The notes under the pieces are model-generated. The model saw nothing but the letters and a program-made list of their open reading frames with translations. It did no database searches and was not told the origin of the DNA. Source: Halomonas stenophila (GTDB lineage: Bacteria; Pseudomonadota; Gammaproteobacteria; Pseudomonadales; Halomonadaceae). Taken from it: a stretch of 64,000 bases of DNA. The translations under genes were made by a program, and so were the position numbers. Of this stretch, positions 1 to 64,000 are shown piece after piece (the first letter of the stretch is position 1; every line of letters starts with the position of its first letter). The DNA is taken from contig NZ_JACHXR010000001.1 in the NCBI RefSeq assembly GCF_014192275.1, positions 496,001 through 560,000 on the forward strand, read 5' to 3'.

Positions 1-2
1 CC

Positions 3-125
3 GGCGACATCGACGACAGCTACCTGGCCGATCTCGAGGCGTCCCGCAGCGACGCGGCCAAGGAGCAGAACACCGGTGACCATGCCCTGGTGGGCATGCA
101 CAACCAGGAAGACGACATCGACTGA
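3..125 (+). CDS. purF: Amidophosphoribosyltransferase, C-terminal end (partial)
   Basis: Only the last 40 codons are inside the window. They read GDIDDSYLADLEASRSDAAK and finish with the acidic tail VGMHNQEDDID before a TGA stop. PurF catalyses the first committed step of purine synthesis, the transfer of ammonia from glutamine to PRPP. The call rests on the resemblance of this tail to gammaproteobacterial PurF C-termini and on the classic purF-metZ order, as metZ follows after 10 bases. The catalytic parts lie outside the window, so identity is inferred from the tail and the neighbour only. Confidence 0.7.
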   Translation, partial: GDIDDSYLADLEASRSDAAKEQNTGDHALVGMHNQEDDID

Positions 126-135
126 GGGAGGTCCC

Positions 136-1332
136 ATGCACGACGAATCCAATCCGGCGGACGCCTGGGGCCTCGACACTCGGGCGATCCGCACCGGGCA
201 CCAGCGGACCGGCGAGCAGGAGCACGGCGAGCCGATCTTCCCGACCTCGAGCTTCGTCTACGAGAGTGCCGCAGAGGCGGCGCGCAAGTTCGGCGGCAAG
301 GAGCCGGGCAACATCTATTCACGGTTCACCAATCCCACGGTGCGCACCTTCGAGCAGCGTCTGGCCGCCCTGGAAGGCGGCGAGCGTTGCGTGGCCACCA
401 GCTCCGGGATGTCGGCGATCCTGGCCACGGCACTGGCGTTGCTGCAGGCCGGCGACGAGATCGTCGCCTCGCGGTCGCTGTTCGGCACCACCGTGAGCCT
501 GTTCGACAAGTATCTGAGCAAGTTGGGCATCACCATCCGCTATGTGGAGCTCTCGAACCTCGAGGCCTGGGAGGCGGCGGTGACGCCGGCGACCAGGCTG
601 ATGTTCGCCGAGACCCCGTCGAATCCGCTGTCCGAGGTGGTCGATATCGCGGCGTTGGCCGAGATCGCCCGTCGCCATGGGGCCTGGCTGGCCATCGACA
701 ACTGCTTCCTGACCCCGGCCCTGCAGCAGCCGCTGGCCCTGGGGGCGGACCTGGTGATCCATTCCGCGACCAAGTATCTGGATGGCCAGGGGCGTGCGGT
801 GGGGGGCGCCGTGGTGGGGCCCGACAAGCTGCTCGAGGAGCTGTACGGCGTGGTGCGCACCTGCGGGCCCTGCCTGAGCCCGTTCAACGCCTGGATCTTC
901 ACCAAGGGCCTGGAGACCCTCGGTCTGCGGATGAAGGCCCATTGCACCAATGCCCGCCAGCTGGCCGAATGGCTCGAGGTCCACCCGGCGGTGGAGCGGG
1001 TCCACTACAGCGGCCTGGCCAGCCATCCCCAGCACGCCCTGGCGGCGCGCCAGCAGCGCGACTTCGGCGCCGTGCTCGGCGTCGAGGTCAAGGGGGGCCG
1101 CGAGGGCGCCTGGTCGGTGATCGATGCGACCCGGCTGCTGTCGATCACCGGCAACCTGGGCGACGTGAAGAGCACCATCACCCATCCCGGGACCACCACC
1201 CACGGTCGTCTCTCCGACGACCAGAAGGCCGCCGCCGGCATCCGCGAGGGGCTGATCCGCGTGGCCGTCGGCCTCGAGGATATCGCCGACATCCAGGCGG
1301 ACCTGGCCCGCGGGATCGACGCGCTGACCTGA
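136..1332 (+). CDS. metZ: O-succinylhomoserine sulfhydrylase
   Basis: This is a 398-residue PLP enzyme of the Cys/Met metabolism family. It forms homocysteine from O-succinylhomoserine and sulfide in the direct sulfhydrylation route to methionine. The PLP lysine is K213 in the motif HSATKYLDGQG, and the N-terminus GLDTRAIRTGHQRT is typical of MetZ. I chose the ATG at 136 because a GAGGGAGG ribosome-binding site sits just upstream; an in-frame ATG at 76 lies inside purF. Length fits the family (about 400 residues). It follows purF as in Pseudomonas. MetB/MetC-like family members are the alternative, but the purF neighbour and the sequence favour MetZ. Confidence 0.93.
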   Translation: MHDESNPADAWGLDTRAIRTGHQRTGEQEHGEPIFPTSSFVYESAAEAARKFGGKEPGNIYSRFTNPTVRTFEQRLAALEGGERCVATSSGMSAILATALALLQAGDEIVASRSLFGTTVSLFDKYLSKLGITIRYVELSNLEAWEAAVTPATRLMFAETPSNPLSEVVDIAALAEIARRHGAWLAIDNCFLTPALQQPLALGADLVIHSATKYLDGQGRAVGGAVVGPDKLLEELYGVVRTCGPCLSPFNAWIFTKGLETLGLRMKAHCTNARQLAEWLEVHPAVERVHYSGLASHPQHALAARQQRDFGAVLGVEVKGGREGAWSVIDATRLLSITGNLGDVKSTITHPGTTTHGRLSDDQKAAAGIREGLIRVAVGLEDIADIQADLARGIDALT

Positions 1333-1345
1333 TCCTCCTTCTTCG

Positions 1346-1369
1346 CATGCCGTCCGTCCGGGCGGCATG
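1346..1369 (+). terminator. Hairpin after metZ
   Basis: An inverted repeat CATGCCG / CGGCATG with a short loop lies 14 bases after the metZ stop. There is no immediate T-tract, so termination strength is uncertain. Confidence 0.4.
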
Positions 1370-1466
1370 TGGAAATTCCGAACGAAACTTTCATCTTTTT
1401 TCAGCGGATTCGGCCGGTCCGGTCGGGTAGCCTGTCGTCTCGATTCGCGATGATCAGGAGTCGCTC

Positions 1467-2036
1467 ATGTGGCGTAACTCGACTTCCGGCTGGGGGCTGG
1501 TCAGCATCCTGCTGCACTGGCTGAGTGCGCTGGCCCTCGTCGGCCTCTTCGTGCTGGGCTGGTGGATGACCGGGCTCGACTACTACGACGGCTGGTACAA
1601 CCTGGCGCCCTGGTGGCACCGCTCGGTGGGCATGCTGCTGCTGGCCGCGACCCTGGCGCGGCTGGCCTGGCGGCTCCCCCAGCCGGCGCCGGCGCTGCCC
1701 GGCCCCCGTCGGGAACGCCTCGCCGCGCACCTGGGGCACGTGGCGCTCTACGCGCTGATGCTGCTGGTGCCGATCAGCGGCTACCTGATTTCCACCGCCG
1801 AGGGCGACGGCATCAGCGTCTTCGGCTGGTTCACGGTGCCGGCGCTGGTCAGCGACCTGCCCAACCAGGCGTCCCTGGCCGGCACCGTCCACTGGTACGG
1901 CGCCCTGGCCATGATGGGCCTGGCCGCGGGCCATGCCCTGGCCGCCCTCAAGCACCATTCCCGGGATCGCCACGATACTCTGGTCCGCATGCTGCATCCG
2001 CGTCATGCCCGTCGTGGCGGGACGCCACCCCCCTGA
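1467..2036 (+). CDS. Cytochrome b561 family protein
   Basis: This 189-residue inner membrane protein has four predicted membrane helices and belongs to the CybB-type di-haem cytochrome b561 family, which carries electrons between quinone and partners. Candidate haem ligands are H17 (LLHWLSA), H51 (PWWHRSVG), H142 (TVHWYGA) and H156 (AAGHALA). An AGGAG site precedes the ATG. It lies 21 bases upstream of a YceI-family gene, a frequent pairing in proteobacteria in which both are thought to deal with isoprenoid quinones or superoxide; that role is inference. The tail is proline- and arginine-rich and cytoplasmic. Confidence 0.88.
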   Translation: MWRNSTSGWGLVSILLHWLSALALVGLFVLGWWMTGLDYYDGWYNLAPWWHRSVGMLLLAATLARLAWRLPQPAPALPGPRRERLAAHLGHVALYALMLLVPISGYLISTAEGDGISVFGWFTVPALVSDLPNQASLAGTVHWYGALAMMGLAAGHALAALKHHSRDRHDTLVRMLHPRHARRGGTPPP

Positions 2037-2057
2037 GTCACCCCCAAGGAGACAGCG

Positions 2058-2645
2058 ATGTTCAAGAAGAACACCCTGGCGGCCATCCTGGCCACCACCG
2101 CCCTCGTGCCGTTTGCCCAGGCCCAGGCCGCCGACTACGTGATCGATACCGAAGAGGGCCAGCATGCCTTCATCCAGTTCAAGATCAGCCACCTCGGCTT
2201 TTCCTATATCCTGGGCAGCTTCGAGGACTTCTCCGGCCAGTTCAGCTATGACCCGGACGATCTCGCGGCCTCTTCCGCCAACCTCGAGGTGGACGTGGCG
2301 AGCCTGACCACCAATCACGCGGAGCGCGACAAGCACATCAAGAGCGACGACTTCCTCGACATCGCGGAATACCCGACCGCCAGCTTCACCTCCACCGGTT
2401 TCGAGGCCACCGGCGAGAACCAGGGCGTGCTGAGCGGCGAGCTGACCCTGCACGGGGAGACCCGGGCCATCGAGATGCCGGTGACCCTGCTGGGCGAGGG
2501 CGAGGACCCCTGGGGCAACTACCGGGCCGGCTTCGAGGGCTCGACGACCCTGACCCTGGCCGACTACGGTATCGACATGTCCAGCTTCCCCGAGCCGATG
2601 CAGGAACTCGAGCTCTACGTGACCTTCGAGGGTATTCGCCAGTAA
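2058..2645 (+). CDS. YceI family periplasmic lipid-binding protein
   Basis: The product has 195 residues, with a signal peptide cleaved after about residue 24 (AQAQA-ADYVID). The mature part is a YceI-like lipocalin barrel with the typical start (YVIDTEEGQHAFIQFKISHLG), the central VDVASLTTNHAERDKHIKS and the end LELYVTFEGIRQ. Family members bind polyisoprenoids in the periplasm. AAGGAGAC upstream supports the start. Its position directly behind the b561 gene suggests a small operon that ends at the strong terminator downstream. Confidence 0.92.
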   Translation: MFKKNTLAAILATTALVPFAQAQAADYVIDTEEGQHAFIQFKISHLGFSYILGSFEDFSGQFSYDPDDLAASSANLEVDVASLTTNHAERDKHIKSDDFLDIAEYPTASFTSTGFEATGENQGVLSGELTLHGETRAIEMPVTLLGEGEDPWGNYRAGFEGSTTLTLADYGIDMSSFPEPMQELELYVTFEGIRQ

Positions 2646-2678
2646 GCGTCACGCCCCGGCGTTTCTGTCCGAACCAGA

Positions 2679-2712
2679 ACACCCCCGGCCAGCGGCCCGG
2701 GGTGTTTTTTTC
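2679..2712 (+). terminator. Rho-independent terminator after the yceI-like gene
   Basis: A GC-rich stem ACACCCCGG-type arm pairs with CCGGGGTGT and is followed by a run of seven T. It terminates the b561-yceI pair and may also serve the convergent oxygenase gene on the other strand. Confidence 0.85.
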
Positions 2713-2757
2713 ATGCCTGGCCATCAGGCCAGGTTGACAGGGCCGGCTCCGGGGACC

Positions 2758-3555
2758 TCAACGACCCGCGTCGTGGAGGATGGCCTCGGGGAAATGCCGG
2801 CGCAGGATACGGTTCTGGAAGGGGTCGACGAAGCGTGAGTTGATGATCACGATGAACCGTTCGAACGGCACGCGGGGATCCTGCTGGGTGATAGCGTCCA
2901 CGCTGTGAAAGAGCTTGTCGTCGCGCAGGTGAAGCACGTCACCCGGGGCGAGGGACAAGTCGGCGAGCCGCCGGCTCCCGGCCTTGTCGACATAGAGATG
3001 GTTCTCGCCGCCGGCCAGGTTCTCCCGTCTCACCACCATGATGCTCAGGGCCTTGCAGCCGTCGGCATGAATGCCCTGTCCCTGAAGGGGATCCACCTGG
3101 CCTTCCCCCCGGACGCCGGTGATCTGCATCAGGATCGGCTCGTTGGCCTGGAGCCCCCACAGCCGCGCCCAGGCCTTGACGAAGCTCTTGACGTCAGCGC
3201 GGGCCATGAAGGCCTCGGTCAACGGCGCATAGTAGCGCAGCCGGTCGGCCATGCTCGCGGCATCATTGAAGGCGCCGCCCTGGGCCATGGGGCAGGGGCC
3301 CATTTCCTTCATCTCGCCATCCTCGTCCAGCGCCAGCCAGGACATGCGCTTCCAGCGTCGATTGACATAAGGATCGCGAGGCAGGTCGGTGGTGGCGGCC
3401 TGCCACGCGCCCAGGTCCAACTGCTCACGCACGTCGGTCAAGGCCCAGTCCTGGCGTGCCAGGTCATCCGTGACCCCCGCGGGCCAGTAGCTGGAAAGGG
3501 AACTGACGAGCAGGGAGCTGGGCTGGTAGCCATACTTGAGACTCTCGAGTTTCAT
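2758..3555 (-). CDS. 2-oxoglutarate/Fe(II)-dependent oxygenase family protein
   Basis: The product has 265 residues. It carries the metal and co-substrate motif of 2OG-Fe(II) oxygenases: H163-x-D165 in GIHADGCKALS, the distal H217 in LFHSVDA, and R233 in FERFIVIIN for 2-oxoglutarate. The overall pattern fits the family that contains L-isoleucine-4-hydroxylase (2OG-Fe dioxygenase, PF10014 type), whose members hydroxylate free amino acids. The substrate cannot be read from sequence. It is a single gene, convergent with the b561-yceI pair, and preceded by an AT-rich leader with GAGAAGAAGG as ribosome-binding site. Confidence 0.8.
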   Translation of the reverse strand: MKLESLKYGYQPSSLLVSSLSSYWPAGVTDDLARQDWALTDVREQLDLGAWQAATTDLPRDPYVNRRWKRMSWLALDEDGEMKEMGPCPMAQGGAFNDAASMADRLRYYAPLTEAFMARADVKSFVKAWARLWGLQANEPILMQITGVRGEGQVDPLQGQGIHADGCKALSIMVVRRENLAGGENHLYVDKAGSRRLADLSLAPGDVLHLRDDKLFHSVDAITQQDPRVPFERFIVIINSRFVDPFQNRILRRHFPEAILHDAGR

Positions 3556-3838
3556 CCTTCTTCTCCTGTTTTTGCCTGTAGTGGTGACCGCAGGTACGTC
3601 GTTTTCCTGAGATGCATTTACTAGAGGAAAAGTAAGGTTACAAAAGTAAACAATAAGGCTCGCGTAAAGGAAAAAACGGCCTTCAGCCCTTAAAATGAGA
3701 AAAATTTATGAGTTTTCTGGCATATAAACTTAAGGGAGGTACGAGAATCGTCATGTCATGTGAAGTATAAAAATCCTATTCCATGGGGTTCGGTATCATG
3801 AGGATCGTCGGCAGCGTCGAGATAGAGAGGTCAGTATC
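3556..3838. other. AT-rich divergent intergenic region
   Basis: This 283-base gap between the oxygenase gene and the GGDEF-EAL gene is much richer in A+T than its surroundings. It must hold both promoters. I see no convincing RNA gene or longer reading frame in it. Confidence 0.5.
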
Positions 3839-5665
3839 ATGACCCGCGAGGTGTCATGCCCCTTCAGGCGGCGGATGCGTATGCTGTGGCGGAAGTGTCG
3901 CGCCACGGTGTTTCGGCCTCGCCAGCTGCGCCATGACGAGATCGAGCAGGTGCGTCGCCAGTACCAGGAGAGCGAGCAGCGCTTTCGTGCCCTGCTGGAG
4001 AGCCTGCCCAAGGTGGCCGTGCAGGGTTACGACCGGGACCGGCGGGTCATCTACTGGAACGAGGCCAGCACGCGACTCTATGGCTATCGGGCGGAGGAGG
4101 CGGAAGGGCGACTGCTGGAGGACCTGATCATTCCGCCCCCCATGCGCGAGGCCGTGATCCGGGCCCATCGGGCCTGGATCCAGGAGGGGCAGGAGATTCC
4201 GGCGGGGGAGCTCGAGCTGCTGCATCGCAGCGGCGATCTGGTCCCGGTGTTCTCGCACCACGTGATGCTGGGGCAGCATACCGAGTCTCCGCTGATGTTC
4301 TGCGTCGATGTGGATCTCTCGGACCAGAAGCGGGCCCATCGCGAACTGGCCTTCGCGACCCGCTTCGACAGCCTGACTCAGTTTCCCAACCGCCGGACCT
4401 TCGAGATCGAGCTGGATGCCCTGCTCGAGGAATGTCGGCGGCGGGGCATCGGCGCGGCGTTGCTCTACCTCGACATCGACCGCTTCGTCGAGATCAACGA
4501 TGCCTTGGGGTATGCCCAGGGGGATCAGCTGCTGGTGGAGCTGGCGCATCGGTTGCGCCATGAGCAACGCGCGACGGACCTGATGTCCCGGGTCTCGAGC
4601 GATGAGTTCGTGCTGGCGTTCCCGGGGATCGAGTTTCACGACGATGTCCTGCGCCTGGTGCGCAAGGTGAGAGGCGTCTTTCAGCGGCCCTTCACCCTCG
4701 AGGGCGGCGAGCGCATGGTGACGGCCAGCCTGGGGATCAGCCTGTTTCCCGAGAACGGGACCGCGGCCCGCGACCTGATCCGTAACGCCGACGTCGCCAA
4801 GAACCACGCCAAGCTCGCGGGGCGTGGCGGACTGCAGTTCTTCCACCAGCGCTTGCACGATGAACTTGTCTATCAGCTTGACCTGATGGAGCGGCTGGAG
4901 AAGGCCCTCGATCGGGACGAGCTGAGCCTGTGGTACCAGCCTCAGGTCTCGGCCGTCAGCGGGCGCATCGAGAATGTCGAGGCGCTGTTGCGCTGGCTGC
5001 CGGCGGAGGGGGCCGCGGTGTCGCCCGCGGAATTCATTCCCCTGGCGGAGCAGTCGGGCTTGATTCACCGCCTCGGGGACTGGGTGGTCGAGGAGGCCTG
5101 TCGTCAGCAGGCGGCCTGGCGTGCCGCGGGATGCCTCGTCTCGCGCATCGATATCAATGTCTCGGGCTCCCAACTCACCCGGCCGGATATCCTGGAGCGC
5201 TTCGAGGCGTGTCTGCAGGCCCATGGCCTGGCGCCGGGCGATATCGGCATCGAGCTGACCGAGAACGTGTTGATCGATGCCGACCACCAGATCCTGGAGG
5301 GGCTGCGGCGTCTCTATCATCGCGGCGTGCGGATCGCCATCGATGACTTCGGTACCGGCTACTCCTCGTTGAGCTATCTCAAGCACTTTCCGCTGACGGC
5401 ACTGAAGATCGATCGCACCTTCGTGCATGATGCCCCCAAGCAACCAGAGGATCGCGCCATCATGGAGGCGGCGGTGTTCATCGGTCATCGCCTGGGGCTC
5501 GAGGTGGTCGCCGAGGGGGTGGAGACCGCCGAGCAGCTGACCCTGATCCGCGAGATGCACTGTGACCTGGTGCAAGGCTATTACTTCTATCGCCCCATGC
5601 CGGCGCCGGACATCGAGCGCCTGCTCTTGGGGCGGGTGACCGCCCATCAGGGGAGGGCCGACTGA
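3839..5665 (+). CDS. PAS-GGDEF-EAL protein, likely c-di-GMP phosphodiesterase
   Basis: The product has 608 residues. After a basic N-terminus with a short coiled region comes a PAS domain (about residues 45-160, with YWNEASTRLYGY), a GGDEF domain (about 175-340) and an EAL domain (about 350-600). The GGDEF signature is degenerate, SSDEF at 253-257, so cyclase activity is unlikely. The EAL domain looks intact: E381-A-L-L-R, ELTENVLID, IDDFGTGYSSL, KIDRTFV and AEGVET. I infer a phosphodiesterase controlled by PAS ligand binding and perhaps by GTP bound to the GGDEF relic. There is no membrane segment. The start at 3839 follows a GAGAGGTCAG site. Confidence 0.9.
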   Translation: MTREVSCPFRRRMRMLWRKCRATVFRPRQLRHDEIEQVRRQYQESEQRFRALLESLPKVAVQGYDRDRRVIYWNEASTRLYGYRAEEAEGRLLEDLIIPPPMREAVIRAHRAWIQEGQEIPAGELELLHRSGDLVPVFSHHVMLGQHTESPLMFCVDVDLSDQKRAHRELAFATRFDSLTQFPNRRTFEIELDALLEECRRRGIGAALLYLDIDRFVEINDALGYAQGDQLLVELAHRLRHEQRATDLMSRVSSDEFVLAFPGIEFHDDVLRLVRKVRGVFQRPFTLEGGERMVTASLGISLFPENGTAARDLIRNADVAKNHAKLAGRGGLQFFHQRLHDELVYQLDLMERLEKALDRDELSLWYQPQVSAVSGRIENVEALLRWLPAEGAAVSPAEFIPLAEQSGLIHRLGDWVVEEACRQQAAWRAAGCLVSRIDINVSGSQLTRPDILERFEACLQAHGLAPGDIGIELTENVLIDADHQILEGLRRLYHRGVRIAIDDFGTGYSSLSYLKHFPLTALKIDRTFVHDAPKQPEDRAIMEAAVFIGHRLGLEVVAEGVETAEQLTLIREMHCDLVQGYYFYRPMPAPDIERLLLGRVTAHQGRAD

Positions 5666-5720
5666 GAGTCTTCACGGGATGGCGTAGAATGCCCAGCTCA
5701 CGTTTCGACCCGGAGTCCCT

Positions 5721-7070
5721 GTGAGTCATCCCTCGCCCCCCTCGTCGTCGCTGGGGCTGACGCTGTGGCGTCAGACCTGGCCCATGGCCATCGGCGTGAT
5801 GGCCCTGCTGGGGTTCCAACTGGTGGACAGTGCCTTCGTCGCCCGGCTGGGCACCCGGCCACTGGCGGCCCAGTCCTTCACCTTCCCGCTGTCGTTCCTG
5901 ATCATCGGCGTTCAGGTGGGCATGGGTATTGCCATTGCCGCCCTGGTATCCCGTGCCCTGGGCGCCGGAGAGGCGGGGAGGGCGCGGCGCCTGGGCAGCC
6001 TGGTGCTGCTGGCCGGCACGGCGGTGATCGCGCTGATGGTGCTGGCGCTCTGGCTGACCCAGGGTCCGGTCTTCCGCCGGCTGGGGGCCGACACGGCATC
6101 GCTGGCCCTGATCCGCGACTACTGGGCCCCCCAACTCCTGGCCGCCTGGTTGGGCGCGGCGCTCTATTTCGGCTACAGCCTCTTCCGTGCCCATGGCAAC
6201 ACCCGACTCCCGGGGTCGCTGATGGTGCTGACCAGCCTGGTCAACCTGGCGCTGGACCCCCTGCTGATCTTCGGCCTCGGTGACTGGCCGGGCCTGGGCC
6301 TGCCCGGGGCGGCCTGGGCCACGGTGCTGGCCTTCGGGGCGGGACTGGTCGTGATGGGCGCCCGCCTGCGAGGGACCCGCTGGCTGGCCGGCGCGGGGCT
6401 GTTGACGGAGGCCCGTGCGTCACTTCGTCCCTTTGCCGGCATCGCCGGCCCGGCCATGGTCAGCCAGTTGATGCCCCCGCTTGCCGCCATGCTGGCGATC
6501 GCGGTGGTGGCGCGGCTGGGCGAGGCCGAGGTGGCGGCCTGGGGGCTCGCCAGCCGCCTGGAGACCCTCTCGCTGATGGTGGTACTGGCCATGACCATGT
6601 CGCTGCCGCCGTGGCTCGGGCGCTGTTACGGCGCCGGTGACTGGGAGCAGGTACAACGCCTGATGCGCCTGGCGCTGCGCGTGGTGGTGGCCTGGCAGCT
6701 GCTGCTGGGGGTGGTTCTGGCGCTGGCCTCGCCCTGGGTCGCCGAGACCCTGTCGGGCAATCCGGAGGTGCGGGACGAACTGGCGATCCTGATTCGCTTC
6801 CTGTTGCCGAGCTACGCCGCCCTGGGCGTGTGCATGCTGGTGGTCTCGGCCGGCAACGCACTCGGCTGGCCGCTCAGGGCCATGCTGATGTCCGCGGCAC
6901 GGCTGTTCGTGTTCTACCTGCCGTGCCTGTGGGTCGGGGCCTGGGTGGCCGGGGTGAGCGGCCTGGCGCTGGGGGCTGCCATCGGCAACCTGCTGGCGGG
7001 GCTCGCGGCCTGGCAGCTGCTGCGGCGCATTCTGGCGAGCCCCCGGCGCAGTCCAGTTCATGGCAGTTGA
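5721..7070 (+). CDS. MATE family efflux transporter
   Basis: This 449-residue protein has about twelve membrane helices and belongs to the DinF/NorM side of the MATE family, which expels cationic drugs or metabolites in exchange for Na+ or H+. Typical pieces are WRQTWPMAIGVMALLGFQLVDSA near the N-terminus (helix 1, beginning about residue 11) and a mirrored second half starting with FAGIAGPAMVSQLMPPLAAM. Translation starts at GTG 5721, preceded by GACCCGGAGTCC. The substrate is unknown. The gene stands alone between a GGDEF-EAL gene and dadA. Confidence 0.87.
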   Translation: MSHPSPPSSSLGLTLWRQTWPMAIGVMALLGFQLVDSAFVARLGTRPLAAQSFTFPLSFLIIGVQVGMGIAIAALVSRALGAGEAGRARRLGSLVLLAGTAVIALMVLALWLTQGPVFRRLGADTASLALIRDYWAPQLLAAWLGAALYFGYSLFRAHGNTRLPGSLMVLTSLVNLALDPLLIFGLGDWPGLGLPGAAWATVLAFGAGLVVMGARLRGTRWLAGAGLLTEARASLRPFAGIAGPAMVSQLMPPLAAMLAIAVVARLGEAEVAAWGLASRLETLSLMVVLAMTMSLPPWLGRCYGAGDWEQVQRLMRLALRVVVAWQLLLGVVLALASPWVAETLSGNPEVRDELAILIRFLLPSYAALGVCMLVVSAGNALGWPLRAMLMSAARLFVFYLPCLWVGAWVAGVSGLALGAAIGNLLAGLAAWQLLRRILASPRRSPVHGS

Positions 7071-7268
7071 AAAGACTTTGTTATGCTCTATATAAGAATG
7101 ATAAGACTGAATAATTTAACATAATTGGTTTTTATATTCATATATAGGAGGAAAAACAGAATATTAACCTGCATTTTCCATCCTATACTCTCTCCCTCAT
7201 TCGGTCCGGGGGGCCCCGCCCGGGCCATGTCGTTCCCGCAGGTGACAACGAGAAGGTGAGGGAAGCGC
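7071..7268. other. AT-rich leader before the D-amino acid dehydrogenase gene
   Basis: The first half of this gap is strongly AT-rich and includes a TATACT hexamer near 7191 that could serve as a -10 element. A GC-rich hairpin-forming stretch (GGGGGGCCCCGCCCGGGCC) follows shortly before the dadA ribosome-binding site. No reading frame of note was found. Confidence 0.35.
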
Positions 7269-8525
7269 ATGAAGGTACTGATTCTTGGCAGCGGCGTGGT
7301 GGGCGTCACCAGCGCCTACTACCTGGCCCGCCGGGGCCATGAGGTCACGGTGGTGGATCGACAGCCGTCACCGGCCATGGAGACGAGCTACGGCAATGCC
7401 GGCCAGGTATCCTTCGGCTTCTCCTCGCCCTGGGCGGCGCCGGGTATCCCCCAGAAGGCCATGAAGTGGATGTTCCAGGAACACGCCCCGCTCAAGATCC
7501 AGCCCAGGATGGACCCGACCATGGCGCGCTTCATGATGAAGATGTTCGCCAACTGCAATGCCGAGCACTATGCCGTCAACAAGGAGCGCATGGTGCGTAT
7601 CGCCGAGCACAGCCGGGCCTGCATCGATGCCCTGCGTGCCGAGACGGGGATCCGCTACGAGGATCGCCAACGCGGCCTGCTGCAGCTGTTCCGCCACGAC
7701 AGTCAGGTCGAGGCGGTGGCCAAGGACATGAAGGTCCTGGCCCAGTGCGGCGTACGCCACGAACTGCTCGACAGCGAAGCGATCAAGACCGTGGAGCCGG
7801 CGCTGGCCCGGGTGCCCGGAAAGTTCGTCGGAGGGCTCCACTTGCCCGATGACCAGACCGGTGACTGCCATCTGTTCACCAACCGGCTGGCCGACCATTG
7901 CCGGCAGCACCTGGGAGTCAAGTTCCGCTTCAATGTCGATATCCAGCGTCTCAAGCGCGGCGGTGCCGGCATCGAGAGCGTGGTCACCAGCGCCGGGGAA
8001 CTGACCGCCGATGCCTACGTGGTCTGCCTGGGCAGTTATTCGCCGTTCCTGGTCAAGGACCTGGACATTCGCCTGCCGATCTACCCGGTCAAGGGCTACA
8101 GCCTGACCGTGCCGGTGGTCGACGATGGCGGGGCCCCCCAGTCCACGGTCATGGACGAAAGCTACAAGGTGGCGATCTCGCGCTTCGACGACCGCATCCG
8201 CGTGGGAGGGACCGCGGAGCTGGCCTCCTTTGATCTGAGCCTGCTGGAGAAGCGTCGGGCCACCATCAGCATGGTGGTGAAGGATGTCTTCCCCGAGGGG
8301 GGCGACGTGGCCAGGGCCGAGTTCTGGACCGGCCTGCGCCCCATGACGCCGGACTCCACGCCGATCATCGGGGCCACCAAGCACGGCAATCTCTGGCTCA
8401 ATACCGGTCATGGCACCCTGGGCTGGACCATGAGCTGCGGCAGTGGCCAGCTGCTCTCGGACCTGATCGACGCTCGCCGGCCGGCCATCGACCCGCGTGG
8501 GCTCGACGTCTCGCGCTACGCCTGA
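7269..8525 (+). CDS. dadA: D-amino acid dehydrogenase small subunit
   Basis: This 418-residue FAD enzyme of the DAO family oxidises D-amino acids, mainly D-alanine, to 2-oxo acids and passes electrons to the respiratory chain. The dinucleotide-binding motif [20 protein letters not shown] is at residues 3-22. The DadA-typical segments [22 protein letters not shown] and [19 protein letters not shown] are present. The length matches DadA (about 415-430). A racemase gene (dadX) is not next to it, and it is followed by a terminator, so it is probably monocistronic. Confidence 0.93.
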
Positions 8526-8547
8526 CCGCCGCGACCGGTCCATCCTG

Positions 8548-8575
8548 CAGCCCGCCCGTGCGGGCTGTTCTGCTT
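8548..8575 (+). terminator. Terminator after dadA
   Basis: The stem CAGCCCG / CGGGCTG (8548-8567, loop CCCGTG) is followed by a pyrimidine-rich TTCTGCTTT tail. Confidence 0.7.
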
Positions 8576-8916
8576 TGGCAACACTGCAACCGGTTGATCA
8601 TGCAGGGATTCGAGATCCCGGCGCGAAGGAGTGTCGTCGAATGCCGACGGTCACGCGGGCCCAGGCGACCGTCACCCGTGCAGCGTGGTGGTGTATTCGT
8701 TCATAACTAATTGTTGATGGAGCGCTTTTCTGGGGATGGCATGGCTTTCGCTCGTTTTAACCTGCAGCCTTGGCAATTCTTTTCCAGGGTGTCGAGCGAT
8801 ACCGAAGGGGTTCTCCGCTGCCACGGAAGGCGCTGGGCCAGGGATGGGCCCGGTCGACAGGGCCCCCAAATACAGGACAGGCCGGGTGCGCCCGGCGGTT
8901 CCACGATGGAGGTAGC
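8576..8916. other. Long intergenic stretch without a recognised gene
   Basis: About 340 bases separate the dadA terminator from the small secreted-protein gene. A moderately AT-rich patch at 8695-8765 may hold the promoter of that gene. I found no RNA gene or repeat here. Confidence 0.4.
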
Positions 8917-9303
8917 ATGCAGTTGAAGACATTGGGAATCAGTATCACCCTCGCGCTCGCGGGGCTTGGCGCCAATGCCGTCATGGCCGACAGTGGCAGT
9001 GCCGGGATGCAGGCAGAGGCCGGCGCCTCCGTCCAGGCGGGGGCGGCCGGGCAGAGCGCCGAGGCGGACCTCGGCGCCGAGGCCCAGGGCAACGCCGACT
9101 CGGGCATGGGCGCCCAGGCCGGTGAGCGTGCCGCAGGCTCCATGGAGCAGGCCACCGGGACCGCCGGCGAGGCCCTGGAATCGGCCACCGGCACGGCCGA
9201 GCGGTCACTCGACTCGGCCACCGGCACCGCCGAGGCGGCGGGATCCACCGCCGCAGAGGCCGATCTCTCCGGCTCCGCCGAGGGCGAGGCCAGCCTCGAC
9301 TGA
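8917..9303 (+). CDS. Small secreted Ala/Glu/Ser-rich acidic protein
   Basis: This 128-residue product begins with a clear signal peptide (MQLKTLGISITLALAGLGANAVMA) cleaved near residue 24. The mature chain is made almost only of Ala, Gly, Glu, Ser, Thr and Asp, with recurring pieces of the type ESATGTAERSLDSATGTAEAA. It has a strong negative charge and no Cys or aromatic residues, which suggests a soluble, perhaps disordered periplasmic or exported protein. The start at 8917 is set by a GGAGGT site six bases upstream. No family is recognised. Acidic periplasmic proteins are common in halophiles. Confidence 0.72.
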   Translation: MQLKTLGISITLALAGLGANAVMADSGSAGMQAEAGASVQAGAAGQSAEADLGAEAQGNADSGMGAQAGERAAGSMEQATGTAGEALESATGTAERSLDSATGTAEAAGSTAAEADLSGSAEGEASLD

Positions 9304-9353
9304 GGTGCCGTCCTGCCGTGAGGTGATCGCCGCGGCAGGCGACAGCCCATGAA

Positions 9354-9387
9354 AAAGACGCCCGGGTCTCTCGACCCGGGCGTCTTG
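9354..9387. terminator. Bidirectional terminator between secreted-protein gene and phhC
   Basis: A 13-base stem AAGACGCCCGGGT / ACCCGGGCGTCTT encloses CTCTCG, with A-runs on the left and T-rich sequence on the right. It can end transcription from both converging genes. Confidence 0.88.
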
Positions 9388-9410
9388 TGTGAGCAGGCGG
9401 CGGGGCCGGC

Positions 9411-10598
9411 TCAGTTGACCGCGGCGATGGCCTTGGCCAGGTAGGGCAGGTTCTCGTCGGAGAAGCCGGCCACGTTGGCGCGGCCGGAGCGCACCATGTA
9501 GATGCCGTACTCGTCACGCAGGCGGTCCACCTGCTCCGGCGTCAGGCCGGTATAGGAGAACATGCCGCGCTGTTCGGCGACGCAGGCGTATTTCTCGTCG
9601 AGCCCGTAGGGCTGGAGGGCCTCGACGAACTGGCGCCGCAGCCCGTTGATGCGATCACGCATCTCGGTGAGTTCCTCGCGCCAGATGGCGGCGAGCTCGG
9701 CGGAGTTCATGATCTCGGAGACGATGGAACCGCCATGGGCGGGCGGGTTGGAGTAGTTCTCCCGGGCCACGATGGCGACCTGGGAGCGCACGTTCTCCAT
9801 CTGCTCGGCGGTCTTCGCCACCATGATCAAACAACCGGTCCGCTCGCAGTAGATGCCGAAGTTCTTGGAGCAGGAGCTGGTGACGATCATCTCGTCGAGG
9901 TTCTCGGCGAGCAGGCGCACGCCGTAGGCGTCCTCGTCGAGGCCCTCGCCGAAGCCCTGGTAGGCGAAGTCGACCAGCGGCAGCAGGCCACGCGCCTTGA
10001 CCACCTCGAGGACCTGGTGCCACTGGTCCCGTGACAGGTCGAAGCCGGTCGGGTTGTGGCAGCAGGCGTGCAGCAGCACCACATCCCCTTCGGGAATCTG
10101 CTTCAGGGCCGCGAGCATGCCGTCGAAATCGAGGCGGTTCTCGGCATCCACGTAGGGGTACTTGCGCAGCGTGAGGCCCGCCGCCGGGAAGATGCCCAGG
10201 TGGTTCGGCCAGGTCGGGTCGCTGACCCAGACGTCCTTGCCGGGCAGCTGGGTGGCGATGAAGTCCGCGGCCAGGCGCAGGGCACCGGTGCCGCCCGGTG
10301 ACTGGGTGGCGCTGGCGCGACCGGCCTCGAGGACCGGCGACGACGCGCCCAGCACCAGCGGCAGGATGGCCTGGCCATAGCGCGGGTCGCCGTGAGAGCC
10401 GATGTAGGTCTTGGTGGTCTCGTTCTTGAGCAGCAGGGCCTCGGCTTCCTTGACCGCGCGCATCACCGGGGTGTTGCCCTGGGCGTCACGGTAGACGCCG
10501 ACGCCGAGATCGACCTTCTGGGGGTTGGTGTCCTTCTTGAAGGCCTCGATGAGCCCGAGGATGGCGTCCCCGGGAACCCGCTCAATTTGCTCGAACAT
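9411..10598 (-). CDS. phhC: Aromatic amino acid aminotransferase
   Basis: This 395-residue class I PLP aminotransferase resembles TyrB/AspC. It converts tyrosine or phenylalanine plus 2-oxoglutarate to the aryl-pyruvate and glutamate. Visible hallmarks are the N-terminus MFEQIERVPGDAILGL, the region HACCHNPTGFD, the PLP lysine in TSSCSKNFGIYCERTG and the C-terminal MVRSGRANVAGF, whose Arg binds the substrate carboxylate. It lies at the end of the phhA-phhB-phhC run, one base after phhB, matching the Pseudomonas phh operon. An aspartate aminotransferase role cannot be excluded from sequence, but the context favours aromatic substrates. Confidence 0.9.
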   Translation of the reverse strand: MFEQIERVPGDAILGLIEAFKKDTNPQKVDLGVGVYRDAQGNTPVMRAVKEAEALLLKNETTKTYIGSHGDPRYGQAILPLVLGASSPVLEAGRASATQSPGGTGALRLAADFIATQLPGKDVWVSDPTWPNHLGIFPAAGLTLRKYPYVDAENRLDFDGMLAALKQIPEGDVVLLHACCHNPTGFDLSRDQWHQVLEVVKARGLLPLVDFAYQGFGEGLDEDAYGVRLLAENLDEMIVTSSCSKNFGIYCERTGCLIMVAKTAEQMENVRSQVAIVARENYSNPPAHGGSIVSEIMNSAELAAIWREELTEMRDRINGLRRQFVEALQPYGLDEKYACVAEQRGMFSYTGLTPEQVDRLRDEYGIYMVRSGRANVAGFSDENLPYLAKAIAAVN

Positions 10599-10937
10599 TT
10601 ACTTCGCTACCTCGTCGGTTCTGGCGGCTAGGATGAAATCGTTCTTGTGCAGGCCCTTCATCTCGTGGGACCACCAGGTCACGGTGACCTTGCCCCATTC
10701 GGTGAGCAGGGCAGGATGGTGACCCGCGTCCTCGGCGATCTCGCCGACGCGGTTGGTGAACTCGAGGGCCTGACGGAAATTGCGGAACGTGAAGCTCCGC
10801 TCCAGCTGCATGATGCCATCGCGCTCGACGATCTGCCACTCGGGGATGTCGCGGCGGAACTGCTCGATCTCGCTCTCGGTGACGTGGGGGGCATCCCAGC
10901 TGCAGGCTTCGCACTGCTGTTCGGAAAGCTCGCTCAT
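10599..10937 (-). CDS. phhB: 4a-hydroxytetrahydrobiopterin dehydratase
   Basis: This 112-residue pterin-4a-carbinolamine dehydratase recycles the oxidised pterin cofactor made by phenylalanine hydroxylase. The signature [19 protein letters not shown] holds the paired histidines of the active site. It is preceded by an AGGAGTC site and sits directly ahead of phhC. It is separated from phhA by 215 bases that include a MITE-like repeat, which is wider than usual for this operon. Confidence 0.94.
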
Positions 10938-10972
10938 GATGACTCCTGGTTATCGTTGGTCGTCGGGTGAAG

Positions 10973-11138
10973 CAGGGCTATCGCAGTTAGCGTTATCGCT
11001 CGGGGCTGATTCGTCGACAGGTCTGCGAGGGGGCGCTGTGAACCCCTCCCTGGGCGCTACCGACGCCATCCATGGCGTAGGACCCCCTCTTCGACCTGTC
11101 CCCGGCGCCCCTCGCCAGATCCAACTGCGATAGCCCTG
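10973..11138. repeat. MITE-like element, copy A (phhA-phhB gap)
   Basis: A 166-base non-coding element is bounded by terminal inverted repeats CAGGGCTATCGCAGTT on the left and its reverse complement AACTGCGATAGCCCTG on the right. Internally it carries GACAGGTC/GACCTGTC pairs. Related sequence occurs at 41559-41647 and 60258-60378. It encodes no protein, so it would depend on a transposase elsewhere if mobile; that is inference. Confidence 0.8.
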
Positions 11139-11152
11139 GGGGGTGAAGGGGG

Positions 11153-11971
11153 TCAGGCGGTGGCCTCGGCCGGCTTCGGCTTGGGCGGGAAGCGCGGTTC
11201 GAAGAGCCCCAGTGCCTTGGCCTTCTCCACCAGGCCCATGATGTCGCGACCCGCCAGCTCGTGCAGGGTCTCCAGGCCATCCAGAACATAGTAGAGGGGC
11301 TGGAGGATATCGATGCGATAGGGCGTGCGCAGGGCATCGATGGGGTCGAAGGGCGCATGCACCGGCACCTCGGACAGGGCGTGCAGGGTCTCCTTCGGCG
11401 AGGAGATGATGCCGCCGCCATAGATGCGCCGCCCCGCCGGCGTGTCCACCAGGCCGAATTCCACGGTCATCCAGTAGAGCCGCGCCAGGTAGACGCGATC
11501 CTTCGGCGAGGCAGACAGCCCCAGGCGACCGTAGGTGGCGGTGAACTCGGCGAAGGCCGGGTTGGTGAGCATCGGGCAATGGCCGAAGATCTCGTGGAAG
11601 ATGTCCGGCTCCTGCAGGTAGTCCAGCTCCTCCGGCGTGCGGATGAAGGTGGCCACCGGAAAGCGGCGATTGGCCAGCAGCTCGAAGAAGGTGTCGAAGG
11701 GGATCAGCGCCGGCACCTGGGCGGTCTCCCAGCCGGTGGCGACCCTGAGCACCTCGTCGACGTCGCCGAGCTGGGGGATGTGGTCCACCGGCAGCGCCAG
11801 GCGCTCCATGCCGTCCAGGTACTCCTGGCAGACGCGTCCGGGGAGCAGCTCGACCTGGCGCTCCATCAACGTCTGCCAGGTGGCATTCTCCTGGTCGGTC
11901 CAGGCGATATGGCCGTTGGCATCCGGCATCCTGGCCTGGTAGGCGGTCTTCTTGCCTGTCTGTGCCTTCAT
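11153..11971 (-). CDS. phhA: Phenylalanine 4-monooxygenase
   Basis: This 272-residue single-domain bacterial phenylalanine hydroxylase converts phenylalanine to tyrosine with O2, tetrahydropterin and Fe(II). The metal ligands are the two histidines of IFHEIFGHCPML and the glutamate of YWMTVEFGLV. Length fits bacterial PhhA (about 260-290), with no regulatory ACT domain. It starts at ATG 11971 with a GGGAGA site upstream and is transcribed away from the TyrR/PhhR-type regulator. The 288-base shared region holds two palindromes that may be its operators. Confidence 0.95.
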   Translation of the reverse strand: MKAQTGKKTAYQARMPDANGHIAWTDQENATWQTLMERQVELLPGRVCQEYLDGMERLALPVDHIPQLGDVDEVLRVATGWETAQVPALIPFDTFFELLANRRFPVATFIRTPEELDYLQEPDIFHEIFGHCPMLTNPAFAEFTATYGRLGLSASPKDRVYLARLYWMTVEFGLVDTPAGRRIYGGGIISSPKETLHALSEVPVHAPFDPIDALRTPYRIDILQPLYYVLDGLETLHELAGRDIMGLVEKAKALGLFEPRFPPKPKPAEATA

Positions 11972-12094
11972 GTTGTCTCCCGTGGCGTTGCTTGGGGTTG
12001 TCGTGGCCTCAAGGGAATACCCGGAGTCTAGGCTCGGCGGCGAGGCGAGGGGACGCCCGGGCCGAGGGGCAGGCCGCAGGGAAGGGGGGTGTGT

Positions 12095-12112
12095 CGTAAC
12101 GAAATCTTGACG
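12095..12112. promoter_or_regulatory. Candidate TyrR/PhhR-type operator, phhA side
   Basis: CGTAACGAAATCTTGACG is an 18-base imperfect palindrome with the spacing of TyrR boxes (TGTAAA-N6-TTTACA). It lies about 125 bases upstream of phhA and is similar to the second box at 12178. Confidence 0.5.
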
Positions 12113-12177
12113 GTCGAGGCCTTCCCCTCCCTGAGCGCATGCCAGGACAGGAGTCTCGGCCGTTGTCGGGCGTCTCG

Positions 12178-12195
12178 TGTCACGTTATCTTGACA
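12178..12195. promoter_or_regulatory. Candidate TyrR/PhhR-type operator, regulator side
   Basis: TGTCACGTTATCTTGACA has near-perfect 6-base arms around six bases, the 18-base layout of TyrR/PhhR boxes. It lies 65 bases before the regulator start and 83 bases from the other box, about eight helical turns, which would suit cooperative binding or looping. Confidence 0.55.
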
Positions 12196-12259
12196 GTAGA
12201 GTCACGCCCGGCTGACGGCCTTTTGATCCCCCGACCACTTTTATTTCTTCGAGTGCCCC

Positions 12260-13828
12260 ATGCGCCTGAGATTCCATTGCCAGAACCGGATCGGCATCCT
12301 TCGCGACATCGTCGCCCACTTCGCCGATTACGGCCTCAACGTGGCCCACGGCGAGGTCGGGGGCGAACACGGCAATGCCATCTACCTGCATGTGCCCAAC
12401 CTGCTCAATGCCCAACTGGCCACCCTCAAGCCCGAGCTCGAGCGGGTGCCCGGGGTGTTCGGCGTGCGCCGGGTCAGCCTGATGCCCAGCGAGCGACGCC
12501 ACCTGGAGCTCGATGCCCTGCTCTCGTCGCTCTCCGACCCGGTGATGTCGATCGACATGGAGGGCCACCTGGTGGCCGCCAATCGGGCCGCCGGCCAGCT
12601 GCTGGGGGTCCGGGTCGACGAGGTGCCGGGCCTGTCCCTGGACCGCTACTTGCCCGACCTCGACCTGCCGGCGCTGATCCGCCGCAACAACGCCCGGGTC
12701 AATGGCCTGAGGGTCAAGCTGCGTGACACCGTCTTCCTGGCCGACATCGCGCCCCTGCATCTCGAGAACCTCGAGGACGTCGCCTCCCTGGCCGGGGCCG
12801 TGGTCACCCTGCACCGGGCCGATCGCATCGGCGAGCGCATCTATCAGGTGCAGCGCCAGGAGCTGCGCGGCTTCGAGTCGCTGTTCCAGTCCAGCCCGCG
12901 CCTCGCCGCGCTGATCCGCGAGGCCCGGCGCATGGCGCCGCTGGATGCCCCGCTGCTGATCCAGGGCGAGACCGGCACCGGCAAGGAGCTGCTGGCCCGG
13001 GCCTGCCACCTGGCCAGTCCCCGCGGCCAGGCGCCCTTCATGGCGCTGAACTGTGCCGGCCTGCCGGAGTCGATGGCCGAGACCGAGCTGTTCGGCTATG
13101 CCCCCGGGGCCTTCGAGGGCGCCCGCCCCGAGGGCAAGCTGGGGCTCCTCGAGCTCACCGCCGGCGGCACCATCTTCCTCGACGAGGTGGGCGAGACCAG
13201 CCCGCGCATGCAGGTCAAGCTGCTGCGCTTCCTCCAGGACGGCGGCTTCCGCCGGGTCGGCAGCGACGAGGAGACCTACCTGGACGTGCGGGTGATCTGC
13301 GCCACCCAGCAGGACCTGCCGACGCTGTGCGCGGAGGGCCGCTTCCGCCATGATCTCTACCACCGGCTCAACGTCCTGACCCTGGCGGTGCCGCCCCTGC
13401 GCGACTGCCTGGACGGCATCGAGGAACTCGCGGCGCACTTCATCGACCGCGCCGCCCGGCAGATCGGCTGCCCGCTGCCCACCCTGTCGCCGGCCGCCGT
13501 GGCGCGGCTCACCGGCTACCACTGGCCGGGCAACGTGCGCCAGCTCGAGAACGTGCTCTTCCAGGCGGTCTCGCTGTGCGAGGGCGGGACCATCGAGCCA
13601 GCCCACCTGCGCCTGCCCGACGTGGGCCAGGCGCCGGGACTGGCCGGCATCGACCTGGACGGCTCGCTGGCCGACATCCTCGGCGAGGTGGAGCGCCGGG
13701 TCCTGGCGACCCTCTATCCCCAGCACCCCTCCAGCCGCCAGCTCGCCAAACGGCTGGGGGTCTCCCACACCACCATCGCCACCAAGCTCAAGCGCCACGG
13801 CATCGGCACGGAGGAGGCGCCGCGCTGA
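12260..13828 (+). CDS. phhR: TyrR/PhhR-type aromatic amino acid regulator
   Basis: The protein has 522 residues with an N-terminal ACT domain (about 2-75, RLRFHCQNRIGILRDI), a PAS domain (about 78-190), a sigma-54-type AAA+ domain (about 205-440) and a C-terminal helix-turn-helix (SRQLAKRLGVSHTTIATKLK). Walker A is GETGTGKE at 236-243 and Walker B is GGTIFLDEVGE. The loop that contacts sigma-54 reads GAFEGA rather than GAFTGA, so it may act on sigma-70 promoters as TyrR does. It is divergent from phhABC, and I infer that it senses Phe/Tyr and activates phhA and perhaps hppD. Confidence 0.92.
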   Translation: MRLRFHCQNRIGILRDIVAHFADYGLNVAHGEVGGEHGNAIYLHVPNLLNAQLATLKPELERVPGVFGVRRVSLMPSERRHLELDALLSSLSDPVMSIDMEGHLVAANRAAGQLLGVRVDEVPGLSLDRYLPDLDLPALIRRNNARVNGLRVKLRDTVFLADIAPLHLENLEDVASLAGAVVTLHRADRIGERIYQVQRQELRGFESLFQSSPRLAALIREARRMAPLDAPLLIQGETGTGKELLARACHLASPRGQAPFMALNCAGLPESMAETELFGYAPGAFEGARPEGKLGLLELTAGGTIFLDEVGETSPRMQVKLLRFLQDGGFRRVGSDEETYLDVRVICATQQDLPTLCAEGRFRHDLYHRLNVLTLAVPPLRDCLDGIEELAAHFIDRAARQIGCPLPTLSPAAVARLTGYHWPGNVRQLENVLFQAVSLCEGGTIEPAHLRLPDVGQAPGLAGIDLDGSLADILGEVERRVLATLYPQHPSSRQLAKRLGVSHTTIATKLKRHGIGTEEAPR

Positions 13829-13924
13829 GCGTGCCTCGTCTCTCGGCCCGCGTACGCCGGGACTACACTCCAGTCAGGTGAGCGTGACACAAGAGGTGGC
13901 GGGTGCGTCCGGAGGAGGTCCTTC

Positions 13925-14623
13925 ATGAACAAGGTCTGTGCCATCGTCGGTGTCGGTCCAGGCAATGGCCTGGCGCTGGTTCGGCGTTTCGCGAGGGAAG
14001 GCTACCGCGTCGCCATGCTGTCGCGGGATATCGACAGGCTGACGGGCTGGGAGCAGGAGATTCCCGGGAGTCATGCCTATCGCTTTGATGCCACCGAGGG
14101 GGAACGGGCCCACGCGGTCTTCAAGCAGGTTCGCGAGGAACTCGGGGCGGTCTCGGTGTTGCTCTTCAATGCCGGCGGCGGGATCTTCAAGAGCGCCGAG
14201 CAGGTGACGCTGCAGGAATTCGAGGACAGCTGGCGGATCAATTGCTACGGCCTGCTGGCCACCGTCCAGGCCGCCCTGGGACAACTTCGCGAACATGACC
14301 AGGCCTGCCTCGTCATCACCGGGGCCTCGGCGGCCCTGCGTGGCCGAGCCGCCACCGCCCCCTTCGCCTCCGCCAAGGCGGGGCAGCGCAGCCTCGCCCA
14401 GTCCCTCGCTCGCCAACTCGGCCCCGAGAACATTCATGTCGCCTATGTGGTCATCGACGGGGTGGTGGACCTGCCGCGCACCCGGGAGGCGATGCCTGAC
14501 AAGCCGGATGATTTTTTCCTCAGCCCCGACGCGGTGGCAGACAGTGTCTGGTTCCTCACTCGCCAGGCGCGCTCGGCCTGGACCTTCGAACTCGACCTGA
14601 GGCCGTTCGGGGAGACGTGGTGA
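13925..14623 (+). CDS. Short-chain dehydrogenase-like protein lacking the catalytic Tyr
   Basis: The 232-residue product has a Rossmann fold of the SDR family. The cofactor loop is GVGPGNG (9-15) and the N-A-G motif is at 82-84. The expected Ser is present (S135 in ITGASAALRG) and K151 is in place, but the catalytic Tyr is replaced by Phe (F147 in PFASAKAGQ). It may therefore be an SDR with altered chemistry or a binding protein. GGAGGTCC precedes the ATG. It stands between the regulator and a membrane protein gene, with no clear pathway context. Confidence 0.82.
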   Translation: MNKVCAIVGVGPGNGLALVRRFAREGYRVAMLSRDIDRLTGWEQEIPGSHAYRFDATEGERAHAVFKQVREELGAVSVLLFNAGGGIFKSAEQVTLQEFEDSWRINCYGLLATVQAALGQLREHDQACLVITGASAALRGRAATAPFASAKAGQRSLAQSLARQLGPENIHVAYVVIDGVVDLPRTREAMPDKPDDFFLSPDAVADSVWFLTRQARSAWTFELDLRPFGETW

Positions 14624-14692
14624 CGTAGTGGCGTCGGGTCGTCGCGGCGGAAGGGCGGGGACAGGATATCGCGTCGATCAACGGAGGGACAC

Positions 14693-15298
14693 ATGCCACC
14701 GCCAGGCCTGCCGCTATGGCTCAAGCTCACCTTCACGCTCTGGGTGGTCATCTGGGCGACGACCTACGCCCGGGTGCTGGGCTGGCAGAACTTCCTGTGG
14801 CTGTGCGACCTGGCGAGCTTCCTGATCCTGGTCGCCCTCTGGACCGAGAGCCGTCTGCTGATCTCCGCCCAGTGGCTGGCGGTGGCGTTGGTGGGCGTGC
14901 TGTGGGCAGTGGACGTGGCGGTGGCGTTCGCCACCGGGGTGCACCCCATCGGCGGGACCGAGTACATGTTCAATGACGCCCGCCCCCTGGCCTTTCGGCT
15001 GCTCTCGCTGTTCCATCTGGTTCTGCCGCTGGTGGCGGGCTACGGCGTGTGGCGGCTGGGCTACGACCGCCGCGGCCTGGGGTGGCAGGTCGCCCTGACC
15101 TGGCTGGTGATTCCGCTGAGCTACGTCGTCACCGACGCCGAGCGCAACATCAACTGGGTGCAGGGCCCCTTCGGTCAGCCACAGACGACCCTCGATCCGC
15201 TGGTGTATCTCGTCGGCCTGATGCTGGCCTGGCCCCTGGTGGTCTATCTGCCGGTGCACCTGGCGACCCTGGCCCTGCGTCGCCGCCGCCGTCCTTGA
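14693..15298 (+). CDS. Conserved-type hypothetical membrane protein
   Basis: The 201-residue product is very hydrophobic with about six membrane helices and a basic C-terminal end (RRRRRP). Polar residues that might matter are GTEYMFND near the middle, DAERNINWVQGPFG in a loop and FRLLSLFHLVLP. I do not recognise the family. The start follows an ACGGAGG site. It ends four bases before the convergent recQ stop. Confidence 0.7.
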   Translation: MPPPGLPLWLKLTFTLWVVIWATTYARVLGWQNFLWLCDLASFLILVALWTESRLLISAQWLAVALVGVLWAVDVAVAFATGVHPIGGTEYMFNDARPLAFRLLSLFHLVLPLVAGYGVWRLGYDRRGLGWQVALTWLVIPLSYVVTDAERNINWVQGPFGQPQTTLDPLVYLVGLMLAWPLVVYLPVHLATLALRRRRRP

Positions 15299-15302
15299 GG
15301 CG

Positions 15303-17273
<1,971 letters not shown>

Positions 17274-17380
17274 TCCTGGGCCGTCACAAGGGGGGCCTCA
17301 GGATACACGCTCGCCGGGGCGATGACCCGCACCGCCTCCCCTTGGCATAATGAGCCGTTTACGGGCCCCAAGGATGTCAC

Positions 17381-18862
17381 ATGACCGCATGGAGCAAGCT
17401 GCTCGTCGCCACCACGCGGCTGATCGACCTGCATGACAGCCGCCACGCACCGGGCTCTCCCTTCGTGCAGGTCAGCCAGGAGCAGCGTAGTGGCCTGAGT
17501 GATGGCTACTGGCTGGATCTCGGTTGCCTGCTGCTGGAATACCTGCTCGATGTCGACTTCGCCACCAACAGCGCCTTCGTCTCCCAGGCCCGCTGCCTGG
17601 CCTGGCTGAAGAGCTACTATCCCGACCTGGTGCATGACGACCTGGCGTTCGTCATCAACCTGCTGGCCACGCCCAGCGAGCTGCACTTTCGTCAATCGTC
17701 CCCGCAACCGGACGCGCGTCAATCGTCCCCGCAACCGGACGCGCGTCAGTCGTCCTCGGCAGCCGGCACGGGCCGGGCCGAGGAGGCGACGCGGGGCGGA
17801 CGCAGCACCAAGCGCACGGCGCTGATCGAGAAGCAGGGCCAGACCGGCCAGGTGCGCCTGACGCCCAGCGGTCGCCAGGCCGTGACCCTGGCCGGCCAGG
17901 TCGAGGACCTGCTGTACTCCGAGTACGATGCGGCCAAGGTGCTGGCGGCGCTGGCGCGGGGCGACTTCGCGCGGATTCCCGATATCACCAACCAGATCCT
18001 GCTGGCGATTCGCGCCCTGACCCAGGAGCTACGCCGGGTCCGCGAGAACCCCACTCGGGAAGGCAAGCTCTCGGCGCTGCTGGACAACGAGCGGCACTAC
18101 CACAATGCCCTGTCGAGCATTCAGCAGACGCTGCTCGACGCCCGGGCCCAGCTCGGCACCCCGCGGCTGATGGAACGCTTCGCGGCCTGGCGCCAGGCCC
18201 AGGGCGAGGACTGGGACCTGCGCATGCTGTCCGGCGCCATCGGCCGGGTGCTCACCGCCATCGAGAACCTGTCGCGGCGCCTCTCGGAGCTGCTCGCCGA
18301 TATCGCCGAGGGGCGCGTCCAGTCCATGGGCGTGGTCGACTTCGCCGGCCTGGCCCGGGAGCTGTTGACCGCCGCGCCGCAGCCGGCGCTGCAGGCGGCG
18401 CTGGTCAAGCGCATGATGCCCTTTCACCAGGCGGTGGCGGTGCCGCGCCTGGCGCCGCTGCTGCCGCTGCTCGAGACGCGCCGGGCCGAGACCAGCCATG
18501 CCGCCCTGGTGTTCGACGAGACCGACGACGCCCGCCCGCAGGACCCGCTGCTGGCGCGCTTCCTCGAGGCCCGGGGGCCGGCGCTGCGCCGACGGGTGGC
18601 GCGGGAGCCGCTGTCGCTGCCCGAGGCGCTGGCCGAGGGCTGGCACCGCTTCGAGGAGGCCGACTGCCTGCCCCAGCTGCTCAACGTCTTCGTCGATACC
18701 CAGCAGCTCGACGACGCCCTGGCAGTGGGCATCGAGGCCCGGCCCTTCCGGCTGGAGCTGCCCGACGGCCGACGCATCGAGGGCCACGTGACGCCCAGCC
18801 TGAGACTCGCCGCCGCGGCCGACGGGCCGCCTCTTGCCACGGAACAGGACGCTCCGCGATGA
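17381..18862 (+). CDS. Wadjet/Mks kleisin-like subunit (JetA/MksF-like)
   Basis: The product has 493 residues and begins a four-gene SMC operon. It is mostly helical, with a winged-helix-like segment (TGQVRLTPSGRQAVTLAGQVE) in the first half and a helical middle, as expected for a kleisin of the MukF/MksF/JetA kind that bridges the SMC heads. Residues 104-121 contain a perfect two-copy repeat of RQSSPQPDA plus a partial third, which forms a linker. The stop overlaps the next start (ATGA). The assignment rests on position, size and fold impression together with unmistakable SMC and Toprim partners; the sequence family itself was not searched. Confidence 0.72.
   Translation: MTAWSKLLVATTRLIDLHDSRHAPGSPFVQVSQEQRSGLSDGYWLDLGCLLLEYLLDVDFATNSAFVSQARCLAWLKSYYPDLVHDDLAFVINLLATPSELHFRQSSPQPDARQSSPQPDARQSSSAAGTGRAEEATRGGRSTKRTALIEKQGQTGQVRLTPSGRQAVTLAGQVEDLLYSEYDAAKVLAALARGDFARIPDITNQILLAIRALTQELRRVRENPTREGKLSALLDNERHYHNALSSIQQTLLDARAQLGTPRLMERFAAWRQAQGEDWDLRMLSGAIGRVLTAIENLSRRLSELLADIAEGRVQSMGVVDFAGLARELLTAAPQPALQAALVKRMMPFHQAVAVPRLAPLLPLLETRRAETSHAALVFDETDDARPQDPLLARFLEARGPALRRRVAREPLSLPEALAEGWHRFEEADCLPQLLNVFVDTQQLDDALAVGIEARPFRLELPDGRRIEGHVTPSLRLAAAADGPPLATEQDAPR
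17690..17758 (+). repeat. 27-base tandem repeat inside the kleisin gene
   Basis: Two identical 27-base units (17690-17716 and 17717-17743) and a partial, slightly changed third (17744-17758) keep the reading frame and encode RQSSPQPDA repeats. The number of copies could vary between strains. Confidence 0.9.
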
Positions 18863-19683
18863 ACATGACCGAGATGGGCGAGGTGGTCGCCTACCTGCTG
18901 CGCTACCGCAGCGCCGAACGCCAGCCGGGCAGCGGCCGCAAGCGCCGTGCGGCCCGGGAGGGCCAGCTCTCCGAGCGCGATGTCTGCGCGCTGATCGACG
19001 ATGCCAGCGATGCCGAGCGCGAGGCCCTGCGCGATTTCCTGGCCGGGCAGGGGCTGCGGCTGCGGGTCCTGGAGGCTGGCGACTACCCGGGCATCGCACC
19101 GGGCTCGCGCTACTTTGCGCTGTTGCCCGATCCCGAGCTCGAACAGCCGCCGCTCTATACCCGCGAGCCGGTGTTCGACGCCCTGCGCCTGCGCCAGGAG
19201 AGCCGCGGCGAGCTCGCCCAGTGGTACCTGCAGCTGTGGCTGCTGATGCATACCCTGCTCTACACCCGCTACAACCGCGCGCTGTCCGACGTCAGTCGCT
19301 ACCAGGAGGCGACCTTCTCGGCACCCGAGCTGGTGGAGTTGATGCGCGACCAGCTCGAGGCCCTGCGCGGCCTGGGCGAGACGGTGCCGGAGGCCAACCT
19401 GTCGCTGCTCGACGAGCGCGGCGAGGACATCAGCCGGCGGGTGCGGGCCTTCATCGACCTGCAGGTCCGCGCCGGCTTGCTGGAACCCCTGCGCGAGGCC
19501 GCCGAGGAGGGCGGCGAGGTCTGGCAGCAGACCCTGCTCGGCGCCCTGGAGAGCGAGCAGGTCGGCATTCACCAGCTGGGACACCTGCAGGCCCTGGCCG
19601 AGGGACGACTCGAGGAGCCGGGCGCCGTCTCGGCCGAGGCCGGGGTCGGGGCGGAACAGGATGCCGAGGAGGGCGAGGCATGA
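18859..19683 (+). CDS. Wadjet/Mks KITE-like subunit (JetB/MksE-like)
   Basis: The 274-residue product starts inside the kleisin stop codon and its own stop overlaps the SMC start, both as ATGA. The middle (RQESRGELAQWYLQLWLLMHTLLYTRYN and following) and the helical, wHTH-like layout suit a KITE protein of the MukE/MksE/JetB kind that binds the kleisin. The N-terminus is basic (GSGRKRRAAREG) and the C-terminus is acidic. Longer than many JetB proteins (around 200 residues). The role is inferred from operon position. Confidence 0.7.
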   Translation: MNMTEMGEVVAYLLRYRSAERQPGSGRKRRAAREGQLSERDVCALIDDASDAEREALRDFLAGQGLRLRVLEAGDYPGIAPGSRYFALLPDPELEQPPLYTREPVFDALRLRQESRGELAQWYLQLWLLMHTLLYTRYNRALSDVSRYQEATFSAPELVELMRDQLEALRGLGETVPEANLSLLDERGEDISRRVRAFIDLQVRAGLLEPLREAAEEGGEVWQQTLLGALESEQVGIHQLGHLQALAEGRLEEPGAVSAEAGVGAEQDAEEGEA

Positions 19684-22600
19684 GCGTGATCAACCGGATC
19701 GAGGTGGCCAACCTGCTCAACAAGCACGGCGACGTGACGTCTCCCTGGGAGGCCAAGATGCGCCACCTGTTGCTCGACCTGCGCGGCCAGTCCAGCGCCA
19801 TCAGCATGGAGAATGGTTTCGGCAAGACCACCCTGGCGGAGGCGCTGATCGGGCTGCTGTCCCGGGACAAGACCCTGCTGACGCGGACCCGCCGCAAGTG
19901 CTCGCCGACCCAGGTAGCCGGCCAGGGACGCAGCTGGAGCCACCTGCGGGTGGAGTTTCGCTCGCGCAGCGGCCAGGGCGGCCAGGAGGACATGCTGGCG
20001 GCGGCGGGCGAGGAGGTCGCCGGCGAGACCTTCGTCTTCGGCTTCTACGGCTACAGCGACGGCAGCGGCCTGTCCTTCTATCACTACACCGGCCGGCTGG
20101 AAGACGTCCCGGTTCACCACCAGACCGTCGACGGCAAGCTGGCGCTCTATGCCAACAGCGACGTCAAGACGGCCATGGGCCGTCAGGGCGTGCGTCTGAC
20201 GCTCAACCGCGAGGAGTGGCTCGAGGCGGTGGGGGCCCATGTCTCGCGCCGGGAACTGGCCCAGCTCGCCGCCTTCCAGAAGGACGGCGGCGCCGACAAG
20301 AGCCAGATCTTCAACGCCATCCGCCCCCGGGCCGGCGAGAAGGCCGACCAGGCCTTCTTCTTCGAGGTGCTGGCGCCGGAGATCCTCTCCGGCGCCACCC
20401 GCGGCGAGACCGACGAGGGCGAGGAGTTGATCGAGGAGGTCATCCTCAACTCCGGGACCAATATCACCGAGTTGCGTCACCGGCTCGAGGAGGCGGAGCG
20501 CGACCAGCGCCGTACCGGCGACAAGGTGGAGTGTCTCGCCGGGCTGACGGGCCGGGGCGAGGCACTGGTCGAGGCGCGTGATCGCCTCATCGCGCTGGAC
20601 CGGGGGCTGGCCGCCAGCGAGCGCCTGCTCGGCGGCCAGGCGCTGAGCGGGCTGCCGGGGGTGCCGCGGCCTCCAGGGGACGGCGACGAGGCCGAGCGGC
20701 TGGCCGGCTTCGCCTGGGGGGTCGGGGATACCGGCCGACCCCGGGTCTCGGTGTGGCTGCTCGCACGGCTCAGCGGCCTCGGCGAGCGCCGATTGCGCCA
20801 GCTGTTCGCCGACCAGGGGCCGAGGGCGGACCATCATCGCCGGCTGATCCACCTGCCCGAGGCGCCCTGGGTCGCCGCCCGGGACGTCGCCCATCTGAGC
20901 TTCGAGGCCGCCCGTGACTGGCTGGCGGGCAGCCTGGCCTTCGATGACGACGCCGCACGGCACCGCGCCGTTTCGGCCCTGGAGGCGGGCGCCGAGGCCT
21001 TCGAGGCGCTCGATGGCAATCGTTTCCGGGACGAGGTGATCGCCGACCGGCACTACCTGGCCGAGCTGGACCGCGACCTGGCAGGCCTCGACGGCGAGTC
21101 AGAGCGGCTCGACCAGGAGCGCGAGCGCCTCGAATCCCGCCGGCGCGAATTCGTCGACAACCAGAGCTTCTTCACCCAGGCCCTGTCAGAAGGGCTCTTC
21201 GACGAGGCCGAGCTGGAAGCGCCCACGGCCACCGCCGAGGCCTGCCGGGCCGAGGCGGCGTCGGCCCGGCAGGCGCTGCTCGATCACACCACCCGGGTGG
21301 GCGAGCTCTCGCGGGTCGCCGAGTGGCACGCGGCCTTCCGCCGCGAACACCCCGCACAAGACCCGGAGACGCTGCTGGAAGAGAAGCGGGAACGCCAGGC
21401 GACCCTCGAGGCGACGCGGCACGCCGCGACAACCGAGCGCGATGCCGCCGCCGCCGCCGTCGAGACGGCGCGTGGCGAGCTTGGCCGCCTCGATGGGGAG
21501 CGCCAGCGGCTCGCCGGGGAGCGTGCCCCCCTCGAGCAGGGGCGGGCGCCCTGGGAGGCCTTCCGTCGCGGCTGGCCCGACGAGGCCGTGTCCGGCTTCT
21601 GGGCCGGTCGCAAGGCGGCGCTGGCCGAGCTCGACGAGGTCTGTCGCGAGGCGCAGCGCCAGCGCGAGGAGGCCGAGCGACGTCGGGCGCGGCTGACGCC
21701 CCTGGCCGAGGCCGCGGGTCGCTATCGCCGCCTCCACGGCGAGGACGAGCCCGTCCACCTGCGTGATCGCCTGCATGCCGAGGCCCGCACCCTCGCCGAC
21801 GAGGCCCATCATCTCGAGGCCGAGGACGCGCGGCTGCGGGAGCTGCACGCGGCACGCCTGGCCTTCGCCGAGGTCAGCGAGCTGGCGCCGTCGGACTGGC
21901 TGCGGGACGCGCGGCGCCGCTATCCGCGGTTGCTCGCCGAGGCGGAGCAGCTCGAGGTCGAGCTCGCCCGGCGCGAGGCCTACCTGGAACAGTTGAATCG
22001 CGACCCGCTGGAGCGACGCGCCGTGGAGGCCGAGGCCCATGCCTGCCTGGACGCCGCCGGGATCGCCTGGCAACCGTTGCATGGGGTGCTCAACGATCCG
22101 GCCCACCCCGAGGCACGGCGTCGGGACTGGCTGGCACAGGCCGCCGGCCTGCTGTTCGCGCCGGTCGTCGAGGGCACCGAGGCCGCCGGCGCCGCGGCCG
22201 AGGCCCTGGTCGAGGCGGGCTTGGCGGTGCCGGTGGTCGAGCGCGAGCGTCTCGCCGGTTGTCTTGGAGCAGAGGCATCGCCGCTGGGCGCGATCCAGGG
22301 CGTCGAGACCCTGGCGGTGAAGGCCGCCCTGGACCCGCGCCACCTGGAGGCCCTGCGCGAGGCCACCCAGCGGCGCCTGGCCGCCGATCGCCAGCGCCGC
22401 GAGGCGCTGGCGGCCGAGTGCCATCGCCTCGACCCCCATGGCGAGCGCCATGCGCTGGCCCTCCAGGCACGTGAGGCCGACGAGGCGGACGTCGAGGCGG
22501 CGCTGCCGCGGCTGGGGGAGCGGCGCGAGGCCCTCGAGGCACGTCGCCAGGCGCTGGCCCCGCGGCTGACCGATGACGCCCTGAGCTGCATCGACGATTA

Positions 22601-24569
22601 CCAGCGGTTTCTCCAGGAGGGCGGCCAGGTCGCCCTGGAGGAAGCCGCCGAGGAGAGGCTCGCCGCCGAGACGCGCCTGGCCGAGGTCGAGCCGGCCCGC
22701 GAGCGGGCCGCCCGGGAACTCGAGACCCATGGCGACACCTGGCTCGCCGCCGAGCGATTCGCCGATGCCGGGGGTGCCCAGCGACTGGTCGAGCTGGAGG
22801 AACGCCTGGCCGGGCTCGATGAGCAGTGGCAGCAGGCCGAGGCGCGACGGGCGGCGAAGACCGAGGCCCTGGAGGCGGCGCGTGGGCGACTCGACGATCT
22901 CGACGGTCAACTGCGGGGCCTGTTCGCCGATGGCGAGCGTGACCGCCTCCAGGCCCTGGCGGACTACGAGCGCCAGGAAGGGCCGGCCTTCATGGCCGGG
23001 GCCGAGGCCCGCCAGGCGACCCTCGAGGCGGCCCAGGCGCGGGCCGGCCGGCGTGCCGATTTCGATTTCGAGCGGATCCGCGCCTACCTGGCGGTACGCG
23101 ATGCCAGCGGCGGCAGCCAGGCCCTGGAGCGGGACCTGGCCAACCTCAAGCGCCGGCTCAGGGAGACCCGGGAGGCGCGCAAGGCCAAGGACCGGGAGCG
23201 TCGCGACGTCCAGGCGCGCCTGACCGATCAGCAGGCCGCCCTCGGCTGGGTGGATCAACTGGGCATCGCCTGGCTGGAGGCGGTGCGCCAGCTGCCGGCG
23301 GGCTGGGCGCGGCGGCTCGGGGCCCCGCTGGCACCGAGCGAGGCCACCTGGCCCGAGGACGCCCCGCAGGCCGAGGCGCGCGAGGCGGCGCTGGCCCGCT
23401 GGCGAGCCCTCGCCGGCGGCGCGGAGGCAACGGAGCTCGCCGAACTGGAAGGCTGCCAGCAGTCGCTGCTCGACGCGCTAGGCGAGATGCACCTCGGCGA
23501 GCGGGCGCGCGACCGCGAGCGTCAGGCCCGCCAGGTGGCCGAGGCCGAACGGGCGCTGACCGCGGCCCTGGAGGAGAGCGCCCACAGCCGCCTGTTCAAC
23601 GAGACCGAACGGGCCCGGCTGGCGTCCCTGCAGGGGGTGACCGAGGCGACCCTGGCCGACCTGGCCGGCCTGCATGCCCAGCTCGACGAGCAGCTGGCGG
23701 AGCACCGCGGCCGGGTCGCGCGCCTGCAGGCTTCCCGCGACCAGATCGAGGGCACCCTGGTCGAGCGCCTCGGCTCGATCATCGGCGATGCCGCCGGCAA
23801 CCTGGATATCCTCAGGCGCGTGGCCCGACGCGGCAGCGAGCGTCGCGATGGCGAGGACGGCGCCTACTTCGAGGTCAAGGCCGGGCTGATCGGCGGCGAC
23901 CAGCTGCGCGAGCTGATCGTCACCCTGCTGGCCGATATCGACGAGCACCAGGCGGCCCTGCGTCGGCGGGCCGAGCGCGACGGCGGCCTGGCCGAGGGCG
24001 AGGCGCTGCGGCGCGACGACGAGCTGCTGGGACAGATTCGCCGGCGCATCTATCGTGGGCTCTTCCACGACGTGGCGATCCGCCTCAAGCACGACGCCAT
24101 CCGTCCCCATGGGCGGCTGTTCTCGCTCAACGAGGCGATGTCGGAAGGCCAACGCGAGGCGGTATCGCTGATGTGGCTGGTCAAGCTCTCCGAGTTCGCC
24201 ATCGAGCGTGAGCTGCGCGAGCTGCCCGGGCATCACAAGCGCCGCGCCCGGGCCAGCCGCGAGAGCGTGATCCTGCTCGATGGCCTGTTCTCCAAGCTCT
24301 CCCATCGCCGGCTGATCCAGGATTCCCTGGAGTCGCTGCGCAACACCCGCGGGCGCTTCCAGATGATCGGGCTGATCCATAATCCCAACTACGAGAACGA
24401 TGCCGAGATCTTCCCGACCTACCTGGTGGGCAGCGTCATCGGTGGCGTGCAGGGGCAGGGCGGACACGTGATGGTCCGCGACGGGCGAGTGGCCGCTCCC
24501 GAGTCCCTGGGTCGGGGTGAGGGGGAGGCGAGCCTGTTCGGTATCCATGTCACGGAGGCAGCGACATGA
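19680..24569 (+). CDS. Wadjet/Mks SMC-like ATPase (JetC/MksB-like)
   Basis: The product has 1629 residues. Walker A is MENGFGKTT (43-51). Very long Glu/Ala/Arg-rich coiled coils follow, broken by globular parts around residues 300-430 and near the middle, and the C-terminal head carries the signature MSEGQREAVSLMW (1487 on) and a Walker B of the form SVILLDGLFSKLS. The residue after the Walker B Asp (D1534) is Gly, where most SMC/ABC ATPases have the catalytic Glu. In Wadjet the motor extrudes plasmid loops for cleavage. I start it at 19680, the ATGA overlap; the frame stays open upstream but overlaps jetB. Its length exceeds typical JetC and MukB. Confidence 0.85.
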   Translation: MSVINRIEVANLLNKHGDVTSPWEAKMRHLLLDLRGQSSAISMENGFGKTTLAEALIGLLSRDKTLLTRTRRKCSPTQVAGQGRSWSHLRVEFRSRSGQGGQEDMLAAAGEEVAGETFVFGFYGYSDGSGLSFYHYTGRLEDVPVHHQTVDGKLALYANSDVKTAMGRQGVRLTLNREEWLEAVGAHVSRRELAQLAAFQKDGGADKSQIFNAIRPRAGEKADQAFFFEVLAPEILSGATRGETDEGEELIEEVILNSGTNITELRHRLEEAERDQRRTGDKVECLAGLTGRGEALVEARDRLIALDRGLAASERLLGGQALSGLPGVPRPPGDGDEAERLAGFAWGVGDTGRPRVSVWLLARLSGLGERRLRQLFADQGPRADHHRRLIHLPEAPWVAARDVAHLSFEAARDWLAGSLAFDDDAARHRAVSALEAGAEAFEALDGNRFRDEVIADRHYLAELDRDLAGLDGESERLDQERERLESRRREFVDNQSFFTQALSEGLFDEAELEAPTATAEACRAEAASARQALLDHTTRVGELSRVAEWHAAFRREHPAQDPETLLEEKRERQATLEATRHAATTERDAAAAAVETARGELGRLDGERQRLAGERAPLEQGRAPWEAFRRGWPDEAVSGFWAGRKAALAELDEVCREAQRQREEAERRRARLTPLAEAAGRYRRLHGEDEPVHLRDRLHAEARTLADEAHHLEAEDARLRELHAARLAFAEVSELAPSDWLRDARRRYPRLLAEAEQLEVELARREAYLEQLNRDPLERRAVEAEAHACLDAAGIAWQPLHGVLNDPAHPEARRRDWLAQAAGLLFAPVVEGTEAAGAAAEALVEAGLAVPVVERERLAGCLGAEASPLGAIQGVETLAVKAALDPRHLEALREATQRRLAADRQRREALAAECHRLDPHGERHALALQAREADEADVEAALPRLGERREALEARRQALAPRLTDDALSCIDDYQRFLQEGGQVALEEAAEERLAAETRLAEVEPARERAARELETHGDTWLAAERFADAGGAQRLVELEERLAGLDEQWQQAEARRAAKTEALEAARGRLDDLDGQLRGLFADGERDRLQALADYERQEGPAFMAGAEARQATLEAAQARAGRRADFDFERIRAYLAVRDASGGSQALERDLANLKRRLRETREARKAKDRERRDVQARLTDQQAALGWVDQLGIAWLEAVRQLPAGWARRLGAPLAPSEATWPEDAPQAEAREAALARWRALAGGAEATELAELEGCQQSLLDALGEMHLGERARDRERQARQVAEAERALTAALEESAHSRLFNETERARLASLQGVTEATLADLAGLHAQLDEQLAEHRGRVARLQASRDQIEGTLVERLGSIIGDAAGNLDILRRVARRGSERRDGEDGAYFEVKAGLIGGDQLRELIVTLLADIDEHQAALRRRAERDGGLAEGEALRRDDELLGQIRRRIYRGLFHDVAIRLKHDAIRPHGRLFSLNEAMSEGQREAVSLMWLVKLSEFAIERELRELPGHHKRRARASRESVILLDGLFSKLSHRRLIQDSLESLRNTRGRFQMIGLIHNPNYENDAEIFPTYLVGSVIGGVQGQGGHVMVRDGRVAAPESLGRGEGEASLFGIHVTEAAT

Positions 24570-25645
24570 GCGCTCCCGGTGAGGCGGCCCGGGCCGTCCA
24601 GGTCTGGCTGGAGGCGGACTGGTGTCGGCAGTACCGGCGCCAGGGAGCGAGACGCTGGCGCAGCGACACCCTGGTGCGTCGCCTGTACCGCGAGGGCATC
24701 TGCGACTCGGAACTGGCGGGGTGGCAGGCCCTGGCCGAGTTGGCCCGCTTCGGCATCCTCGATGCCCCCGAGGCCCTGCGGCACCGTGTCCCGGTGCGGC
24801 TCGGCCTGTCGGAGGGCGAATGCCACCGCCTGCGCGAGGGGATGGTCGGTCCCGATGCCTCCCTCGGGCTGACGGCCGACCAGGCGATCCCGTGGGGCCT
24901 GGCCCTGGAGCGTCGCCTCGACGACTGGTCGCTGGCGGACCAGCGTCGCCTGGTCGAGGGGCTGCGCCGGCTCGCCGCCGACCTGCCCGAGGCCTATGGC
25001 CTGAGCGCCAAGGTGGCCAGTGCCCGCTACCTGCTGGGCAGCAGCAAGCTGCTCGAGGCGTTGCCGGGCGAACTGGTGCGCCGCTTCGGCATCGAGCCGC
25101 GAGCCTTTCGTGCCGCGCCGGTGTGGCTGCTGGCCGCCATGCCCGAGGTGCCGGAAGGGCTTCTGCTGATCGAGAACCCGCAGAGCTTCGCCCAGGCCTG
25201 CCGGGTCGGGCTGGATTGCCGCCTCGCCCTGGTGTGCAGCTTCGGCTACGGCCTCTCGCTTGGCGAGGCGGTGCTCGACCCGGCGACCGTGCGCCTGGTC
25301 GGCGAGCAGGGGCCGTCCCAGGACCTGACGGCACTGCTCGGCCTGCCGTCGCCGACCTACTGGGGGGATCTCGACCCCGAGGGACTGCGGATCTATCGGC
25401 GCCTGAAGGCGCAGCTGCCCGCCTTGCGGCTTTCCGCGTTGCTCGAGCCGATGGCCTCGGCGCTGGCGGGGCAGGGTGGCCACCCGCTGCATCGCCTGAC
25501 CGGCAAGGAGGGGCAGCGGGCGGCCGGCGACTGGACGCGCGGGGTCGATCAGGAATGGCTGGAGGATGCGACGGTGGCGGCACTGGGCGGACAACCGCTG
25601 TCCTCGGCGCTCGAGGCCGAGTGGATGGCGGCGCTGGTCGATTAA
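24566..25645 (+). CDS. Wadjet Toprim nuclease subunit (JetD/MksG-like)
   Basis: The 359-residue product overlaps the SMC gene by ATGA. The N-terminal half is a helical arm/winged-helix region. The C-terminal half is a Toprim fold of the DUF2220/topoisomerase VI A type: the acidic residue E203 in LLIENPQSF and the paired D268 and D270 in YWGDLDPEGLRIYRRLK form the metal site. A further acidic tail motif (GVDQEWLEDA) follows. JetD cleaves plasmid DNA once the SMC motor stalls. This is the most diagnostic gene of the operon and the reason I call it Wadjet-like. Confidence 0.83.
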   Translation: MSAPGEAARAVQVWLEADWCRQYRRQGARRWRSDTLVRRLYREGICDSELAGWQALAELARFGILDAPEALRHRVPVRLGLSEGECHRLREGMVGPDASLGLTADQAIPWGLALERRLDDWSLADQRRLVEGLRRLAADLPEAYGLSAKVASARYLLGSSKLLEALPGELVRRFGIEPRAFRAAPVWLLAAMPEVPEGLLLIENPQSFAQACRVGLDCRLALVCSFGYGLSLGEAVLDPATVRLVGEQGPSQDLTALLGLPSPTYWGDLDPEGLRIYRRLKAQLPALRLSALLEPMASALAGQGGHPLHRLTGKEGQRAAGDWTRGVDQEWLEDATVAALGGQPLSSALEAEWMAALVD

Positions 25646-25657
25646 GCCATCGAGCCC

Positions 25658-26617
25658 TCAGCGGCCGGCCACCACCCGGTTGCGGCCCTGGTGCTTGGCC
25701 CGGTAGAGGCTGTCGTCGGCGCGTTTCATCAGGATATCCCGGGCATCGCCGACGCGGTGTTCGGCGATGCCGATGCTGACGGTGACGCGGCCGCTCTCCA
25801 TGCCATAGTCCTGTGCGGCAATGTGTTCGCGCAGTCGCTCGGCCAGTCGCTCGGCGTGGGCCCGTGGGGTCAGCGGCAGCAGCAGCGCGAATTCCTCGCC
25901 GCCGAGCCGCGCCAGCAGGTCTTCCTCGCGAAGCAGACCCTGGCAGTGCCCCGCCAGCGAGGCCAGGACCTCGTCCCCCTGCAGGTGCCCCCAGGTGTCG
26001 TTGATGGCCTTGAAGTGATCCAGGTCGAGCATCATCAGCGACAGGGGCGTGGCGTGGCGATTGCTCAGGGAGATCTCCTCATCCAGGCGCTGGAGCAGCT
26101 TGCGGCGGTTGGCCAGCCCGGTGAGGGCGTCGGTGTCGGACAGCGCCCGAAGGCGCTCCTCCTCGGCCACCTGCTCGCTGATGTCGAGCATCATGCCGTG
26201 CCAGAGCACGCCGCTCTCGATCCGCTGGGGTTGGGCGCGGACGGCGATCCAGCGACAGTGTTCGCCCTGGACGATCAGGCGGAACTTGGTGGCGATGGGC
26301 GTGCACCAGCGCACCGAGCGCTCGATGGCGGCCATCAGCCGGGGATAATCGTCGTCGTGGACGCGCTCGAGGGCCGGGCGTGCGTCGCCGGCCAGCACCC
26401 CGGGGTCCAGATCGAGGAATCGCGTTCCGCTCCCCACCAGGTGGGGGAAGTGCAGGTGCCCGGCCTCGCTGCGGTGGAGCTGGAAGATCAACCCGGGCAG
26501 TCGTTCCGCCAGTTCGAGAACCCGCTGCGGCTCCGGTCGTTCTCTGCACGGCATGACATCGATCGAAGGCATGCGGTTGTCCTTGTCGTTCCTGCTGCGT
26601 ACAGGAAGATGCTTCAT
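25658..26617 (-). CDS. PAS-GGDEF diguanylate cyclase
   Basis: The product has 319 residues from the chosen start, where CAGGAG lies six bases upstream of ATG 26617; an upstream in-frame ATG (26719) and a downstream one (26572) are possible. A PAS-like sensor (about 30-150, with TKFRLIVQGEHCRWIAVRAQP) precedes a GGDEF domain with an intact active site RLGGEEFALLLP and the usual DALTGLANRRKL start. It makes c-di-GMP from two GTP. No RxxD inhibitory site is evident just before GGEEF. It is soluble. Its stop lies 12 bases from the convergent jetD stop. Confidence 0.9.
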   Translation of the reverse strand: MKHLPVRSRNDKDNRMPSIDVMPCRERPEPQRVLELAERLPGLIFQLHRSEAGHLHFPHLVGSGTRFLDLDPGVLAGDARPALERVHDDDYPRLMAAIERSVRWCTPIATKFRLIVQGEHCRWIAVRAQPQRIESGVLWHGMMLDISEQVAEEERLRALSDTDALTGLANRRKLLQRLDEEISLSNRHATPLSLMMLDLDHFKAINDTWGHLQGDEVLASLAGHCQGLLREEDLLARLGGEEFALLLPLTPRAHAERLAERLREHIAAQDYGMESGRVTVSIGIAEHRVGDARDILMKRADDSLYRAKHQGRNRVVAGR

Positions 26618-26802
26618 CGTCTCCTGCCGCGTTTCAGGCGCCGGAAGGACAATGTCATTATTTGTAAACGTATCGAGGCGCACATGATACACGGGGGGCG
26701 GGAGGCTGGCACTGCCCATCCGTTGTAGGAGATTGCCGACAATTCTCCGGCATTAACGCCCGTTTCTTTCCTTTTCGTGCTTGTTGTTAGCACGACAACA
26801 GA

Positions 26803-26838
26803 TTGCGGGCGCGGAAGGCGCCGGCACACACGGACAGG
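26803..26838. repeat. Duplicate of a cfa gene segment
   Basis: These 36 bases match 26951-26986 inside the adjacent cfa gene at 35 positions, in the same orientation and 148 bases away. Weaker similarity continues for about 25 bases beyond. It looks like the relic of a local duplication of the cfa 3' region. Confidence 0.75.
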
Positions 26839-26886
26839 CCGAGTGGTGAGCCGGAACAGGCGTCGCCGGCGCATGCTCAGCGCGGA

Positions 26887-28038
26887 TCAACGCGGGGCGT
26901 CGTAGCGGCCCGGGCGGCCCAGCGAGTAGACGACCTGCCACAGCTGCAGGTTGCGGGCGCGGAAGGCGCCGGCACACATGGACAGGTAGTAGCGGAACAT
27001 GCGCCGGGTCCGCTCGTTGTAGCGATCGGCGATCTCGTGCCAGTGGGCATCGAAGTTCGCGAGCCAGGCCATCAGGGTGCGGTCATAGTCGGCGCCGAAG
27101 TTCTGCCAGTCCTCCATCAGCAGGTGCTTTTCGCTGGCCTTGGCGATGTGCATGACCGAGGGCAGCACGCCGTTGGGGAAGATGTAGCGGTTGATCCAGG
27201 GGTCGATGCTGATGTCGGAGTTGTTGGAGCCGATGGTGTGCAGCAGGAAGAGCCCCTCCGGCGGCAGCAGCCGCCGAACCGTCTCGAAGTAGGTCTCGTA
27301 GTTGCGGTGGCCGACATGCTCGAACATGCCGATGGAGACGATGCGGTCGAAGCGTCCCTCCAGGTCGCGATAGTCCTCGAGCAGGATCTCCACGGGCAGG
27401 CCCTTGCAGCGCTCCCGGGCAAGCTCGGCCTGCTCCCGGGAGATGGTGATGCCGGTGACGTTGACGCCATGATGCCGTGCGGCATGCTCGGCCAGGCTCC
27501 CCCAGCCGCAGCCGATATCCAGGACGTGCATGCCCGGCTTCAGGTCGAGCTTGCGACAGGCCAGCTCGAGCTTGGCCTTCTGGGCCTCGTGGAGGCTGCC
27601 CGCGTCCTTCCAGTAGCCGCAGGAATAGCACATGGTCTCATCCAGCATGCGCCGGAAGAGATCATTGCCCAGGTCATAGTGCGCCTCGCCGACGATGTAG
27701 GCTCGGGCACGGCTCTGCAGGTTGAAGAATCCGGACTGCAGCCGATACATGAGTCGCTCGGAAGGGGGCTGGGAATGCGCGCCGAGGCCATGGCGCAGCA
27801 TCAGGTTCGCCATCCGGTCGATGCGGTCGCAGTCCCACCAGCCATCCATGTAGGACTCGCCGAGCCCCAGGGTGCCCTGGTGGAGAATGCGGGCAAAGAA
27901 GTCGGGATGGTAGACGCGGATATCCTGGGGGGCATCGCCGTTGAGGCTCACCCCAGAGCCGTCCAGCAGCTTCTCGACAACGTGACGGGCCCGGGTATCG
28001 GGCAGGGCAACAGGGCCGAGGCGTGAGTCACTGGTCAT
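26887..28038 (-). CDS. cfa: Cyclopropane-fatty-acyl-phospholipid synthase
   Basis: The 383-residue enzyme methylates the double bonds of membrane phospholipid acyl chains using S-adenosylmethionine. The SAM site is HVLDIGCGWGSLAEHAA. Family motifs YDLGNDLFRRMLDETMCYSCGYW and IGMFEHVGHRNYETYF are present, and the N-terminal domain carries LGLGESYMDGWWDCD. I chose ATG 28038 because AGGAGGACT lies just upstream; a frame extension to 28107 has no such site. Cyclopropanation stiffens membranes under salt and acid stress. Confidence 0.94.
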   Translation of the reverse strand: MTSDSRLGPVALPDTRARHVVEKLLDGSGVSLNGDAPQDIRVYHPDFFARILHQGTLGLGESYMDGWWDCDRIDRMANLMLRHGLGAHSQPPSERLMYRLQSGFFNLQSRARAYIVGEAHYDLGNDLFRRMLDETMCYSCGYWKDAGSLHEAQKAKLELACRKLDLKPGMHVLDIGCGWGSLAEHAARHHGVNVTGITISREQAELARERCKGLPVEILLEDYRDLEGRFDRIVSIGMFEHVGHRNYETYFETVRRLLPPEGLFLLHTIGSNNSDISIDPWINRYIFPNGVLPSVMHIAKASEKHLLMEDWQNFGADYDRTLMAWLANFDAHWHEIADRYNERTRRMFRYYLSMCAGAFRARNLQLWQVVYSLGRPGRYDAPR

Positions 28039-28168
28039 GGAGTCCTCCTGGTCCCGCAGTGGCTGGATGCCGGATACTGGCGGCGTAACCGCATCTCCCA
28101 TCATCATAGACCACTGATTAAAGTGCGCATCTTCATGCCACCGTCCGCGTCAACGAGGAGAAAACGTC

Positions 28169-28489
28169 ATGCACGTCATCATCGATCTCTGCGTGGTGCC
28201 CCTGGGCGTGGGGGTATCCGTCTCGTCCCATGTGGCCGCCTGTCAGCGGGTCATCGAGGCCTCCGGCCTGGAGCACCGGATGCACGCCTACGGCACCAAC
28301 ATCGAGGGCCCCTGGGACGAGGTGATGGCCGTGGTCAAGCGTTGCCACGAGGCGGTGCACGAGATGGGGGCGCCGCGCATCACCACCACCCTGAAGCTCG
28401 GCACGCGCACCGACCGTGAGCAGCACATGGACGACAAGGTGCAAAGCGTCGAGTCCCTGTTGCGCGCACCCGGCAGTGGTGCGGTGTAA
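28169..28489 (+). CDS. MTH1187 family thiamine-binding protein
   Basis: The 106-residue protein belongs to the small MTH1187/YkoF-like family (UPF0045) with the typical start MHVIIDLCVVPLGVG, the middle HAYGTNIEGPWDEVM and the end KLGTRTDREQHMDDKVQSVE. Relatives bind thiamine and form tetramers. The ATG follows GAGGAGAAAACGTC. It is a single gene before a strong terminator. Confidence 0.88.
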   Translation: MHVIIDLCVVPLGVGVSVSSHVAACQRVIEASGLEHRMHAYGTNIEGPWDEVMAVVKRCHEAVHEMGAPRITTTLKLGTRTDREQHMDDKVQSVESLLRAPGSGAV

Positions 28490-28523
28490 CGAATCCCTTA
28501 CGGCCTGTCAGCCAGTCTTGCCG

Positions 28524-28555
28524 CCCCGGCGAGGCCATTCATGGCCTCGCCGGGG
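28524..28555 (+). terminator. Strong hairpin after the thiamine-binding protein gene
   Basis: A perfect 14-base stem CCCCGGCGAGGCCA / TGGCCTCGCCGGGG encloses TTCA. The tail has few T residues, but the hairpin is very stable. Confidence 0.65.
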
Positions 28556-28720
28556 CTGTAACGAATGCTTGCCGGCGGGATGGCCAAGGCGGCCTCCAGC
28601 AGCGGGGAAAGCGTGGTCTCGGGGCGTTCCGGCGGGGGCGGGGGCGCTCTAGTCTGGGGGCATCCAAGCCAAGGGCGATGCGCCCGGACACGACAACCAC
28701 AAGCGACCCGGAGGTCCTAC

Positions 28721-29824
28721 ATGAACGCCCCTGCCCAGACGCGCCAGACCGCCAACACTGACAACCCCATCGGCACCGATGGCTTCGAGTTCGTCGAGTA
28801 CACCGCCCCCACCGCCGAGGGGATCGAGGCGCTGCGCCAGCTGTTTCTCCAGCTGGGCTTCACCGAGACGCGCCGGCACCGTTCCAAGGCCGTCACGCTG
28901 TTCCAGCAGGAGCACATCAACTTCGTGCTGAATGCCGAGCCGGACAGTCACGCCGCCGAGTTCGCGCGTGTCCACGGCCCGTCGGTCTGCGCCATGGCCT
29001 GGAAGGTGGCCGACGCCCGGCAGGCCTTCGACCATGCCGTGGCCTGCGGTGCCAAGCCGGTGGAGACGCCGGTGGGCGAGGGCGAGGTAGGCATTCCCGC
29101 CGTCGAGGGCATCGGGGGCTCGCTGCTGTACTTCGTCGACCACAAGCTCGACGGCGAAGGCCGCAGCATCTACGACATCGACTTCGTGCCGATCCCCGGA
29201 CGCACGCCCCAGGATCACAGCGTGGGCCTCGCGGTGCTCGACCACTTGACCCACAACGTCGACCGCGGGCAGATGGACGTCTGGGCGGACTTCTATACGC
29301 GCGTCGCCAACTTCCGCGAGATCCGCTACTTCGATATCGCCGGCAAGAAGACCGGGCTGCATTCCCGGGCCATGACCGCGCCCTGCGGCAAGATGCACAT
29401 TCCCATCAACGAGTCCGCCGACGATAACTCGCAGATCGCCGAGTTCCTGCGCGAGTACAACGGCGAGGGCATCCAGCACCTGGCCATGGCCACCGACGAC
29501 ATCTACGCCACGGTGCGTGCCCTGAAGGCCAGCGGCGTGACCTTCCTGACCACGCCGGACACCTACTACGAGCGGGTCGACCAGCGGGTGCCCAACCACC
29601 AGGAGAACCTCGAGGAGCTGCGCGAGCTGAACCTGCTGGTGGACGGCGGTCCCGACCAGGGCGTGTTGCTGCAGATCTTCACCGAGACGGTGATCGGGCC
29701 GATCTTCTTCGAGATCATCCAGCGCAAGGGCAACGACGGCTTCGGCGAGGGCAACTTCAAGGCCCTGTTCGAATCCATCGAGGAAGACCAGATCCGTCGC
29801 GGCGTGCTCGAGGCCGACGACTGA
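28721..29824 (+). CDS. hppD: 4-hydroxyphenylpyruvate dioxygenase
   Basis: The 367-residue Fe(II) enzyme turns 4-hydroxyphenylpyruvate into homogentisate, the step after PhhC transamination of tyrosine. Iron ligands are the histidines of VLDHLTHNV and GIQHLAMATDD and the glutamate of FFEIIQRKGNDGFGEGNF. The start at 28721 is preceded by CGGAGGTCC; the open frame upstream has no coding character. No homogentisate dioxygenase gene lies beside it, so the rest of the pathway is elsewhere. Confidence 0.95.
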   Translation: MNAPAQTRQTANTDNPIGTDGFEFVEYTAPTAEGIEALRQLFLQLGFTETRRHRSKAVTLFQQEHINFVLNAEPDSHAAEFARVHGPSVCAMAWKVADARQAFDHAVACGAKPVETPVGEGEVGIPAVEGIGGSLLYFVDHKLDGEGRSIYDIDFVPIPGRTPQDHSVGLAVLDHLTHNVDRGQMDVWADFYTRVANFREIRYFDIAGKKTGLHSRAMTAPCGKMHIPINESADDNSQIAEFLREYNGEGIQHLAMATDDIYATVRALKASGVTFLTTPDTYYERVDQRVPNHQENLEELRELNLLVDGGPDQGVLLQIFTETVIGPIFFEIIQRKGNDGFGEGNFKALFESIEEDQIRRGVLEADD

Positions 29825-29833
29825 TCCACTCCT

Positions 29834-29866
29834 CGTCGATCCCGGCAGCGATTGTCGGGATCGACG
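29834..29866 (+). terminator. Hairpin after hppD
   Basis: The stem CGTCGATCCCG / CGGGATCGACG begins 10 bases after the hppD stop. It has no clear T-tract. Confidence 0.6.
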
Positions 29867-29999
29867 GGCAGGGCGATGATAGCCAGAACAATCTCCCGTC
29901 TCCCTGCCCATTCACGATAAAATCCGTCACAATGGGCGTCTTGCTGGCCCCATGCCGCGTGGCGGGTGACAACAACAGTTCCGTGATCCCTGGTGTGAC

Positions 30000-31460
30000 A
30001 TGACAAACGACGCTCAACCCCGTACCCAGTGGCTCGGCCGCTGGGGCTTCGTCCTGGCCGCGACCGGCTCCGCGGTCGGCCTCGGCAACATCTGGAAGTT
30101 TCCCTACATCACCGGCGAGTATGGCGGCGGTGCCTTCGTGCTGGTCTACCTGGCCTGCATCCTGGCCGTCGGCGTGCCGGTGATGATGACCGAGATCGCC
30201 TTCGGCCGTCGTGGCCGCGGCAGCCCCATCGACGCCATCCGTCGGGTGGCCGGCGAGTCCGGCGCCTCCCCGGTGTGGTCGTTGCTGGGCTGGATGGCCA
30301 TGCTCTGCGGCTTCATGATCCTGTCCTTCTACGTGGTGGTGGCCGGCTGGTCCTTCGCCTACCTGTGGAAGATGCTCAGCGGCGGCCTGGCCGGCTCCAG
30401 CGTCGACGAGATGGCGGCGATCTTCGGCGCGAACAACGAGAGCCCGCTGAACCTGGGCTTCTGGAGCACCCTGGTGACCGTCGCCACCATGGCCATCGTC
30501 GGCAAGGGCGTGCAGGCCGGCATCGAAAAGAGCGTCAGCTGGATGATGCCCGGCATGGTCGTGATGCTGGCCATCCTGATCGGCTATGGGGCCTTCTCCG
30601 GTGGCTTCGTCGAGGCGCTGCGCTTCCTGTTCACCTTCGACGCGGGCAGCCTGTCCAGCGAGGGGATGCTGGCCGCCCTGGGCCATGCCTTCTTCACCCT
30701 GTCCCTGGCCTCCGGGGCCATCCTCACCTATGGCAGCTACCTGCCGGGGCGGGCCTCCATCGCCCGCACCACGCTCAGCGTGGCCGTGGCCGATACCGTG
30801 GTGGCCCTGATGGCGGGCCTGGCGATCTTCCCGGTGATCTTCGCCAACGGCATGGAGCCGGCCAGCGGCCCCGGGCTGATCTTCATGAGCCTGCCGCTGG
30901 CCTTCCAGGCGATGCCGCTGGGCACCCTGTTCGGCATCCTGTTCTTCGTGATGCTGTCCATGGCCGCGTTGACCTCGTCGATCTCCATGGTGGAGGCCAC
31001 CGTGTCCTGGCTGACCGACAACAAGGGCATCTCGCGGCGCACCGCCTCCTGGGGCACCGGCATCGTGCTGTGGCTGATCAGCACCCTGGCCATGCTGTCG
31101 TTCAACGTGGGGGCCGAGTGGACCCTGGCCGGCAAGCACTTCTTCGGCTGGCTGGACTACCTGACCTCCCGCTGGATGATGCCTCTCGGCGGCCTGGGCA
31201 TGGTGCTGCTCGCCGGCTTCGTGCTGAAGAACGAGGCCTTCCGCGAGGAGCTCGGCCTGTCCCCGGCCTGGCATGCGCTGTGGCTGTTCATGGTGCGCTA
31301 TGTCAGCCCGCTGGGTATCCTGTTGATCTTCGTCGACGCCCTGGGTATCGCCAGGGTGCAGTTCGGGACCCATTGGCCCTGGTTGCTGCTGGTGCTGGGC
31401 GTGATCACCGTGGTCGGCGAGCTGGCCAGCCCGCGGCTCAAGCGAGCCCTCGGCGCCTGA
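30000..31460 (+). CDS. Sodium-dependent neurotransmitter-symporter family transporter
   Basis: The 486-residue protein has about twelve membrane helices and belongs to the NSS/SNF family (LeuT and MhsT relatives), which import amino acids or related compounds with Na+. The start WLGRWGFVLAATGSAVGLGN and then IWKFPYITGEYGGGAFV in helix 1 are diagnostic, as is the unwound-helix segment FFTLSLASGAILTYGSYLP. The substrate cannot be read from sequence. The site before the ATG is weak. Use of sodium fits a halophile. Confidence 0.93.
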   Translation: MTNDAQPRTQWLGRWGFVLAATGSAVGLGNIWKFPYITGEYGGGAFVLVYLACILAVGVPVMMTEIAFGRRGRGSPIDAIRRVAGESGASPVWSLLGWMAMLCGFMILSFYVVVAGWSFAYLWKMLSGGLAGSSVDEMAAIFGANNESPLNLGFWSTLVTVATMAIVGKGVQAGIEKSVSWMMPGMVVMLAILIGYGAFSGGFVEALRFLFTFDAGSLSSEGMLAALGHAFFTLSLASGAILTYGSYLPGRASIARTTLSVAVADTVVALMAGLAIFPVIFANGMEPASGPGLIFMSLPLAFQAMPLGTLFGILFFVMLSMAALTSSISMVEATVSWLTDNKGISRRTASWGTGIVLWLISTLAMLSFNVGAEWTLAGKHFFGWLDYLTSRWMMPLGGLGMVLLAGFVLKNEAFREELGLSPAWHALWLFMVRYVSPLGILLIFVDALGIARVQFGTHWPWLLLVLGVITVVGELASPRLKRALGA

Positions 31461-31481
31461 GCCGACATCGCCACCGTCCCA

Positions 31482-31516
31482 CGACATCGCCCCCGCCCTG
31501 CGGGGGCGATGTCGTT
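31482..31516 (+). terminator. Terminator after the NSS transporter
   Basis: A perfect 16-base stem ACGACATCGCCCCCGC / GCGGGGGCGATGTCGT with loop CCT begins 21 bases after the stop. Confidence 0.75.
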
Positions 31517-31642
31517 GGCAGGGCAGAGGGGCGCGTCCGACGTCAGCGGTTATATGCTTGCGCAGAGTCGTTAGTGGCAATCAGGCGGCAAATTAATTAC
31601 TTTATCGCATATTAAATCCTGTCAATCTTGGGTGTGTGGAAT

Positions 31643-32518
31643 ATGAGTGCCGCAAGCGATCCCCGGGCGCCCGATAGCGTACGGTTGCCGAAGGCCGTCT
31701 CCGAGCTGGCGCCGGGTCGGGTCAGCCTGGTCGGCGCGGGGCCGGGGGATCCGGAACTGCTGACCGTGAAGGCCCTGCGGCGTCTCCAGGCCGCCGAGGT
31801 GATCCTTCACGACCGCCTGGTCAGCGACGAGATCCTGGCCCTGGCCAACCCCGCGGCCTGGAAGCTGTACGTGGGCAAGGCCCGCTCGGATCACAGCGTG
31901 CCCCAGGAGGGCATCAACCAGGCGCTGGTCGACTGGGCGAGCGCCGGCAAGCGGGTGGTGCGCCTCAAGGGCGGCGATCCCTTCATCTTCGGGCGTGGCG
32001 GGGAGGAGCTCGAGACGCTGGTGGCCGCGGGGGTCGAGGTCGAGGTCGTGCCGGGCATCACCGCGGCCTCGGGATGCGCGGCCTATGCCGGCATTCCCCT
32101 GACCCATCGGGATCATGCCCAATCGGTGCGCTTCATCACCGGCCACCTGCGCGATGGCGGCTGCGACCTCGACTGGGCGGCCCTGGCGAGCCCCGGTCAG
32201 ACCCTGGTGTTCTACATGGGGCTCGGCAGCCTGGCGATCATCGCCGAGCAGCTCAAGGCCCATGGCCTGGCCGCCGACACCCCCCTCGCCCTGATCGAGC
32301 AGGGCACCACCGCCCGCCAGCGCGTGCATGTGGGGAGCCTGGCGAGCTTGCCGCCGGCCATCGAGCAGGGTACCATTCGACCGCCGACGCTTATCATCGT
32401 CGGCACAGTGGTGACGTTGCATGACGCGCTGGCCTGGTTCGACAACGATCGTGCCGGCAGCAGGGGTTGGTTGCAGGGAAAGCACCCGACGCCGTCTGAC
32501 ACGTCTCAAGGCGCCTGA
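31643..32518 (+). CDS. cobA: Uroporphyrinogen-III C-methyltransferase
   Basis: The 291-residue SAM-dependent enzyme makes precorrin-2 from uroporphyrinogen III, the branch to sirohaem and cobalamin. Family motifs [20 protein letters not shown] near the N-terminus, [18 protein letters not shown] and [21 protein letters not shown] are clear. It is the stand-alone form without the CysG oxidase/chelatase domain. I prefer ATG 31643; a TTG at 31628 is in frame but less likely. An AT-rich promoter-like region precedes it. No nitrite or sulfite reductase gene is adjacent. Confidence 0.92.
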
Positions 32519-32566
32519 AGTCGCGGGGAGATCGACATCGGCGTACAAGTCGTTGTGAGGTGACGA

Positions 32567-32986
32567 ATGGTGTATTCCCGCAAGGCGAGCTCGACTCGTC
32601 CCCATGGGTGGCGTCTGTTGTGTCTCGGGCTGTCCCTGCTGCTGCTGAGCGGCTGTGCAGGGGATTCGCTGGCCCACCAGTCCCGCGACGATGTCGCGAT
32701 CCAGAAGGGGGTCGCCTCCTTCTACAGTGACCGCTTCCAGGGCCATGCCACCGCCAGCGGTGAGCCCTTCGACCAGCAGGCCCTGACCGCCGCCCACCGG
32801 AGTCTGCCCTTCGGTACCAAGGTGTTGGTGACTCGGCGCGATACCGGCCGCCAGGTCGAGGTGGAGATCACCGATCGGGGCCCCTTCGTCGACGGCCGCG
32901 TGATCGACCTCTCCAAGCGGGCCGCCCGTGCCCTCGGCATGCTGAGTCGCGGTACCGCCCCCGTCCAGCTCAGCTACGTGCAATGA
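32567..32986 (+). CDS. RlpA-like septal lipoprotein
   Basis: The 139-residue product has a basic start, a hydrophobic segment and a lipobox LLLSGC with the acylated cysteine near residue 27. The mature part is a double-psi beta-barrel of the RlpA type: GVASFYSDRFQGHATASGEPF, then TAAHRSLPFGTKVLVTR, then ITDRGPFVDGRVIDLSKRAA, which includes the catalytic-type Asp. RlpA proteins cleave peptidoglycan strands without stem peptides. The C-terminal SPOR domain of full-length RlpA is missing, so septal targeting may differ. Confidence 0.88.
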   Translation: MVYSRKASSTRPHGWRLLCLGLSLLLLSGCAGDSLAHQSRDDVAIQKGVASFYSDRFQGHATASGEPFDQQALTAAHRSLPFGTKVLVTRRDTGRQVEVEITDRGPFVDGRVIDLSKRAARALGMLSRGTAPVQLSYVQ

Positions 32987-33022
32987 TCCTGTCTGCCCGG
33001 CGAGTCGGCCGGGCCCGGCGAG

Positions 33023-34099
33023 TCACTCGCCTGCCTCGCCCCCCCGCGAGAACTCCCGCCGCCAGCGGGCCAGCAGGGCCTGTCGCTTGAGGTCATCCAG
33101 CGTGGCCAGCAGCCCCGGGCCCAGCGCCAGGGGCCGCAGGGCCTCGCCGTGGGTCGCGCGCAGGCGGTCCGCCGTCCCCGGGCCGTCCAGCGCCGGGTGG
33201 ATCGCGCCCAGCGCGGTCTGCTCGGCGATCACCCGCTGGCCCTCCAGGCCGATCAGATACTCCAGGAAGCGTCGCGCGCTCCTCGGGTGAGGAGCCCGCC
33301 GGGGAATCAGCGCCAGGCGCTGGGTGACCAGCGCATAGTCGTCGGGAATCACCATCTCGAGCGCCGGATCCCGTTCCACCACCCGGTGGGCATAGCTGCC
33401 CAGCAGGTTGTAGCCCAGCCAGTAGCGCCCCTCCGCGAGCCCCGCCAGCATCTCGCCGGTGGTATCCACCAGGCTTGCCTCGGCTTGGCCCAGGGCGGCC
33501 ACCAGGTCCCAGTAACGCGGCGACAGCCGCGATTCCTCGATGGCATAGGTATAACCGGCGCCGCTGCGCGACGGGTCATAGGTCACCACCCGTCCTGCCA
33601 GCGCCGTGCCGTGCCGCTGGAGCAGGGTGAGCAGGTCGGCATGGCTCTCCGGGCGGCCGAAGCGGTCGATCAGCTCGCGGCGGACCACCATCACCACCGG
33701 CTCGAAGGTGAAGGCGAACAGCTCCTGTCGCCAGCGGGCCCAGTCCGGCCAGGCCGCGGCGACGGCGGCGTCGAGGGGCTGGGCATGGCCGTCGTTGGCC
33801 AGGCGGTACTGCCAGGGCATGGCCGAGGAGATCAGCACATCCACCTCGTCCGGTGCGGCCAGGAAGCGCTCGTGGAGCGGCAAGGTGTCGAGGTTGCGGT
33901 AGGTCAGCTCGATGCCGGGATACCGCCGGTGGAAGGCCGCCAGCAGGGGGCGGACATGCACCAGGTCAAGGGCCCCATGGATCACCAGCTGCCCCGTGGC
34001 CTGATTGGGCTGGGGGCGCGCCGGGTAGTGGAGGTCCTGCGCCGCGGCGAGGGGGGCGGTACACAACCACAGCAGCAGGGTGGCGACGCCTAGCCTCAT
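33023..34099 (-). CDS. Periplasmic solute-binding protein linked to the TctDE-like system
   Basis: The 358-residue product has a signal peptide (MRLGVATLLLWLCTAPLAAAQ) and then a type 2 periplasmic binding fold of the Fe/molybdate ABC-protein kind: GQLVIHGALDLVHVRPLLAAFHRRYPGI, VDVLISSAMPW and YDPSRSGAGYTYAIEE. There is no permease or ATPase next to it. Its ATG overlaps the histidine kinase stop (ATGA), so it is made with the kinase. I infer that it is an accessory sensor that presents a ligand to the kinase rather than a transport component. Confidence 0.8.
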   Translation of the reverse strand: MRLGVATLLLWLCTAPLAAAQDLHYPARPQPNQATGQLVIHGALDLVHVRPLLAAFHRRYPGIELTYRNLDTLPLHERFLAAPDEVDVLISSAMPWQYRLANDGHAQPLDAAVAAAWPDWARWRQELFAFTFEPVVMVVRRELIDRFGRPESHADLLTLLQRHGTALAGRVVTYDPSRSGAGYTYAIEESRLSPRYWDLVAALGQAEASLVDTTGEMLAGLAEGRYWLGYNLLGSYAHRVVERDPALEMVIPDDYALVTQRLALIPRRAPHPRSARRFLEYLIGLEGQRVIAEQTALGAIHPALDGPGTADRLRATHGEALRPLALGPGLLATLDDLKRQALLARWRREFSRGGEAGE

Positions 34100-35469
34100 G
34101 GCGTGTCTCCCGGAAAGCGCAGCACGACCCTCAGTCCGCGGCCATCGTCGCCGTCCTCGAGGGCCAGGCGGGCGTCATGGGTGCGGGCGATGCCATCGAC
34201 GATGGCCAGCCCCAGGCCGGAGCCGTCGGGGTCATCGCTGCCGCGATGGAAGGGCCGTAGCATCAGCAGGCGGCGCTCGGCGGGAATCCCGGGCCCGTCA
34301 TCCTCCACTTCCAGGGTCGGCGGCGAGGCGTGGGTGCGCACGGTGATGTGTCGGGCGCCATAGCGCCTGGCGTTGTCGATCAGGTTGCCCAGCGCCTCCT
34401 CCAGCTGCCAGTCGAGCCCCTCGATCGTCACCGGCGACGGCGAGGCCTCGACGCCCAGGTCGACCGCGTCCCGATGGCAGGCGTTCCAGTGGGCCCTGAC
34501 GGCCTGGCGGGCCAGCGCGTTGAGGTCGAGCGAGGCCAGTTCGGGACGGTATTCGGGATTGTCGAGGCGCGTCAGCGACAGCAACTGGATGGCCAGGCGC
34601 GAGGTACGCACGCTGGTGGTGTGCATGGCCTCGAGCGCCTCCCGCCAGCGGGCCGGGTCGTCCTGGCGCAGGGCCAGCTCGGCCCGCGCCGACAGCCCCG
34701 CCAGGGGGGTGCGCAACTGGTGGGAGGCATCGCCGATGAAGCGTTCCTGGTTGGCGCGCACCCGGCGCATGCGGGCCAGCAGGTCATTCAGGGTCTCGCG
34801 CAGTTCCGCGAGCTCCCTGGGCAGGCTCAGCGCCAGGGGAGCCAGGGTGCGCGGATCGCGGGCGCGGATGGCGCGGCGCAGGCGGGTGAGCGGGGCCAGG
34901 GCGGCGCGAATCGCCAGCAGCAGGATCACCACCGCCAGCGCCGCCATGGTCAGGATATAGGCCAGGTTGCCGCGCAGCAGTTCGGCGGCCAGGCGCTCGC
35001 GCCCCTCGCGGGTATGGGCGACTCGTACCTCGAAGCGCTCGCGCTGCCGCCAGTCCTCCAGGTGCGCCCGGCGGACGCCCTGTCGCAGGGCCAGGTCGCG
35101 CCAGACGATATCGCGGTAGAGCAGGCCATCGGCGCGCTCGCCGACCTCACGGGGGTCGCCGGGGAGTTCGGCGTTGCCGGTGACGAACCGGCCCTGGGCA
35201 TCGTAGAGGGCATAGAAGACCCGTTCCTCGGCGTCGGTGGCGAGCATCTCCAGGGCCGCGGGGGGCAGGTCGAGCCACAGGCGCTGTTCCTGCCACTGTA
35301 CCTGCTCGGCGATCGCCAGGGTGGCGGCCTCGAGCAGGCGGTCATAGGCGCGATCGGCCGTGCGGCGGGCATCCATCCAGGCCTGCAGCACCATCAAGCC
35401 GCCCAGGGCCAGCAGGGGCAGCAGCAACCAGGTCAGCAGCCGCCGGTAGAGGCTGTCCCGGCGGGTCAC
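34096..35469 (-). CDS. tctE: Sensor histidine kinase (TctE-like)
   Basis: The 457-residue membrane kinase has two membrane helices (about residues 12-30 and near 165-185) flanking a periplasmic sensor, a HAMP-like linker, the phospho-acceptor site GDASHQLRTPLAGLSARAEL and an ATPase domain (NLIDNARRYG, DDGPGIP, GSGLGLAIVDG). It starts at GTG 35469, which overlaps the regulator stop. The frame is open further upstream, but the regulator occupies that region. Resemblance to TctE/QseC-type kinases and the divergent tctCBA genes suggest tricarboxylate sensing. Confidence 0.88.
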   Translation of the reverse strand: MTRRDSLYRRLLTWLLLPLLALGGLMVLQAWMDARRTADRAYDRLLEAATLAIAEQVQWQEQRLWLDLPPAALEMLATDAEERVFYALYDAQGRFVTGNAELPGDPREVGERADGLLYRDIVWRDLALRQGVRRAHLEDWRQRERFEVRVAHTREGRERLAAELLRGNLAYILTMAALAVVILLLAIRAALAPLTRLRRAIRARDPRTLAPLALSLPRELAELRETLNDLLARMRRVRANQERFIGDASHQLRTPLAGLSARAELALRQDDPARWREALEAMHTTSVRTSRLAIQLLSLTRLDNPEYRPELASLDLNALARQAVRAHWNACHRDAVDLGVEASPSPVTIEGLDWQLEEALGNLIDNARRYGARHITVRTHASPPTLEVEDDGPGIPAERRLLMLRPFHRGSDDPDGSGLGLAIVDGIARTHDARLALEDGDDGRGLRVVLRFPGDTP

Positions 35470-36128
35470 GTCGCCTCCAGCAGGTAACCCAGGCCGCGCA
35501 CCGTGCGCAGGGCCACGCCGCCGCCGGCCAGGCGCTTGCGCAGGCGATGGACATAGACCTCGATGGCATTGTCGCCCATGGGCTGGTCCTGGAAGGCCTC
35601 CTCGGCGAGGCGTGCCTTGTCCACCGGCTCGCCGGCGTGACGCATCAGGCAGGCCAGCAGGCGCTGCTCCCGCGGCGGCAGTGCCAGGGGCGTGTCGCCG
35701 AGGCTGAAGCGCTGGGACAGCCCATCGAAGCTCAGGGGGCCGACCTGCAGCAGCTGGCCGCGCTCGCGGCGGCGCAGCAGCGCCCGTACCCGCGCCTCGA
35801 GCTCGTCCAGGGCAAAGGGCTTCGCCAGGTAGTCGTCCGCCCCCAGGTCCAGTCCGCGCACCCGGTCCTCGATGGCGCCGCGGGCGGTGAGGATCAGCAC
35901 CGGGGTGTGGCGGTCGTGGGCGCGCAGGGTCGCCAGCACCTCCAGTCCCCCGCAGCCGGGCAGGTTGAGGTCCAGCAGCACCAGCGACAGGCCGTGCTCC
36001 GGTCCGGTCAGGCGCTCCCGGGCCGCCTCGCCGTCGGCCAGGTGGTCGACGACATGCCCTTCGAGGCGCAGGGCATCGACCAGGGTCTCGGCCAGCAGGC
36101 GGTCGTCCTCCACCAGCAGCAGTCTCAT
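35466..36128 (-). CDS. tctD: Response regulator, OmpR family (TctD-like)
   Basis: The 220-residue regulator has a receiver domain (MRLLLVEDDRLLAETLVDAL, phospho-acceptor Asp in LVLLDLNLPGCGG, Lys in YLAKPFALDELEARV) and a winged-helix DNA-binding domain (PREQRLLACLMRHAGEPV, then DNAIEVYVHRLRKRL). The start at 36128 overlaps the stop of the upstream IclR-type gene. Partner of the kinase that follows; the likely target is tctCBA. Confidence 0.9.
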   Translation of the reverse strand: MRLLLVEDDRLLAETLVDALRLEGHVVDHLADGEAARERLTGPEHGLSLVLLDLNLPGCGGLEVLATLRAHDRHTPVLILTARGAIEDRVRGLDLGADDYLAKPFALDELEARVRALLRRRERGQLLQVGPLSFDGLSQRFSLGDTPLALPPREQRLLACLMRHAGEPVDKARLAEEAFQDQPMGDNAIEVYVHRLRKRLAGGGVALRTVRGLGYLLEAT

Positions 36129-36733
36129 GGGGTCGTTTCCTCCTCGGCCTGAGGTGCCTCCAGGCGGCCGCGTGCCGCCTGGAGGGCCCGGCGCCACGCA
36201 CCGGCCGGCTGGCGGCCGGTGGGACCCGACAGCGACAGCCAGAAATGCGGCTCGTCGGGGCCCGTCGTCAGCGCCAGGCATTCCATGTGGCCCCCGGGCA
36301 GCACCGGGCGCGGGTCGTCGTCCTTGGTGGTCGGCCAGCGGCTGCCGGGCCTCAGGTCATGGCGCAGGTCACTGGCCGGCAGGGCCACCAACCGACACTC
36401 GGCCTCGCCGTGGCGCGCCTCCAGCAGGGCCGCGGTCTCCCCGGTCTCGGCGGCCAGGTGCTCGAGCTGGGGTTGGACCCTGGCCGCCAGGTGTCGTGAC
36501 GGGGCATGCCGCCGGGCCAGGCGGACCGGGCTGGAGCCGAGTCGCCAGCGGCCGTCGCGGCTACGCTGGACGTAGTCGAAGCGTTCCAGTGAGCCGAGCA
36601 GCCGCAGCAGGGTGCTCTTGTAGAAGCCGGTGGCCTGGGCCAGTTCGGCCAGGCTGAAGGCCTCCTGCTCGGCGTCGAAGGCGTCGAGCACCGTCAGGGC
36701 TCGCTCCACCGCTTCCACGCGATCCTGCGCCAT
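36125..36733 (-). CDS. IclR-type transcriptional regulator
   Basis: The 202-residue product has an N-terminal IclR-like winged helix (VEAVERALTVLDAFDAEQEAF, then SLAELAQATGFYKSTLLRLL and FDYVQRSRDGRWRLG). The ligand-binding domain is shorter than usual (IclR proteins are about 250 residues) and looks divergent. It opens an operon with the two-component genes and the binding protein, all linked by 4-base overlaps. It faces tctC across 190 bases that contain two palindromes. Confidence 0.82.
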   Translation of the reverse strand: MAQDRVEAVERALTVLDAFDAEQEAFSLAELAQATGFYKSTLLRLLGSLERFDYVQRSRDGRWRLGSSPVRLARRHAPSRHLAARVQPQLEHLAAETGETAALLEARHGEAECRLVALPASDLRHDLRPGSRWPTTKDDDPRPVLPGGHMECLALTTGPDEPHFWLSLSGPTGRQPAGAWRRALQAARGRLEAPQAEEETTP

Positions 36734-36833
36734 CTGGGGGTCTCCGGGGTCGAGAGGAGGTATGCAACTTTGGTCGCAAATTCACGGCCAGGCGTTGACC
36801 CCGACCAGCGAGGCGCCTAGCTTTCTATCCTGA

Positions 36834-36846
36834 AGAACGCGGTTCT
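36834..36846. promoter_or_regulatory. Palindrome 1 in the iclR-tctC region
   Basis: AGAACGCGGTTCT has perfect 5-base arms around GCG. Its location between divergent regulator and transporter genes makes it a candidate operator for the IclR or TctD protein. Confidence 0.4.
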
Positions 36847-36848
36847 GC

Positions 36849-36864
36849 CTTACAGAATTGTAAG
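36849..36864. promoter_or_regulatory. Palindrome 2 in the iclR-tctC region
   Basis: CTTACAGAATTGTAAG has perfect 6-base arms and lies two bases from the first palindrome, about 60 bases before tctC. Adjacent placement suggests two factors or a double site. Confidence 0.45.
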
Positions 36865-36923
36865 CCAGTCGTCAGCGTTCGACAAGCCCAACGTTTCGTT
36901 CCACCGACCAGGGGACCACAACA

Positions 36924-37913
36924 ATGTCCAAGAGTACGCCGCTCAAGCTCATCGCCGTCGCCGCCTTCACCGTCAGCGCCGGCTCCGCCATGGCCTTCGA
37001 ACCCGAGGGCAAGGTCGAGTGCCTGGCCCCCGCCGACCCGGGTGGCGGCTGGGACTTCACCTGCCGCAGTGTCGGCAAGGTGATGGAGGACCTGGATATC
37101 GTTCCGCGCAGTGTCCAGACCATCAACATGGCCGGTGCCGGTGGCGGCGTGGCCTTCGGGCATACCGTCAGCAAGCGGGCCGGCGACGAGCAGTTGCTGG
37201 TGGCGGCCTCCACCGCGACCACCACGCGACTGGCCCAGGGCCAGTTCCCGGGCATGAACGCCGACATGGTCAACTGGATCGGCGCCCTCGGGGCCGACTA
37301 CGGCATCATCGCCGTGTCGGCGGATTCCGAGTACGAAGATCTCAATGACCTGATGGATGCCCTCAAGGAGGATCCGCGCGCCGTCAAGTTCGCCGGCGGC
37401 AGCGCCAAGGGCGGTTGGGATCACCTCAAGGTGCTGATCGCCGCCCAGGCCGCCGATGTCGAGAATCTGCCGCGGATTCCCTACCTGTCGTACAACAACG
37501 GCGGCGAGGCACTGACGCAGGTGATCGGGGGGCACGTGGACGCCTTCACCGGCGACATCACCGAGGCCCAGGGCTTCATGGAATCGGGCGACCTCAAGGT
37601 GCTCGCGGTGCTGTCCGAGGAGCGCCTGCCGGGCGAGTTCTCCGAGATCCCCACCGCCATGGAGCAGGGCATCGATGCCCTCGGCCCCAACTGGCGCGGC
37701 TTCTACATGCCGGCCGACATCTCCGACGAGGCCAAGCAGTACTGGGTCGACGCCATGGACACCATCTATGAAAGCGAGGAATGGCAGAGCGTCATGACCC
37801 AGAACGGCCTGATGCCCTTCCATATGAGCGCCGGTGAGTTCGAGTCCTTCGTCAAGGACCAGATCGTCGAGATCGAAACCCTCTCCAAGGACATCGGGTT
37901 GATTCAGCAATGA
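36924..37913 (+). CDS. tctC: Tripartite tricarboxylate transporter substrate-binding protein
   Basis: The 329-residue product has a signal peptide ending near residue 24 (AGSAMAFEPEG) and the Bug/TctC fold. The family loop ECLAPADPGGGWDFTCRSVG binds the carboxylate ligand. It delivers citrate-like acids to TctAB. GACCAGGGGACC precedes the ATG, and its stop overlaps tctB (ATGA). Confidence 0.92.
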   Translation: MSKSTPLKLIAVAAFTVSAGSAMAFEPEGKVECLAPADPGGGWDFTCRSVGKVMEDLDIVPRSVQTINMAGAGGGVAFGHTVSKRAGDEQLLVAASTATTTRLAQGQFPGMNADMVNWIGALGADYGIIAVSADSEYEDLNDLMDALKEDPRAVKFAGGSAKGGWDHLKVLIAAQAADVENLPRIPYLSYNNGGEALTQVIGGHVDAFTGDITEAQGFMESGDLKVLAVLSEERLPGEFSEIPTAMEQGIDALGPNWRGFYMPADISDEAKQYWVDAMDTIYESEEWQSVMTQNGLMPFHMSAGEFESFVKDQIVEIETLSKDIGLIQQ

Positions 37914-38362
37914 CCTTCAACGACCGCATCTTTGGGGTCCTGATGATCGTCCTGGCCGTCGCGTACGGCTGGGGCACCACCCAGTTCCCCGAGCCGTTCG
38001 GCGGGACCGAGGCCGTCGGTCCCGAGACCTTCCCACGCCTGCTGGCCGTCGTGCTGGCACTCTCCAGCCTGTACATGGTCGTGCGACCGGATCCGGATAA
38101 TGCCTGGCCGTGGAGCCGTACCGGCATCGAGCTGATCATCGCCGTGGTGGTGTTGATCCTCTACGCCATGCTGCTGCAGCCGCTGGGCTTCATCATCAGC
38201 ACGACCCTGGCGGTGGGCACCCTGTGCTGGCGCATGGGCTCCGCCCCGGTGCGAGCCTTCGTCACCGGCGCGGCGTCGGGGGTGGTGGTCTTCCTGCTGT
38301 TCAACTTCGCCCTCGACCTGGCGCTGCCGCTGGGCCTGCTGTCCTTCCTGGAGGTGAGCTGA
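37910..38362 (+). CDS. tctB: Tripartite tricarboxylate transporter small membrane subunit
   Basis: The 150-residue protein has four membrane helices and the TctB character, for example GTTQFPEPFGGTEAVGPETFPRL in the first loop. It is the small, poorly conserved subunit that assists TctA. It overlaps tctC by four bases and tctA by one base (TGATG), so translation is coupled. Confidence 0.9.
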   Translation: MTFNDRIFGVLMIVLAVAYGWGTTQFPEPFGGTEAVGPETFPRLLAVVLALSSLYMVVRPDPDNAWPWSRTGIELIIAVVVLILYAMLLQPLGFIISTTLAVGTLCWRMGSAPVRAFVTGAASGVVVFLLFNFALDLALPLGLLSFLEVS

Positions 38363-39888
38363 TGGAGACCCTTGGCTTCCTGATCGACGGGTTCGGCGTC
38401 GCCCTGGCGCCGCACAACCTGATGTTCGCGCTGCTGGGGGCCTTCCTCGGCACCCTGATCGGCGCCCTGCCGGGGCTCGGCCCGGCCAACGGCGTGGCCA
38501 TCCTGATCCCGCTGGCCTTCACCCTGGGGCTGGCGCCGGAGACCGCGATGATCATGCTCACCGCGGTCTATGCCGGCGCCATGTACGGCGGGCGCATCTC
38601 GTCGATCCTGCTCAACATCCCCGGTGACGAGCCGGCGATGATGACCTGCCTCGACGGCTATCCCATGGCCCAGCAGGGCAAGGCCTCCGAGGCCCTGGCG
38701 ATCTCCGCCGTGGCCTCCTTCATCGGCAGCCTGATCGCCACCATCGGGTTGATCCTGCTGGCGCCGTTGCTCGCCGACTTCGCCCTGACCTTCGGCCCGG
38801 CGGAGTACTTCGCGCTCTTCCTGCTGGCCTTCGCCACCCTCGGCGGCATCACCGGCAAGAACCCCATGAAGACGGTAGTGGCCGCCGCCATCGGCTTGAT
38901 GATCGCCACGGTGGGCATCGACAACACCGGCGTGCAGCGCTACACCTTCGGCGTGCTCGAGCTCTACGAGGGCGTGGACTTCATCATCGCCATCGTCGGG
39001 TTGTTCGCCATCTCCGAGCTGCTGTTCTTCATCGAGGAGAAGGCCGGTGGCGGCAAGGCGAAGATGGCCGTCAACAAGCTCACGCTCAGCTGGAAGGACA
39101 TCCGCAACATCCTGCCGTCCAGCTTCCGTGGCGGTGTGCTGGGCTTCATCGCCGGGGTGCTGCCCGGGGCGGGCGCGTCGCTGGGCAGCTTCATCGGCTA
39201 CACCCTCGAGAAGAAGATCGTGGGCAGCAAGGGCTACTTCGGCAAGGGCGACCCGCGCGGCGTGGCCGGGCCCGAGGCCGGCAACAACGGCGCCTCCAGC
39301 GGGGCACTCGTGCCCATGCTGACCCTCGGCGTGCCGGGCAGCGGCACCACCGCGGTGCTGCTGGCGCTGCTGATCTCGCTGAACATCACCCCCGGGCCGC
39401 TGATGTTCACCCAGAACGCCGACATCGTCTGGGGCGTGATCGCCGCGCTGTTGATCGGCAACTTCCTGCTGCTGGTGCTGAACATCCCGCTGGTGGGCAT
39501 CTTCGTCAAGCTGCTCTCGGTGCCGCCGATGTACCTGCTGCCGGTGGTGACCATGATCGCCTTCGTCGGCATCTACTCGATCAGCAACACCACCTTCGAC
39601 CTGTACTTCATGGTGGCCTTCGGCGTTGCCGGGTACCTCTTCCGCAAGTTGGAGATCCCGCTGGTGCCGATCATCCTCGGCCTGCTGCTGGGGCCGGAGA
39701 TGGAGAAGAACCTGCGCCACGCCATGGATATCTCCGACGGCGACTGGACCATCCTCTGGGACAGCGGCCTGGCCATCGGCCTGTGGGTGTTCGCCGGCCT
39801 GGGGCTGCTGCTGCCCTATATCGTCGGTCCCCTGCTGCGTCGCCGCATGCAGGTCCAGACCGGCACGGGGGGGCCGGAGGGCGACTGA
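38362..39888 (+). CDS. tctA: Tripartite tricarboxylate transporter large membrane subunit
   Basis: The 508-residue protein has about eleven to twelve membrane helices. The family signature ALPGLGPANGVAILIPLAF is near residue 38 and recurs in the second half as AGVLPGAGASLGSFIGY, together with GVPGSGTTAVLLALL. It forms the Na+- or H+-driven channel for tricarboxylates. The ATG at 38362 shares its A with the tctB stop. The length fits TctA (about 500). Confidence 0.94.
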   Translation: METLGFLIDGFGVALAPHNLMFALLGAFLGTLIGALPGLGPANGVAILIPLAFTLGLAPETAMIMLTAVYAGAMYGGRISSILLNIPGDEPAMMTCLDGYPMAQQGKASEALAISAVASFIGSLIATIGLILLAPLLADFALTFGPAEYFALFLLAFATLGGITGKNPMKTVVAAAIGLMIATVGIDNTGVQRYTFGVLELYEGVDFIIAIVGLFAISELLFFIEEKAGGGKAKMAVNKLTLSWKDIRNILPSSFRGGVLGFIAGVLPGAGASLGSFIGYTLEKKIVGSKGYFGKGDPRGVAGPEAGNNGASSGALVPMLTLGVPGSGTTAVLLALLISLNITPGPLMFTQNADIVWGVIAALLIGNFLLLVLNIPLVGIFVKLLSVPPMYLLPVVTMIAFVGIYSISNTTFDLYFMVAFGVAGYLFRKLEIPLVPIILGLLLGPEMEKNLRHAMDISDGDWTILWDSGLAIGLWVFAGLGLLLPYIVGPLLRRRMQVQTGTGGPEGD

Positions 39889-39911
39889 TCGCCCGATTTT
39901 CCCCGCAGCGC

Positions 39912-39946
39912 CACGAGGGGCGCCGGCCAGGCCGGCGCCCCTCGTG
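39912..39946 (+). terminator. Hairpin after tctCBA
   Basis: A perfect 15-base stem CACGAGGGGCGCCGG / CCGGCGCCCCTCGTG with loop CCAGG follows the operon by 23 bases. It lacks a T-tract. Confidence 0.65.
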
Positions 39947-40126
39947 CCGTCTGGAGGGTCGAACCGGGCCTGCCTCATGCGGGTGCAGTGGGCCGGCCAT
40001 CGGCACCGCCCTGGTTCGATATCGGGCGTCATCCTGCACCAGAAAGCACCGCCTGCTTCCAGAGAGACAGGGTTGTGTATGTCCAATTCATTGAAATAAA
40101 AGGAATAGTGAGGAGCCGCCGTATTC
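39947..40126. other. Intergenic region upstream of the urt promoter
   Basis: This is the remainder of the 327-base gap between tctA and urtA. It turns AT-rich just before the sigma-54 site. GCACC half-sites occur near 40036 and 40047 but I cannot form a convincing NtrC palindrome. No gene was seen. Confidence 0.35.
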
Positions 40127-40142
40127 TGGCACGCCCCTTGCG
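40127..40142 (+). promoter_or_regulatory. Sigma-54 promoter of the urea transporter operon
   Basis: TGGCACGCCCCTTGCG matches the RpoN -24/-12 consensus TGGCACG-N4-TTGCW at all but the last base, with exact spacing. Transcription should start near 40153, about 63 bases before urtA. Nitrogen-limited (NtrC-dependent) control of urea uptake fits this. Confidence 0.82.
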
Positions 40143-40215
40143 CTGGTAAGGGGGCAGGGGGCCGTCGCCACCGTACCGCTGCCCATCGATACCAACCACA
40201 TCGCAAGGAGTTTCC

Positions 40216-41535
40216 ATGATCCCGATTCCGACCGTGCATCCCACACGTTGGCTGGCCGCCTCGCTGATCGGCCTGGGTCTCTCCTCGCCGGCGATTGCCC
40301 AGGAGGACCCGATCAAGGTCGGCATCCTGCACTCGTTGTCCGGCACCATGGCCATCAGCGAGTCGACCCTCAAGGACACCCTGCTGATGCTGATCGAGCG
40401 GCAGAATGCCGAGGGGGGGCTGCTCGGTCGCCAGATCGAGCCGGTGGTCGTCGACCCGGCCTCCGACTGGCCGCTGTTCGCCGAGAAGGCCCGCGAGCTG
40501 CTGGCCCAGGAGGAGGTCGACGTGATCTTCGGCAACTGGACCTCGGTGTCGCGCAAGTCGGTGCTGCCGGTGGTCGAGGAGCTCAACGGCCTGCTGTTCT
40601 ACCCGGTGCAGTACGAGGGCGAGGAATCCTCCGAGAACGTCTTCTACACCGGGGCGGCACCCAACCAGCAGGCGATTCCCGCCGTCGACTATCTGATGAA
40701 CGAGGTGGGGGCCGAGCGCTGGGTGCTGGCCGGCACCGACTACGTCTATCCGCGGACCACCAACAAGATCCTCGAGGCCTATCTCAAGGCCCACGGCGTG
40801 GCCGACGAGGACATCATGGTCAACTATACGCCCTTCGGTCATTCCGACTGGCAGAACATCGTCTCCGACATCAAGCGCTTCGGCAGCCAGGGCAAGAAGA
40901 CCGCGGTGGTCTCCACCATCAACGGCGATGCCAACGTGCCGTTCTATCGCGAGCTGGGCAACCAGGGCATCGATGCCGCCGACATCCCGGTGGTGGCCTT
41001 CTCGGTGGGCGAGCAGGAGCTCTCGGGGATCGACACCGCGCCGCTGGTCGGCCACCTGGCCGCCTGGAACTACTTCATGAGCGTCGATACCGACGCCAAC
41101 TACGACTTCATCGACAGCTGGATCGAGTACACCGGCGACGAGATGGCGGTCACCAACGACCCCATGGAGGCCCACTACCTCGGCTTCACCATGTGGAAGG
41201 AGGCCGTGCGCAAGGCCGGTACCACCGACGTGGATGCGGTCAAGGACGCCATCATCGGGGTCAGCGTCCCCAACCTGTCCGGTGGCCATGCGGCGATGAT
41301 GCCCAACCACCACATCACCAAGCCGGTGCTGATCGGCGAGATCCAGGACAACGGCCAGTTCTCCATCGTCTGGGAGACCCCGTCCACCGTCGCCGGGGAC
41401 GCCTGGTCCGACTACCTGCCCGGCTCCCGGGACCTGATCAGCGACTGGCGAGCGCCCCTGGAATGCGGCAACTACAACGTCGTCGAGGGTCGCTGTGGCG
41501 GTGGTGCCAGCGAGGATGTCGCGACGGCGGAATGA
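40216..41535 (+). CDS. urtA: Urea ABC transporter substrate-binding protein
   Basis: The 439-residue periplasmic protein has a signal peptide cleaved near residue 30 (SSPAIAQEDPIKVG). It then has a branched-chain amino acid-type binding fold with UrtA hallmarks: ILHSLSGTMAISESTLKD, IFGNWTSVSRKSVLPVVEE, FYPVQYEGEESS and PNHHITKPVLIGEIQ. It captures urea for UrtBCDE. GCAAGGAG precedes the ATG. It begins the urtABCDE run. Confidence 0.95.
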   Translation: MIPIPTVHPTRWLAASLIGLGLSSPAIAQEDPIKVGILHSLSGTMAISESTLKDTLLMLIERQNAEGGLLGRQIEPVVVDPASDWPLFAEKARELLAQEEVDVIFGNWTSVSRKSVLPVVEELNGLLFYPVQYEGEESSENVFYTGAAPNQQAIPAVDYLMNEVGAERWVLAGTDYVYPRTTNKILEAYLKAHGVADEDIMVNYTPFGHSDWQNIVSDIKRFGSQGKKTAVVSTINGDANVPFYRELGNQGIDAADIPVVAFSVGEQELSGIDTAPLVGHLAAWNYFMSVDTDANYDFIDSWIEYTGDEMAVTNDPMEAHYLGFTMWKEAVRKAGTTDVDAVKDAIIGVSVPNLSGGHAAMMPNHHITKPVLIGEIQDNGQFSIVWETPSTVAGDAWSDYLPGSRDLISDWRAPLECGNYNVVEGRCGGGASEDVATAE

Positions 41536-41558
41536 TCTCGTCCGCGGGCCGGCCGCCT

Positions 41559-41647
41559 CAGGGGCTATCGCAGTTAGCGGTATCGCTCGGGGCTCTTCCG
41601 TCGACAAGCCCCGGCGCCCCTCGCTGAGGGCAATAGCGATTGCCCTG
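41559..41647. repeat. MITE-like element, copy B (urtA-urtB gap)
   Basis: An 89-base element shares 34 of its first 35 bases with copy A (from GGGCTATCGCAGTTAGCG), then GTCGACA and CCCCGGCGCCCCTCGC, but lacks the centre. Its right end is a hairpin AGGGCAAT-AGCG-ATTGCCCT. It looks like an internally deleted member of the same family. Confidence 0.75.
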
Positions 41648-41708
41648 GCGTGCACCGGCGTGGTTGATCCGAGATACGCCATCTCACCACTTCCTACAGG
41701 ACATGCCC

Positions 41709-43313
41709 ATGAGGATGATCCGCTCCCTCGTGCAGGGGCTGCTGTGCCTCGTCGTCGTGGCGCTCGCCGCACCGGCCGCCGTGGCCGCGCCCGACGACGA
41801 CGGCCAGGCGCTGCTCGAGGCCCTCGATACCCGCTCCTACGCCGACAAGGGCGAGGCCATTGAGGCGCTCGTCGCCAGCGGCGACGAGCGCACCCGGCGC
41901 TGGCTGGACGCCCTGCTCGACGGCAAGCTGCAGCGTCACCAGGACACCGGTCGCTTCGTCGTGGTGCTCGAGAACCGCGGCCGCCAGTGGCCGGTGGCCG
42001 ATGCCCTGAGCGGCGAGCGACTCGGCGAGATGTCACGGCGCGAGCTCGACCGCATCGGCATCAACAATGCGCTGCGCGGCCAGTTGCACAGCACCCTGGC
42101 GGTGCTCGACCTGCGCGTCGACGACGTGCGGGCGCGCCGTGAAGCGGCCCGCGAGCTGCTCGGCAATGTCGAGGCCGCCATGCTGGCGCCGTTGCAGCAA
42201 CGGGTGGCCGACGAAGCCGATGGCGAGGTGAGGCGCCTGCTCGAGCAGGCCATCGCCATCCATCGTCTGGGACAGGGCGATGCCGCGGCCGTCGAGGGCC
42301 TGGCCGGTAGCCTCAATCCCGAGGCTCGGGCGGCACTCCGTGCCGCCGCGCGCAGCGACGACGTCGCCCTGGCCGAGGCCGCCAGCGGGGCACTCGCCGG
42401 TATCGAGCAGAAGCTCAAGCTGAACCGCGGCGTCGAGACGCTCTACTTCGGCCTGTCGCTCGGCTCGGTGCTGGTGCTGGCGGCCATCGGCCTGGCGATC
42501 ACCTTCGGCGTGATGGGCGTGATCAACATGGCCCATGGCGAGCTGATGATGCTCGGGGCCTACACCGCCTGGGGGATGCAACAGCTGCTGCCCGGCCAGC
42601 CGGGGCTGGCGCTGATCCTGTCGATCCCCGCCGGCTTCCTGGTGGCGGCCCTGGCGGGGATCGCCATCGAGCGCAGCGTCATCCAGTTCCTCAAGGGGCG
42701 TCCACTGGAGACCCTGCTGGCCACCTTCGGCGTCAGCCTGATCCTCCAGCAGCTGGTGCGCACCCTGATCTCGCCGCTCAACCGCAGCGTGGTCTCGCCC
42801 GAGTGGATGAGCGGTTCGCTGATGATCAACGAGGGGCTGTCGCTGACCCTCAACCGTCTGTTCGTGCTGGGCTTCGCGCTGCTGGTCTTCGCCGGCCTGA
42901 TGCTGGTCATGCGCCGCACCCGGCTGGGCCTGGAGGTGCGCGCCGTGACCCAGAGCCGCGCCATGGCGCGCGCCATGGGCATCCGCGCGACCCGTGTCGA
43001 CATCCTGACCTTCGCCCTGGGCTCCGGCGTGGCCGGGCTCGCGGGGGTGGCGCTCTCCCAGCTCACCAATGTGGGGCCCAACCTCGGCCAGAACTACATC
43101 ATCGACTCCTTCATGGTGGTGGTGTTCGGCGGGGTGGGGAACCTCTGGGGCACCCTGGTGGCGGGCCTGTCACTGGGCGTGATCAACCAGGTCCTCGAGC
43201 CCTGGGCCGGCGCCGTGCTGGCCAAGATCCTGGTGCTCGTCTTCATCATCCTGTTCATCCAGAAGCGCCCCCGCGGACTCTTCCCGCAGAAGGGCCGGGC
43301 GGCGGAGGGCTGA
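41709..43313 (+). CDS. urtB: Urea ABC transporter permease UrtB
   Basis: The 534-residue product has a signal-like start (MRMIRSLVQGLLCLVVVALAAPAA), a periplasmic-type helical N-terminal domain of about 220 residues typical of UrtB, and then a LivH-like permease with about eight helices (VINMAHGELMMLGAYTAWGM, GLEVRAVTQSRAMARAMGI). I chose ATG 41709 because AGGA is seven bases upstream; ATG 41703 and TTG 41640 are alternatives. The gap from urtA holds the repeat copy B, so part of the transcript may be processed or attenuated there. Confidence 0.93.
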   Translation: MRMIRSLVQGLLCLVVVALAAPAAVAAPDDDGQALLEALDTRSYADKGEAIEALVASGDERTRRWLDALLDGKLQRHQDTGRFVVVLENRGRQWPVADALSGERLGEMSRRELDRIGINNALRGQLHSTLAVLDLRVDDVRARREAARELLGNVEAAMLAPLQQRVADEADGEVRRLLEQAIAIHRLGQGDAAAVEGLAGSLNPEARAALRAAARSDDVALAEAASGALAGIEQKLKLNRGVETLYFGLSLGSVLVLAAIGLAITFGVMGVINMAHGELMMLGAYTAWGMQQLLPGQPGLALILSIPAGFLVAALAGIAIERSVIQFLKGRPLETLLATFGVSLILQQLVRTLISPLNRSVVSPEWMSGSLMINEGLSLTLNRLFVLGFALLVFAGLMLVMRRTRLGLEVRAVTQSRAMARAMGIRATRVDILTFALGSGVAGLAGVALSQLTNVGPNLGQNYIIDSFMVVVFGGVGNLWGTLVAGLSLGVINQVLEPWAGAVLAKILVLVFIILFIQKRPRGLFPQKGRAAEG

Positions 43314-43316
43314 TTC

Positions 43317-44456
43317 ATGCTGGCTTCAAGATCCTGGCTATCCCGACCCCTGCACGAGCGCTCGACGCGGCTCTTCCTCGGCGCGCTGATCGCGGCCCTG
43401 GCCGTGGTCACCCTGCTCAACCTGGCGTTGCCGGCGGGGCATCCGCTGCATGTCTCCACCTATACCGTGACGCTGCTCGGCAAGTACCTGTGCTATGCGC
43501 TGCTGGCCGTGGCGGTGGACCTGGTGTGGGGTTATCTCGGCATCCTGAGCCTTGGTCATGGCGCCTTCTTCGCCCTGGGCGGCTATGCCATGGGCATGTA
43601 CCTGATGCGCCAGATCGGTGATAGAGGTGTGTACGGACATCCTGTCTTGCCGGACTTCATGGTGTTCCTCGACTGGCAGAGCCTGCCCTGGTACTGGCAC
43701 GGCTTCGACATGGCCTGGTTCGCCTTCCTGATGGTGCTGCTGGCGCCGGGACTGCTGGCCCTGGTGTTCGGCTTCCTGGCCTTCCGCTCCCGGGTCACCG
43801 GGGTGTATCTGTCGATCATCACCCAGGCGCTGACCTTCGCGCTGATGCTGGCCTTCTTCCGCAACGAGATGGGCTTCGGCGGCAACAATGGCCTGACCGA
43901 CTTCAAGGAACTGCTGGGCGTCGACCTGACCACCGACGCGACCCGCCTGGGGCTCTTCCTGGCCACCGGCGTGGCCCTCGCCCTGGGCTATGTGCTGTGT
44001 CGGGCGATCGTCGCCAGCAAGCTCGGCCGGGTCTGCGTGGCGACCCGCGACGCCGAGGCCCGCACGCGCTTCCTGGGCTACCGGGTGGAACGCTTCCAGC
44101 TCTTCGTCTTCGTGGTCTCGGCGATGCTGGCCGGCGTCGCCGGCGCGCTCTATGTGCCCCAGGTGGGCATCATCAATCCCGGCGAGTTCTCGCCGATCTT
44201 CTCCATCGAGATCGTGCTGTGGGTGGCGCTGGGCGGTCGCGGCACCCTCTACGGCGCGGTGATCGGGGCGTTGATCGTCAACTACGCCAAGACGGTGTTC
44301 ACCGGCGTGATGCCGGATGCCTGGCTGTTTGCCCTGGGCGGGCTCTTCGTGCTGGTCACGGTGCTGCTGCCGAAGGGCATCGCCGGCCTGCTGGGCTATC
44401 GCCGGCCGCGCCGCCCCCCTGACTCATCCACGACCCCACGGGAGGCCTCGACATGA
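43317..44456 (+). CDS. urtC: Urea ABC transporter permease UrtC
   Basis: The 379-residue LivM-like permease has about nine to ten membrane helices, with DLVWGYLGILSLGHGAFFALGGYAMG, GYRVERFQLFVFVVSAMLAGVAG and EIVLWVALGGRGTLYGAVIGA. It pairs with UrtB to form the urea channel. It starts three bases after the urtB stop and overlaps urtD by four bases. Confidence 0.94.
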   Translation: MLASRSWLSRPLHERSTRLFLGALIAALAVVTLLNLALPAGHPLHVSTYTVTLLGKYLCYALLAVAVDLVWGYLGILSLGHGAFFALGGYAMGMYLMRQIGDRGVYGHPVLPDFMVFLDWQSLPWYWHGFDMAWFAFLMVLLAPGLLALVFGFLAFRSRVTGVYLSIITQALTFALMLAFFRNEMGFGGNNGLTDFKELLGVDLTTDATRLGLFLATGVALALGYVLCRAIVASKLGRVCVATRDAEARTRFLGYRVERFQLFVFVVSAMLAGVAGALYVPQVGIINPGEFSPIFSIEIVLWVALGGRGTLYGAVIGALIVNYAKTVFTGVMPDAWLFALGGLFVLVTVLLPKGIAGLLGYRRPRRPPDSSTTPREAST

Positions 44457-45292
44457 ACGTCCTGAAATCGCTGGCCGATCGCGATCGCGTCTTCGACTTC
44501 CTGGTGCCCGTCGAGTCCCCGGTCGACGTGCGCCATGGCCCGATCCTCTATCTCGAGGACGTGACGGTCAGCTTCGACGGCTTCCGCGCCATCGAACGCC
44601 TCAACCTGACCATCGACGATGGCGAGCTGCGCTGCATCATCGGCCCCAACGGGGCCGGCAAGACCACCATGATGGACATCATCACCGGCAAGACCCGGCC
44701 GGATGCCGGCCGGGTCTGGTTCGGCAGCCGCCACGACCTGCTGACCATGAACGAGCCGGAGATCGCCAGCCTCGGCATCGGCCGCAAGTTCCAGAAGCCC
44801 ACGACCTTCGAGGCCCTCACCGTCTTCGAGAACCTGGAACTGGCCATGGCTGCCGACAAGCGCATCCTGCCCACCCTCACGGCGCGGACGACCGGCGAGG
44901 TCCGCTCGCGAATCGAGGAGGTCATGACCACCATCGGCCTGGTCGAGCTGCGTCATCGCCCGGCCGGGATCCTCTCCCACGGCCAGAAGCAGTGGCTGGA
45001 GATCGGCATGCTGCTGATGCAGCGTCCGCGGCTGCTGCTGGTGGACGAGCCGGTGGCCGGCATGACCGAGCAGGAGATGGAACGCACCGCCGAGCTGCTC
45101 ACCGGCCTGGCGGGCCAGCAGTCCGTGGTGGTGGTGGAGCACGACATGGGCTTCGTGCGCTCCATCGCCCGCACGGTCACCGTGCTCCACCAGGGCAGCG
45201 TGCTGGCCGAGGGCCGCATGGACCAGGTGTCCCTGGATCCCCGCGTCGTCGAGGTCTATCTCGGCGCCGAAGCCGACGAGGAGGTGGCCTGA
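44453..45292 (+). CDS. urtD: Urea ABC transporter ATP-binding protein UrtD
   Basis: The 279-residue LivG-type ATPase has Walker A GPNGAGKTT, signature LSHGQKQWLEIGML and Walker B LLLVDEPVAGMTEQE. The signature SHGQK in place of SGGQQ is characteristic of UrtD. It overlaps urtC (ATGA) and urtE (TGATG), so all parts are coupled. Confidence 0.95.
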   Translation: MNVLKSLADRDRVFDFLVPVESPVDVRHGPILYLEDVTVSFDGFRAIERLNLTIDDGELRCIIGPNGAGKTTMMDIITGKTRPDAGRVWFGSRHDLLTMNEPEIASLGIGRKFQKPTTFEALTVFENLELAMAADKRILPTLTARTTGEVRSRIEEVMTTIGLVELRHRPAGILSHGQKQWLEIGMLLMQRPRLLLVDEPVAGMTEQEMERTAELLTGLAGQQSVVVVEHDMGFVRSIARTVTVLHQGSVLAEGRMDQVSLDPRVVEVYLGAEADEEVA

Positions 45293-45990
45293 TGCTCGCG
45301 ATTGACAAGCTCGACCAGTACTACGGCGAGAGCCATACCCTGTGGTCCCTCGACCTCGAGGTGCCGGCGGGGGAATGCACCTGCGTGATGGGCCGCAACG
45401 GGGTCGGCAAGACCACCCTGATGAAAGCGGTGATGGGCGAGGTCCCAGTGGCCTCGGGCAGCATCCGCTATGCGGATGATGTGGAGCTGACGAAGAAACG
45501 CGTCGAGGACCGTTCGCGGCTGGGCATCGGCTATGTGCCCCAGGGGCGCCAGATCTTCCCGCTGCTCACCGTGGAGGAAAATCTGCGTACCGGCCTGGCG
45601 GCCCGCGGCGATGGTCGCAGGTCGATCCCCGAGCGCATCTACGAGCTGTTCCCGGTGCTGGCGGAGATGAAGCACCGTCGCGGCGGCGACCTCTCGGGCG
45701 GCCAGCAGCAGCAACTGGCCATCGGCCGGGCGCTGGTACTCGAGCCCCGGCTGTTGATCCTCGATGAGCCGGGGGAGGGCATCCAGCCCAATATCGTCAC
45801 CCAGATCGGCGAGGTGATCCGTCGCCTGATCCGCGAGGACGGCCTGACGGTGCTGCTGGTGGAGCAGAAGCTGCCCTTCGCCCGCAAGTATGCCGACCGC
45901 TTCGCGATCATGGACCGGGGGCGACCGGTCGCCGGCGGCGAGATCGGCGAGCTCAGCGAGTCGCTGATCAAGGAGCATCTCAGGGTCTAG
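45292..45990 (+). CDS. urtE: Urea ABC transporter ATP-binding protein UrtE
   Basis: The 232-residue LivF-type ATPase begins MLAIDKLDQYYGESHTLW. Walker A is GRNGVGKTT, the signature is LSGGQQQQLAIGRAL and Walker B is RLLILDEPGEGIQPNI, in which GEGIQ is typical of UrtE. Its ATG shares one base with the urtD stop. The frame is open far upstream, but that part is antisense-like shadow of urtC and urtD. Confidence 0.95.
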   Translation: MLAIDKLDQYYGESHTLWSLDLEVPAGECTCVMGRNGVGKTTLMKAVMGEVPVASGSIRYADDVELTKKRVEDRSRLGIGYVPQGRQIFPLLTVEENLRTGLAARGDGRRSIPERIYELFPVLAEMKHRRGGDLSGGQQQQLAIGRALVLEPRLLILDEPGEGIQPNIVTQIGEVIRRLIREDGLTVLLVEQKLPFARKYADRFAIMDRGRPVAGGEIGELSESLIKEHLRV

Positions 45991-45991
45991 T

Positions 45992-46033
45992 GTCTGGGGT
46001 CTGGGGTCTGGGGTCTGGGGTCTGGGGTCTGGA
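45992..46033. repeat. Heptamer tandem array after urtE
   Basis: Five perfect units of GTCTGGG and one ending in A follow the urtE stop after one base. Simple arrays of this kind can change in length by slippage. Confidence 0.95.
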
Positions 46034-46230
46034 GCTACGAGCGCCCGTCTCGGCCTCGGCCGTGGTGGGCACTTCGCCCCATGGTGGTGCGTTCGTCGCT
46101 CTCGCGTACTCGGATGGTGCAAAAGCCCGCTCGCTCAGCGGCGCCGGTGGTGCATGCGAGTATCCGGATACCTCTTTGTGTACAAAATAAGTTTTTGATA
46201 AACAAAAGATTGCCGGTGTCTTCACCAGAT

Positions 46231-46246
46231 TGGTACGCGACTTGCT
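46231..46246 (+). promoter_or_regulatory. Sigma-54 promoter of the urease operon
   Basis: TGGTACGCGACTTGCT differs from the RpoN consensus TGGCACG-N4-TTGCW at one base and has exact spacing. The start of transcription would be near 46257, about 32 bases before ureD. The stretch before it (46180-46215) is AT-rich, as expected upstream of an activated promoter. Confidence 0.8.
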
Positions 46247-46288
46247 CAGTGAGAGGCAACTGCCACCGGACGCACAGGACCCTTGTCG

Positions 46289-47191
46289 ATGACGGCCATC
46301 CCGCGCGCCATCCCTTCCCATCCCGAGTCGGGCCACCGCTTCGATGCCGGCCGCCGCTGGGCGGCATCGCTTGACCTTGTCTTCTCGGTACGGGATGGCG
46401 TGACCCGCCTGTCCCGGGCGCGTCACCAGGGGCCATTGCGGGTCCAGCGGCCCTTCTATCCCGAAGGGCGCGATGCGGCAGGCCGCCCCGGTGCCTGCCA
46501 CCTCTATCTGCTGCACCCTCCCGGTGGCCTGGTCAGCGGCGATGCGCTGAATATTGCGGCACGTGTCGAGACGGGAGCCCAGGCGCTGCTGACCACGCCG
46601 GCCGCCAACAAGCTCTACCGAACTGATAGCCACGGTGTGGCCTGGGCGCAGCAGACCCGTCTCGAGGTGGCCGATGGGGCCGTCCTCGAGTGGCTGCCCC
46701 AGGAGACCATCGCCTTCGATGGCTCGCGCGGTGAGCAGGGCACCCATGTCGAGCTGACGGGAACGGCGCGCTGCCTGGGCTGGGAGGTGCTGTCCCTGGG
46801 CCGCCCGGCCAGCCGGCTGCCCTATGTCACCGGCCGCATCGAGCAGCGCTTTCGCCTGACGCGTGACGGCAGGCCGCTGTGGCTGGAGCGCCAGCCGCTG
46901 GACCCGAATCATCCTCGCTTTACCGGACGCTGGGGGCAGGGCGGTGCCACTGTCCAGGCGACGCTATGGGCCGTGGGCCTGTCCGACGAGGCCGAGGCCA
47001 TCGAGGCACTACGCGAGCAGTTACCCGCGAGCCCGCACTGGGCGGTGACGGTGCGTCACGGGGTGCTGCTGCTGCGCTACCTGGCAAACGAACGCAACGA
47101 GGCCTGGGCGCTGTGCGAGGCGGCCTGGAAGGTCTTGCGGCCGCGGCTGATCGGCCGCGAGGCCTGCATACCACGGATCTGGCGGACCTGA
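46289..47191 (+). CDS. ureD: Urease accessory protein UreD
   Basis: The 300-residue chaperone joins apo-urease and recruits UreF-UreG for nickel loading. Family motifs are CHLYLLHPPGGLVSGD, ALLTTPAANKLYR, LEWLPQETIAFDG and HGVLLLRYLANERNEAW. ATG 46289 is preferred, with AGGA nine bases upstream; a TTG six bases earlier is in frame. It opens the urease cluster in the common order ureDABCEFG. Confidence 0.93.
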   Translation: MTAIPRAIPSHPESGHRFDAGRRWAASLDLVFSVRDGVTRLSRARHQGPLRVQRPFYPEGRDAAGRPGACHLYLLHPPGGLVSGDALNIAARVETGAQALLTTPAANKLYRTDSHGVAWAQQTRLEVADGAVLEWLPQETIAFDGSRGEQGTHVELTGTARCLGWEVLSLGRPASRLPYVTGRIEQRFRLTRDGRPLWLERQPLDPNHPRFTGRWGQGGATVQATLWAVGLSDEAEAIEALREQLPASPHWAVTVRHGVLLLRYLANERNEAWALCEAAWKVLRPRLIGREACIPRIWRT

Positions 47192-47202
47192 CCGGCATGA
47201 GG

Positions 47203-47291
47203 CTTTGGGGTCAGACCCCGGCGGAGGCATTTCCGCAAGCAATCAGCAGAAAACGGGCCTTGGTGTAACGGCTGGGGTCTGACCCCAAAAG
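47203..47291. repeat. Inverted-repeat element between ureD and ureA
   Basis: An 89-base element is bounded by CTTTGGGGTCAGACCCC and the inverse GGGGTCTGACCCCAAAAG; each end is itself a palindrome (GGGGTCAGACCCC). The centre is unique sequence. This end motif resembles REP/RAYT-associated repeats known from proteobacteria; no transposase is present here. Confidence 0.8.
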
Positions 47292-47355
47292 CCCACAGCT
47301 TGTTTGCGACTGGCTGGGCATCGAATGCAATCGACATGGTTTGGGAGCTACCGCG

Positions 47356-47658
47356 ATGGAACTGACCCCGAGAGACAAGGACAAGCTGCTGCTCTTCACT
47401 GCCGGCCTGCTGGCCGAGCGGCGCCGGGCACGTGGCCTCAAGCTGAACTACCCCGAGGCGGTGGCGCTGATCAGCTGCGAGGTCATGGAGGGCGCGCGTG
47501 ACGGCAAGAGCGTCGCCGAGTTGATGGGCGCGGGCCGCGAGATCCTCGGCCGCGACGACGTGATGGAGGGCGTGGCCGAGATGGTCGACGAGGTGCAGGT
47601 CGAGGCGACCTTTCCGGATGGTACCAAGCTGGTCACGATCCACGACCCGATCGTCTAG
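47356..47658 (+). CDS. ureA: Urease subunit gamma
   Basis: The 100-residue structural subunit has exactly the usual length. Motifs [40 protein letters not shown] and [15 protein letters not shown] are diagnostic. The ATG at 47356 has a weak upstream GGGAG at a long distance; the in-frame TTG at 47341 is unlikely. It is separated from ureD and ureB by unusually wide, repeat-filled gaps. Confidence 0.96.
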
Positions 47659-47669
47659 AACTGGCTGCA

Positions 47670-47795
47670 CTCGGCCATGCTGTGTTGGCTTCGTGGCGAA
47701 AAATGCTCATTTACTAAAGTAAACTCGGGCGCGAGTCCGATCCGTTTTTCGACACTCGCCGCCTTGCTTGGCCTTCGTTCGCTCAGTTCATAGCG
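47670..47795. repeat. Imperfect palindromic element between ureA and ureB
   Basis: The 175-base ureA-ureB gap holds nested inverted repeats: TTTAC-TAAA-GTAAA in the centre left, CGAAAAA paired with TTTTTCG about 45 bases later, and looser outer arms (GCCATGC... and ...GCTTGGC). It seems to be a further intergenic element unlike the neighbours. Confidence 0.55.
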
Positions 47796-47833
47796 GTTCT
47801 ACGGCAGACAAACAACGAAGAGGGAAGGGCTCC

Positions 47834-48246
47834 ATGATCCCCGGTGAATACCAACTCCAGGATGGCGAGATCGCGCTCTGCGAGGGCCGCGAACGGATCA
47901 CTATCGAGGTGGCCAATACCGGCGACCGGCCGATACAGATCGGCTCGCACTACCACTTCGCCGAGGCCAACCCGGCCCTGGTCTTCGATCGGGACCGGGC
48001 CCGGGGCTACCGGCTGGATGTCGCCGCCGGCACGGCGATCCGCTTCGAGCCCGGCCAGGCCCGGGAGGTGATGCTGATTCCCTATGCGGGGAGTCGGCGT
48101 ATCTTCGGCTTTCGCGGCGAGGTGATGGGTGCGCTGCTCTCTAACGCGCCGCCCTCTAGTGCGCCCGAGGCTACGCAAGGCGCGCGTAATCCGCCTTCCG
48201 GCGGAGTCAAGGGCGTTGCGAAGCCTGGTAGCCATGGGAGGAAATC

Positions 48247-48250
<4 letters not shown>
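47834..48250 (+). CDS. ureB: Urease subunit beta with extended C-terminus
   Basis: The 138-residue product has a typical UreB core to about residue 103 ([56 protein letters not shown]). UreB is normally about 101-105 residues. The remaining 35 residues ([20 protein letters not shown] and on) are low in order and encoded by an imperfect palindrome at 48169-48233. The stop overlaps ureC (ATGA). The start follows AGAGGGAAGGGC. Confidence 0.93.
48169..48233. repeat. Palindromic insertion in the ureB 3' end
   Basis: GGCTACGCAAGG on the left and a related inverse ending in GGTAGCC on the right flank a central hairpin TCCGCC-TTCC-GGCGGA. It lies exactly where UreB exceeds the family length, so it is probably an inserted repeat that kept the frame. 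Confidence 0.6.
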
Positions 48251-49950
<1,700 letters not shown>

Positions 49951-50010
49951 CCCCCAACCCCGAACTCTCCACGCTTATCCGCCCCACCCAGATTTCGAGG
50001 ACATAGAGAC

Positions 50011-50514
50011 ATGCTGAAACTGACCGAACGCCTGGGGCCGATAACCGCCGACCAGGCCGATGACAGCCTGACCCTGCCCTTCGAGATGCGCACCCGTGGG
50101 CGCTTCAAGGCGACCAGCGACGCGGGTCGCGAGGTCGGCGTCTTCCTCGATCGCGGCCAAGTGCTGCGCGATGGCGAGGGGCTGCGTGCCGAGAGCGGCG
50201 AGACACTCAGGGTGCGTGCCGCCGTGGAGCCGGTGATCACGGCCCGCATCGAGGCCGGCCTCGCGCTGGCGCGGCTGTGCTATCACCTGGGCAACCGCCA
50301 TGTGCAGTTGGCCCTGGGCGGCGGCGATGCCGGCACCGGTTGGGTGCGCTTCCCGCCGGACCATGTGCTGGAGGCCCTGGCCGAGCGCCTGGGGGCCCGG
50401 CTCGAGCGTCACGAGGCGCCCTTCGATCCCGAACCGGGGGCCTATGCCCAGGCCGGGGAGGGCCAGGGGCACCACCATCATCACCACGGCCAGGCGCATG
50501 GCCATGCTCACTGA
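50011..50514 (+). CDS. ureE: Urease accessory protein UreE
   Basis: The 167-residue nickel-binding metallochaperone has an N-terminal peptide-binding domain and a metal domain (ARLCYHLGNRHVQLALG). Its C-terminal tail is histidine-rich (GHHHHHHGQAHGHAH), a nickel store known from Klebsiella UreE. The 3' end overlaps ureF by 11 bases. Confidence 0.95.
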   Translation: MLKLTERLGPITADQADDSLTLPFEMRTRGRFKATSDAGREVGVFLDRGQVLRDGEGLRAESGETLRVRAAVEPVITARIEAGLALARLCYHLGNRHVQLALGGGDAGTGWVRFPPDHVLEALAERLGARLERHEAPFDPEPGAYAQAGEGQGHHHHHHGQAHGHAH

Positions 50515-51205
50515 GCGTCCAGAGGCAGCGACCGAAGGCGACGACCTGGCGCTGCTGGGCCTGCTGCAGCTGGTCAGCCCGGCGCTGCCGATCGGCGCCT
50601 TTGCCTGGTCCCAGGGGCTGGAGAGTGCCTTCGAGCTGGGCTGGGTCGAGGACGAGGCGAGCCTCGCCCGTTGGCTGGAGGGCGTGCTCGACGATGGCCT
50701 GGCACGCTGCGAGCTGCCGGTGCTGACCCGGCTCATGTCGGCCTGGGCGGACCGGGAAGGCGCGGCGGTGGCCCAGTGGAACGACTGGCTCGCCGCCAAT
50801 CGCGAGACCGCCGAGCTGGCCGCCGAGGACGCGCGCCTCGGCGCCGCCCTGGTCCGCCTGCTGGCGAGTCTCGAGCTGCTGCCGAGCGAGACGCCGCTGC
50901 CCCAGCCGGCCGGTTACGTCACCGTCTTCGCCTGGCTGGCCCATGCCCGCGGCATCGCCCCTCGTCAGGCGCTGCTGGGGTTCGCCTGGGCCTGGCTGGA
51001 GAACCAGCTCGCGGTGGCCTGCAAGGCCCTGCCGCTCGGTCACACCGCGGCCCAGCGCCTGGTCGAGCGCCTGCGGCCGTCCCTGGTAACGGCCGTGGAC
51101 GCGGCCCTGTCGCGGGACGACGAGGCGCTCGGCCCGGTGCTGCCGGGGCTGGCGCTGGCCAGCGCCCGGCACGAAACCCAATATTCACGACTCTTCAGAA
51201 GTTAG
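50504..51205 (+). CDS. ureF: Urease accessory protein UreF
   Basis: The 233-residue protein activates UreG GTPase on the urease complex. Family motifs are LLQLVSPALPIGAFAWSQGLE near the start and LARCELPVLTRLM, with LASARHETQYSRLFRS at the end. ATG 50504 (AGG nine bases upstream) is preferred over ATG 50498. The start lies within the ureE histidine-tail codons. Confidence 0.93.
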   Translation: MLTERPEAATEGDDLALLGLLQLVSPALPIGAFAWSQGLESAFELGWVEDEASLARWLEGVLDDGLARCELPVLTRLMSAWADREGAAVAQWNDWLAANRETAELAAEDARLGAALVRLLASLELLPSETPLPQPAGYVTVFAWLAHARGIAPRQALLGFAWAWLENQLAVACKALPLGHTAAQRLVERLRPSLVTAVDAALSRDDEALGPVLPGLALASARHETQYSRLFRS

Positions 51206-51248
51206 CGGCGCTACGCGCCGATCTTCCCTCTTCGAGTCGCGGAGCGAC
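51206..51248 (+). repeat. Two small hairpins between ureF and ureG
   Basis: CGGCG-CTACG-CGCCG directly after the ureF stop and GTCGC-GGA-GCGAC at 51236-51248 may affect mRNA stability or processing. There is no T-tract. Confidence 0.4.
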
Positions 51249-51300
51249 GTCTTCCTTCTGGCCATTTCCCGGAAGTTGAATTCATGCAAGGAGAAAGTCG

Positions 51301-51954
51301 ATGACTCATTGCCTGCGTATCGGCGTCGGCGGCCCGGTCGGCTCCGGCAAGACCGCGCTGCTCAAGCAGCTCTGCCTGGCATTGCGCGACCACTACGACA
51401 TCGCGGTGGTCACCAATGATATCTACACCCGGGAGGACGCCGACTTCCTGACCCGTCACGAGGCGCTGCCCGAGGACCGCATCCTCGGGGTGGAGACCGG
51501 TGGTTGCCCGCATACCGCCATCCGCGAGGATGCCTCCATGAACCTCGCCGCCATCGACGACCTGCAGGCCCGCCATCCGGGCCTCGAGCTGGTGCTGGTG
51601 GAGTCCGGGGGCGACAACCTCTCGGCGACCTTCAGCCCCGAGCTCTCCGACCTGACGCTCTACGTCATCGACGTCTCCGCGGGTGACAAGATCCCCCGCA
51701 AGGGCGGCCCCGGGATCACCAAGTCGGACCTGCTGATCATCAACAAGATCGATATCGCCGAGCGGGTGCACGCCTCCCTGGCGGTGATGGAGCGCGACTC
51801 GCGCCGCATGCGCGGCGAGCGCCCGTTCGTCTTCGCCAACCTGCATGACGGCATCGGGGTGGAGGAGATCATCGCCTTCATCCTCGATCGCGGCATGCTG
51901 CCCGAGCGCCGGCCGACCCAGGGCCGGCCCGCGGCGGACGACGTATCCGCCTGA
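51301..51954 (+). CDS. ureG: Urease accessory GTPase UreG
   Basis: The 217-residue SIMIBI GTPase drives nickel insertion into urease. The P-loop is [14 protein letters not shown] (about residues 7-20), the metal motif [13 protein letters not shown] holds the nickel-binding Cys-Pro-His, and the base motif is [16 protein letters not shown] precedes the ATG. Confidence 0.96.
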
Positions 51955-51983
51955 CCCTCATCCCCCCTCAAGGAGACCTTCCG

Positions 51984-52196
51984 ATGCTTCGCCTTCTCAC
52001 CCCTGTCGTGCTCGCCGGCCTGCTGGCGAGCGCCCCCGTCCTCGGCCATCCCGGACACGGCGCTCCGTCGCTGCACCAGCATGCCGCCGAGCCCTCGCCC
52101 CTCGTCCTGCTGGGCGTCGCCACCCTCGCGGGCGTCGCCGTCGGCCTGCTGGGACGGACCCTGCTGAGGCGTCGCCGGGCACGTTCCCGGCACTGA
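51984..52196 (+). CDS. Small membrane protein with HPGHG motif
   Basis: The 70-residue product has a signal-like hydrophobic start, then GHPGHGAPSLHQHAAEP, a single membrane helix (about 41-58) and a basic tail RRRRARSRH. Histidines in the exported loop could bind metal. The HPGHG motif occurs at the start of HupE/UreJ nickel-transporter-like proteins, but the remaining helices of that family are absent. It lies 29 bases after ureG with a CAAGGAG site, so it may be the last gene of the urease operon. Function unknown. Confidence 0.65.
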   Translation: MLRLLTPVVLAGLLASAPVLGHPGHGAPSLHQHAAEPSPLVLLGVATLAGVAVGLLGRTLLRRRRARSRH

Positions 52197-52321
52197 GACG
52201 GCGGCATGCGCTCCCCCAGCGCCTCGCCACCTGCATGCCGGCGGCGGGCGCGTTATGCTGCTGATGATCGTCGTCGACCGGCGTCCAGGATGGCCGGCCG
52301 GGCCGGCAAGGAGAGTCAGGG

Positions 52322-53785
52322 ATGCGTAAGCGACGCGGATCGCACGGGGGGAGGATGCCCATGGGCGCGTGGATACTGGCCATCGGGTTGCTCGCGTGGG
52401 CGGCCATGGGCCTGTGGCAGCGCTACAAGCCGCTGCCCGAGGGCATCGGCGAGGCCCATCCGGTGCGCACCGCCGACGCGGTGCGCTTCCTCGCCGACGA
52501 GACCTGGTACGACGCCGAGGGAGACCGACATCATCGCCGGGTCATCTTCGACGAGGTGCTCGGCCTGATCGGCCAGGCGCAACGCCTGGTGGTGGTCGAC
52601 ATGTTCCTGTTCAACGACTTCGCCGGCGAGGCCCGTGGCCACGAGTTCCGGCCCCTCTCGGCACAGCTCACCCGGGCGCTGGTGCGTCAGCGAGAGCGGC
52701 ATCCCGACCTCCAGGCGGTGCTGATCACCGACCCGCTCAATACCGTCTATGGTGGCCTGGAGCTCGATCACCTGCAACGCCTGCGCGAGGCCGGCGTCTC
52801 GGTGGTCATGACCGACCTGACGCGGCTACGCGCCTCCAATCCGCTGTGGTCCGGGCTCTGGCATCTCGGGCCACGCTGGCTCGGCAACAGCGCCCAGGCC
52901 GGCTGGCTGCCCAATGTGCTGGGACCGGGACGCGTGACCCTGCGCAGCTACCTGGCCCTGGCCAACGTCAATGCCAACCATCGCAAGACCCTGGTGGTGG
53001 ATCACGGCGAGGGCTGGGCCGGCCTCGTGACCTCGGCGAACCCCCACGATGCCAGCAGCCTGCACGTCAATGTGGCGCTGCGCTTCGAGGGCGCTGCGGC
53101 GCTCGACCTGCTGGCCTCGGAGCGTGCGGTGGCGACCTGGTCGGGCGTCGAGGTGCCGGGGCCGATGCCCCCGGGGGGGGACGACGACGTCTCGGGTCTG
53201 CGCCTGCAGCTGCTCACCGAGGGGGCCATCCTCGACGCCCTGCTGACCGCCGTGGAGCGCACCCGGGAAGGAGATCGACTGGATATTGCGGTCTTCTATC
53301 TGGCCCATCGCGACCTCATCGAGGCGCTGATCGCCGCACGACGGCGTGGCGTCGAGGTCCGCGTGCTCCTCGACGCCAACCGGGAGGCCTTCGGCATCGA
53401 CAAGGGGGGCATTCCCAACCGGCCGGTGGCCGATGAGCTGGTGGCGGCCGGCATCACGGTGCGCTGGTGTGCCAGCCGTGGGGAGCAATGTCACAGCAAG
53501 CTGCTGTTTCGTCATCCGGCGAACGGCGGAGAGGCCGAGCTGATCCTCGGTTCGGCCAACTTCACCCGACGCAACCTGGATGACCTGAACCTCGAGAGCA
53601 GCGTGCGGCTCACCGGCCCGCCACAGCACCCGTCGCTGGCCGAGGCGGCGGCCTTCTTCAGCCGTCGCTGGCAGTCCACGCCGGAGCACCTGACCAGCCA
53701 TCCCTACGGGAAGCAGGACGCCGTCAGCGCGGCGACCTGGTGGCGCTATCGGGTCATGGAGGCCACCGGGCTCTCGTCCTTCTAA
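52322..53785 (+). CDS. Phospholipase D-like protein
   Basis: The 487-residue product has one N-terminal membrane helix (about residues 13-31) and two PLD domains. The first HKD motif is complete (NHRKTLVVD, followed by TSANPHD). The second reads CHSKLLFRH, followed by LILGSANFTRR, so the expected Asp is His. It resembles cardiolipin synthases and other membrane PLD proteins; the substrate is uncertain. AAGGAGAG precedes the ATG. It converges on a low-GC gene 10 bases away. Confidence 0.83.
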   Translation: MRKRRGSHGGRMPMGAWILAIGLLAWAAMGLWQRYKPLPEGIGEAHPVRTADAVRFLADETWYDAEGDRHHRRVIFDEVLGLIGQAQRLVVVDMFLFNDFAGEARGHEFRPLSAQLTRALVRQRERHPDLQAVLITDPLNTVYGGLELDHLQRLREAGVSVVMTDLTRLRASNPLWSGLWHLGPRWLGNSAQAGWLPNVLGPGRVTLRSYLALANVNANHRKTLVVDHGEGWAGLVTSANPHDASSLHVNVALRFEGAAALDLLASERAVATWSGVEVPGPMPPGGDDDVSGLRLQLLTEGAILDALLTAVERTREGDRLDIAVFYLAHRDLIEALIAARRRGVEVRVLLDANREAFGIDKGGIPNRPVADELVAAGITVRWCASRGEQCHSKLLFRHPANGGEAELILGSANFTRRNLDDLNLESSVRLTGPPQHPSLAEAAAFFSRRWQSTPEHLTSHPYGKQDAVSAATWWRYRVMEATGLSSF

Positions 53786-53795
53786 TGTTTGCAGA

Positions 53796-54785
53796 TCACC
53801 GCCGATCATGATGGCAGTATGAGAGCCACTCGCTGGCCGCCTTGGGCGGTCTTTTTCTTGATATTCGATCGAATATGCTCGTCGCTTCTTCTTCTGTGTG
53901 GAACCCTCTGACGACGCTGGGGAAATGTCGTGCGCACGATCTCAGGAGTATGCCACCAGGCGCCTTTTTTTCCTGCAAATATACTGTCGCAGATTCGTAG
54001 CCTAATGCTGCCAGGCACGCTATGCGGTGTTGGCCCGTCGAAATGGCAATCGTCCAGTCATTTTCATCCGCCCAGACTGTTCCGGTTATCCAGTCGCCTC
54101 TTTCAGGTGTGTATCCATGTTGTTTTATCGAATCATACAAGGTGGTCAGTCTGCCGTATTCAATGGCAAGTTTTTTTATTTCAATGGGTCCGTATTCACT
54201 TCCTCCGATGAACTTTCCCGTTCTTATGCCTTGTGCTTCATCTTCCTTTCGATAGATGTATTTTAAATAGGATATTTGATCTTCTGGGCGCCTGGAGGCC
54301 CAGAGTGGTGTGGCGGCGAGCGCGGGTAGTGCGTTGAAATCTGTATAGCTGGGGTTGTCGATATCCATTAGATCGCTTGCGCTTTTGGGCTGATAAAGCT
54401 CATAGTAGCGATATAGGGGCGACAGCTCCAAAGGGATGTTCTTGTCGTTTTTGTACTCATTCAAAGTCGCGAGAAAAGGGTGCCCGTCTTCCGGATCAAG
54501 TGAGAAGGCACTGTAGTTGAATGTTACCATCTTGCTCAATGGGGCTGTGATCAGAAAGGGGTTGCCACGAGCAGCATAAGCGGCCTCGATCGGGTGAGGG
54601 CAATCAGCTTTGGTGAGGTCGAAGACAATCGTTTCCTTGGTTTTTCTGATTTCGATGCCGGCAGAATACAGGGAGGATTTTATCAGGTCTTTTGCCGATC
54701 CCGTCAACATGATCTCATCTCCCGGTGGAAAAGCGGCAAGGGGTGGTGGTGCTTTCCGAAAGTGATCGATGAGTTTCCAGCTCAT
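53796..54785 (-). CDS. Hypothetical protein with ParB-like motif, low GC
   Basis: The 329-residue product is soluble and of no family that I recognise with certainty. Near residues 240-270 it has WTIAISTGQHRIACLAALGY, which resembles the phosphate/nucleotide-binding GxHR motif of ParB/sulfiredoxin-like folds. Base composition is clearly lower in G+C than the flanking genes, and codon use differs. It overlaps the end of an ABC exporter gene (ATGA) and is surely co-translated with it. I suspect a part in making or exporting a surface glycan; this is inference from the partner. Confidence 0.65.
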   Translation of the reverse strand: MSWKLIDHFRKAPPPLAAFPPGDEIMLTGSAKDLIKSSLYSAGIEIRKTKETIVFDLTKADCPHPIEAAYAARGNPFLITAPLSKMVTFNYSAFSLDPEDGHPFLATLNEYKNDKNIPLELSPLYRYYELYQPKSASDLMDIDNPSYTDFNALPALAATPLWASRRPEDQISYLKYIYRKEDEAQGIRTGKFIGGSEYGPIEIKKLAIEYGRLTTLYDSIKQHGYTPERGDWITGTVWADENDWTIAISTGQHRIACLAALGYESATVYLQEKKAPGGILLRSCARHFPSVVRGFHTEEEATSIFDRISRKRPPKAASEWLSYCHHDRR

Positions 54786-56617
54786 GCATGCTCGGCCATC
54801 CGCTGGAAAGTTGCATTACGCTCTACCAGCTCGTCAAACGTTCCACTATCAATGACGCGACCGGCCTCCAACAGGTAGATACGGCCGCACGACTTTACAG
54901 TCGCCAGGCGATGGGCAACCATGACAATGGTTTTCTTTCCCGAAAAGTCATGAATGGCATCTATCACCAAACGCTCTGTAATGCCATCCAGAGCGCTGGT
55001 CGCTTCATCCATGACCAGGACTTCCGCGTCATCATACAGTGCCCGCGCGATGCCGATACGTTGGCGTTGCCCCCCCGAGAGCTGAATGCCGCGTTCACCG
55101 ACCCGAGTGTCGAGGCCTTCGGGCAAGCGTTCCAACAGTTCCTCGAGGTGAGCCATCTTGGCGGCACGCAGGACCTTCGCATCGTCAATGCCTTCCCTGG
55201 GCAGGCCAAAGGCGATGTTTTCCCGAATGCTGGCATCGGCCAGGAAGATACTTTGGGGCACGAAGCCAAGGGTGTTCTGCCACGCCCGGCGCCGGTCGGG
55301 TGTCAGGGGTTGACCATCCAGCGAAACCTGCCCCTTTTCAGGCACAATCAGTCCTAGAAGCAGGTCGATGATGGTGCTTTTGCCACAGCCTGAAGCACCA
55401 ACCAGACCGATGACGCCATTGACGGGAATGGTCAGGTTGATGTCTTCCAGCGTGATTTCCCTCTTGCCTGGATAGCGGAACGTAATGTTTTCCAGGCTGA
55501 TGGAGTGATGGGGCACCCATTTTTCGTCCCGAAGCGTTGACTCGCCTTGGTCGTTCTCGGGCTGACTGGCCTCCAGGTCATCTTGCAGGTTGGTGAAGGA
55601 CGCAATGTTGCCACGCACCGTGGCCAGGCCGCGGTAGATTTGCTGGAAGGCCGGCATCAGCTTGAACCCTGCCATGGCATACACGGAGAGAATTGGCAGG
55701 ATCGTGCTCAGGTTGCCTTGATGCGTGATCAGTAAATAAAGAACCAGCGTGATGACAGCCCCGAAGGCAACCAGTTCCATGAGATAACGCGGGGCTTGGC
55801 TGAGGGCCATGTTGGTGCCTTTGGCATACCCCAGTTGTCGGCTCGACTTTTCGAAACGACGATTGAACTCAGATTGACGTCCCAGGAGTAGAGTATCCTT
55901 GATGCCGCCAAACCCTTCGTTCATTAATTTAAAGCGTAGGCGGTTGGTCTTGCTCACCACGCTGCCATTATGGATCAGCCTGCGACGGACAGTGCGATAG
56001 AGTACCCAATAGATGAAGCTGAATAATGCCAGGCCGCTTAATGCTACCCATGGGTTGAACAAGAAGATTGCTGTCGAAATGAAAAAGGTCAAGAAGATTT
56101 TGGCGTTTATTTGCATCAAGGGCGACAGGACGTTGTCGCTGATTCGCCTGCACTCCTGGGCGAGCTTGTTGGTAAGGTCACTGCTGCTTCCGGCGGCATG
56201 GAACAGCCAGTCCTGTTGCATGTAATGCCTGTATAGGCGCGTGCTCAGTTCGGCCCCCACTTGCTGGGAATAGAGTGATAGCTTCCAGGTAGTGAGGACA
56301 GAAAATATGGCGGCGATGGTTAACACGCCCAGTACACCCAAACCTAGCCAGAACAGGAAAGTGGTGGGGTCACCATTGCCGTGCAGGCGATAGAAGCTGG
56401 CCAGGATTCCCTGCCCCTCGAGGATGCTCATGTTCCCGACTACCGCCATGAACCCCCCTATGGCGGCGATGCTGGAGAGCTCTGCGAAGGACATCGCGGC
56501 GACCAATAATTGCAAGCGGAAAAGGCGCTTGCGTTGTTCGGCTGTCAGCAACCGGTACAGTCGTTTTATACTAGGTATCAATGGAGAGGTTGATATGTTC
56601 TTGACCAGAGGTTCCAT
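54782..56617 (-). CDS. ABC exporter, fused permease-ATPase (lipid/oligosaccharide flippase-like)
   Basis: The 611-residue half-transporter has about six membrane helices (residues 25-340) and a C-terminal ATPase: Walker A GASGCGKST, signature QLSGGQRQRIGIARAL, Walker B EVLVMDEATSALDG and the H-loop MVAHRLAT. The membrane part resembles MsbA/PglK-type flippases of lipid-linked glycans. I start it at 56617, where GGGAG lies six bases upstream, rather than at 56671. GC content is well below the surroundings, which suggests transfer together with the downstream partner. Confidence 0.85.
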   Translation of the reverse strand: MEPLVKNISTSPLIPSIKRLYRLLTAEQRKRLFRLQLLVAAMSFAELSSIAAIGGFMAVVGNMSILEGQGILASFYRLHGNGDPTTFLFWLGLGVLGVLTIAAIFSVLTTWKLSLYSQQVGAELSTRLYRHYMQQDWLFHAAGSSSDLTNKLAQECRRISDNVLSPLMQINAKIFLTFFISTAIFLFNPWVALSGLALFSFIYWVLYRTVRRRLIHNGSVVSKTNRLRFKLMNEGFGGIKDTLLLGRQSEFNRRFEKSSRQLGYAKGTNMALSQAPRYLMELVAFGAVITLVLYLLITHQGNLSTILPILSVYAMAGFKLMPAFQQIYRGLATVRGNIASFTNLQDDLEASQPENDQGESTLRDEKWVPHHSISLENITFRYPGKREITLEDINLTIPVNGVIGLVGASGCGKSTIIDLLLGLIVPEKGQVSLDGQPLTPDRRRAWQNTLGFVPQSIFLADASIRENIAFGLPREGIDDAKVLRAAKMAHLEELLERLPEGLDTRVGERGIQLSGGQRQRIGIARALYDDAEVLVMDEATSALDGITERLVIDAIHDFSGKKTIVMVAHRLATVKSCGRIYLLEAGRVIDSGTFDELVERNATFQRMAEHA

Positions 56618-56866
56618 AGAGAACTCCCTCACAGGATGTGAGATGATTCCGCACTGAATTGAAGCCCTCAAGCCTTCATAGCGAAGGTCATACTCAAGAG
56701 TAACAGATGCGATGAAGAATGTTACAATTTGTGAGGTTAGCGGGTGATGATTTTTCTAATACTGATACGAGGGTAATCTACGCCGAGGTGCTCAAGACAT
56801 CGGTCGCCGGTCCGAGCACCCTCTCATTAGTGTTGCACCTGGAACTCGAGATCGCCGAGTGAGCTT
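56618..56866. other. Intergenic region upstream of the low-GC island
   Basis: The AT-rich part (56690-56765) probably holds the promoter of the ABC exporter operon. An inverted repeat GGTGCTC / GAGCACC (56787-56820) could terminate the yihY-like gene, which ends at 56867 on the minus strand. Confidence 0.4.
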
Positions 56867-57829
56867 TCAATCCACGTGGGTGACGGCCTGGTGGCGGGGG
56901 TCCAGGTGCCAGGGCACGCCGAGGCGGGCATTACGCTCGAGTTCGGCGATGACCTGGGCACCGAGCAGGAGGATGACGGCGCCCACCTCCAGGGACAGCA
57001 GCACCACGATCAGGGTCGCGAGCGAGCCATAGACGGCATTCACGAAGGACAGGTTCTCGAAGTAGAACACCAGCAGCAGCCGGACGCCCTCCCACAGCAG
57101 GGCGGCGACGAAGCCGCCGACCACGGCGCGTCGCACGGCGATGCGTACCACCGGCAGGACCTTGTAGATGGCGCTGAAGAGCAGGAAGACACCCGCGAAG
57201 CTTGTCAGGTTGAGGGCGGTGCCGGAGAGCCCCGCCAGGGGCAGTTCCCGGCCCAGCACCGCCATCCATAGCGCATTGACCGCGCTGGCCAGGCTCACCA
57301 GCAGGGTCAGGCCCAGCAGGCCGGCGCCCAGCACCACCATGAAGGCATAGGGCATCAGCACCGAGACCCAGATCGAGCGACGCGTATGGGTGTCCGGGGC
57401 GTGGAAGATGATCGCCAGGGCATCCTCGAGCATGCGAAAGACGAAGGAGCTGAACACCAGCAGCACGGGGATGCCGAGGATGCCGATGGCATCGCGGGAG
57501 TCGAGCAGGGTGCGCACGGCATCCAGCAGCACCTCGGCGTGGGCCGGTGCCAGGTGCCTGGCCTGGATGGCCAGCACGCCGAGCAGGTGCTGCTCGTCCA
57601 CCACCTGGGCGAGCAACACCACCAGCAGAGCGAACAAGGGCACGATGGAGAGCAGGATATTGTAGCCGACGCCACCGGCCAGCAGGATGCCCCGATTGCG
57701 CAGGAAGGCGGCCAGGACCCGCCAGGCGAAATGCAACACCCGTGGCAGAAGGGTGAGCATGCGGTGACGGGCGGGGGCGCGGTCCGGCGGTGCGGTCATG
57801 GGCAATCCGGTCGGGGGGGCTTTCGACAT
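56867..57829 (-). CDS. YihY/BrkB family inner membrane protein
   Basis: The 320-residue protein has about six membrane helices and the family pattern LLAGGVGYNILLSIVPLFALLVVLLA, the long conserved helix FSSFVFRMLEDALAIIFHA and WEGVRLLLVFYFENLSFVNAVYGSLATLIVVLL near the C-terminus. It was once annotated as RNase BN; its role is unknown. The start is not set by a clear ribosome site; 57829 or 57799 are possible. Confidence 0.88.
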   Translation of the reverse strand: MSKAPPTGLPMTAPPDRAPARHRMLTLLPRVLHFAWRVLAAFLRNRGILLAGGVGYNILLSIVPLFALLVVLLAQVVDEQHLLGVLAIQARHLAPAHAEVLLDAVRTLLDSRDAIGILGIPVLLVFSSFVFRMLEDALAIIFHAPDTHTRRSIWVSVLMPYAFMVVLGAGLLGLTLLVSLASAVNALWMAVLGRELPLAGLSGTALNLTSFAGVFLLFSAIYKVLPVVRIAVRRAVVGGFVAALLWEGVRLLLVFYFENLSFVNAVYGSLATLIVVLLSLEVGAVILLLGAQVIAELERNARLGVPWHLDPRHQAVTHVD

Positions 57830-58048
57830 GATATGCCGAGGGCCGCCTTCTGCGTCAATCCTCGCCCCGTTGCCCCGGCCGAGGCGGGATGCCGCCGGGC
57901 ATGGCGGTGTCCCCCCGCCGCGTGCGGCGATCCTCGACGGGGCAATCGCCGAGACCCGTCGGCGCTTCGGGGTGTATGCTGGAATGGTTGCCGGGGCGCC
58001 TGCCCAGGGTGTCGCTGGCCCCAGCCAATGATCAAGGGAGAATGCCCG

Positions 58049-59293
58049 ATGGCCGATAGTTCGATGGGACAGCTCTTCAAGGACAATCGCGTCAGAGGCC
58101 TGGCAGCCGTGACGGTGATTGCCATCGTCTGGGCCCTGGTGGCCCAGTCCAGCGTGAGCTCCAGCAACGAGGCGCGCGAGTCGCTGCAGGCGCGACTGGA
58201 GACGGCGTTGGCCGAGAACGAGTCGCTCTCCGGGCGGCTCGCCCAGCTGGACGAGGCCGAGACCGATGTCGACAGCCTCCAGACGACGATCGAGGAGCTG
58301 GAGACCCGCCGACAGGATGCCCAGGCCGAGCTCGAGGACAAGACGGCCGAGTTGAGCAGTGCCCAGAATCAGCTCGAGGAGGTAGGTGCTCGGGTCGAGA
58401 CCATGCGGACCGACGCCGAGAGTGCCGAGAGCCGGCTGGCCGAGGCCGAGGCGGCCCTGGCCGAAGTCCAGCAGCAGGCCGAGGATGCCGAGCAGGCCCG
58501 TGACGAGGCCCAGGCGGCCCGCGACGAGGCCGAAGCCGCCCGCGAGCAGGCCGAGCAGGCTCGCCAGCAGGCCGCCGACCAGCGGGAGGCGATGACCAAG
58601 GAGAACACCGCCCTGGAGGAACAGATCGGTGAGCTCGAGACCTCTCTGGAGACGCTCAACCAGGAGCAGCAGACCCTGCAGACCCAGCGCGACGAGACGC
58701 GCAACGAGTTCGAGAACCTCAAGGTGGCGATCCAGAGCGGCCGTGATGAGCTCGCCGAGATCGAGTCCCAGGTCGAGGCGCGCCGCAGCCAGCTCGAGCT
58801 GCTGAACGCCGAGCTCGACGCCTGGCGCGAGCAGCTCGCCGAGCTGGATACCCGTGTCACCGAGAGTGCCGAGGCCTCCGAGGCAGCCACCACCGAGGCC
58901 GGCGATGCCGCCGCCGGAAGCCAGGCGTCCTCTGCCAGCGAGCCGAAAGCCACCTCGTCCAGCGCCTCCGAGGCCGGCGATGCCGCCGCCGGCAGCCAGG
59001 CGTCCTCTGCCAGCGAGCCGAAAGCCACCTCGTCCAGCGCCTCCGAGGCTGGTGATAGCGAACAGGCCACTGCTTCCGGCGAACCGGGGGCCACCTCGGG
59101 CAGTGCCTCCGAGGCTGGCGACAACGACCAGGCCTCCACTTCAGGCGACCCGGAAACCGCCGGCGCTACCGATGACTCTGCGGACACGTCGTCACAGACC
59201 ACGACGGCCGATGAAGTCGACCAGGATGCCGACGGTGAGGAGGCGTCGGCGGATGATGCCGAGACGGCACCCAAGGAGTCCTCGAACTCTTGA
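58049..59293 (+). CDS. Membrane-anchored coiled-coil protein with tandem-repeat tail
   Basis: The 414-residue product has a short cytoplasmic start, one membrane helix (about residues 17-33) and then a long Gln/Glu/Ala coiled coil to about residue 270 (ARESLQARLETALAENESL and on). The tail is acidic and Ser/Ala-rich and consists of repeats that begin with EAGD. It may span the periplasm as a stalk. ATG 58049 has GGGAG upstream; the frame is open before it without coding sense. No family is recognised. Confidence 0.72.
   Translation: MADSSMGQLFKDNRVRGLAAVTVIAIVWALVAQSSVSSSNEARESLQARLETALAENESLSGRLAQLDEAETDVDSLQTTIEELETRRQDAQAELEDKTAELSSAQNQLEEVGARVETMRTDAESAESRLAEAEAALAEVQQQAEDAEQARDEAQAARDEAEAAREQAEQARQQAADQREAMTKENTALEEQIGELETSLETLNQEQQTLQTQRDETRNEFENLKVAIQSGRDELAEIESQVEARRSQLELLNAELDAWREQLAELDTRVTESAEASEAATTEAGDAAAGSQASSASEPKATSSSASEAGDAAAGSQASSASEPKATSSSASEAGDSEQATASGEPGATSGSASEAGDNDQASTSGDPETAGATDDSADTSSQTTTADEVDQDADGEEASADDAETAPKESSNS
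58895..59167 (+). repeat. 75-base tandem repeats in the coiled-coil protein gene
   Basis: Two nearly identical 75-base units (58895-58969 and 58970-59044; one base difference noted) are followed by a shorter, diverged third (59045-59110) and fourth unit. Each starts with codons for EAGD. Copy number may vary. Confidence 0.88.
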
Positions 59294-59449
59294 TCCATCC
59301 GCGTGCTGTCCAGGCCCAGGGAGCGCGCCGCGGCGCGCCCCCTGTCGCTTCCAGGCAGGGGGGCGGCATTGCATCGGGGCGCGCCGTGACGGGTATACTG
59401 GCGCCAGTTGCCGCCTGGGCGGCACCGCCAACTGCAGAAGGAGCGAGTC

Positions 59450-60253
59450 GTGATCGAAGGGGTCAAGCACATCGTCGCCGTGGCGTCCGGCAAGGGCGGG
59501 GTGGGCAAGTCCACCGTCACCGCCAATCTGGCGCTGGCCATGGCCGCCGAGGGCTATCGCGTGGGGGTCCTCGATGCCGATATCTACGGGCCGAGCCAGG
59601 CCCAGATGCTGGGCGTCGGTGAGGGCGTGCGGCCGGAGGGCGCCGGCGAGAATCGCATGAAGCCGCTCCAGGCCCATGGCGTCCAGGCCATGTCCATGGC
59701 CTTCATGGTGGATATCCGCGAGCCCATGGTGTGGCGTGGCCCGATGGTGGCCGGCGCCTTCCAGCAGCTGCTGACCCAGACCGCCTGGGACGACCTGGAC
59801 GTGCTGTTCATCGACATGCCGCCGGGCACCGGGGACATCCAGCTGACCCTGGCCCAGAAGGTGCCGGTGGATGGTGCCGTGATCGTCACCACCCCCCAGG
59901 ACATCGCCCTGCTGGATGCCCGCAAGGGCATCGAGATGTTCCGCAAGGTCAACGTGCCGGTGTTCGGCGTGGTCGAGAACATGAGCCTGCACGTCTGTTC
60001 CAACTGCGGCCACAGCGAGCCGATCTTCGGCGAGGGCGGCGGCGAGCGCATCGCCGACGAATACGACACCCGGGTGCTGGGTCGCCTGCCGCTGGCGCTG
60101 TCGATCCGCGAGCAGGCCGATGGTGGGCGGCCCACCGTGGTGGCCGAGCCGGAGGGCGAGGTGACCGCCACCTTCCGCGACATGGCCCGCCAGGTGGCCG
60201 ATCAGCTCAAGGGCGCGGCTGACGAGGGGCCGGAGATCTCCTTCAGCGACTGA
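59450..60253 (+). CDS. apbC: Mrp/ApbC family iron-sulfur cluster carrier
   Basis: The 267-residue P-loop protein has the deviant Walker A GKGGVGKST and DADIYGPSQ, FIDMPPGTGD and the cluster-binding C-x-x-C in HVCSNCGHSEPIFG. Mrp proteins carry Fe-S clusters to target enzymes. The N-terminal DUF59 domain of longer Mrp proteins is missing. The start is GTG 59450 with AAGGAG six bases upstream; an upstream TTG is unlikely. It precedes dcd, as in Pseudomonas. Confidence 0.92.
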   Translation: MIEGVKHIVAVASGKGGVGKSTVTANLALAMAAEGYRVGVLDADIYGPSQAQMLGVGEGVRPEGAGENRMKPLQAHGVQAMSMAFMVDIREPMVWRGPMVAGAFQQLLTQTAWDDLDVLFIDMPPGTGDIQLTLAQKVPVDGAVIVTTPQDIALLDARKGIEMFRKVNVPVFGVVENMSLHVCSNCGHSEPIFGEGGGERIADEYDTRVLGRLPLALSIREQADGGRPTVVAEPEGEVTATFRDMARQVADQLKGAADEGPEISFSD

Positions 60254-60257
60254 GGCT

Positions 60258-60378
60258 AGAGCTATCTCAGTTTTGGATATGACGAAGGGCGCTGGGGACA
60301 GGTCGAAGAGGAGGTCCTGGTATGGATTGACCTGTCACCGGATCAGCCCCGTGCCCCTGAGACACGGCTAGCTGTAAT
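60258..60378. repeat. MITE-like element, copy C (apbC-dcd gap)
   Basis: About 121 bases are related to copy A in reverse orientation: GGGCGCTGGGGACAGGTCGA followed by AGAGGAGGTCCT, and further on GACCTGTC and GGATCAGCCCCG. The ends are degenerate (CTAG...TCTCAG inverted). It appears to be an older family member. Confidence 0.65.
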
Positions 60379-60470
60379 ACCTTCGCCGAGGCGACGAGAA
60401 GTGACGCTTGACCCCGGGGCCGCTATCATGGCGGCCCCCTTCGTTTCGAATCCACCCAGCAGGACGACCC

Positions 60471-61037
60471 ATGAGCATCAAATCCGACCACTGGATCCGC
60501 CGCATGGCCGAGCGGGAAGGCATGATCGAGCCCTTCGAGGCCGACCAGGTGCGCTATGTGAACGACCGGCGGGTGATCTCCTACGGGACGTCCAGCTACG
60601 GCTACGATGTGCGCTGCGCCGACGAGTTCAAGGTCTTCACCAACATCCACTCGGCGGTGGTCGACCCCAAGGGCTTCGACGACAAGAGCTTCGTCGACAT
60701 CAAGGGCGATGTCTGCGTGATCCCGCCCAACTCCTTCGCCCTGGCGCGCACCGTGGAATACTTTCGCATCCCGCGCAGCGTGCTGACCATCTGCCTCGGC
60801 AAGTCTACCTATGCCCGTTGCGGGATCATCGTCAACGTCACGCCCCTGGAGCCGGAGTGGGAGGGGCACGTGACCCTGGAGTTCTCCAACACCACCAACC
60901 TGCCGGCCAAGATCTATGCCAACGAGGGCGTGGCCCAGATGCTGTTCCTCGAGTCCGACGAAGTCTGCGCCACCTCCTACAAGGACCGTGGCGGCAAGTA
61001 CATGGGGCAGCGGGGGGTGACCCTGCCGCGTACCTGA
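60471..61037 (+). CDS. dcd: dCTP deaminase
   Basis: The 188-residue enzyme has exactly the standard length. It deaminates dCTP to dUTP, the first step in one route to dTTP. Motifs [40 protein letters not shown] with its catalytic Glu and [11 protein letters not shown] are diagnostic. The ATG at 60471 is chosen for length and the [13 protein letters not shown] start. Confidence 0.96.
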
Positions 61038-61086
61038 CTCCGGGCTACGCCCGGGAGCTGTAAGCCATAAGCTTGAAGCTGGCAGA

Positions 61087-61129
61087 AAAAGCGAACCCCA
61101 CAGGCACAAGGCTCGTGGGGTTCGCTTTT
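61087..61129. terminator. Bidirectional terminator between dcd and purN
   Basis: A perfect 15-base stem AAAAGCGAACCCCAC / GTGGGGTTCGCTTTT supplies A- and T-runs on both sides and can stop transcription from both convergent genes. Confidence 0.92.
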
Positions 61130-61140
61130 GACTATCTGGT

Positions 61141-61175
61141 TTACAGTTTACAGCTTACAGCTTACAGCTTACAGC
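61141..61175. repeat. TTACAGY heptamer array ending in the purN stop codon
   Basis: Five units TTACAGT/TTACAGC lie in tandem. The last unit (61169-61175) encodes the final codons and the stop (CTG TAA on the minus strand) of purN. Confidence 0.93.
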
Positions 61176-61909
61176 TCCTGATCCTCGTCCAGTTCCTCGG
61201 CGGCGTCGGCGTGGGACATGCGTAGCCCCTGAGCGGGCAGGGGAGTACCGTCGAAGCGGGCACCGTCGTCGGCGAACTGCAGGCGGCCTTCCAGGCACCA
61301 TTTCACGGCGATCGGGTAGATCAGGTGCTCTCGGGCGTGGACCTTCTCCTTGAGACTCTCTTCGGTCTCGCCCTCGGCCACCTCCACCACCGCCTGCAGC
61401 AGCACCGGGCCGCCGTCGAGTTCCTCGGTGACGAAGTGCACGCTGCAGCCGTGCTCGGCGACACCGTCGGCGAGCGCTCGGGCGTGGGTATTCAGGCCCT
61501 GGTAGGCCGGCAGCAGCGAGGGGTGGATATTGATCAACCGCCCCAGGAAACGCTGCACGAAACGCGGGGTGAGGATGCGCATGAAGCCGGCCAGCACCAC
61601 CAGGTCGGGCTCGTGGCGCTCGATGACCTTGATCAGGGCGCCGTCGTAGGCCTCGCGGCTGTCGTACTCGCGGTGGGGCAGGGCGACGGCGTCGATGCCG
61701 GCGTCCCGGGCCCGCTTGAGGCCATGGGCATCGGGCTGGTTGGAGATCACGGCGACGATCTCGCCGCCCAGGCGGTCGTGGTGCTGCTCGTCGATCAGCG
61801 CCTGGAGGTTGCTGCCGTTGCCGGAGATCAGCACCACCACCCGCCGGGCCTCGGCGGGCTCGGGGGTGAAGTCCTGCAGGGTGTCGCTCGGGTCACCGGT
61901 CTCGCTCAT
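61169..61909 (-). CDS. purN: Phosphoribosylglycinamide formyltransferase
   Basis: The 246-residue enzyme transfers a formyl group from 10-formyl-tetrahydrofolate to GAR in purine synthesis. Motifs [30 protein letters not shown] and the catalytic N-H-D set with [21 protein letters not shown] and [10 protein letters not shown] are clear. It is about 30 residues longer than many PurN proteins, with an N-terminal leader and an acidic tail EELDEDQEL. The start overlaps the purM stop (ATGA). The frame is open upstream only as a purM shadow. Confidence 0.94.
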
Positions 61910-62979
61910 GCCTCGAGGTTCTCCAGCCGGACCGCATCCTCGTCCTCGCCGCGGGCGACGATCTCGCCGATGCGATGCACCGTCTCGCCGAGGCCCTGCA
62001 GGTGGGCGCGGGCCTGGTCGGCCTTCTCCGCCGGCACCACCAGCACCATGCCGATGCCGCAGTTGAGTACCCGGTGCATCTCGTGCTCGTCGACGTTGCC
62101 CTGTTCCTGCAGCCAGTCGAAGACGGCCGGGCGGGTCCAGCTGGCCACGTCGATGCGCGCGGCCGTCCCCTCCGGGAGCACGCGCGGCAGGTTCTCGGTG
62201 AGCCCGCCGCCGGTGATGTGCGAGAGCGCATGCACCGGCACGTCGGTCTCCTTGAGCAGCGACAGCAGTGGCTTGACGTAGATGCGGGTCGGCGCCAGCA
62301 ACGCCTCGCCGAGGGGCTGGCCGTCGATGGCGGTGTCCAGGGAGGCGCCCGAGACCTCGAGGATCTTGCGGATCAGCGAGTAGCCGTTGGAGTGGGGGCC
62401 GGAGGAGGCCATGCCCAGCAGCACGTCGCCCTCGGCGACCCGCTGGCCGTCGAGGATCTCGTCCTTCTCGACGACGCCGACGCAGAAGCCGGCCAGGTCG
62501 TAGTCGCTGCCCTCGTACATGCCGGGCATCTCGGCGGTCTCGCCGCCCACCAGGGCGCAGCCGGCCTGCTCGCAGCCTTCGCCGATGCCGGTCACCACGT
62601 CGGCGGCGATGTCCACATCCAGCTTGCCCGTGGCATAGTAGTCGAGGAACAGCAGCGGCTCGGCGCCGGCGACCACCAGGTCGTTGACGCACATGGCCAC
62701 CAGGTCGATGCCGATGGTGTCGTGACGGCCGAGATCCATCGCCAGGCGCAGCTTGGTGCCCACGCCGTCGGTGCCGGTCACCAGCACCGGCTCGCGATAG
62801 CCGCTGGGCAGCTGGCACAGGGCGCCGAAGCCGCCCAGGCCGCCCATCACCTCGGGGCGGGTGGTGCGGCGGGCGACGCCCTTGATGCGGTCGACCAGGG
62901 CGTTGCCGGCATCGATGTCGACGCCGGCATCCTTGTAGCTGAGGGAAGCCCCGCTCGGGCGGTTGGTGGAATCGGTCAT
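61906..62979 (-). CDS. purM: Phosphoribosylformylglycinamidine cyclo-ligase
   Basis: The 357-residue enzyme closes the imidazole ring to form AIR, two steps after PurN. Family motifs are [66 protein letters not shown] and [20 protein letters not shown] 62979 follows an ACAGGTC site; upstream frame extension to 63120 is not supported. It forms an operon with purN. Confidence 0.96.
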
Positions 62980-63134
62980 GACCTGTCCTGTGTGAACATT
63001 GCTGTCGAAGAGTCGTCCCGACGCCGTGGCGGGCCGCGTGCAGGGGCGCCACGGTGGGCAAGCGTGGGCAGGAATTGTAGCATCACGACGCACGGCTCGC
63101 ACCGCCGTGCCAGGCATCACACAGGGAGAGCGCG

Positions 63135-64000
63135 ATGCGCAGACAGGGGTGGATAGTGGCCGCGCTCGCGGCCCTGGGATTGTGGTTCTTCATCAGCATC
63201 GAGCCGGTGCTGATGCCGTTCTTCGTCAGCATGATACTGGCCTATCTGGGCGACCCGCTGGCCGACCGGCTGGAGGCCCATGGTCTGTCACGCCGGCTCT
63301 CGGTGTCGGTGGTCTTCCTGCTGCTGACGCTGGTCATCGTGCTGACCCTGCTGCTGGTGATCCCGCTGCTAGGGCGCCAGATCGGCCAACTGGTCGAGCT
63401 GATGCCGGTGGCCCTGAACTGGATGCAGGGCAGCGTGCTGCCCAGGCTGCAGGCGCTGACCGGCATCGACCTCTCCACCGACTTCGACCAGATGCGCCAG
63501 GCCCTGCTGGAGAACTGGCGGGAGACCGGTACCTTCGCCGCCACCCTGCTGGCCCAAGTGTCCAAGTCGGGCCTGGCGCTGGTCGCCTGGGTCGGCAATC
63601 TGGCGCTGATCCCGGTGGTGACCTTCTACCTGCTGCTCGACTGGGATGACCTGGTGGCCAAGGTGCGCCGCTCCCTGCCGCGCAGCTGGGAGCCCGCCGC
63701 GGTACGCCTGGCCAGCGAGTGTGACGAGGTGCTGTCGTCCTTCCTGCGTGGCCAGCTGATCGTGATGCTGTGCCTGGGCGTGATCTACGCCATCGGCCTG
63801 ACCCTGCTGGGGGTGAAGTTCGGCCTGCTGATCGGCCTGCTCTCCGGCCTGGCCAGCATCGTCCCCTACCTGGGGGTGATCGTGGGCATCTCGGTGGCCG
63901 GCCTGGTGGCGTTCTTCCAGTTCGGCGATCCCCTGATGCTGCTCGCGGTGGCGGGGGTCTTCGGCTTCGGCCAGCTCGTCGAGAGTACCCTGCTGCAACC
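63135..64000 (+). CDS. AI-2E family transporter/PerM-type permease (partial, runs off the end)
   Basis: The first 288 codons are present. The product has hydrophobic pairs of helices and the family pattern [29 protein letters not shown] near the start, then [21 protein letters not shown] and [17 protein letters not shown]. Members export autoinducer-2 or act as Na+/H+ antiporters in halophiles; the substrate is not evident. The gene is divergent from purM, as in related genomes. GGGAGAG precedes ATG 63135. Confidence 0.88.

What the first reader, a model, noticed from the sequence alone, without database searches (positions are those of the whole stretch)
17381..25645. Complete four-gene Wadjet/MksBEFG-like SMC defence operon
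Four genes encode a kleisin-like protein, a KITE-like protein, a 1629-residue SMC ATPase and a Toprim nuclease with ENPQSF and GDLDPEG acidic motifs. All three junctions are ATGA overlaps. This order matches the known JetABCD anti-plasmid systems. The SMC protein is longer than usual JetC or MukB, and the first two proteins do not clearly resemble the best-studied subtype, so this may be a divergent or poorly described branch.
Basis: partly seen in the sequence, partly recalled or inferred. Interest (0 to 1): 0.75.

Follow-up and report, generated by a model that had tools for sequence, protein, structure and literature searches.

The report
Divergent Wadjet-like SMC operon, detachable nuclease
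A four-gene operon in a Halomonas-like bacterium encodes a probable ring-shaped DNA-handling complex plus a probable DNA-cutting partner; it belongs to a family that the defence profiles tested mostly miss, whose ring protein lacks a residue normally needed to split ATP and many of whose relatives keep the ring without the cutter.

Summary
The four genes are real: A 17381-18862, B 18859-19683, C 19680-24569, D 24566-25645, joined by three ATGA overlaps. D is a JetD-type Toprim protein. A's predicted fold best resembles MukF/JetA kleisins (low-confidence model), B is a winged-helix protein compatible with a KITE, and C is an SMC ATPase. PADLOC, Pfam and NCBIfam give no JetA, JetB or JetC match, so this is Wadjet-like but outside the profiled types.

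(1) C's Walker B reads DGLFSxLS where JetC and SMC controls read DE...D; Gly and Ser are fixed in 70 of 70 aligned homologues, down to 27% identity. (2) ABC lies in one chromosomal region in most Halomonadaceae found, while D is present, absent or decaying; D needs 13 changes on the C tree, and ABC without D stays under purifying selection. (3) At that site, 11 of 14 ABC-less relatives are empty and 3 carry another SMC-Toprim operon.

Best reading: a Wadjet-like DNA-defence system whose nuclease is repeatedly lost, and probably sometimes regained, leaving an MksBEF-like SMC complex. Function is untested; the ATP cycle is unexplained.

The parts
17381..18862 (+). Gene A, 493 aa: predicted MukF/JetA-like kleisin; variable linker about residues 105-137 with a 27-bp repeat (17690-17755)
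   Evidence: the five best of 508 Foldseek matches come from MukE-MukF, MukBEF or E. coli JetABC(D) entries, best E 8.6e-3; VIA Z 12.4, rmsd 12.7, 209 aligned to MukF(1-287); mean pLDDT only 65; repeat
18859..19683 (+). Gene B, 274 aa: winged-helix protein, possible KITE
   Evidence: best rows Z 6-8, MukBEF and JetABC chains mixed with unrelated winged-helix proteins; mean pLDDT 66
19680..24569 (+). Gene C, 1629 aa: SMC ATPase; Walker A about 43-51, signature 1487-1491, degenerate Walker B/D-loop LLDGLFSKLS 1532-1541, H-loop HN 1567-1568, conserved C-terminal GEASLF peptide
   Evidence: compared with JetC and the genome's own SMC
24566..25645 (+). Gene D, 359 aa: JetD-type Toprim protein; E203, D268, D270, E272 and D328-x-E330 invariant in 21 rows
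   Evidence: PADLOC JetD1 E 1.1e-14; Pfam JetD_C 24.3 bits, cut-off 22
15303..17273 (-). RecQ-like helicase, common left neighbour of the site; not part of the system (name from my reading, not profiled)
25658..28489 (.). Right-hand neighbours (GGDEF -, cyclopropane fatty-acid synthase-like -, MTH1187-like +) that mark the site; not part of the system (names from my reading, not profiled)

Best explanation
ABCD is a divergent SMC-kleisin-KITE-nuclease system that works like Wadjet. An SMC dimer (C), bridged by a kleisin (A) and carrying KITE subunits (B), captures foreign DNA, probably small circles, and licenses the Toprim protein D to cut it. It lies outside Wadjet types I-III as profiled. 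Its ATP cycle must differ: the Walker B glutamate is glycine and the D-loop aspartate is serine in every homologue aligned, while Walker A, the signature motif and an H-loop histidine (absent from the four JetC proteins inspected) are kept. I suggest that the H-loop histidine or a partner residue supports slow hydrolysis, or that ATP binding alone is the switch. In most Halomonadaceae loci found, ABC sits in one chromosomal region. D has been lost repeatedly, and probably regained at least once, leaving a nuclease-free ABC that resembles MksBEF and is still under purifying selection. Shown: gene content, motifs, site, presence, absence and decay of D, selection. Inferred: complex assembly, DNA cutting, plasmid defence, the ATP mechanism, and loss rather than gain for most of the changes.
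For: D matches JetD, as do the two distant D proteins; its acids are conserved. A's nearest solved folds are MukF/JetA-type. Order and overlaps fit JetABCD (PMC10586767 section 4). One distant ABCD copy (L038) lies near PADLOC-listed candidates (Fic, nucleotidyltransferase pair, reverse transcriptase, PDC-S06), another (L039) beside a WYL regulator. The genus site holds ABC(D), nothing, or another SMC-Toprim operon. Identities of C and D correlate, r = 0.87 (21 family rows). D needs 13 changes on the C tree, 12 forced. In 3 of 5 sister pairs compared, D is cleanly missing from one member. Decay of D is seen as a 5' remnant (L055), a partial deletion (L077) and a frameshift (L078/L016). dN/dS of C is 0.058-0.136 in 9 D-less pairs. 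All 24 carriers tested also have canonical SMC.
Against: No JetA, JetB or JetC profile matches. Fold matches for A and B are weak: no Foldseek E <= 0.001, and unrelated proteins score as high in VIA. Canonical Wadjet cleavage needs a working JetC ATPase (PMC10586767), yet the glutamate is missing. A shared chromosomal site and frequent absence of D also fit a housekeeping SMC complex. The D tree is poorly resolved (8 of 19 inner branches starred), and the D of Salinicola salarius L109 groups with Chromohalobacter D, against the C tree, so D was probably gained there. Phage and viral-contig searches gave no relatives. No functional data.
Confidence: 0.6

Rival explanations
1. ABC is primarily an accessory chromosomal SMC complex (MksBEF-like) of the Halomonadaceae and Oceanospirillum, and D is a sporadic add-on rather than the point of the system.
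For: At least one marker of the window site within the fetched flanks of 61 of 68 loci, both sides in 36; a D profile found D in none of 41 genomes beyond a remnant in one (41 of the 46 genomes or loci counted as D-less or remnant were searched); low dN/dS of ABC without D; D-less copies form deep groups (15 of 16 Salinicola-group rows, 3 of 3 Oceanospirillum).
Against: Patchy: 22 of 61 genus genomes carry C and 11 of 14 ABC-less relatives examined have an empty site, so it is dispensable; the 24 carriers tested have canonical SMC; the two distant copies have D and lie near defence-type genes; C and D identities correlate.
Confidence: 0.25
2. A Lamassu-like Rad50/SMC system rather than Wadjet.
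For: The only PADLOC hit of C is LmuB, E 8.6e-4, over residues 465-772 in the arm.
Against: The hit lies in coiled coil; no LmuA or LmuC hit among the four proteins; D is JetD-type; A's fold is MukF/JetA-like.
Confidence: 0.04
3. A catalytically dead, decaying operon.
For: Missing Walker B glutamate; C in two frames in G032; frameshifted D and Walker A K49R in L016/L078.
Against: All four window genes are intact with strict overlaps; the Walker B change is invariant down to 27% identity and C has low dN/dS, the opposite of decay.
Confidence: 0.05

Closest known systems
Wadjet / JetABCD / MksBEFG (types I-III)
   Same: Kleisin-KITE-SMC-Toprim gene order; JetD-type Toprim with conserved acids; MukF/JetA-like predicted fold of A
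   Different: No JetA/B/C profile match; C is 1629 aa; Walker B DG instead of DE and D-loop LS instead of MD; H-loop His present where the four inspected JetC lack it; D often absent from relatives
MksBEF of Pseudomonas aeruginosa (and MukBEF)
   Same: SMC-kleisin-KITE without a nuclease, as in the D-less relatives; the review says MksBEF likely originated by loss of JetD
   Different: No profile or PDB sequence match found; Walker B differs; the window copy still has D
DUF3584-MksE-(414 aa)-DUF7281 operon at the same site in G028 (L119), and by eye in G006 and G019
   Same: SMC, MksE-like, third gene and Toprim-like gene next to the same RecQ
   Different: SMC gene first; its Walker B has DE; no sequence relation detected
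SMCL-1 of C. elegans (PMC5373644, passages)
   Same: SMC-type head lacking the Walker B catalytic glutamate, predicted to bind but not hydrolyse ATP
   Different: SMCL-1 is short, cannot pair hinge to hinge, has a degenerate signature motif and acts on other SMCs; C is full length with a conserved signature

Membership tests
Wadjet (JetABCD) | JetD-type Toprim nuclease gene with conserved acids | tested here: met
   PADLOC JetD1 1.1e-14; Pfam JetD_C above cut-off; E203, D268, D270 invariant. MksG counterparts E236/D279 from passages; the residue mapping is my inference
Wadjet (JetABCD) | SMC ATPase recognised by JetC models | tested here: not met
   No JetC hit at E <= 1 for C, none at E <= 0.1 for distant C L038; a whole-genome search with JetC1 model PDLC00504 found nothing in the window's genome
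Wadjet (JetABCD) | JetA kleisin and JetB KITE recognised by sequence models | tested here: not met
   0 families at E <= 1 for A and B in PADLOC, Pfam and NCBIfam
Wadjet (JetABCD) | Kleisin fold of subunit A | tested here: inconclusive
   Top Foldseek rows MukF/JetA-type but E >= 8.6e-3, pLDDT 65; VIA Z 12.4, rmsd 12.7, 209 aligned, with an unrelated designed protein at Z 10.7
Wadjet (JetABCD) | KITE fold of subunit B | tested here: inconclusive
   Z 6-8 among many winged-helix proteins, the top row being a replication terminator protein at Z 8.1
Wadjet (JetABCD) | Canonical Walker B glutamate for ATP hydrolysis | tested here: not met
   G1535 in 70 of 70 rows; four JetC read DEAF
Wadjet (JetABCD) | Operon order kleisin-KITE-SMC-Toprim | tested here: met
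   Order as in A-B-C-D, with A and B identified only by weak fold evidence
Wadjet (JetABCD) | Restriction of circular plasmids | not testable with these tools
   needs an experiment
Canonical Smc-ScpAB | Match to TIGR02168 | tested here: not met
   C's only NCBIfam hit at E <= 1 is TrlF, 0.15; the genome has a separate TIGR02168 gene
Lamassu | LmuB SMC with LmuA effector | tested here: not met
   Only a coiled-coil LmuB hit at 8.6e-4 and no LmuA among the four proteins
MukBEF/MksBEF | SMC-kleisin-KITE complex lacking a nuclease | tested here: not met
   The window copy has D; relatives without D would meet this content

The most novel reading that the evidence does not exclude
A family of full-length SMC proteins has permanently replaced the catalytic Walker B glutamate and the D-loop aspartate by Gly and Ser while keeping ATP-binding, signature and H-loop residues. 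It therefore runs on ATP-binding-driven clamping or histidine-assisted hydrolysis rather than the standard SMC cycle. Repeated loss of its nuclease shows, many times within one bacterial family, the proposed transition from a Wadjet-type defence system to an MksBEF-like chromosomal complex.
Probability: 0.3. Interest if true: 0.85.

Novelty: new variant of a known kind. Interest (0 to 1): 0.62.

Why it matters
Whether an SMC complex can work without the Walker B glutamate, and whether MksBEF/MukBEF descended from nuclease-armed defence systems (a scenario put forward in PMC10586767), are open questions. Here is a full-length SMC family without the glutamate, and pairs of sister genomes that differ at the locus by the nuclease gene. 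Both questions become testable in halophiles. The family is also missed, apart from D, by the defence and protein profiles tested (PADLOC-DB 2023, Pfam, NCBIfam).

Tried and rejected
Sequence searches for solved relatives of A, B and C gave nothing convincing. D's profile touched MksG and JetD at the GDxDxEG stretch only, E 0.17 and 0.71, below RAD24 chance rows at 0.12-0.17. Profile comparison of the C heads with three JetC sequences put the Walker A and Walker B stretches opposite each other, at E 2.4e-4 for Walker A but 0.16 for Walker B; against the DUF3584 SMC only Walker A aligned (E 0.0015), the C-terminal parts not. I therefore assign the motifs by order and spacing: 33 residues from the Walker B Asp to the H-loop His here, 32 by my count in the genome's own SMC.

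Considered and rejected: phage origin (no phage or viral-contig relative); plasmid carriage as the norm (two plasmid records of near-identical length, one looked at); D encoded elsewhere in D-less genomes; ABC as the only condensin of its hosts (the control set also rings in 14 of 14 genomes, 10 over the cut-off). Sampling the orders of the two distant carriers found no further copy: 1 of 4 and 1 of 210 genomes, each the known carrier.

Limits. The 70-row C alignment has 68 different rows and leaves out L105, whose C is incomplete here. The tree is a quick one (LG+G4, SH-aLRT only, long distant branches). Of 17 dN/dS pairs, 3 mixed pairs (C 0.090-0.158) are not in the quoted ranges, nor is the D value of L077/L099, which compares a remnant; one D-less pair includes L055 with a D remnant; a D-less pair does not prove that the loss came before its split. 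Two of five sister pairs (L054/L082, L077/L099) did not show a clean absence of D. A codon-bias ORF list hid some genes and is not used for counts.
Full report
What is there. Four ORFs of 493, 274, 1629 and 359 aa lie at 17381-18862, 18859-19683, 19680-24569 and 24566-25645 on the + strand. Each junction is ATGA. A RecQ-like gene lies to the left on the other strand; GGDEF-, CFA-synthase-, MTH1187- and HPPD-like genes lie to the right (names from my reading of the sequences).

Profiles. D matches PADLOC JetD1 (E 1.1e-14) and Pfam JetD_C (24.3 bits, cut-off 22). A and B match nothing at E <= 1 in PADLOC, Pfam or NCBIfam. C matches LmuB in its arm (PADLOC, 8.6e-4) and, far below cut-off, ABC_tran, AAA_23 and TrlF. 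The two distant D proteins also match JetD.

Folds. AlphaFold models from 29-row alignments have mean pLDDT 65 (A) and 66 (B). The five best of 508 Foldseek matches for A are MukE-MukF, MukBEF or E. coli JetABC(D) entries, which I read as the kleisin chains, with E 8.6e-3 to 3.5e-2. VIA-align gives eight MukF-type rows at the top, best Z 12.4 (rmsd 12.7, 209 aligned) to MukF(1-287), and Z 10.3 (rmsd 33.0, 305 aligned) to a Wadjet-II JetABC chain; an unrelated designed repeat protein scores 10.7. For a helical, low-confidence model this is supportive rather than decisive. B is a winged-helix protein: Foldseek finds nothing below E 0.28, though its first row is a MukBEF chain. In VIA, MukBEF/MukE-MukF chains (Z 6.2-6.8) and a PA14 JetABC chain (Z 7.7, rmsd 4.5, 105 aligned) are among the best rows, but a replication terminator protein leads with Z 8.1 and other winged helices score the same.

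SMC motifs. In 70 aligned C proteins (68 different), K49 of Walker A is K in 69 and R in one, D1534 is invariant, position 1535 is Gly in 70, position 1541 is Ser in 70, and S1488, G1490, Q1491, H1567 and N1568 are invariant. The R is in the H. beimenensis copy L016, which is also L078. Two rows, L038 and L039, are only 28 and 27% identical to the window protein. Four JetC proteins fetched as controls, three of them similar to each other, read DEAF(S/E)KMD and lack a histidine at the H-loop place. The genome's own SMC and two others read LDEVDAPLDD with a (T/S)HN H-loop. A broken copy on a P. aeruginosa plasmid also reads ILDGLFSNLSH. So this family has H without E, the inspected JetC have E without H, and SMC has both. 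That loss of the Walker B glutamate disrupts hydrolysis is stated in the passages of PMC5373644 that I saw and is otherwise recalled.

Distribution. C is in 22 of 61 genomes of the genus, the window's included, and in none of 36 genomes from other families of the order. Evenly drawn samples gave 3 of 369 genomes of the class (one the window's) and 3 of 398 of the phylum (one the window's, two from its family). The named-genome scan reported 107 relatives, kept the best 80 and gave 68 distinct loci: Halomonadaceae genera, Oceanospirillum, Terasakiispira and one unclassified gammaproteobacterium. At least one flanking marker of the window site lies within the fetched flanks (up to 10 kb) of 61 of 68, and markers on both sides in 36 of 68. 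The seven with none are L046, L070, L096, L097, L099, L101 and L102, of which L046 and L097 have under 1 kb downstream.

The site in relatives without ABC. Of 16 genus genomes without C but with a clear RecQ orthologue, I fetched the DNA beside RecQ in 14. In 11 of 14, the RecQ match is followed after about 0.1 to 0.9 kb by the GGDEF or CFA gene, an empty site. In 3 of 14 (L115, L119, L120) another operon lies there. Only the L119 proteins were profiled: they match DUF3584 (743 bits), MksE (35.5 bits, cut-off 27) and DUF7281 (38 bits, cut-off 27), the 414-aa third product matching nothing over its cut-off; L115 and L120 look alike by eye.

D is optional. By protein search, 8 of 22 genus carriers have D in the genome, one of them frameshifted. 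In the 68 named loci, 20 have an apparently intact D, one a frameshifted D (L078), one a remnant (L077), and 46 none, of which L046 and L097 end near C. A D profile was run over 41 of the genomes counted as D-less or remnant (L046, L073, L074, L091, L092 and L108 were not given): nothing in 40, the known remnant in one. On the C tree (70 rows, 24 labelled D including the frameshifted one and the two distant ones; L077 counted as without) the label needs 13 changes, 12 forced by well-supported branches, against a mean of 20.1 for shuffled labels, none of 500 as low. Identities of C and D correlate with r = 0.87 within the family (21 rows) and 0.85 with the distant pair, as expected if D mostly travelled with C. 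But the D tree has only 8 of 19 inner branches starred, and the one Salinicola D (L109) joins Chromohalobacter D (87/92), unlike its C; there D was probably gained. So I favour repeated loss with at least one gain.

Sister loci. L059/L056, L084/L089 and L103/L109 align up to about 10-25 bases before the end of C and again 6 to 80 bases after D (20 bases after C in the first two D-less loci, 470 in L103), with D missing from the first of each pair. Two further pairs were less simple: L054 carries other sequence after C, and L077 keeps ends of D. L055 keeps a short 5' piece of D.

Selection. In nine pairs where both lack D, dN/dS of C is 0.058-0.136, of A 0.054-0.163 and of B 0.030-0.235. In five pairs where both have D, C is 0.051-0.160, A 0.104-0.353, B 0.098-0.158 and D 0.205-0.312; the highest A and D values come from a pair with dS under 0.01. 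ABC without D is therefore maintained, not decaying.

Context elsewhere. The distant ABCD of L038 lies within about 5 kb of a Fic protein, a nucleotidyltransferase pair and a reverse transcriptase on one side, and directly beside SbcCD-like genes (my name; Metallophos and AAA_27 hits) with a PDC-S06-like gene beyond on the other. L039 has a divergent WYL-domain gene before A. All 24 carriers tested have canonical SMC above the family cut-off. Phages and viral contigs gave no relative.

Mechanism. By analogy with Wadjet as described in PMC10586767 (section 4 read), ABC should capture DNA and D should cut it. MksG residues E236/D279 and conserved glutamates E349/E351 (passages of PMC10123090) have likely counterparts in E203/D268 and D328-x-E330 (my mapping). 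The missing Walker B glutamate means that the ATP step cannot be assumed. The H-loop histidine is my proposed substitute and is untested.

Novelty search. Searches for Wadjet with JetC and 'type IV', with MksB, kleisin and Toprim, with DUF2220, with Halomonas, with E1025Q, with loop extrusion, and for SMC complexes with Walker B and catalytic glutamate listed no title or abstract start that names this family. The library lacks most subscription papers and preprints are mostly absent. Of the papers listed I saw one section of PMC10586767 and passages of PMC10123090, PMC5373644 and PMC12647877; the rest only as listings.

Noticed in passing
L115, L119 (1877-8402), L120; same genomic site: A different SMC-MksE-third gene-Toprim-like operon (in L119: DUF3584, MksE, no match, DUF7281) occupies the RecQ site in three relatives; PADLOC sees it only marginally.
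   Followed up: partly
L043-L045 and L078, between B and C: Tandem 188-bp duplications (176 bp for one copy in L045) of the B end and first about 56 codons of C make one or two extra short ORFs (59-63 aa), each with the P-loop lysine replaced and each starting at ATGA. L045 has an N-run in the main copy.
   Followed up: partly
window 17690-17755: 27-bp tandem repeat (2.4 copies) in the variable linker of gene A; linker length differs between relatives.
   Followed up: no
L042 (P. aeruginosa plasmid NZ_MT732184.1): Broken relative: C-terminal part of C and a D-like gene beside a Tn3 transposase and mercury-resistance genes; Walker B also reads DGLFS.
   Followed up: partly
L016 / L078 (H. beimenensis, G024): Frameshifted D and Walker A K49R in C together: possibly a dying copy.
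   Followed up: no
L056, L058, L059, L084, L085, L088, L089, L100, just after C or D: A small gene whose start resembles truncated haemoglobins (recalled, by eye, not profiled) directly follows the operon.
   Followed up: no
G032 (L033): C is split into two overlapping frames near residue 824: frameshift or assembly error.
   Followed up: no
window 54001-56000: GC falls to 0.535 against 0.61-0.76 in the other 2-kb steps of the window, perhaps acquired DNA.
   Followed up: no
window 45983-46032 and 61141-61176: Short 7-bp tandem repeats (7.1 and 5.1 copies) that could vary in length.
   Followed up: no
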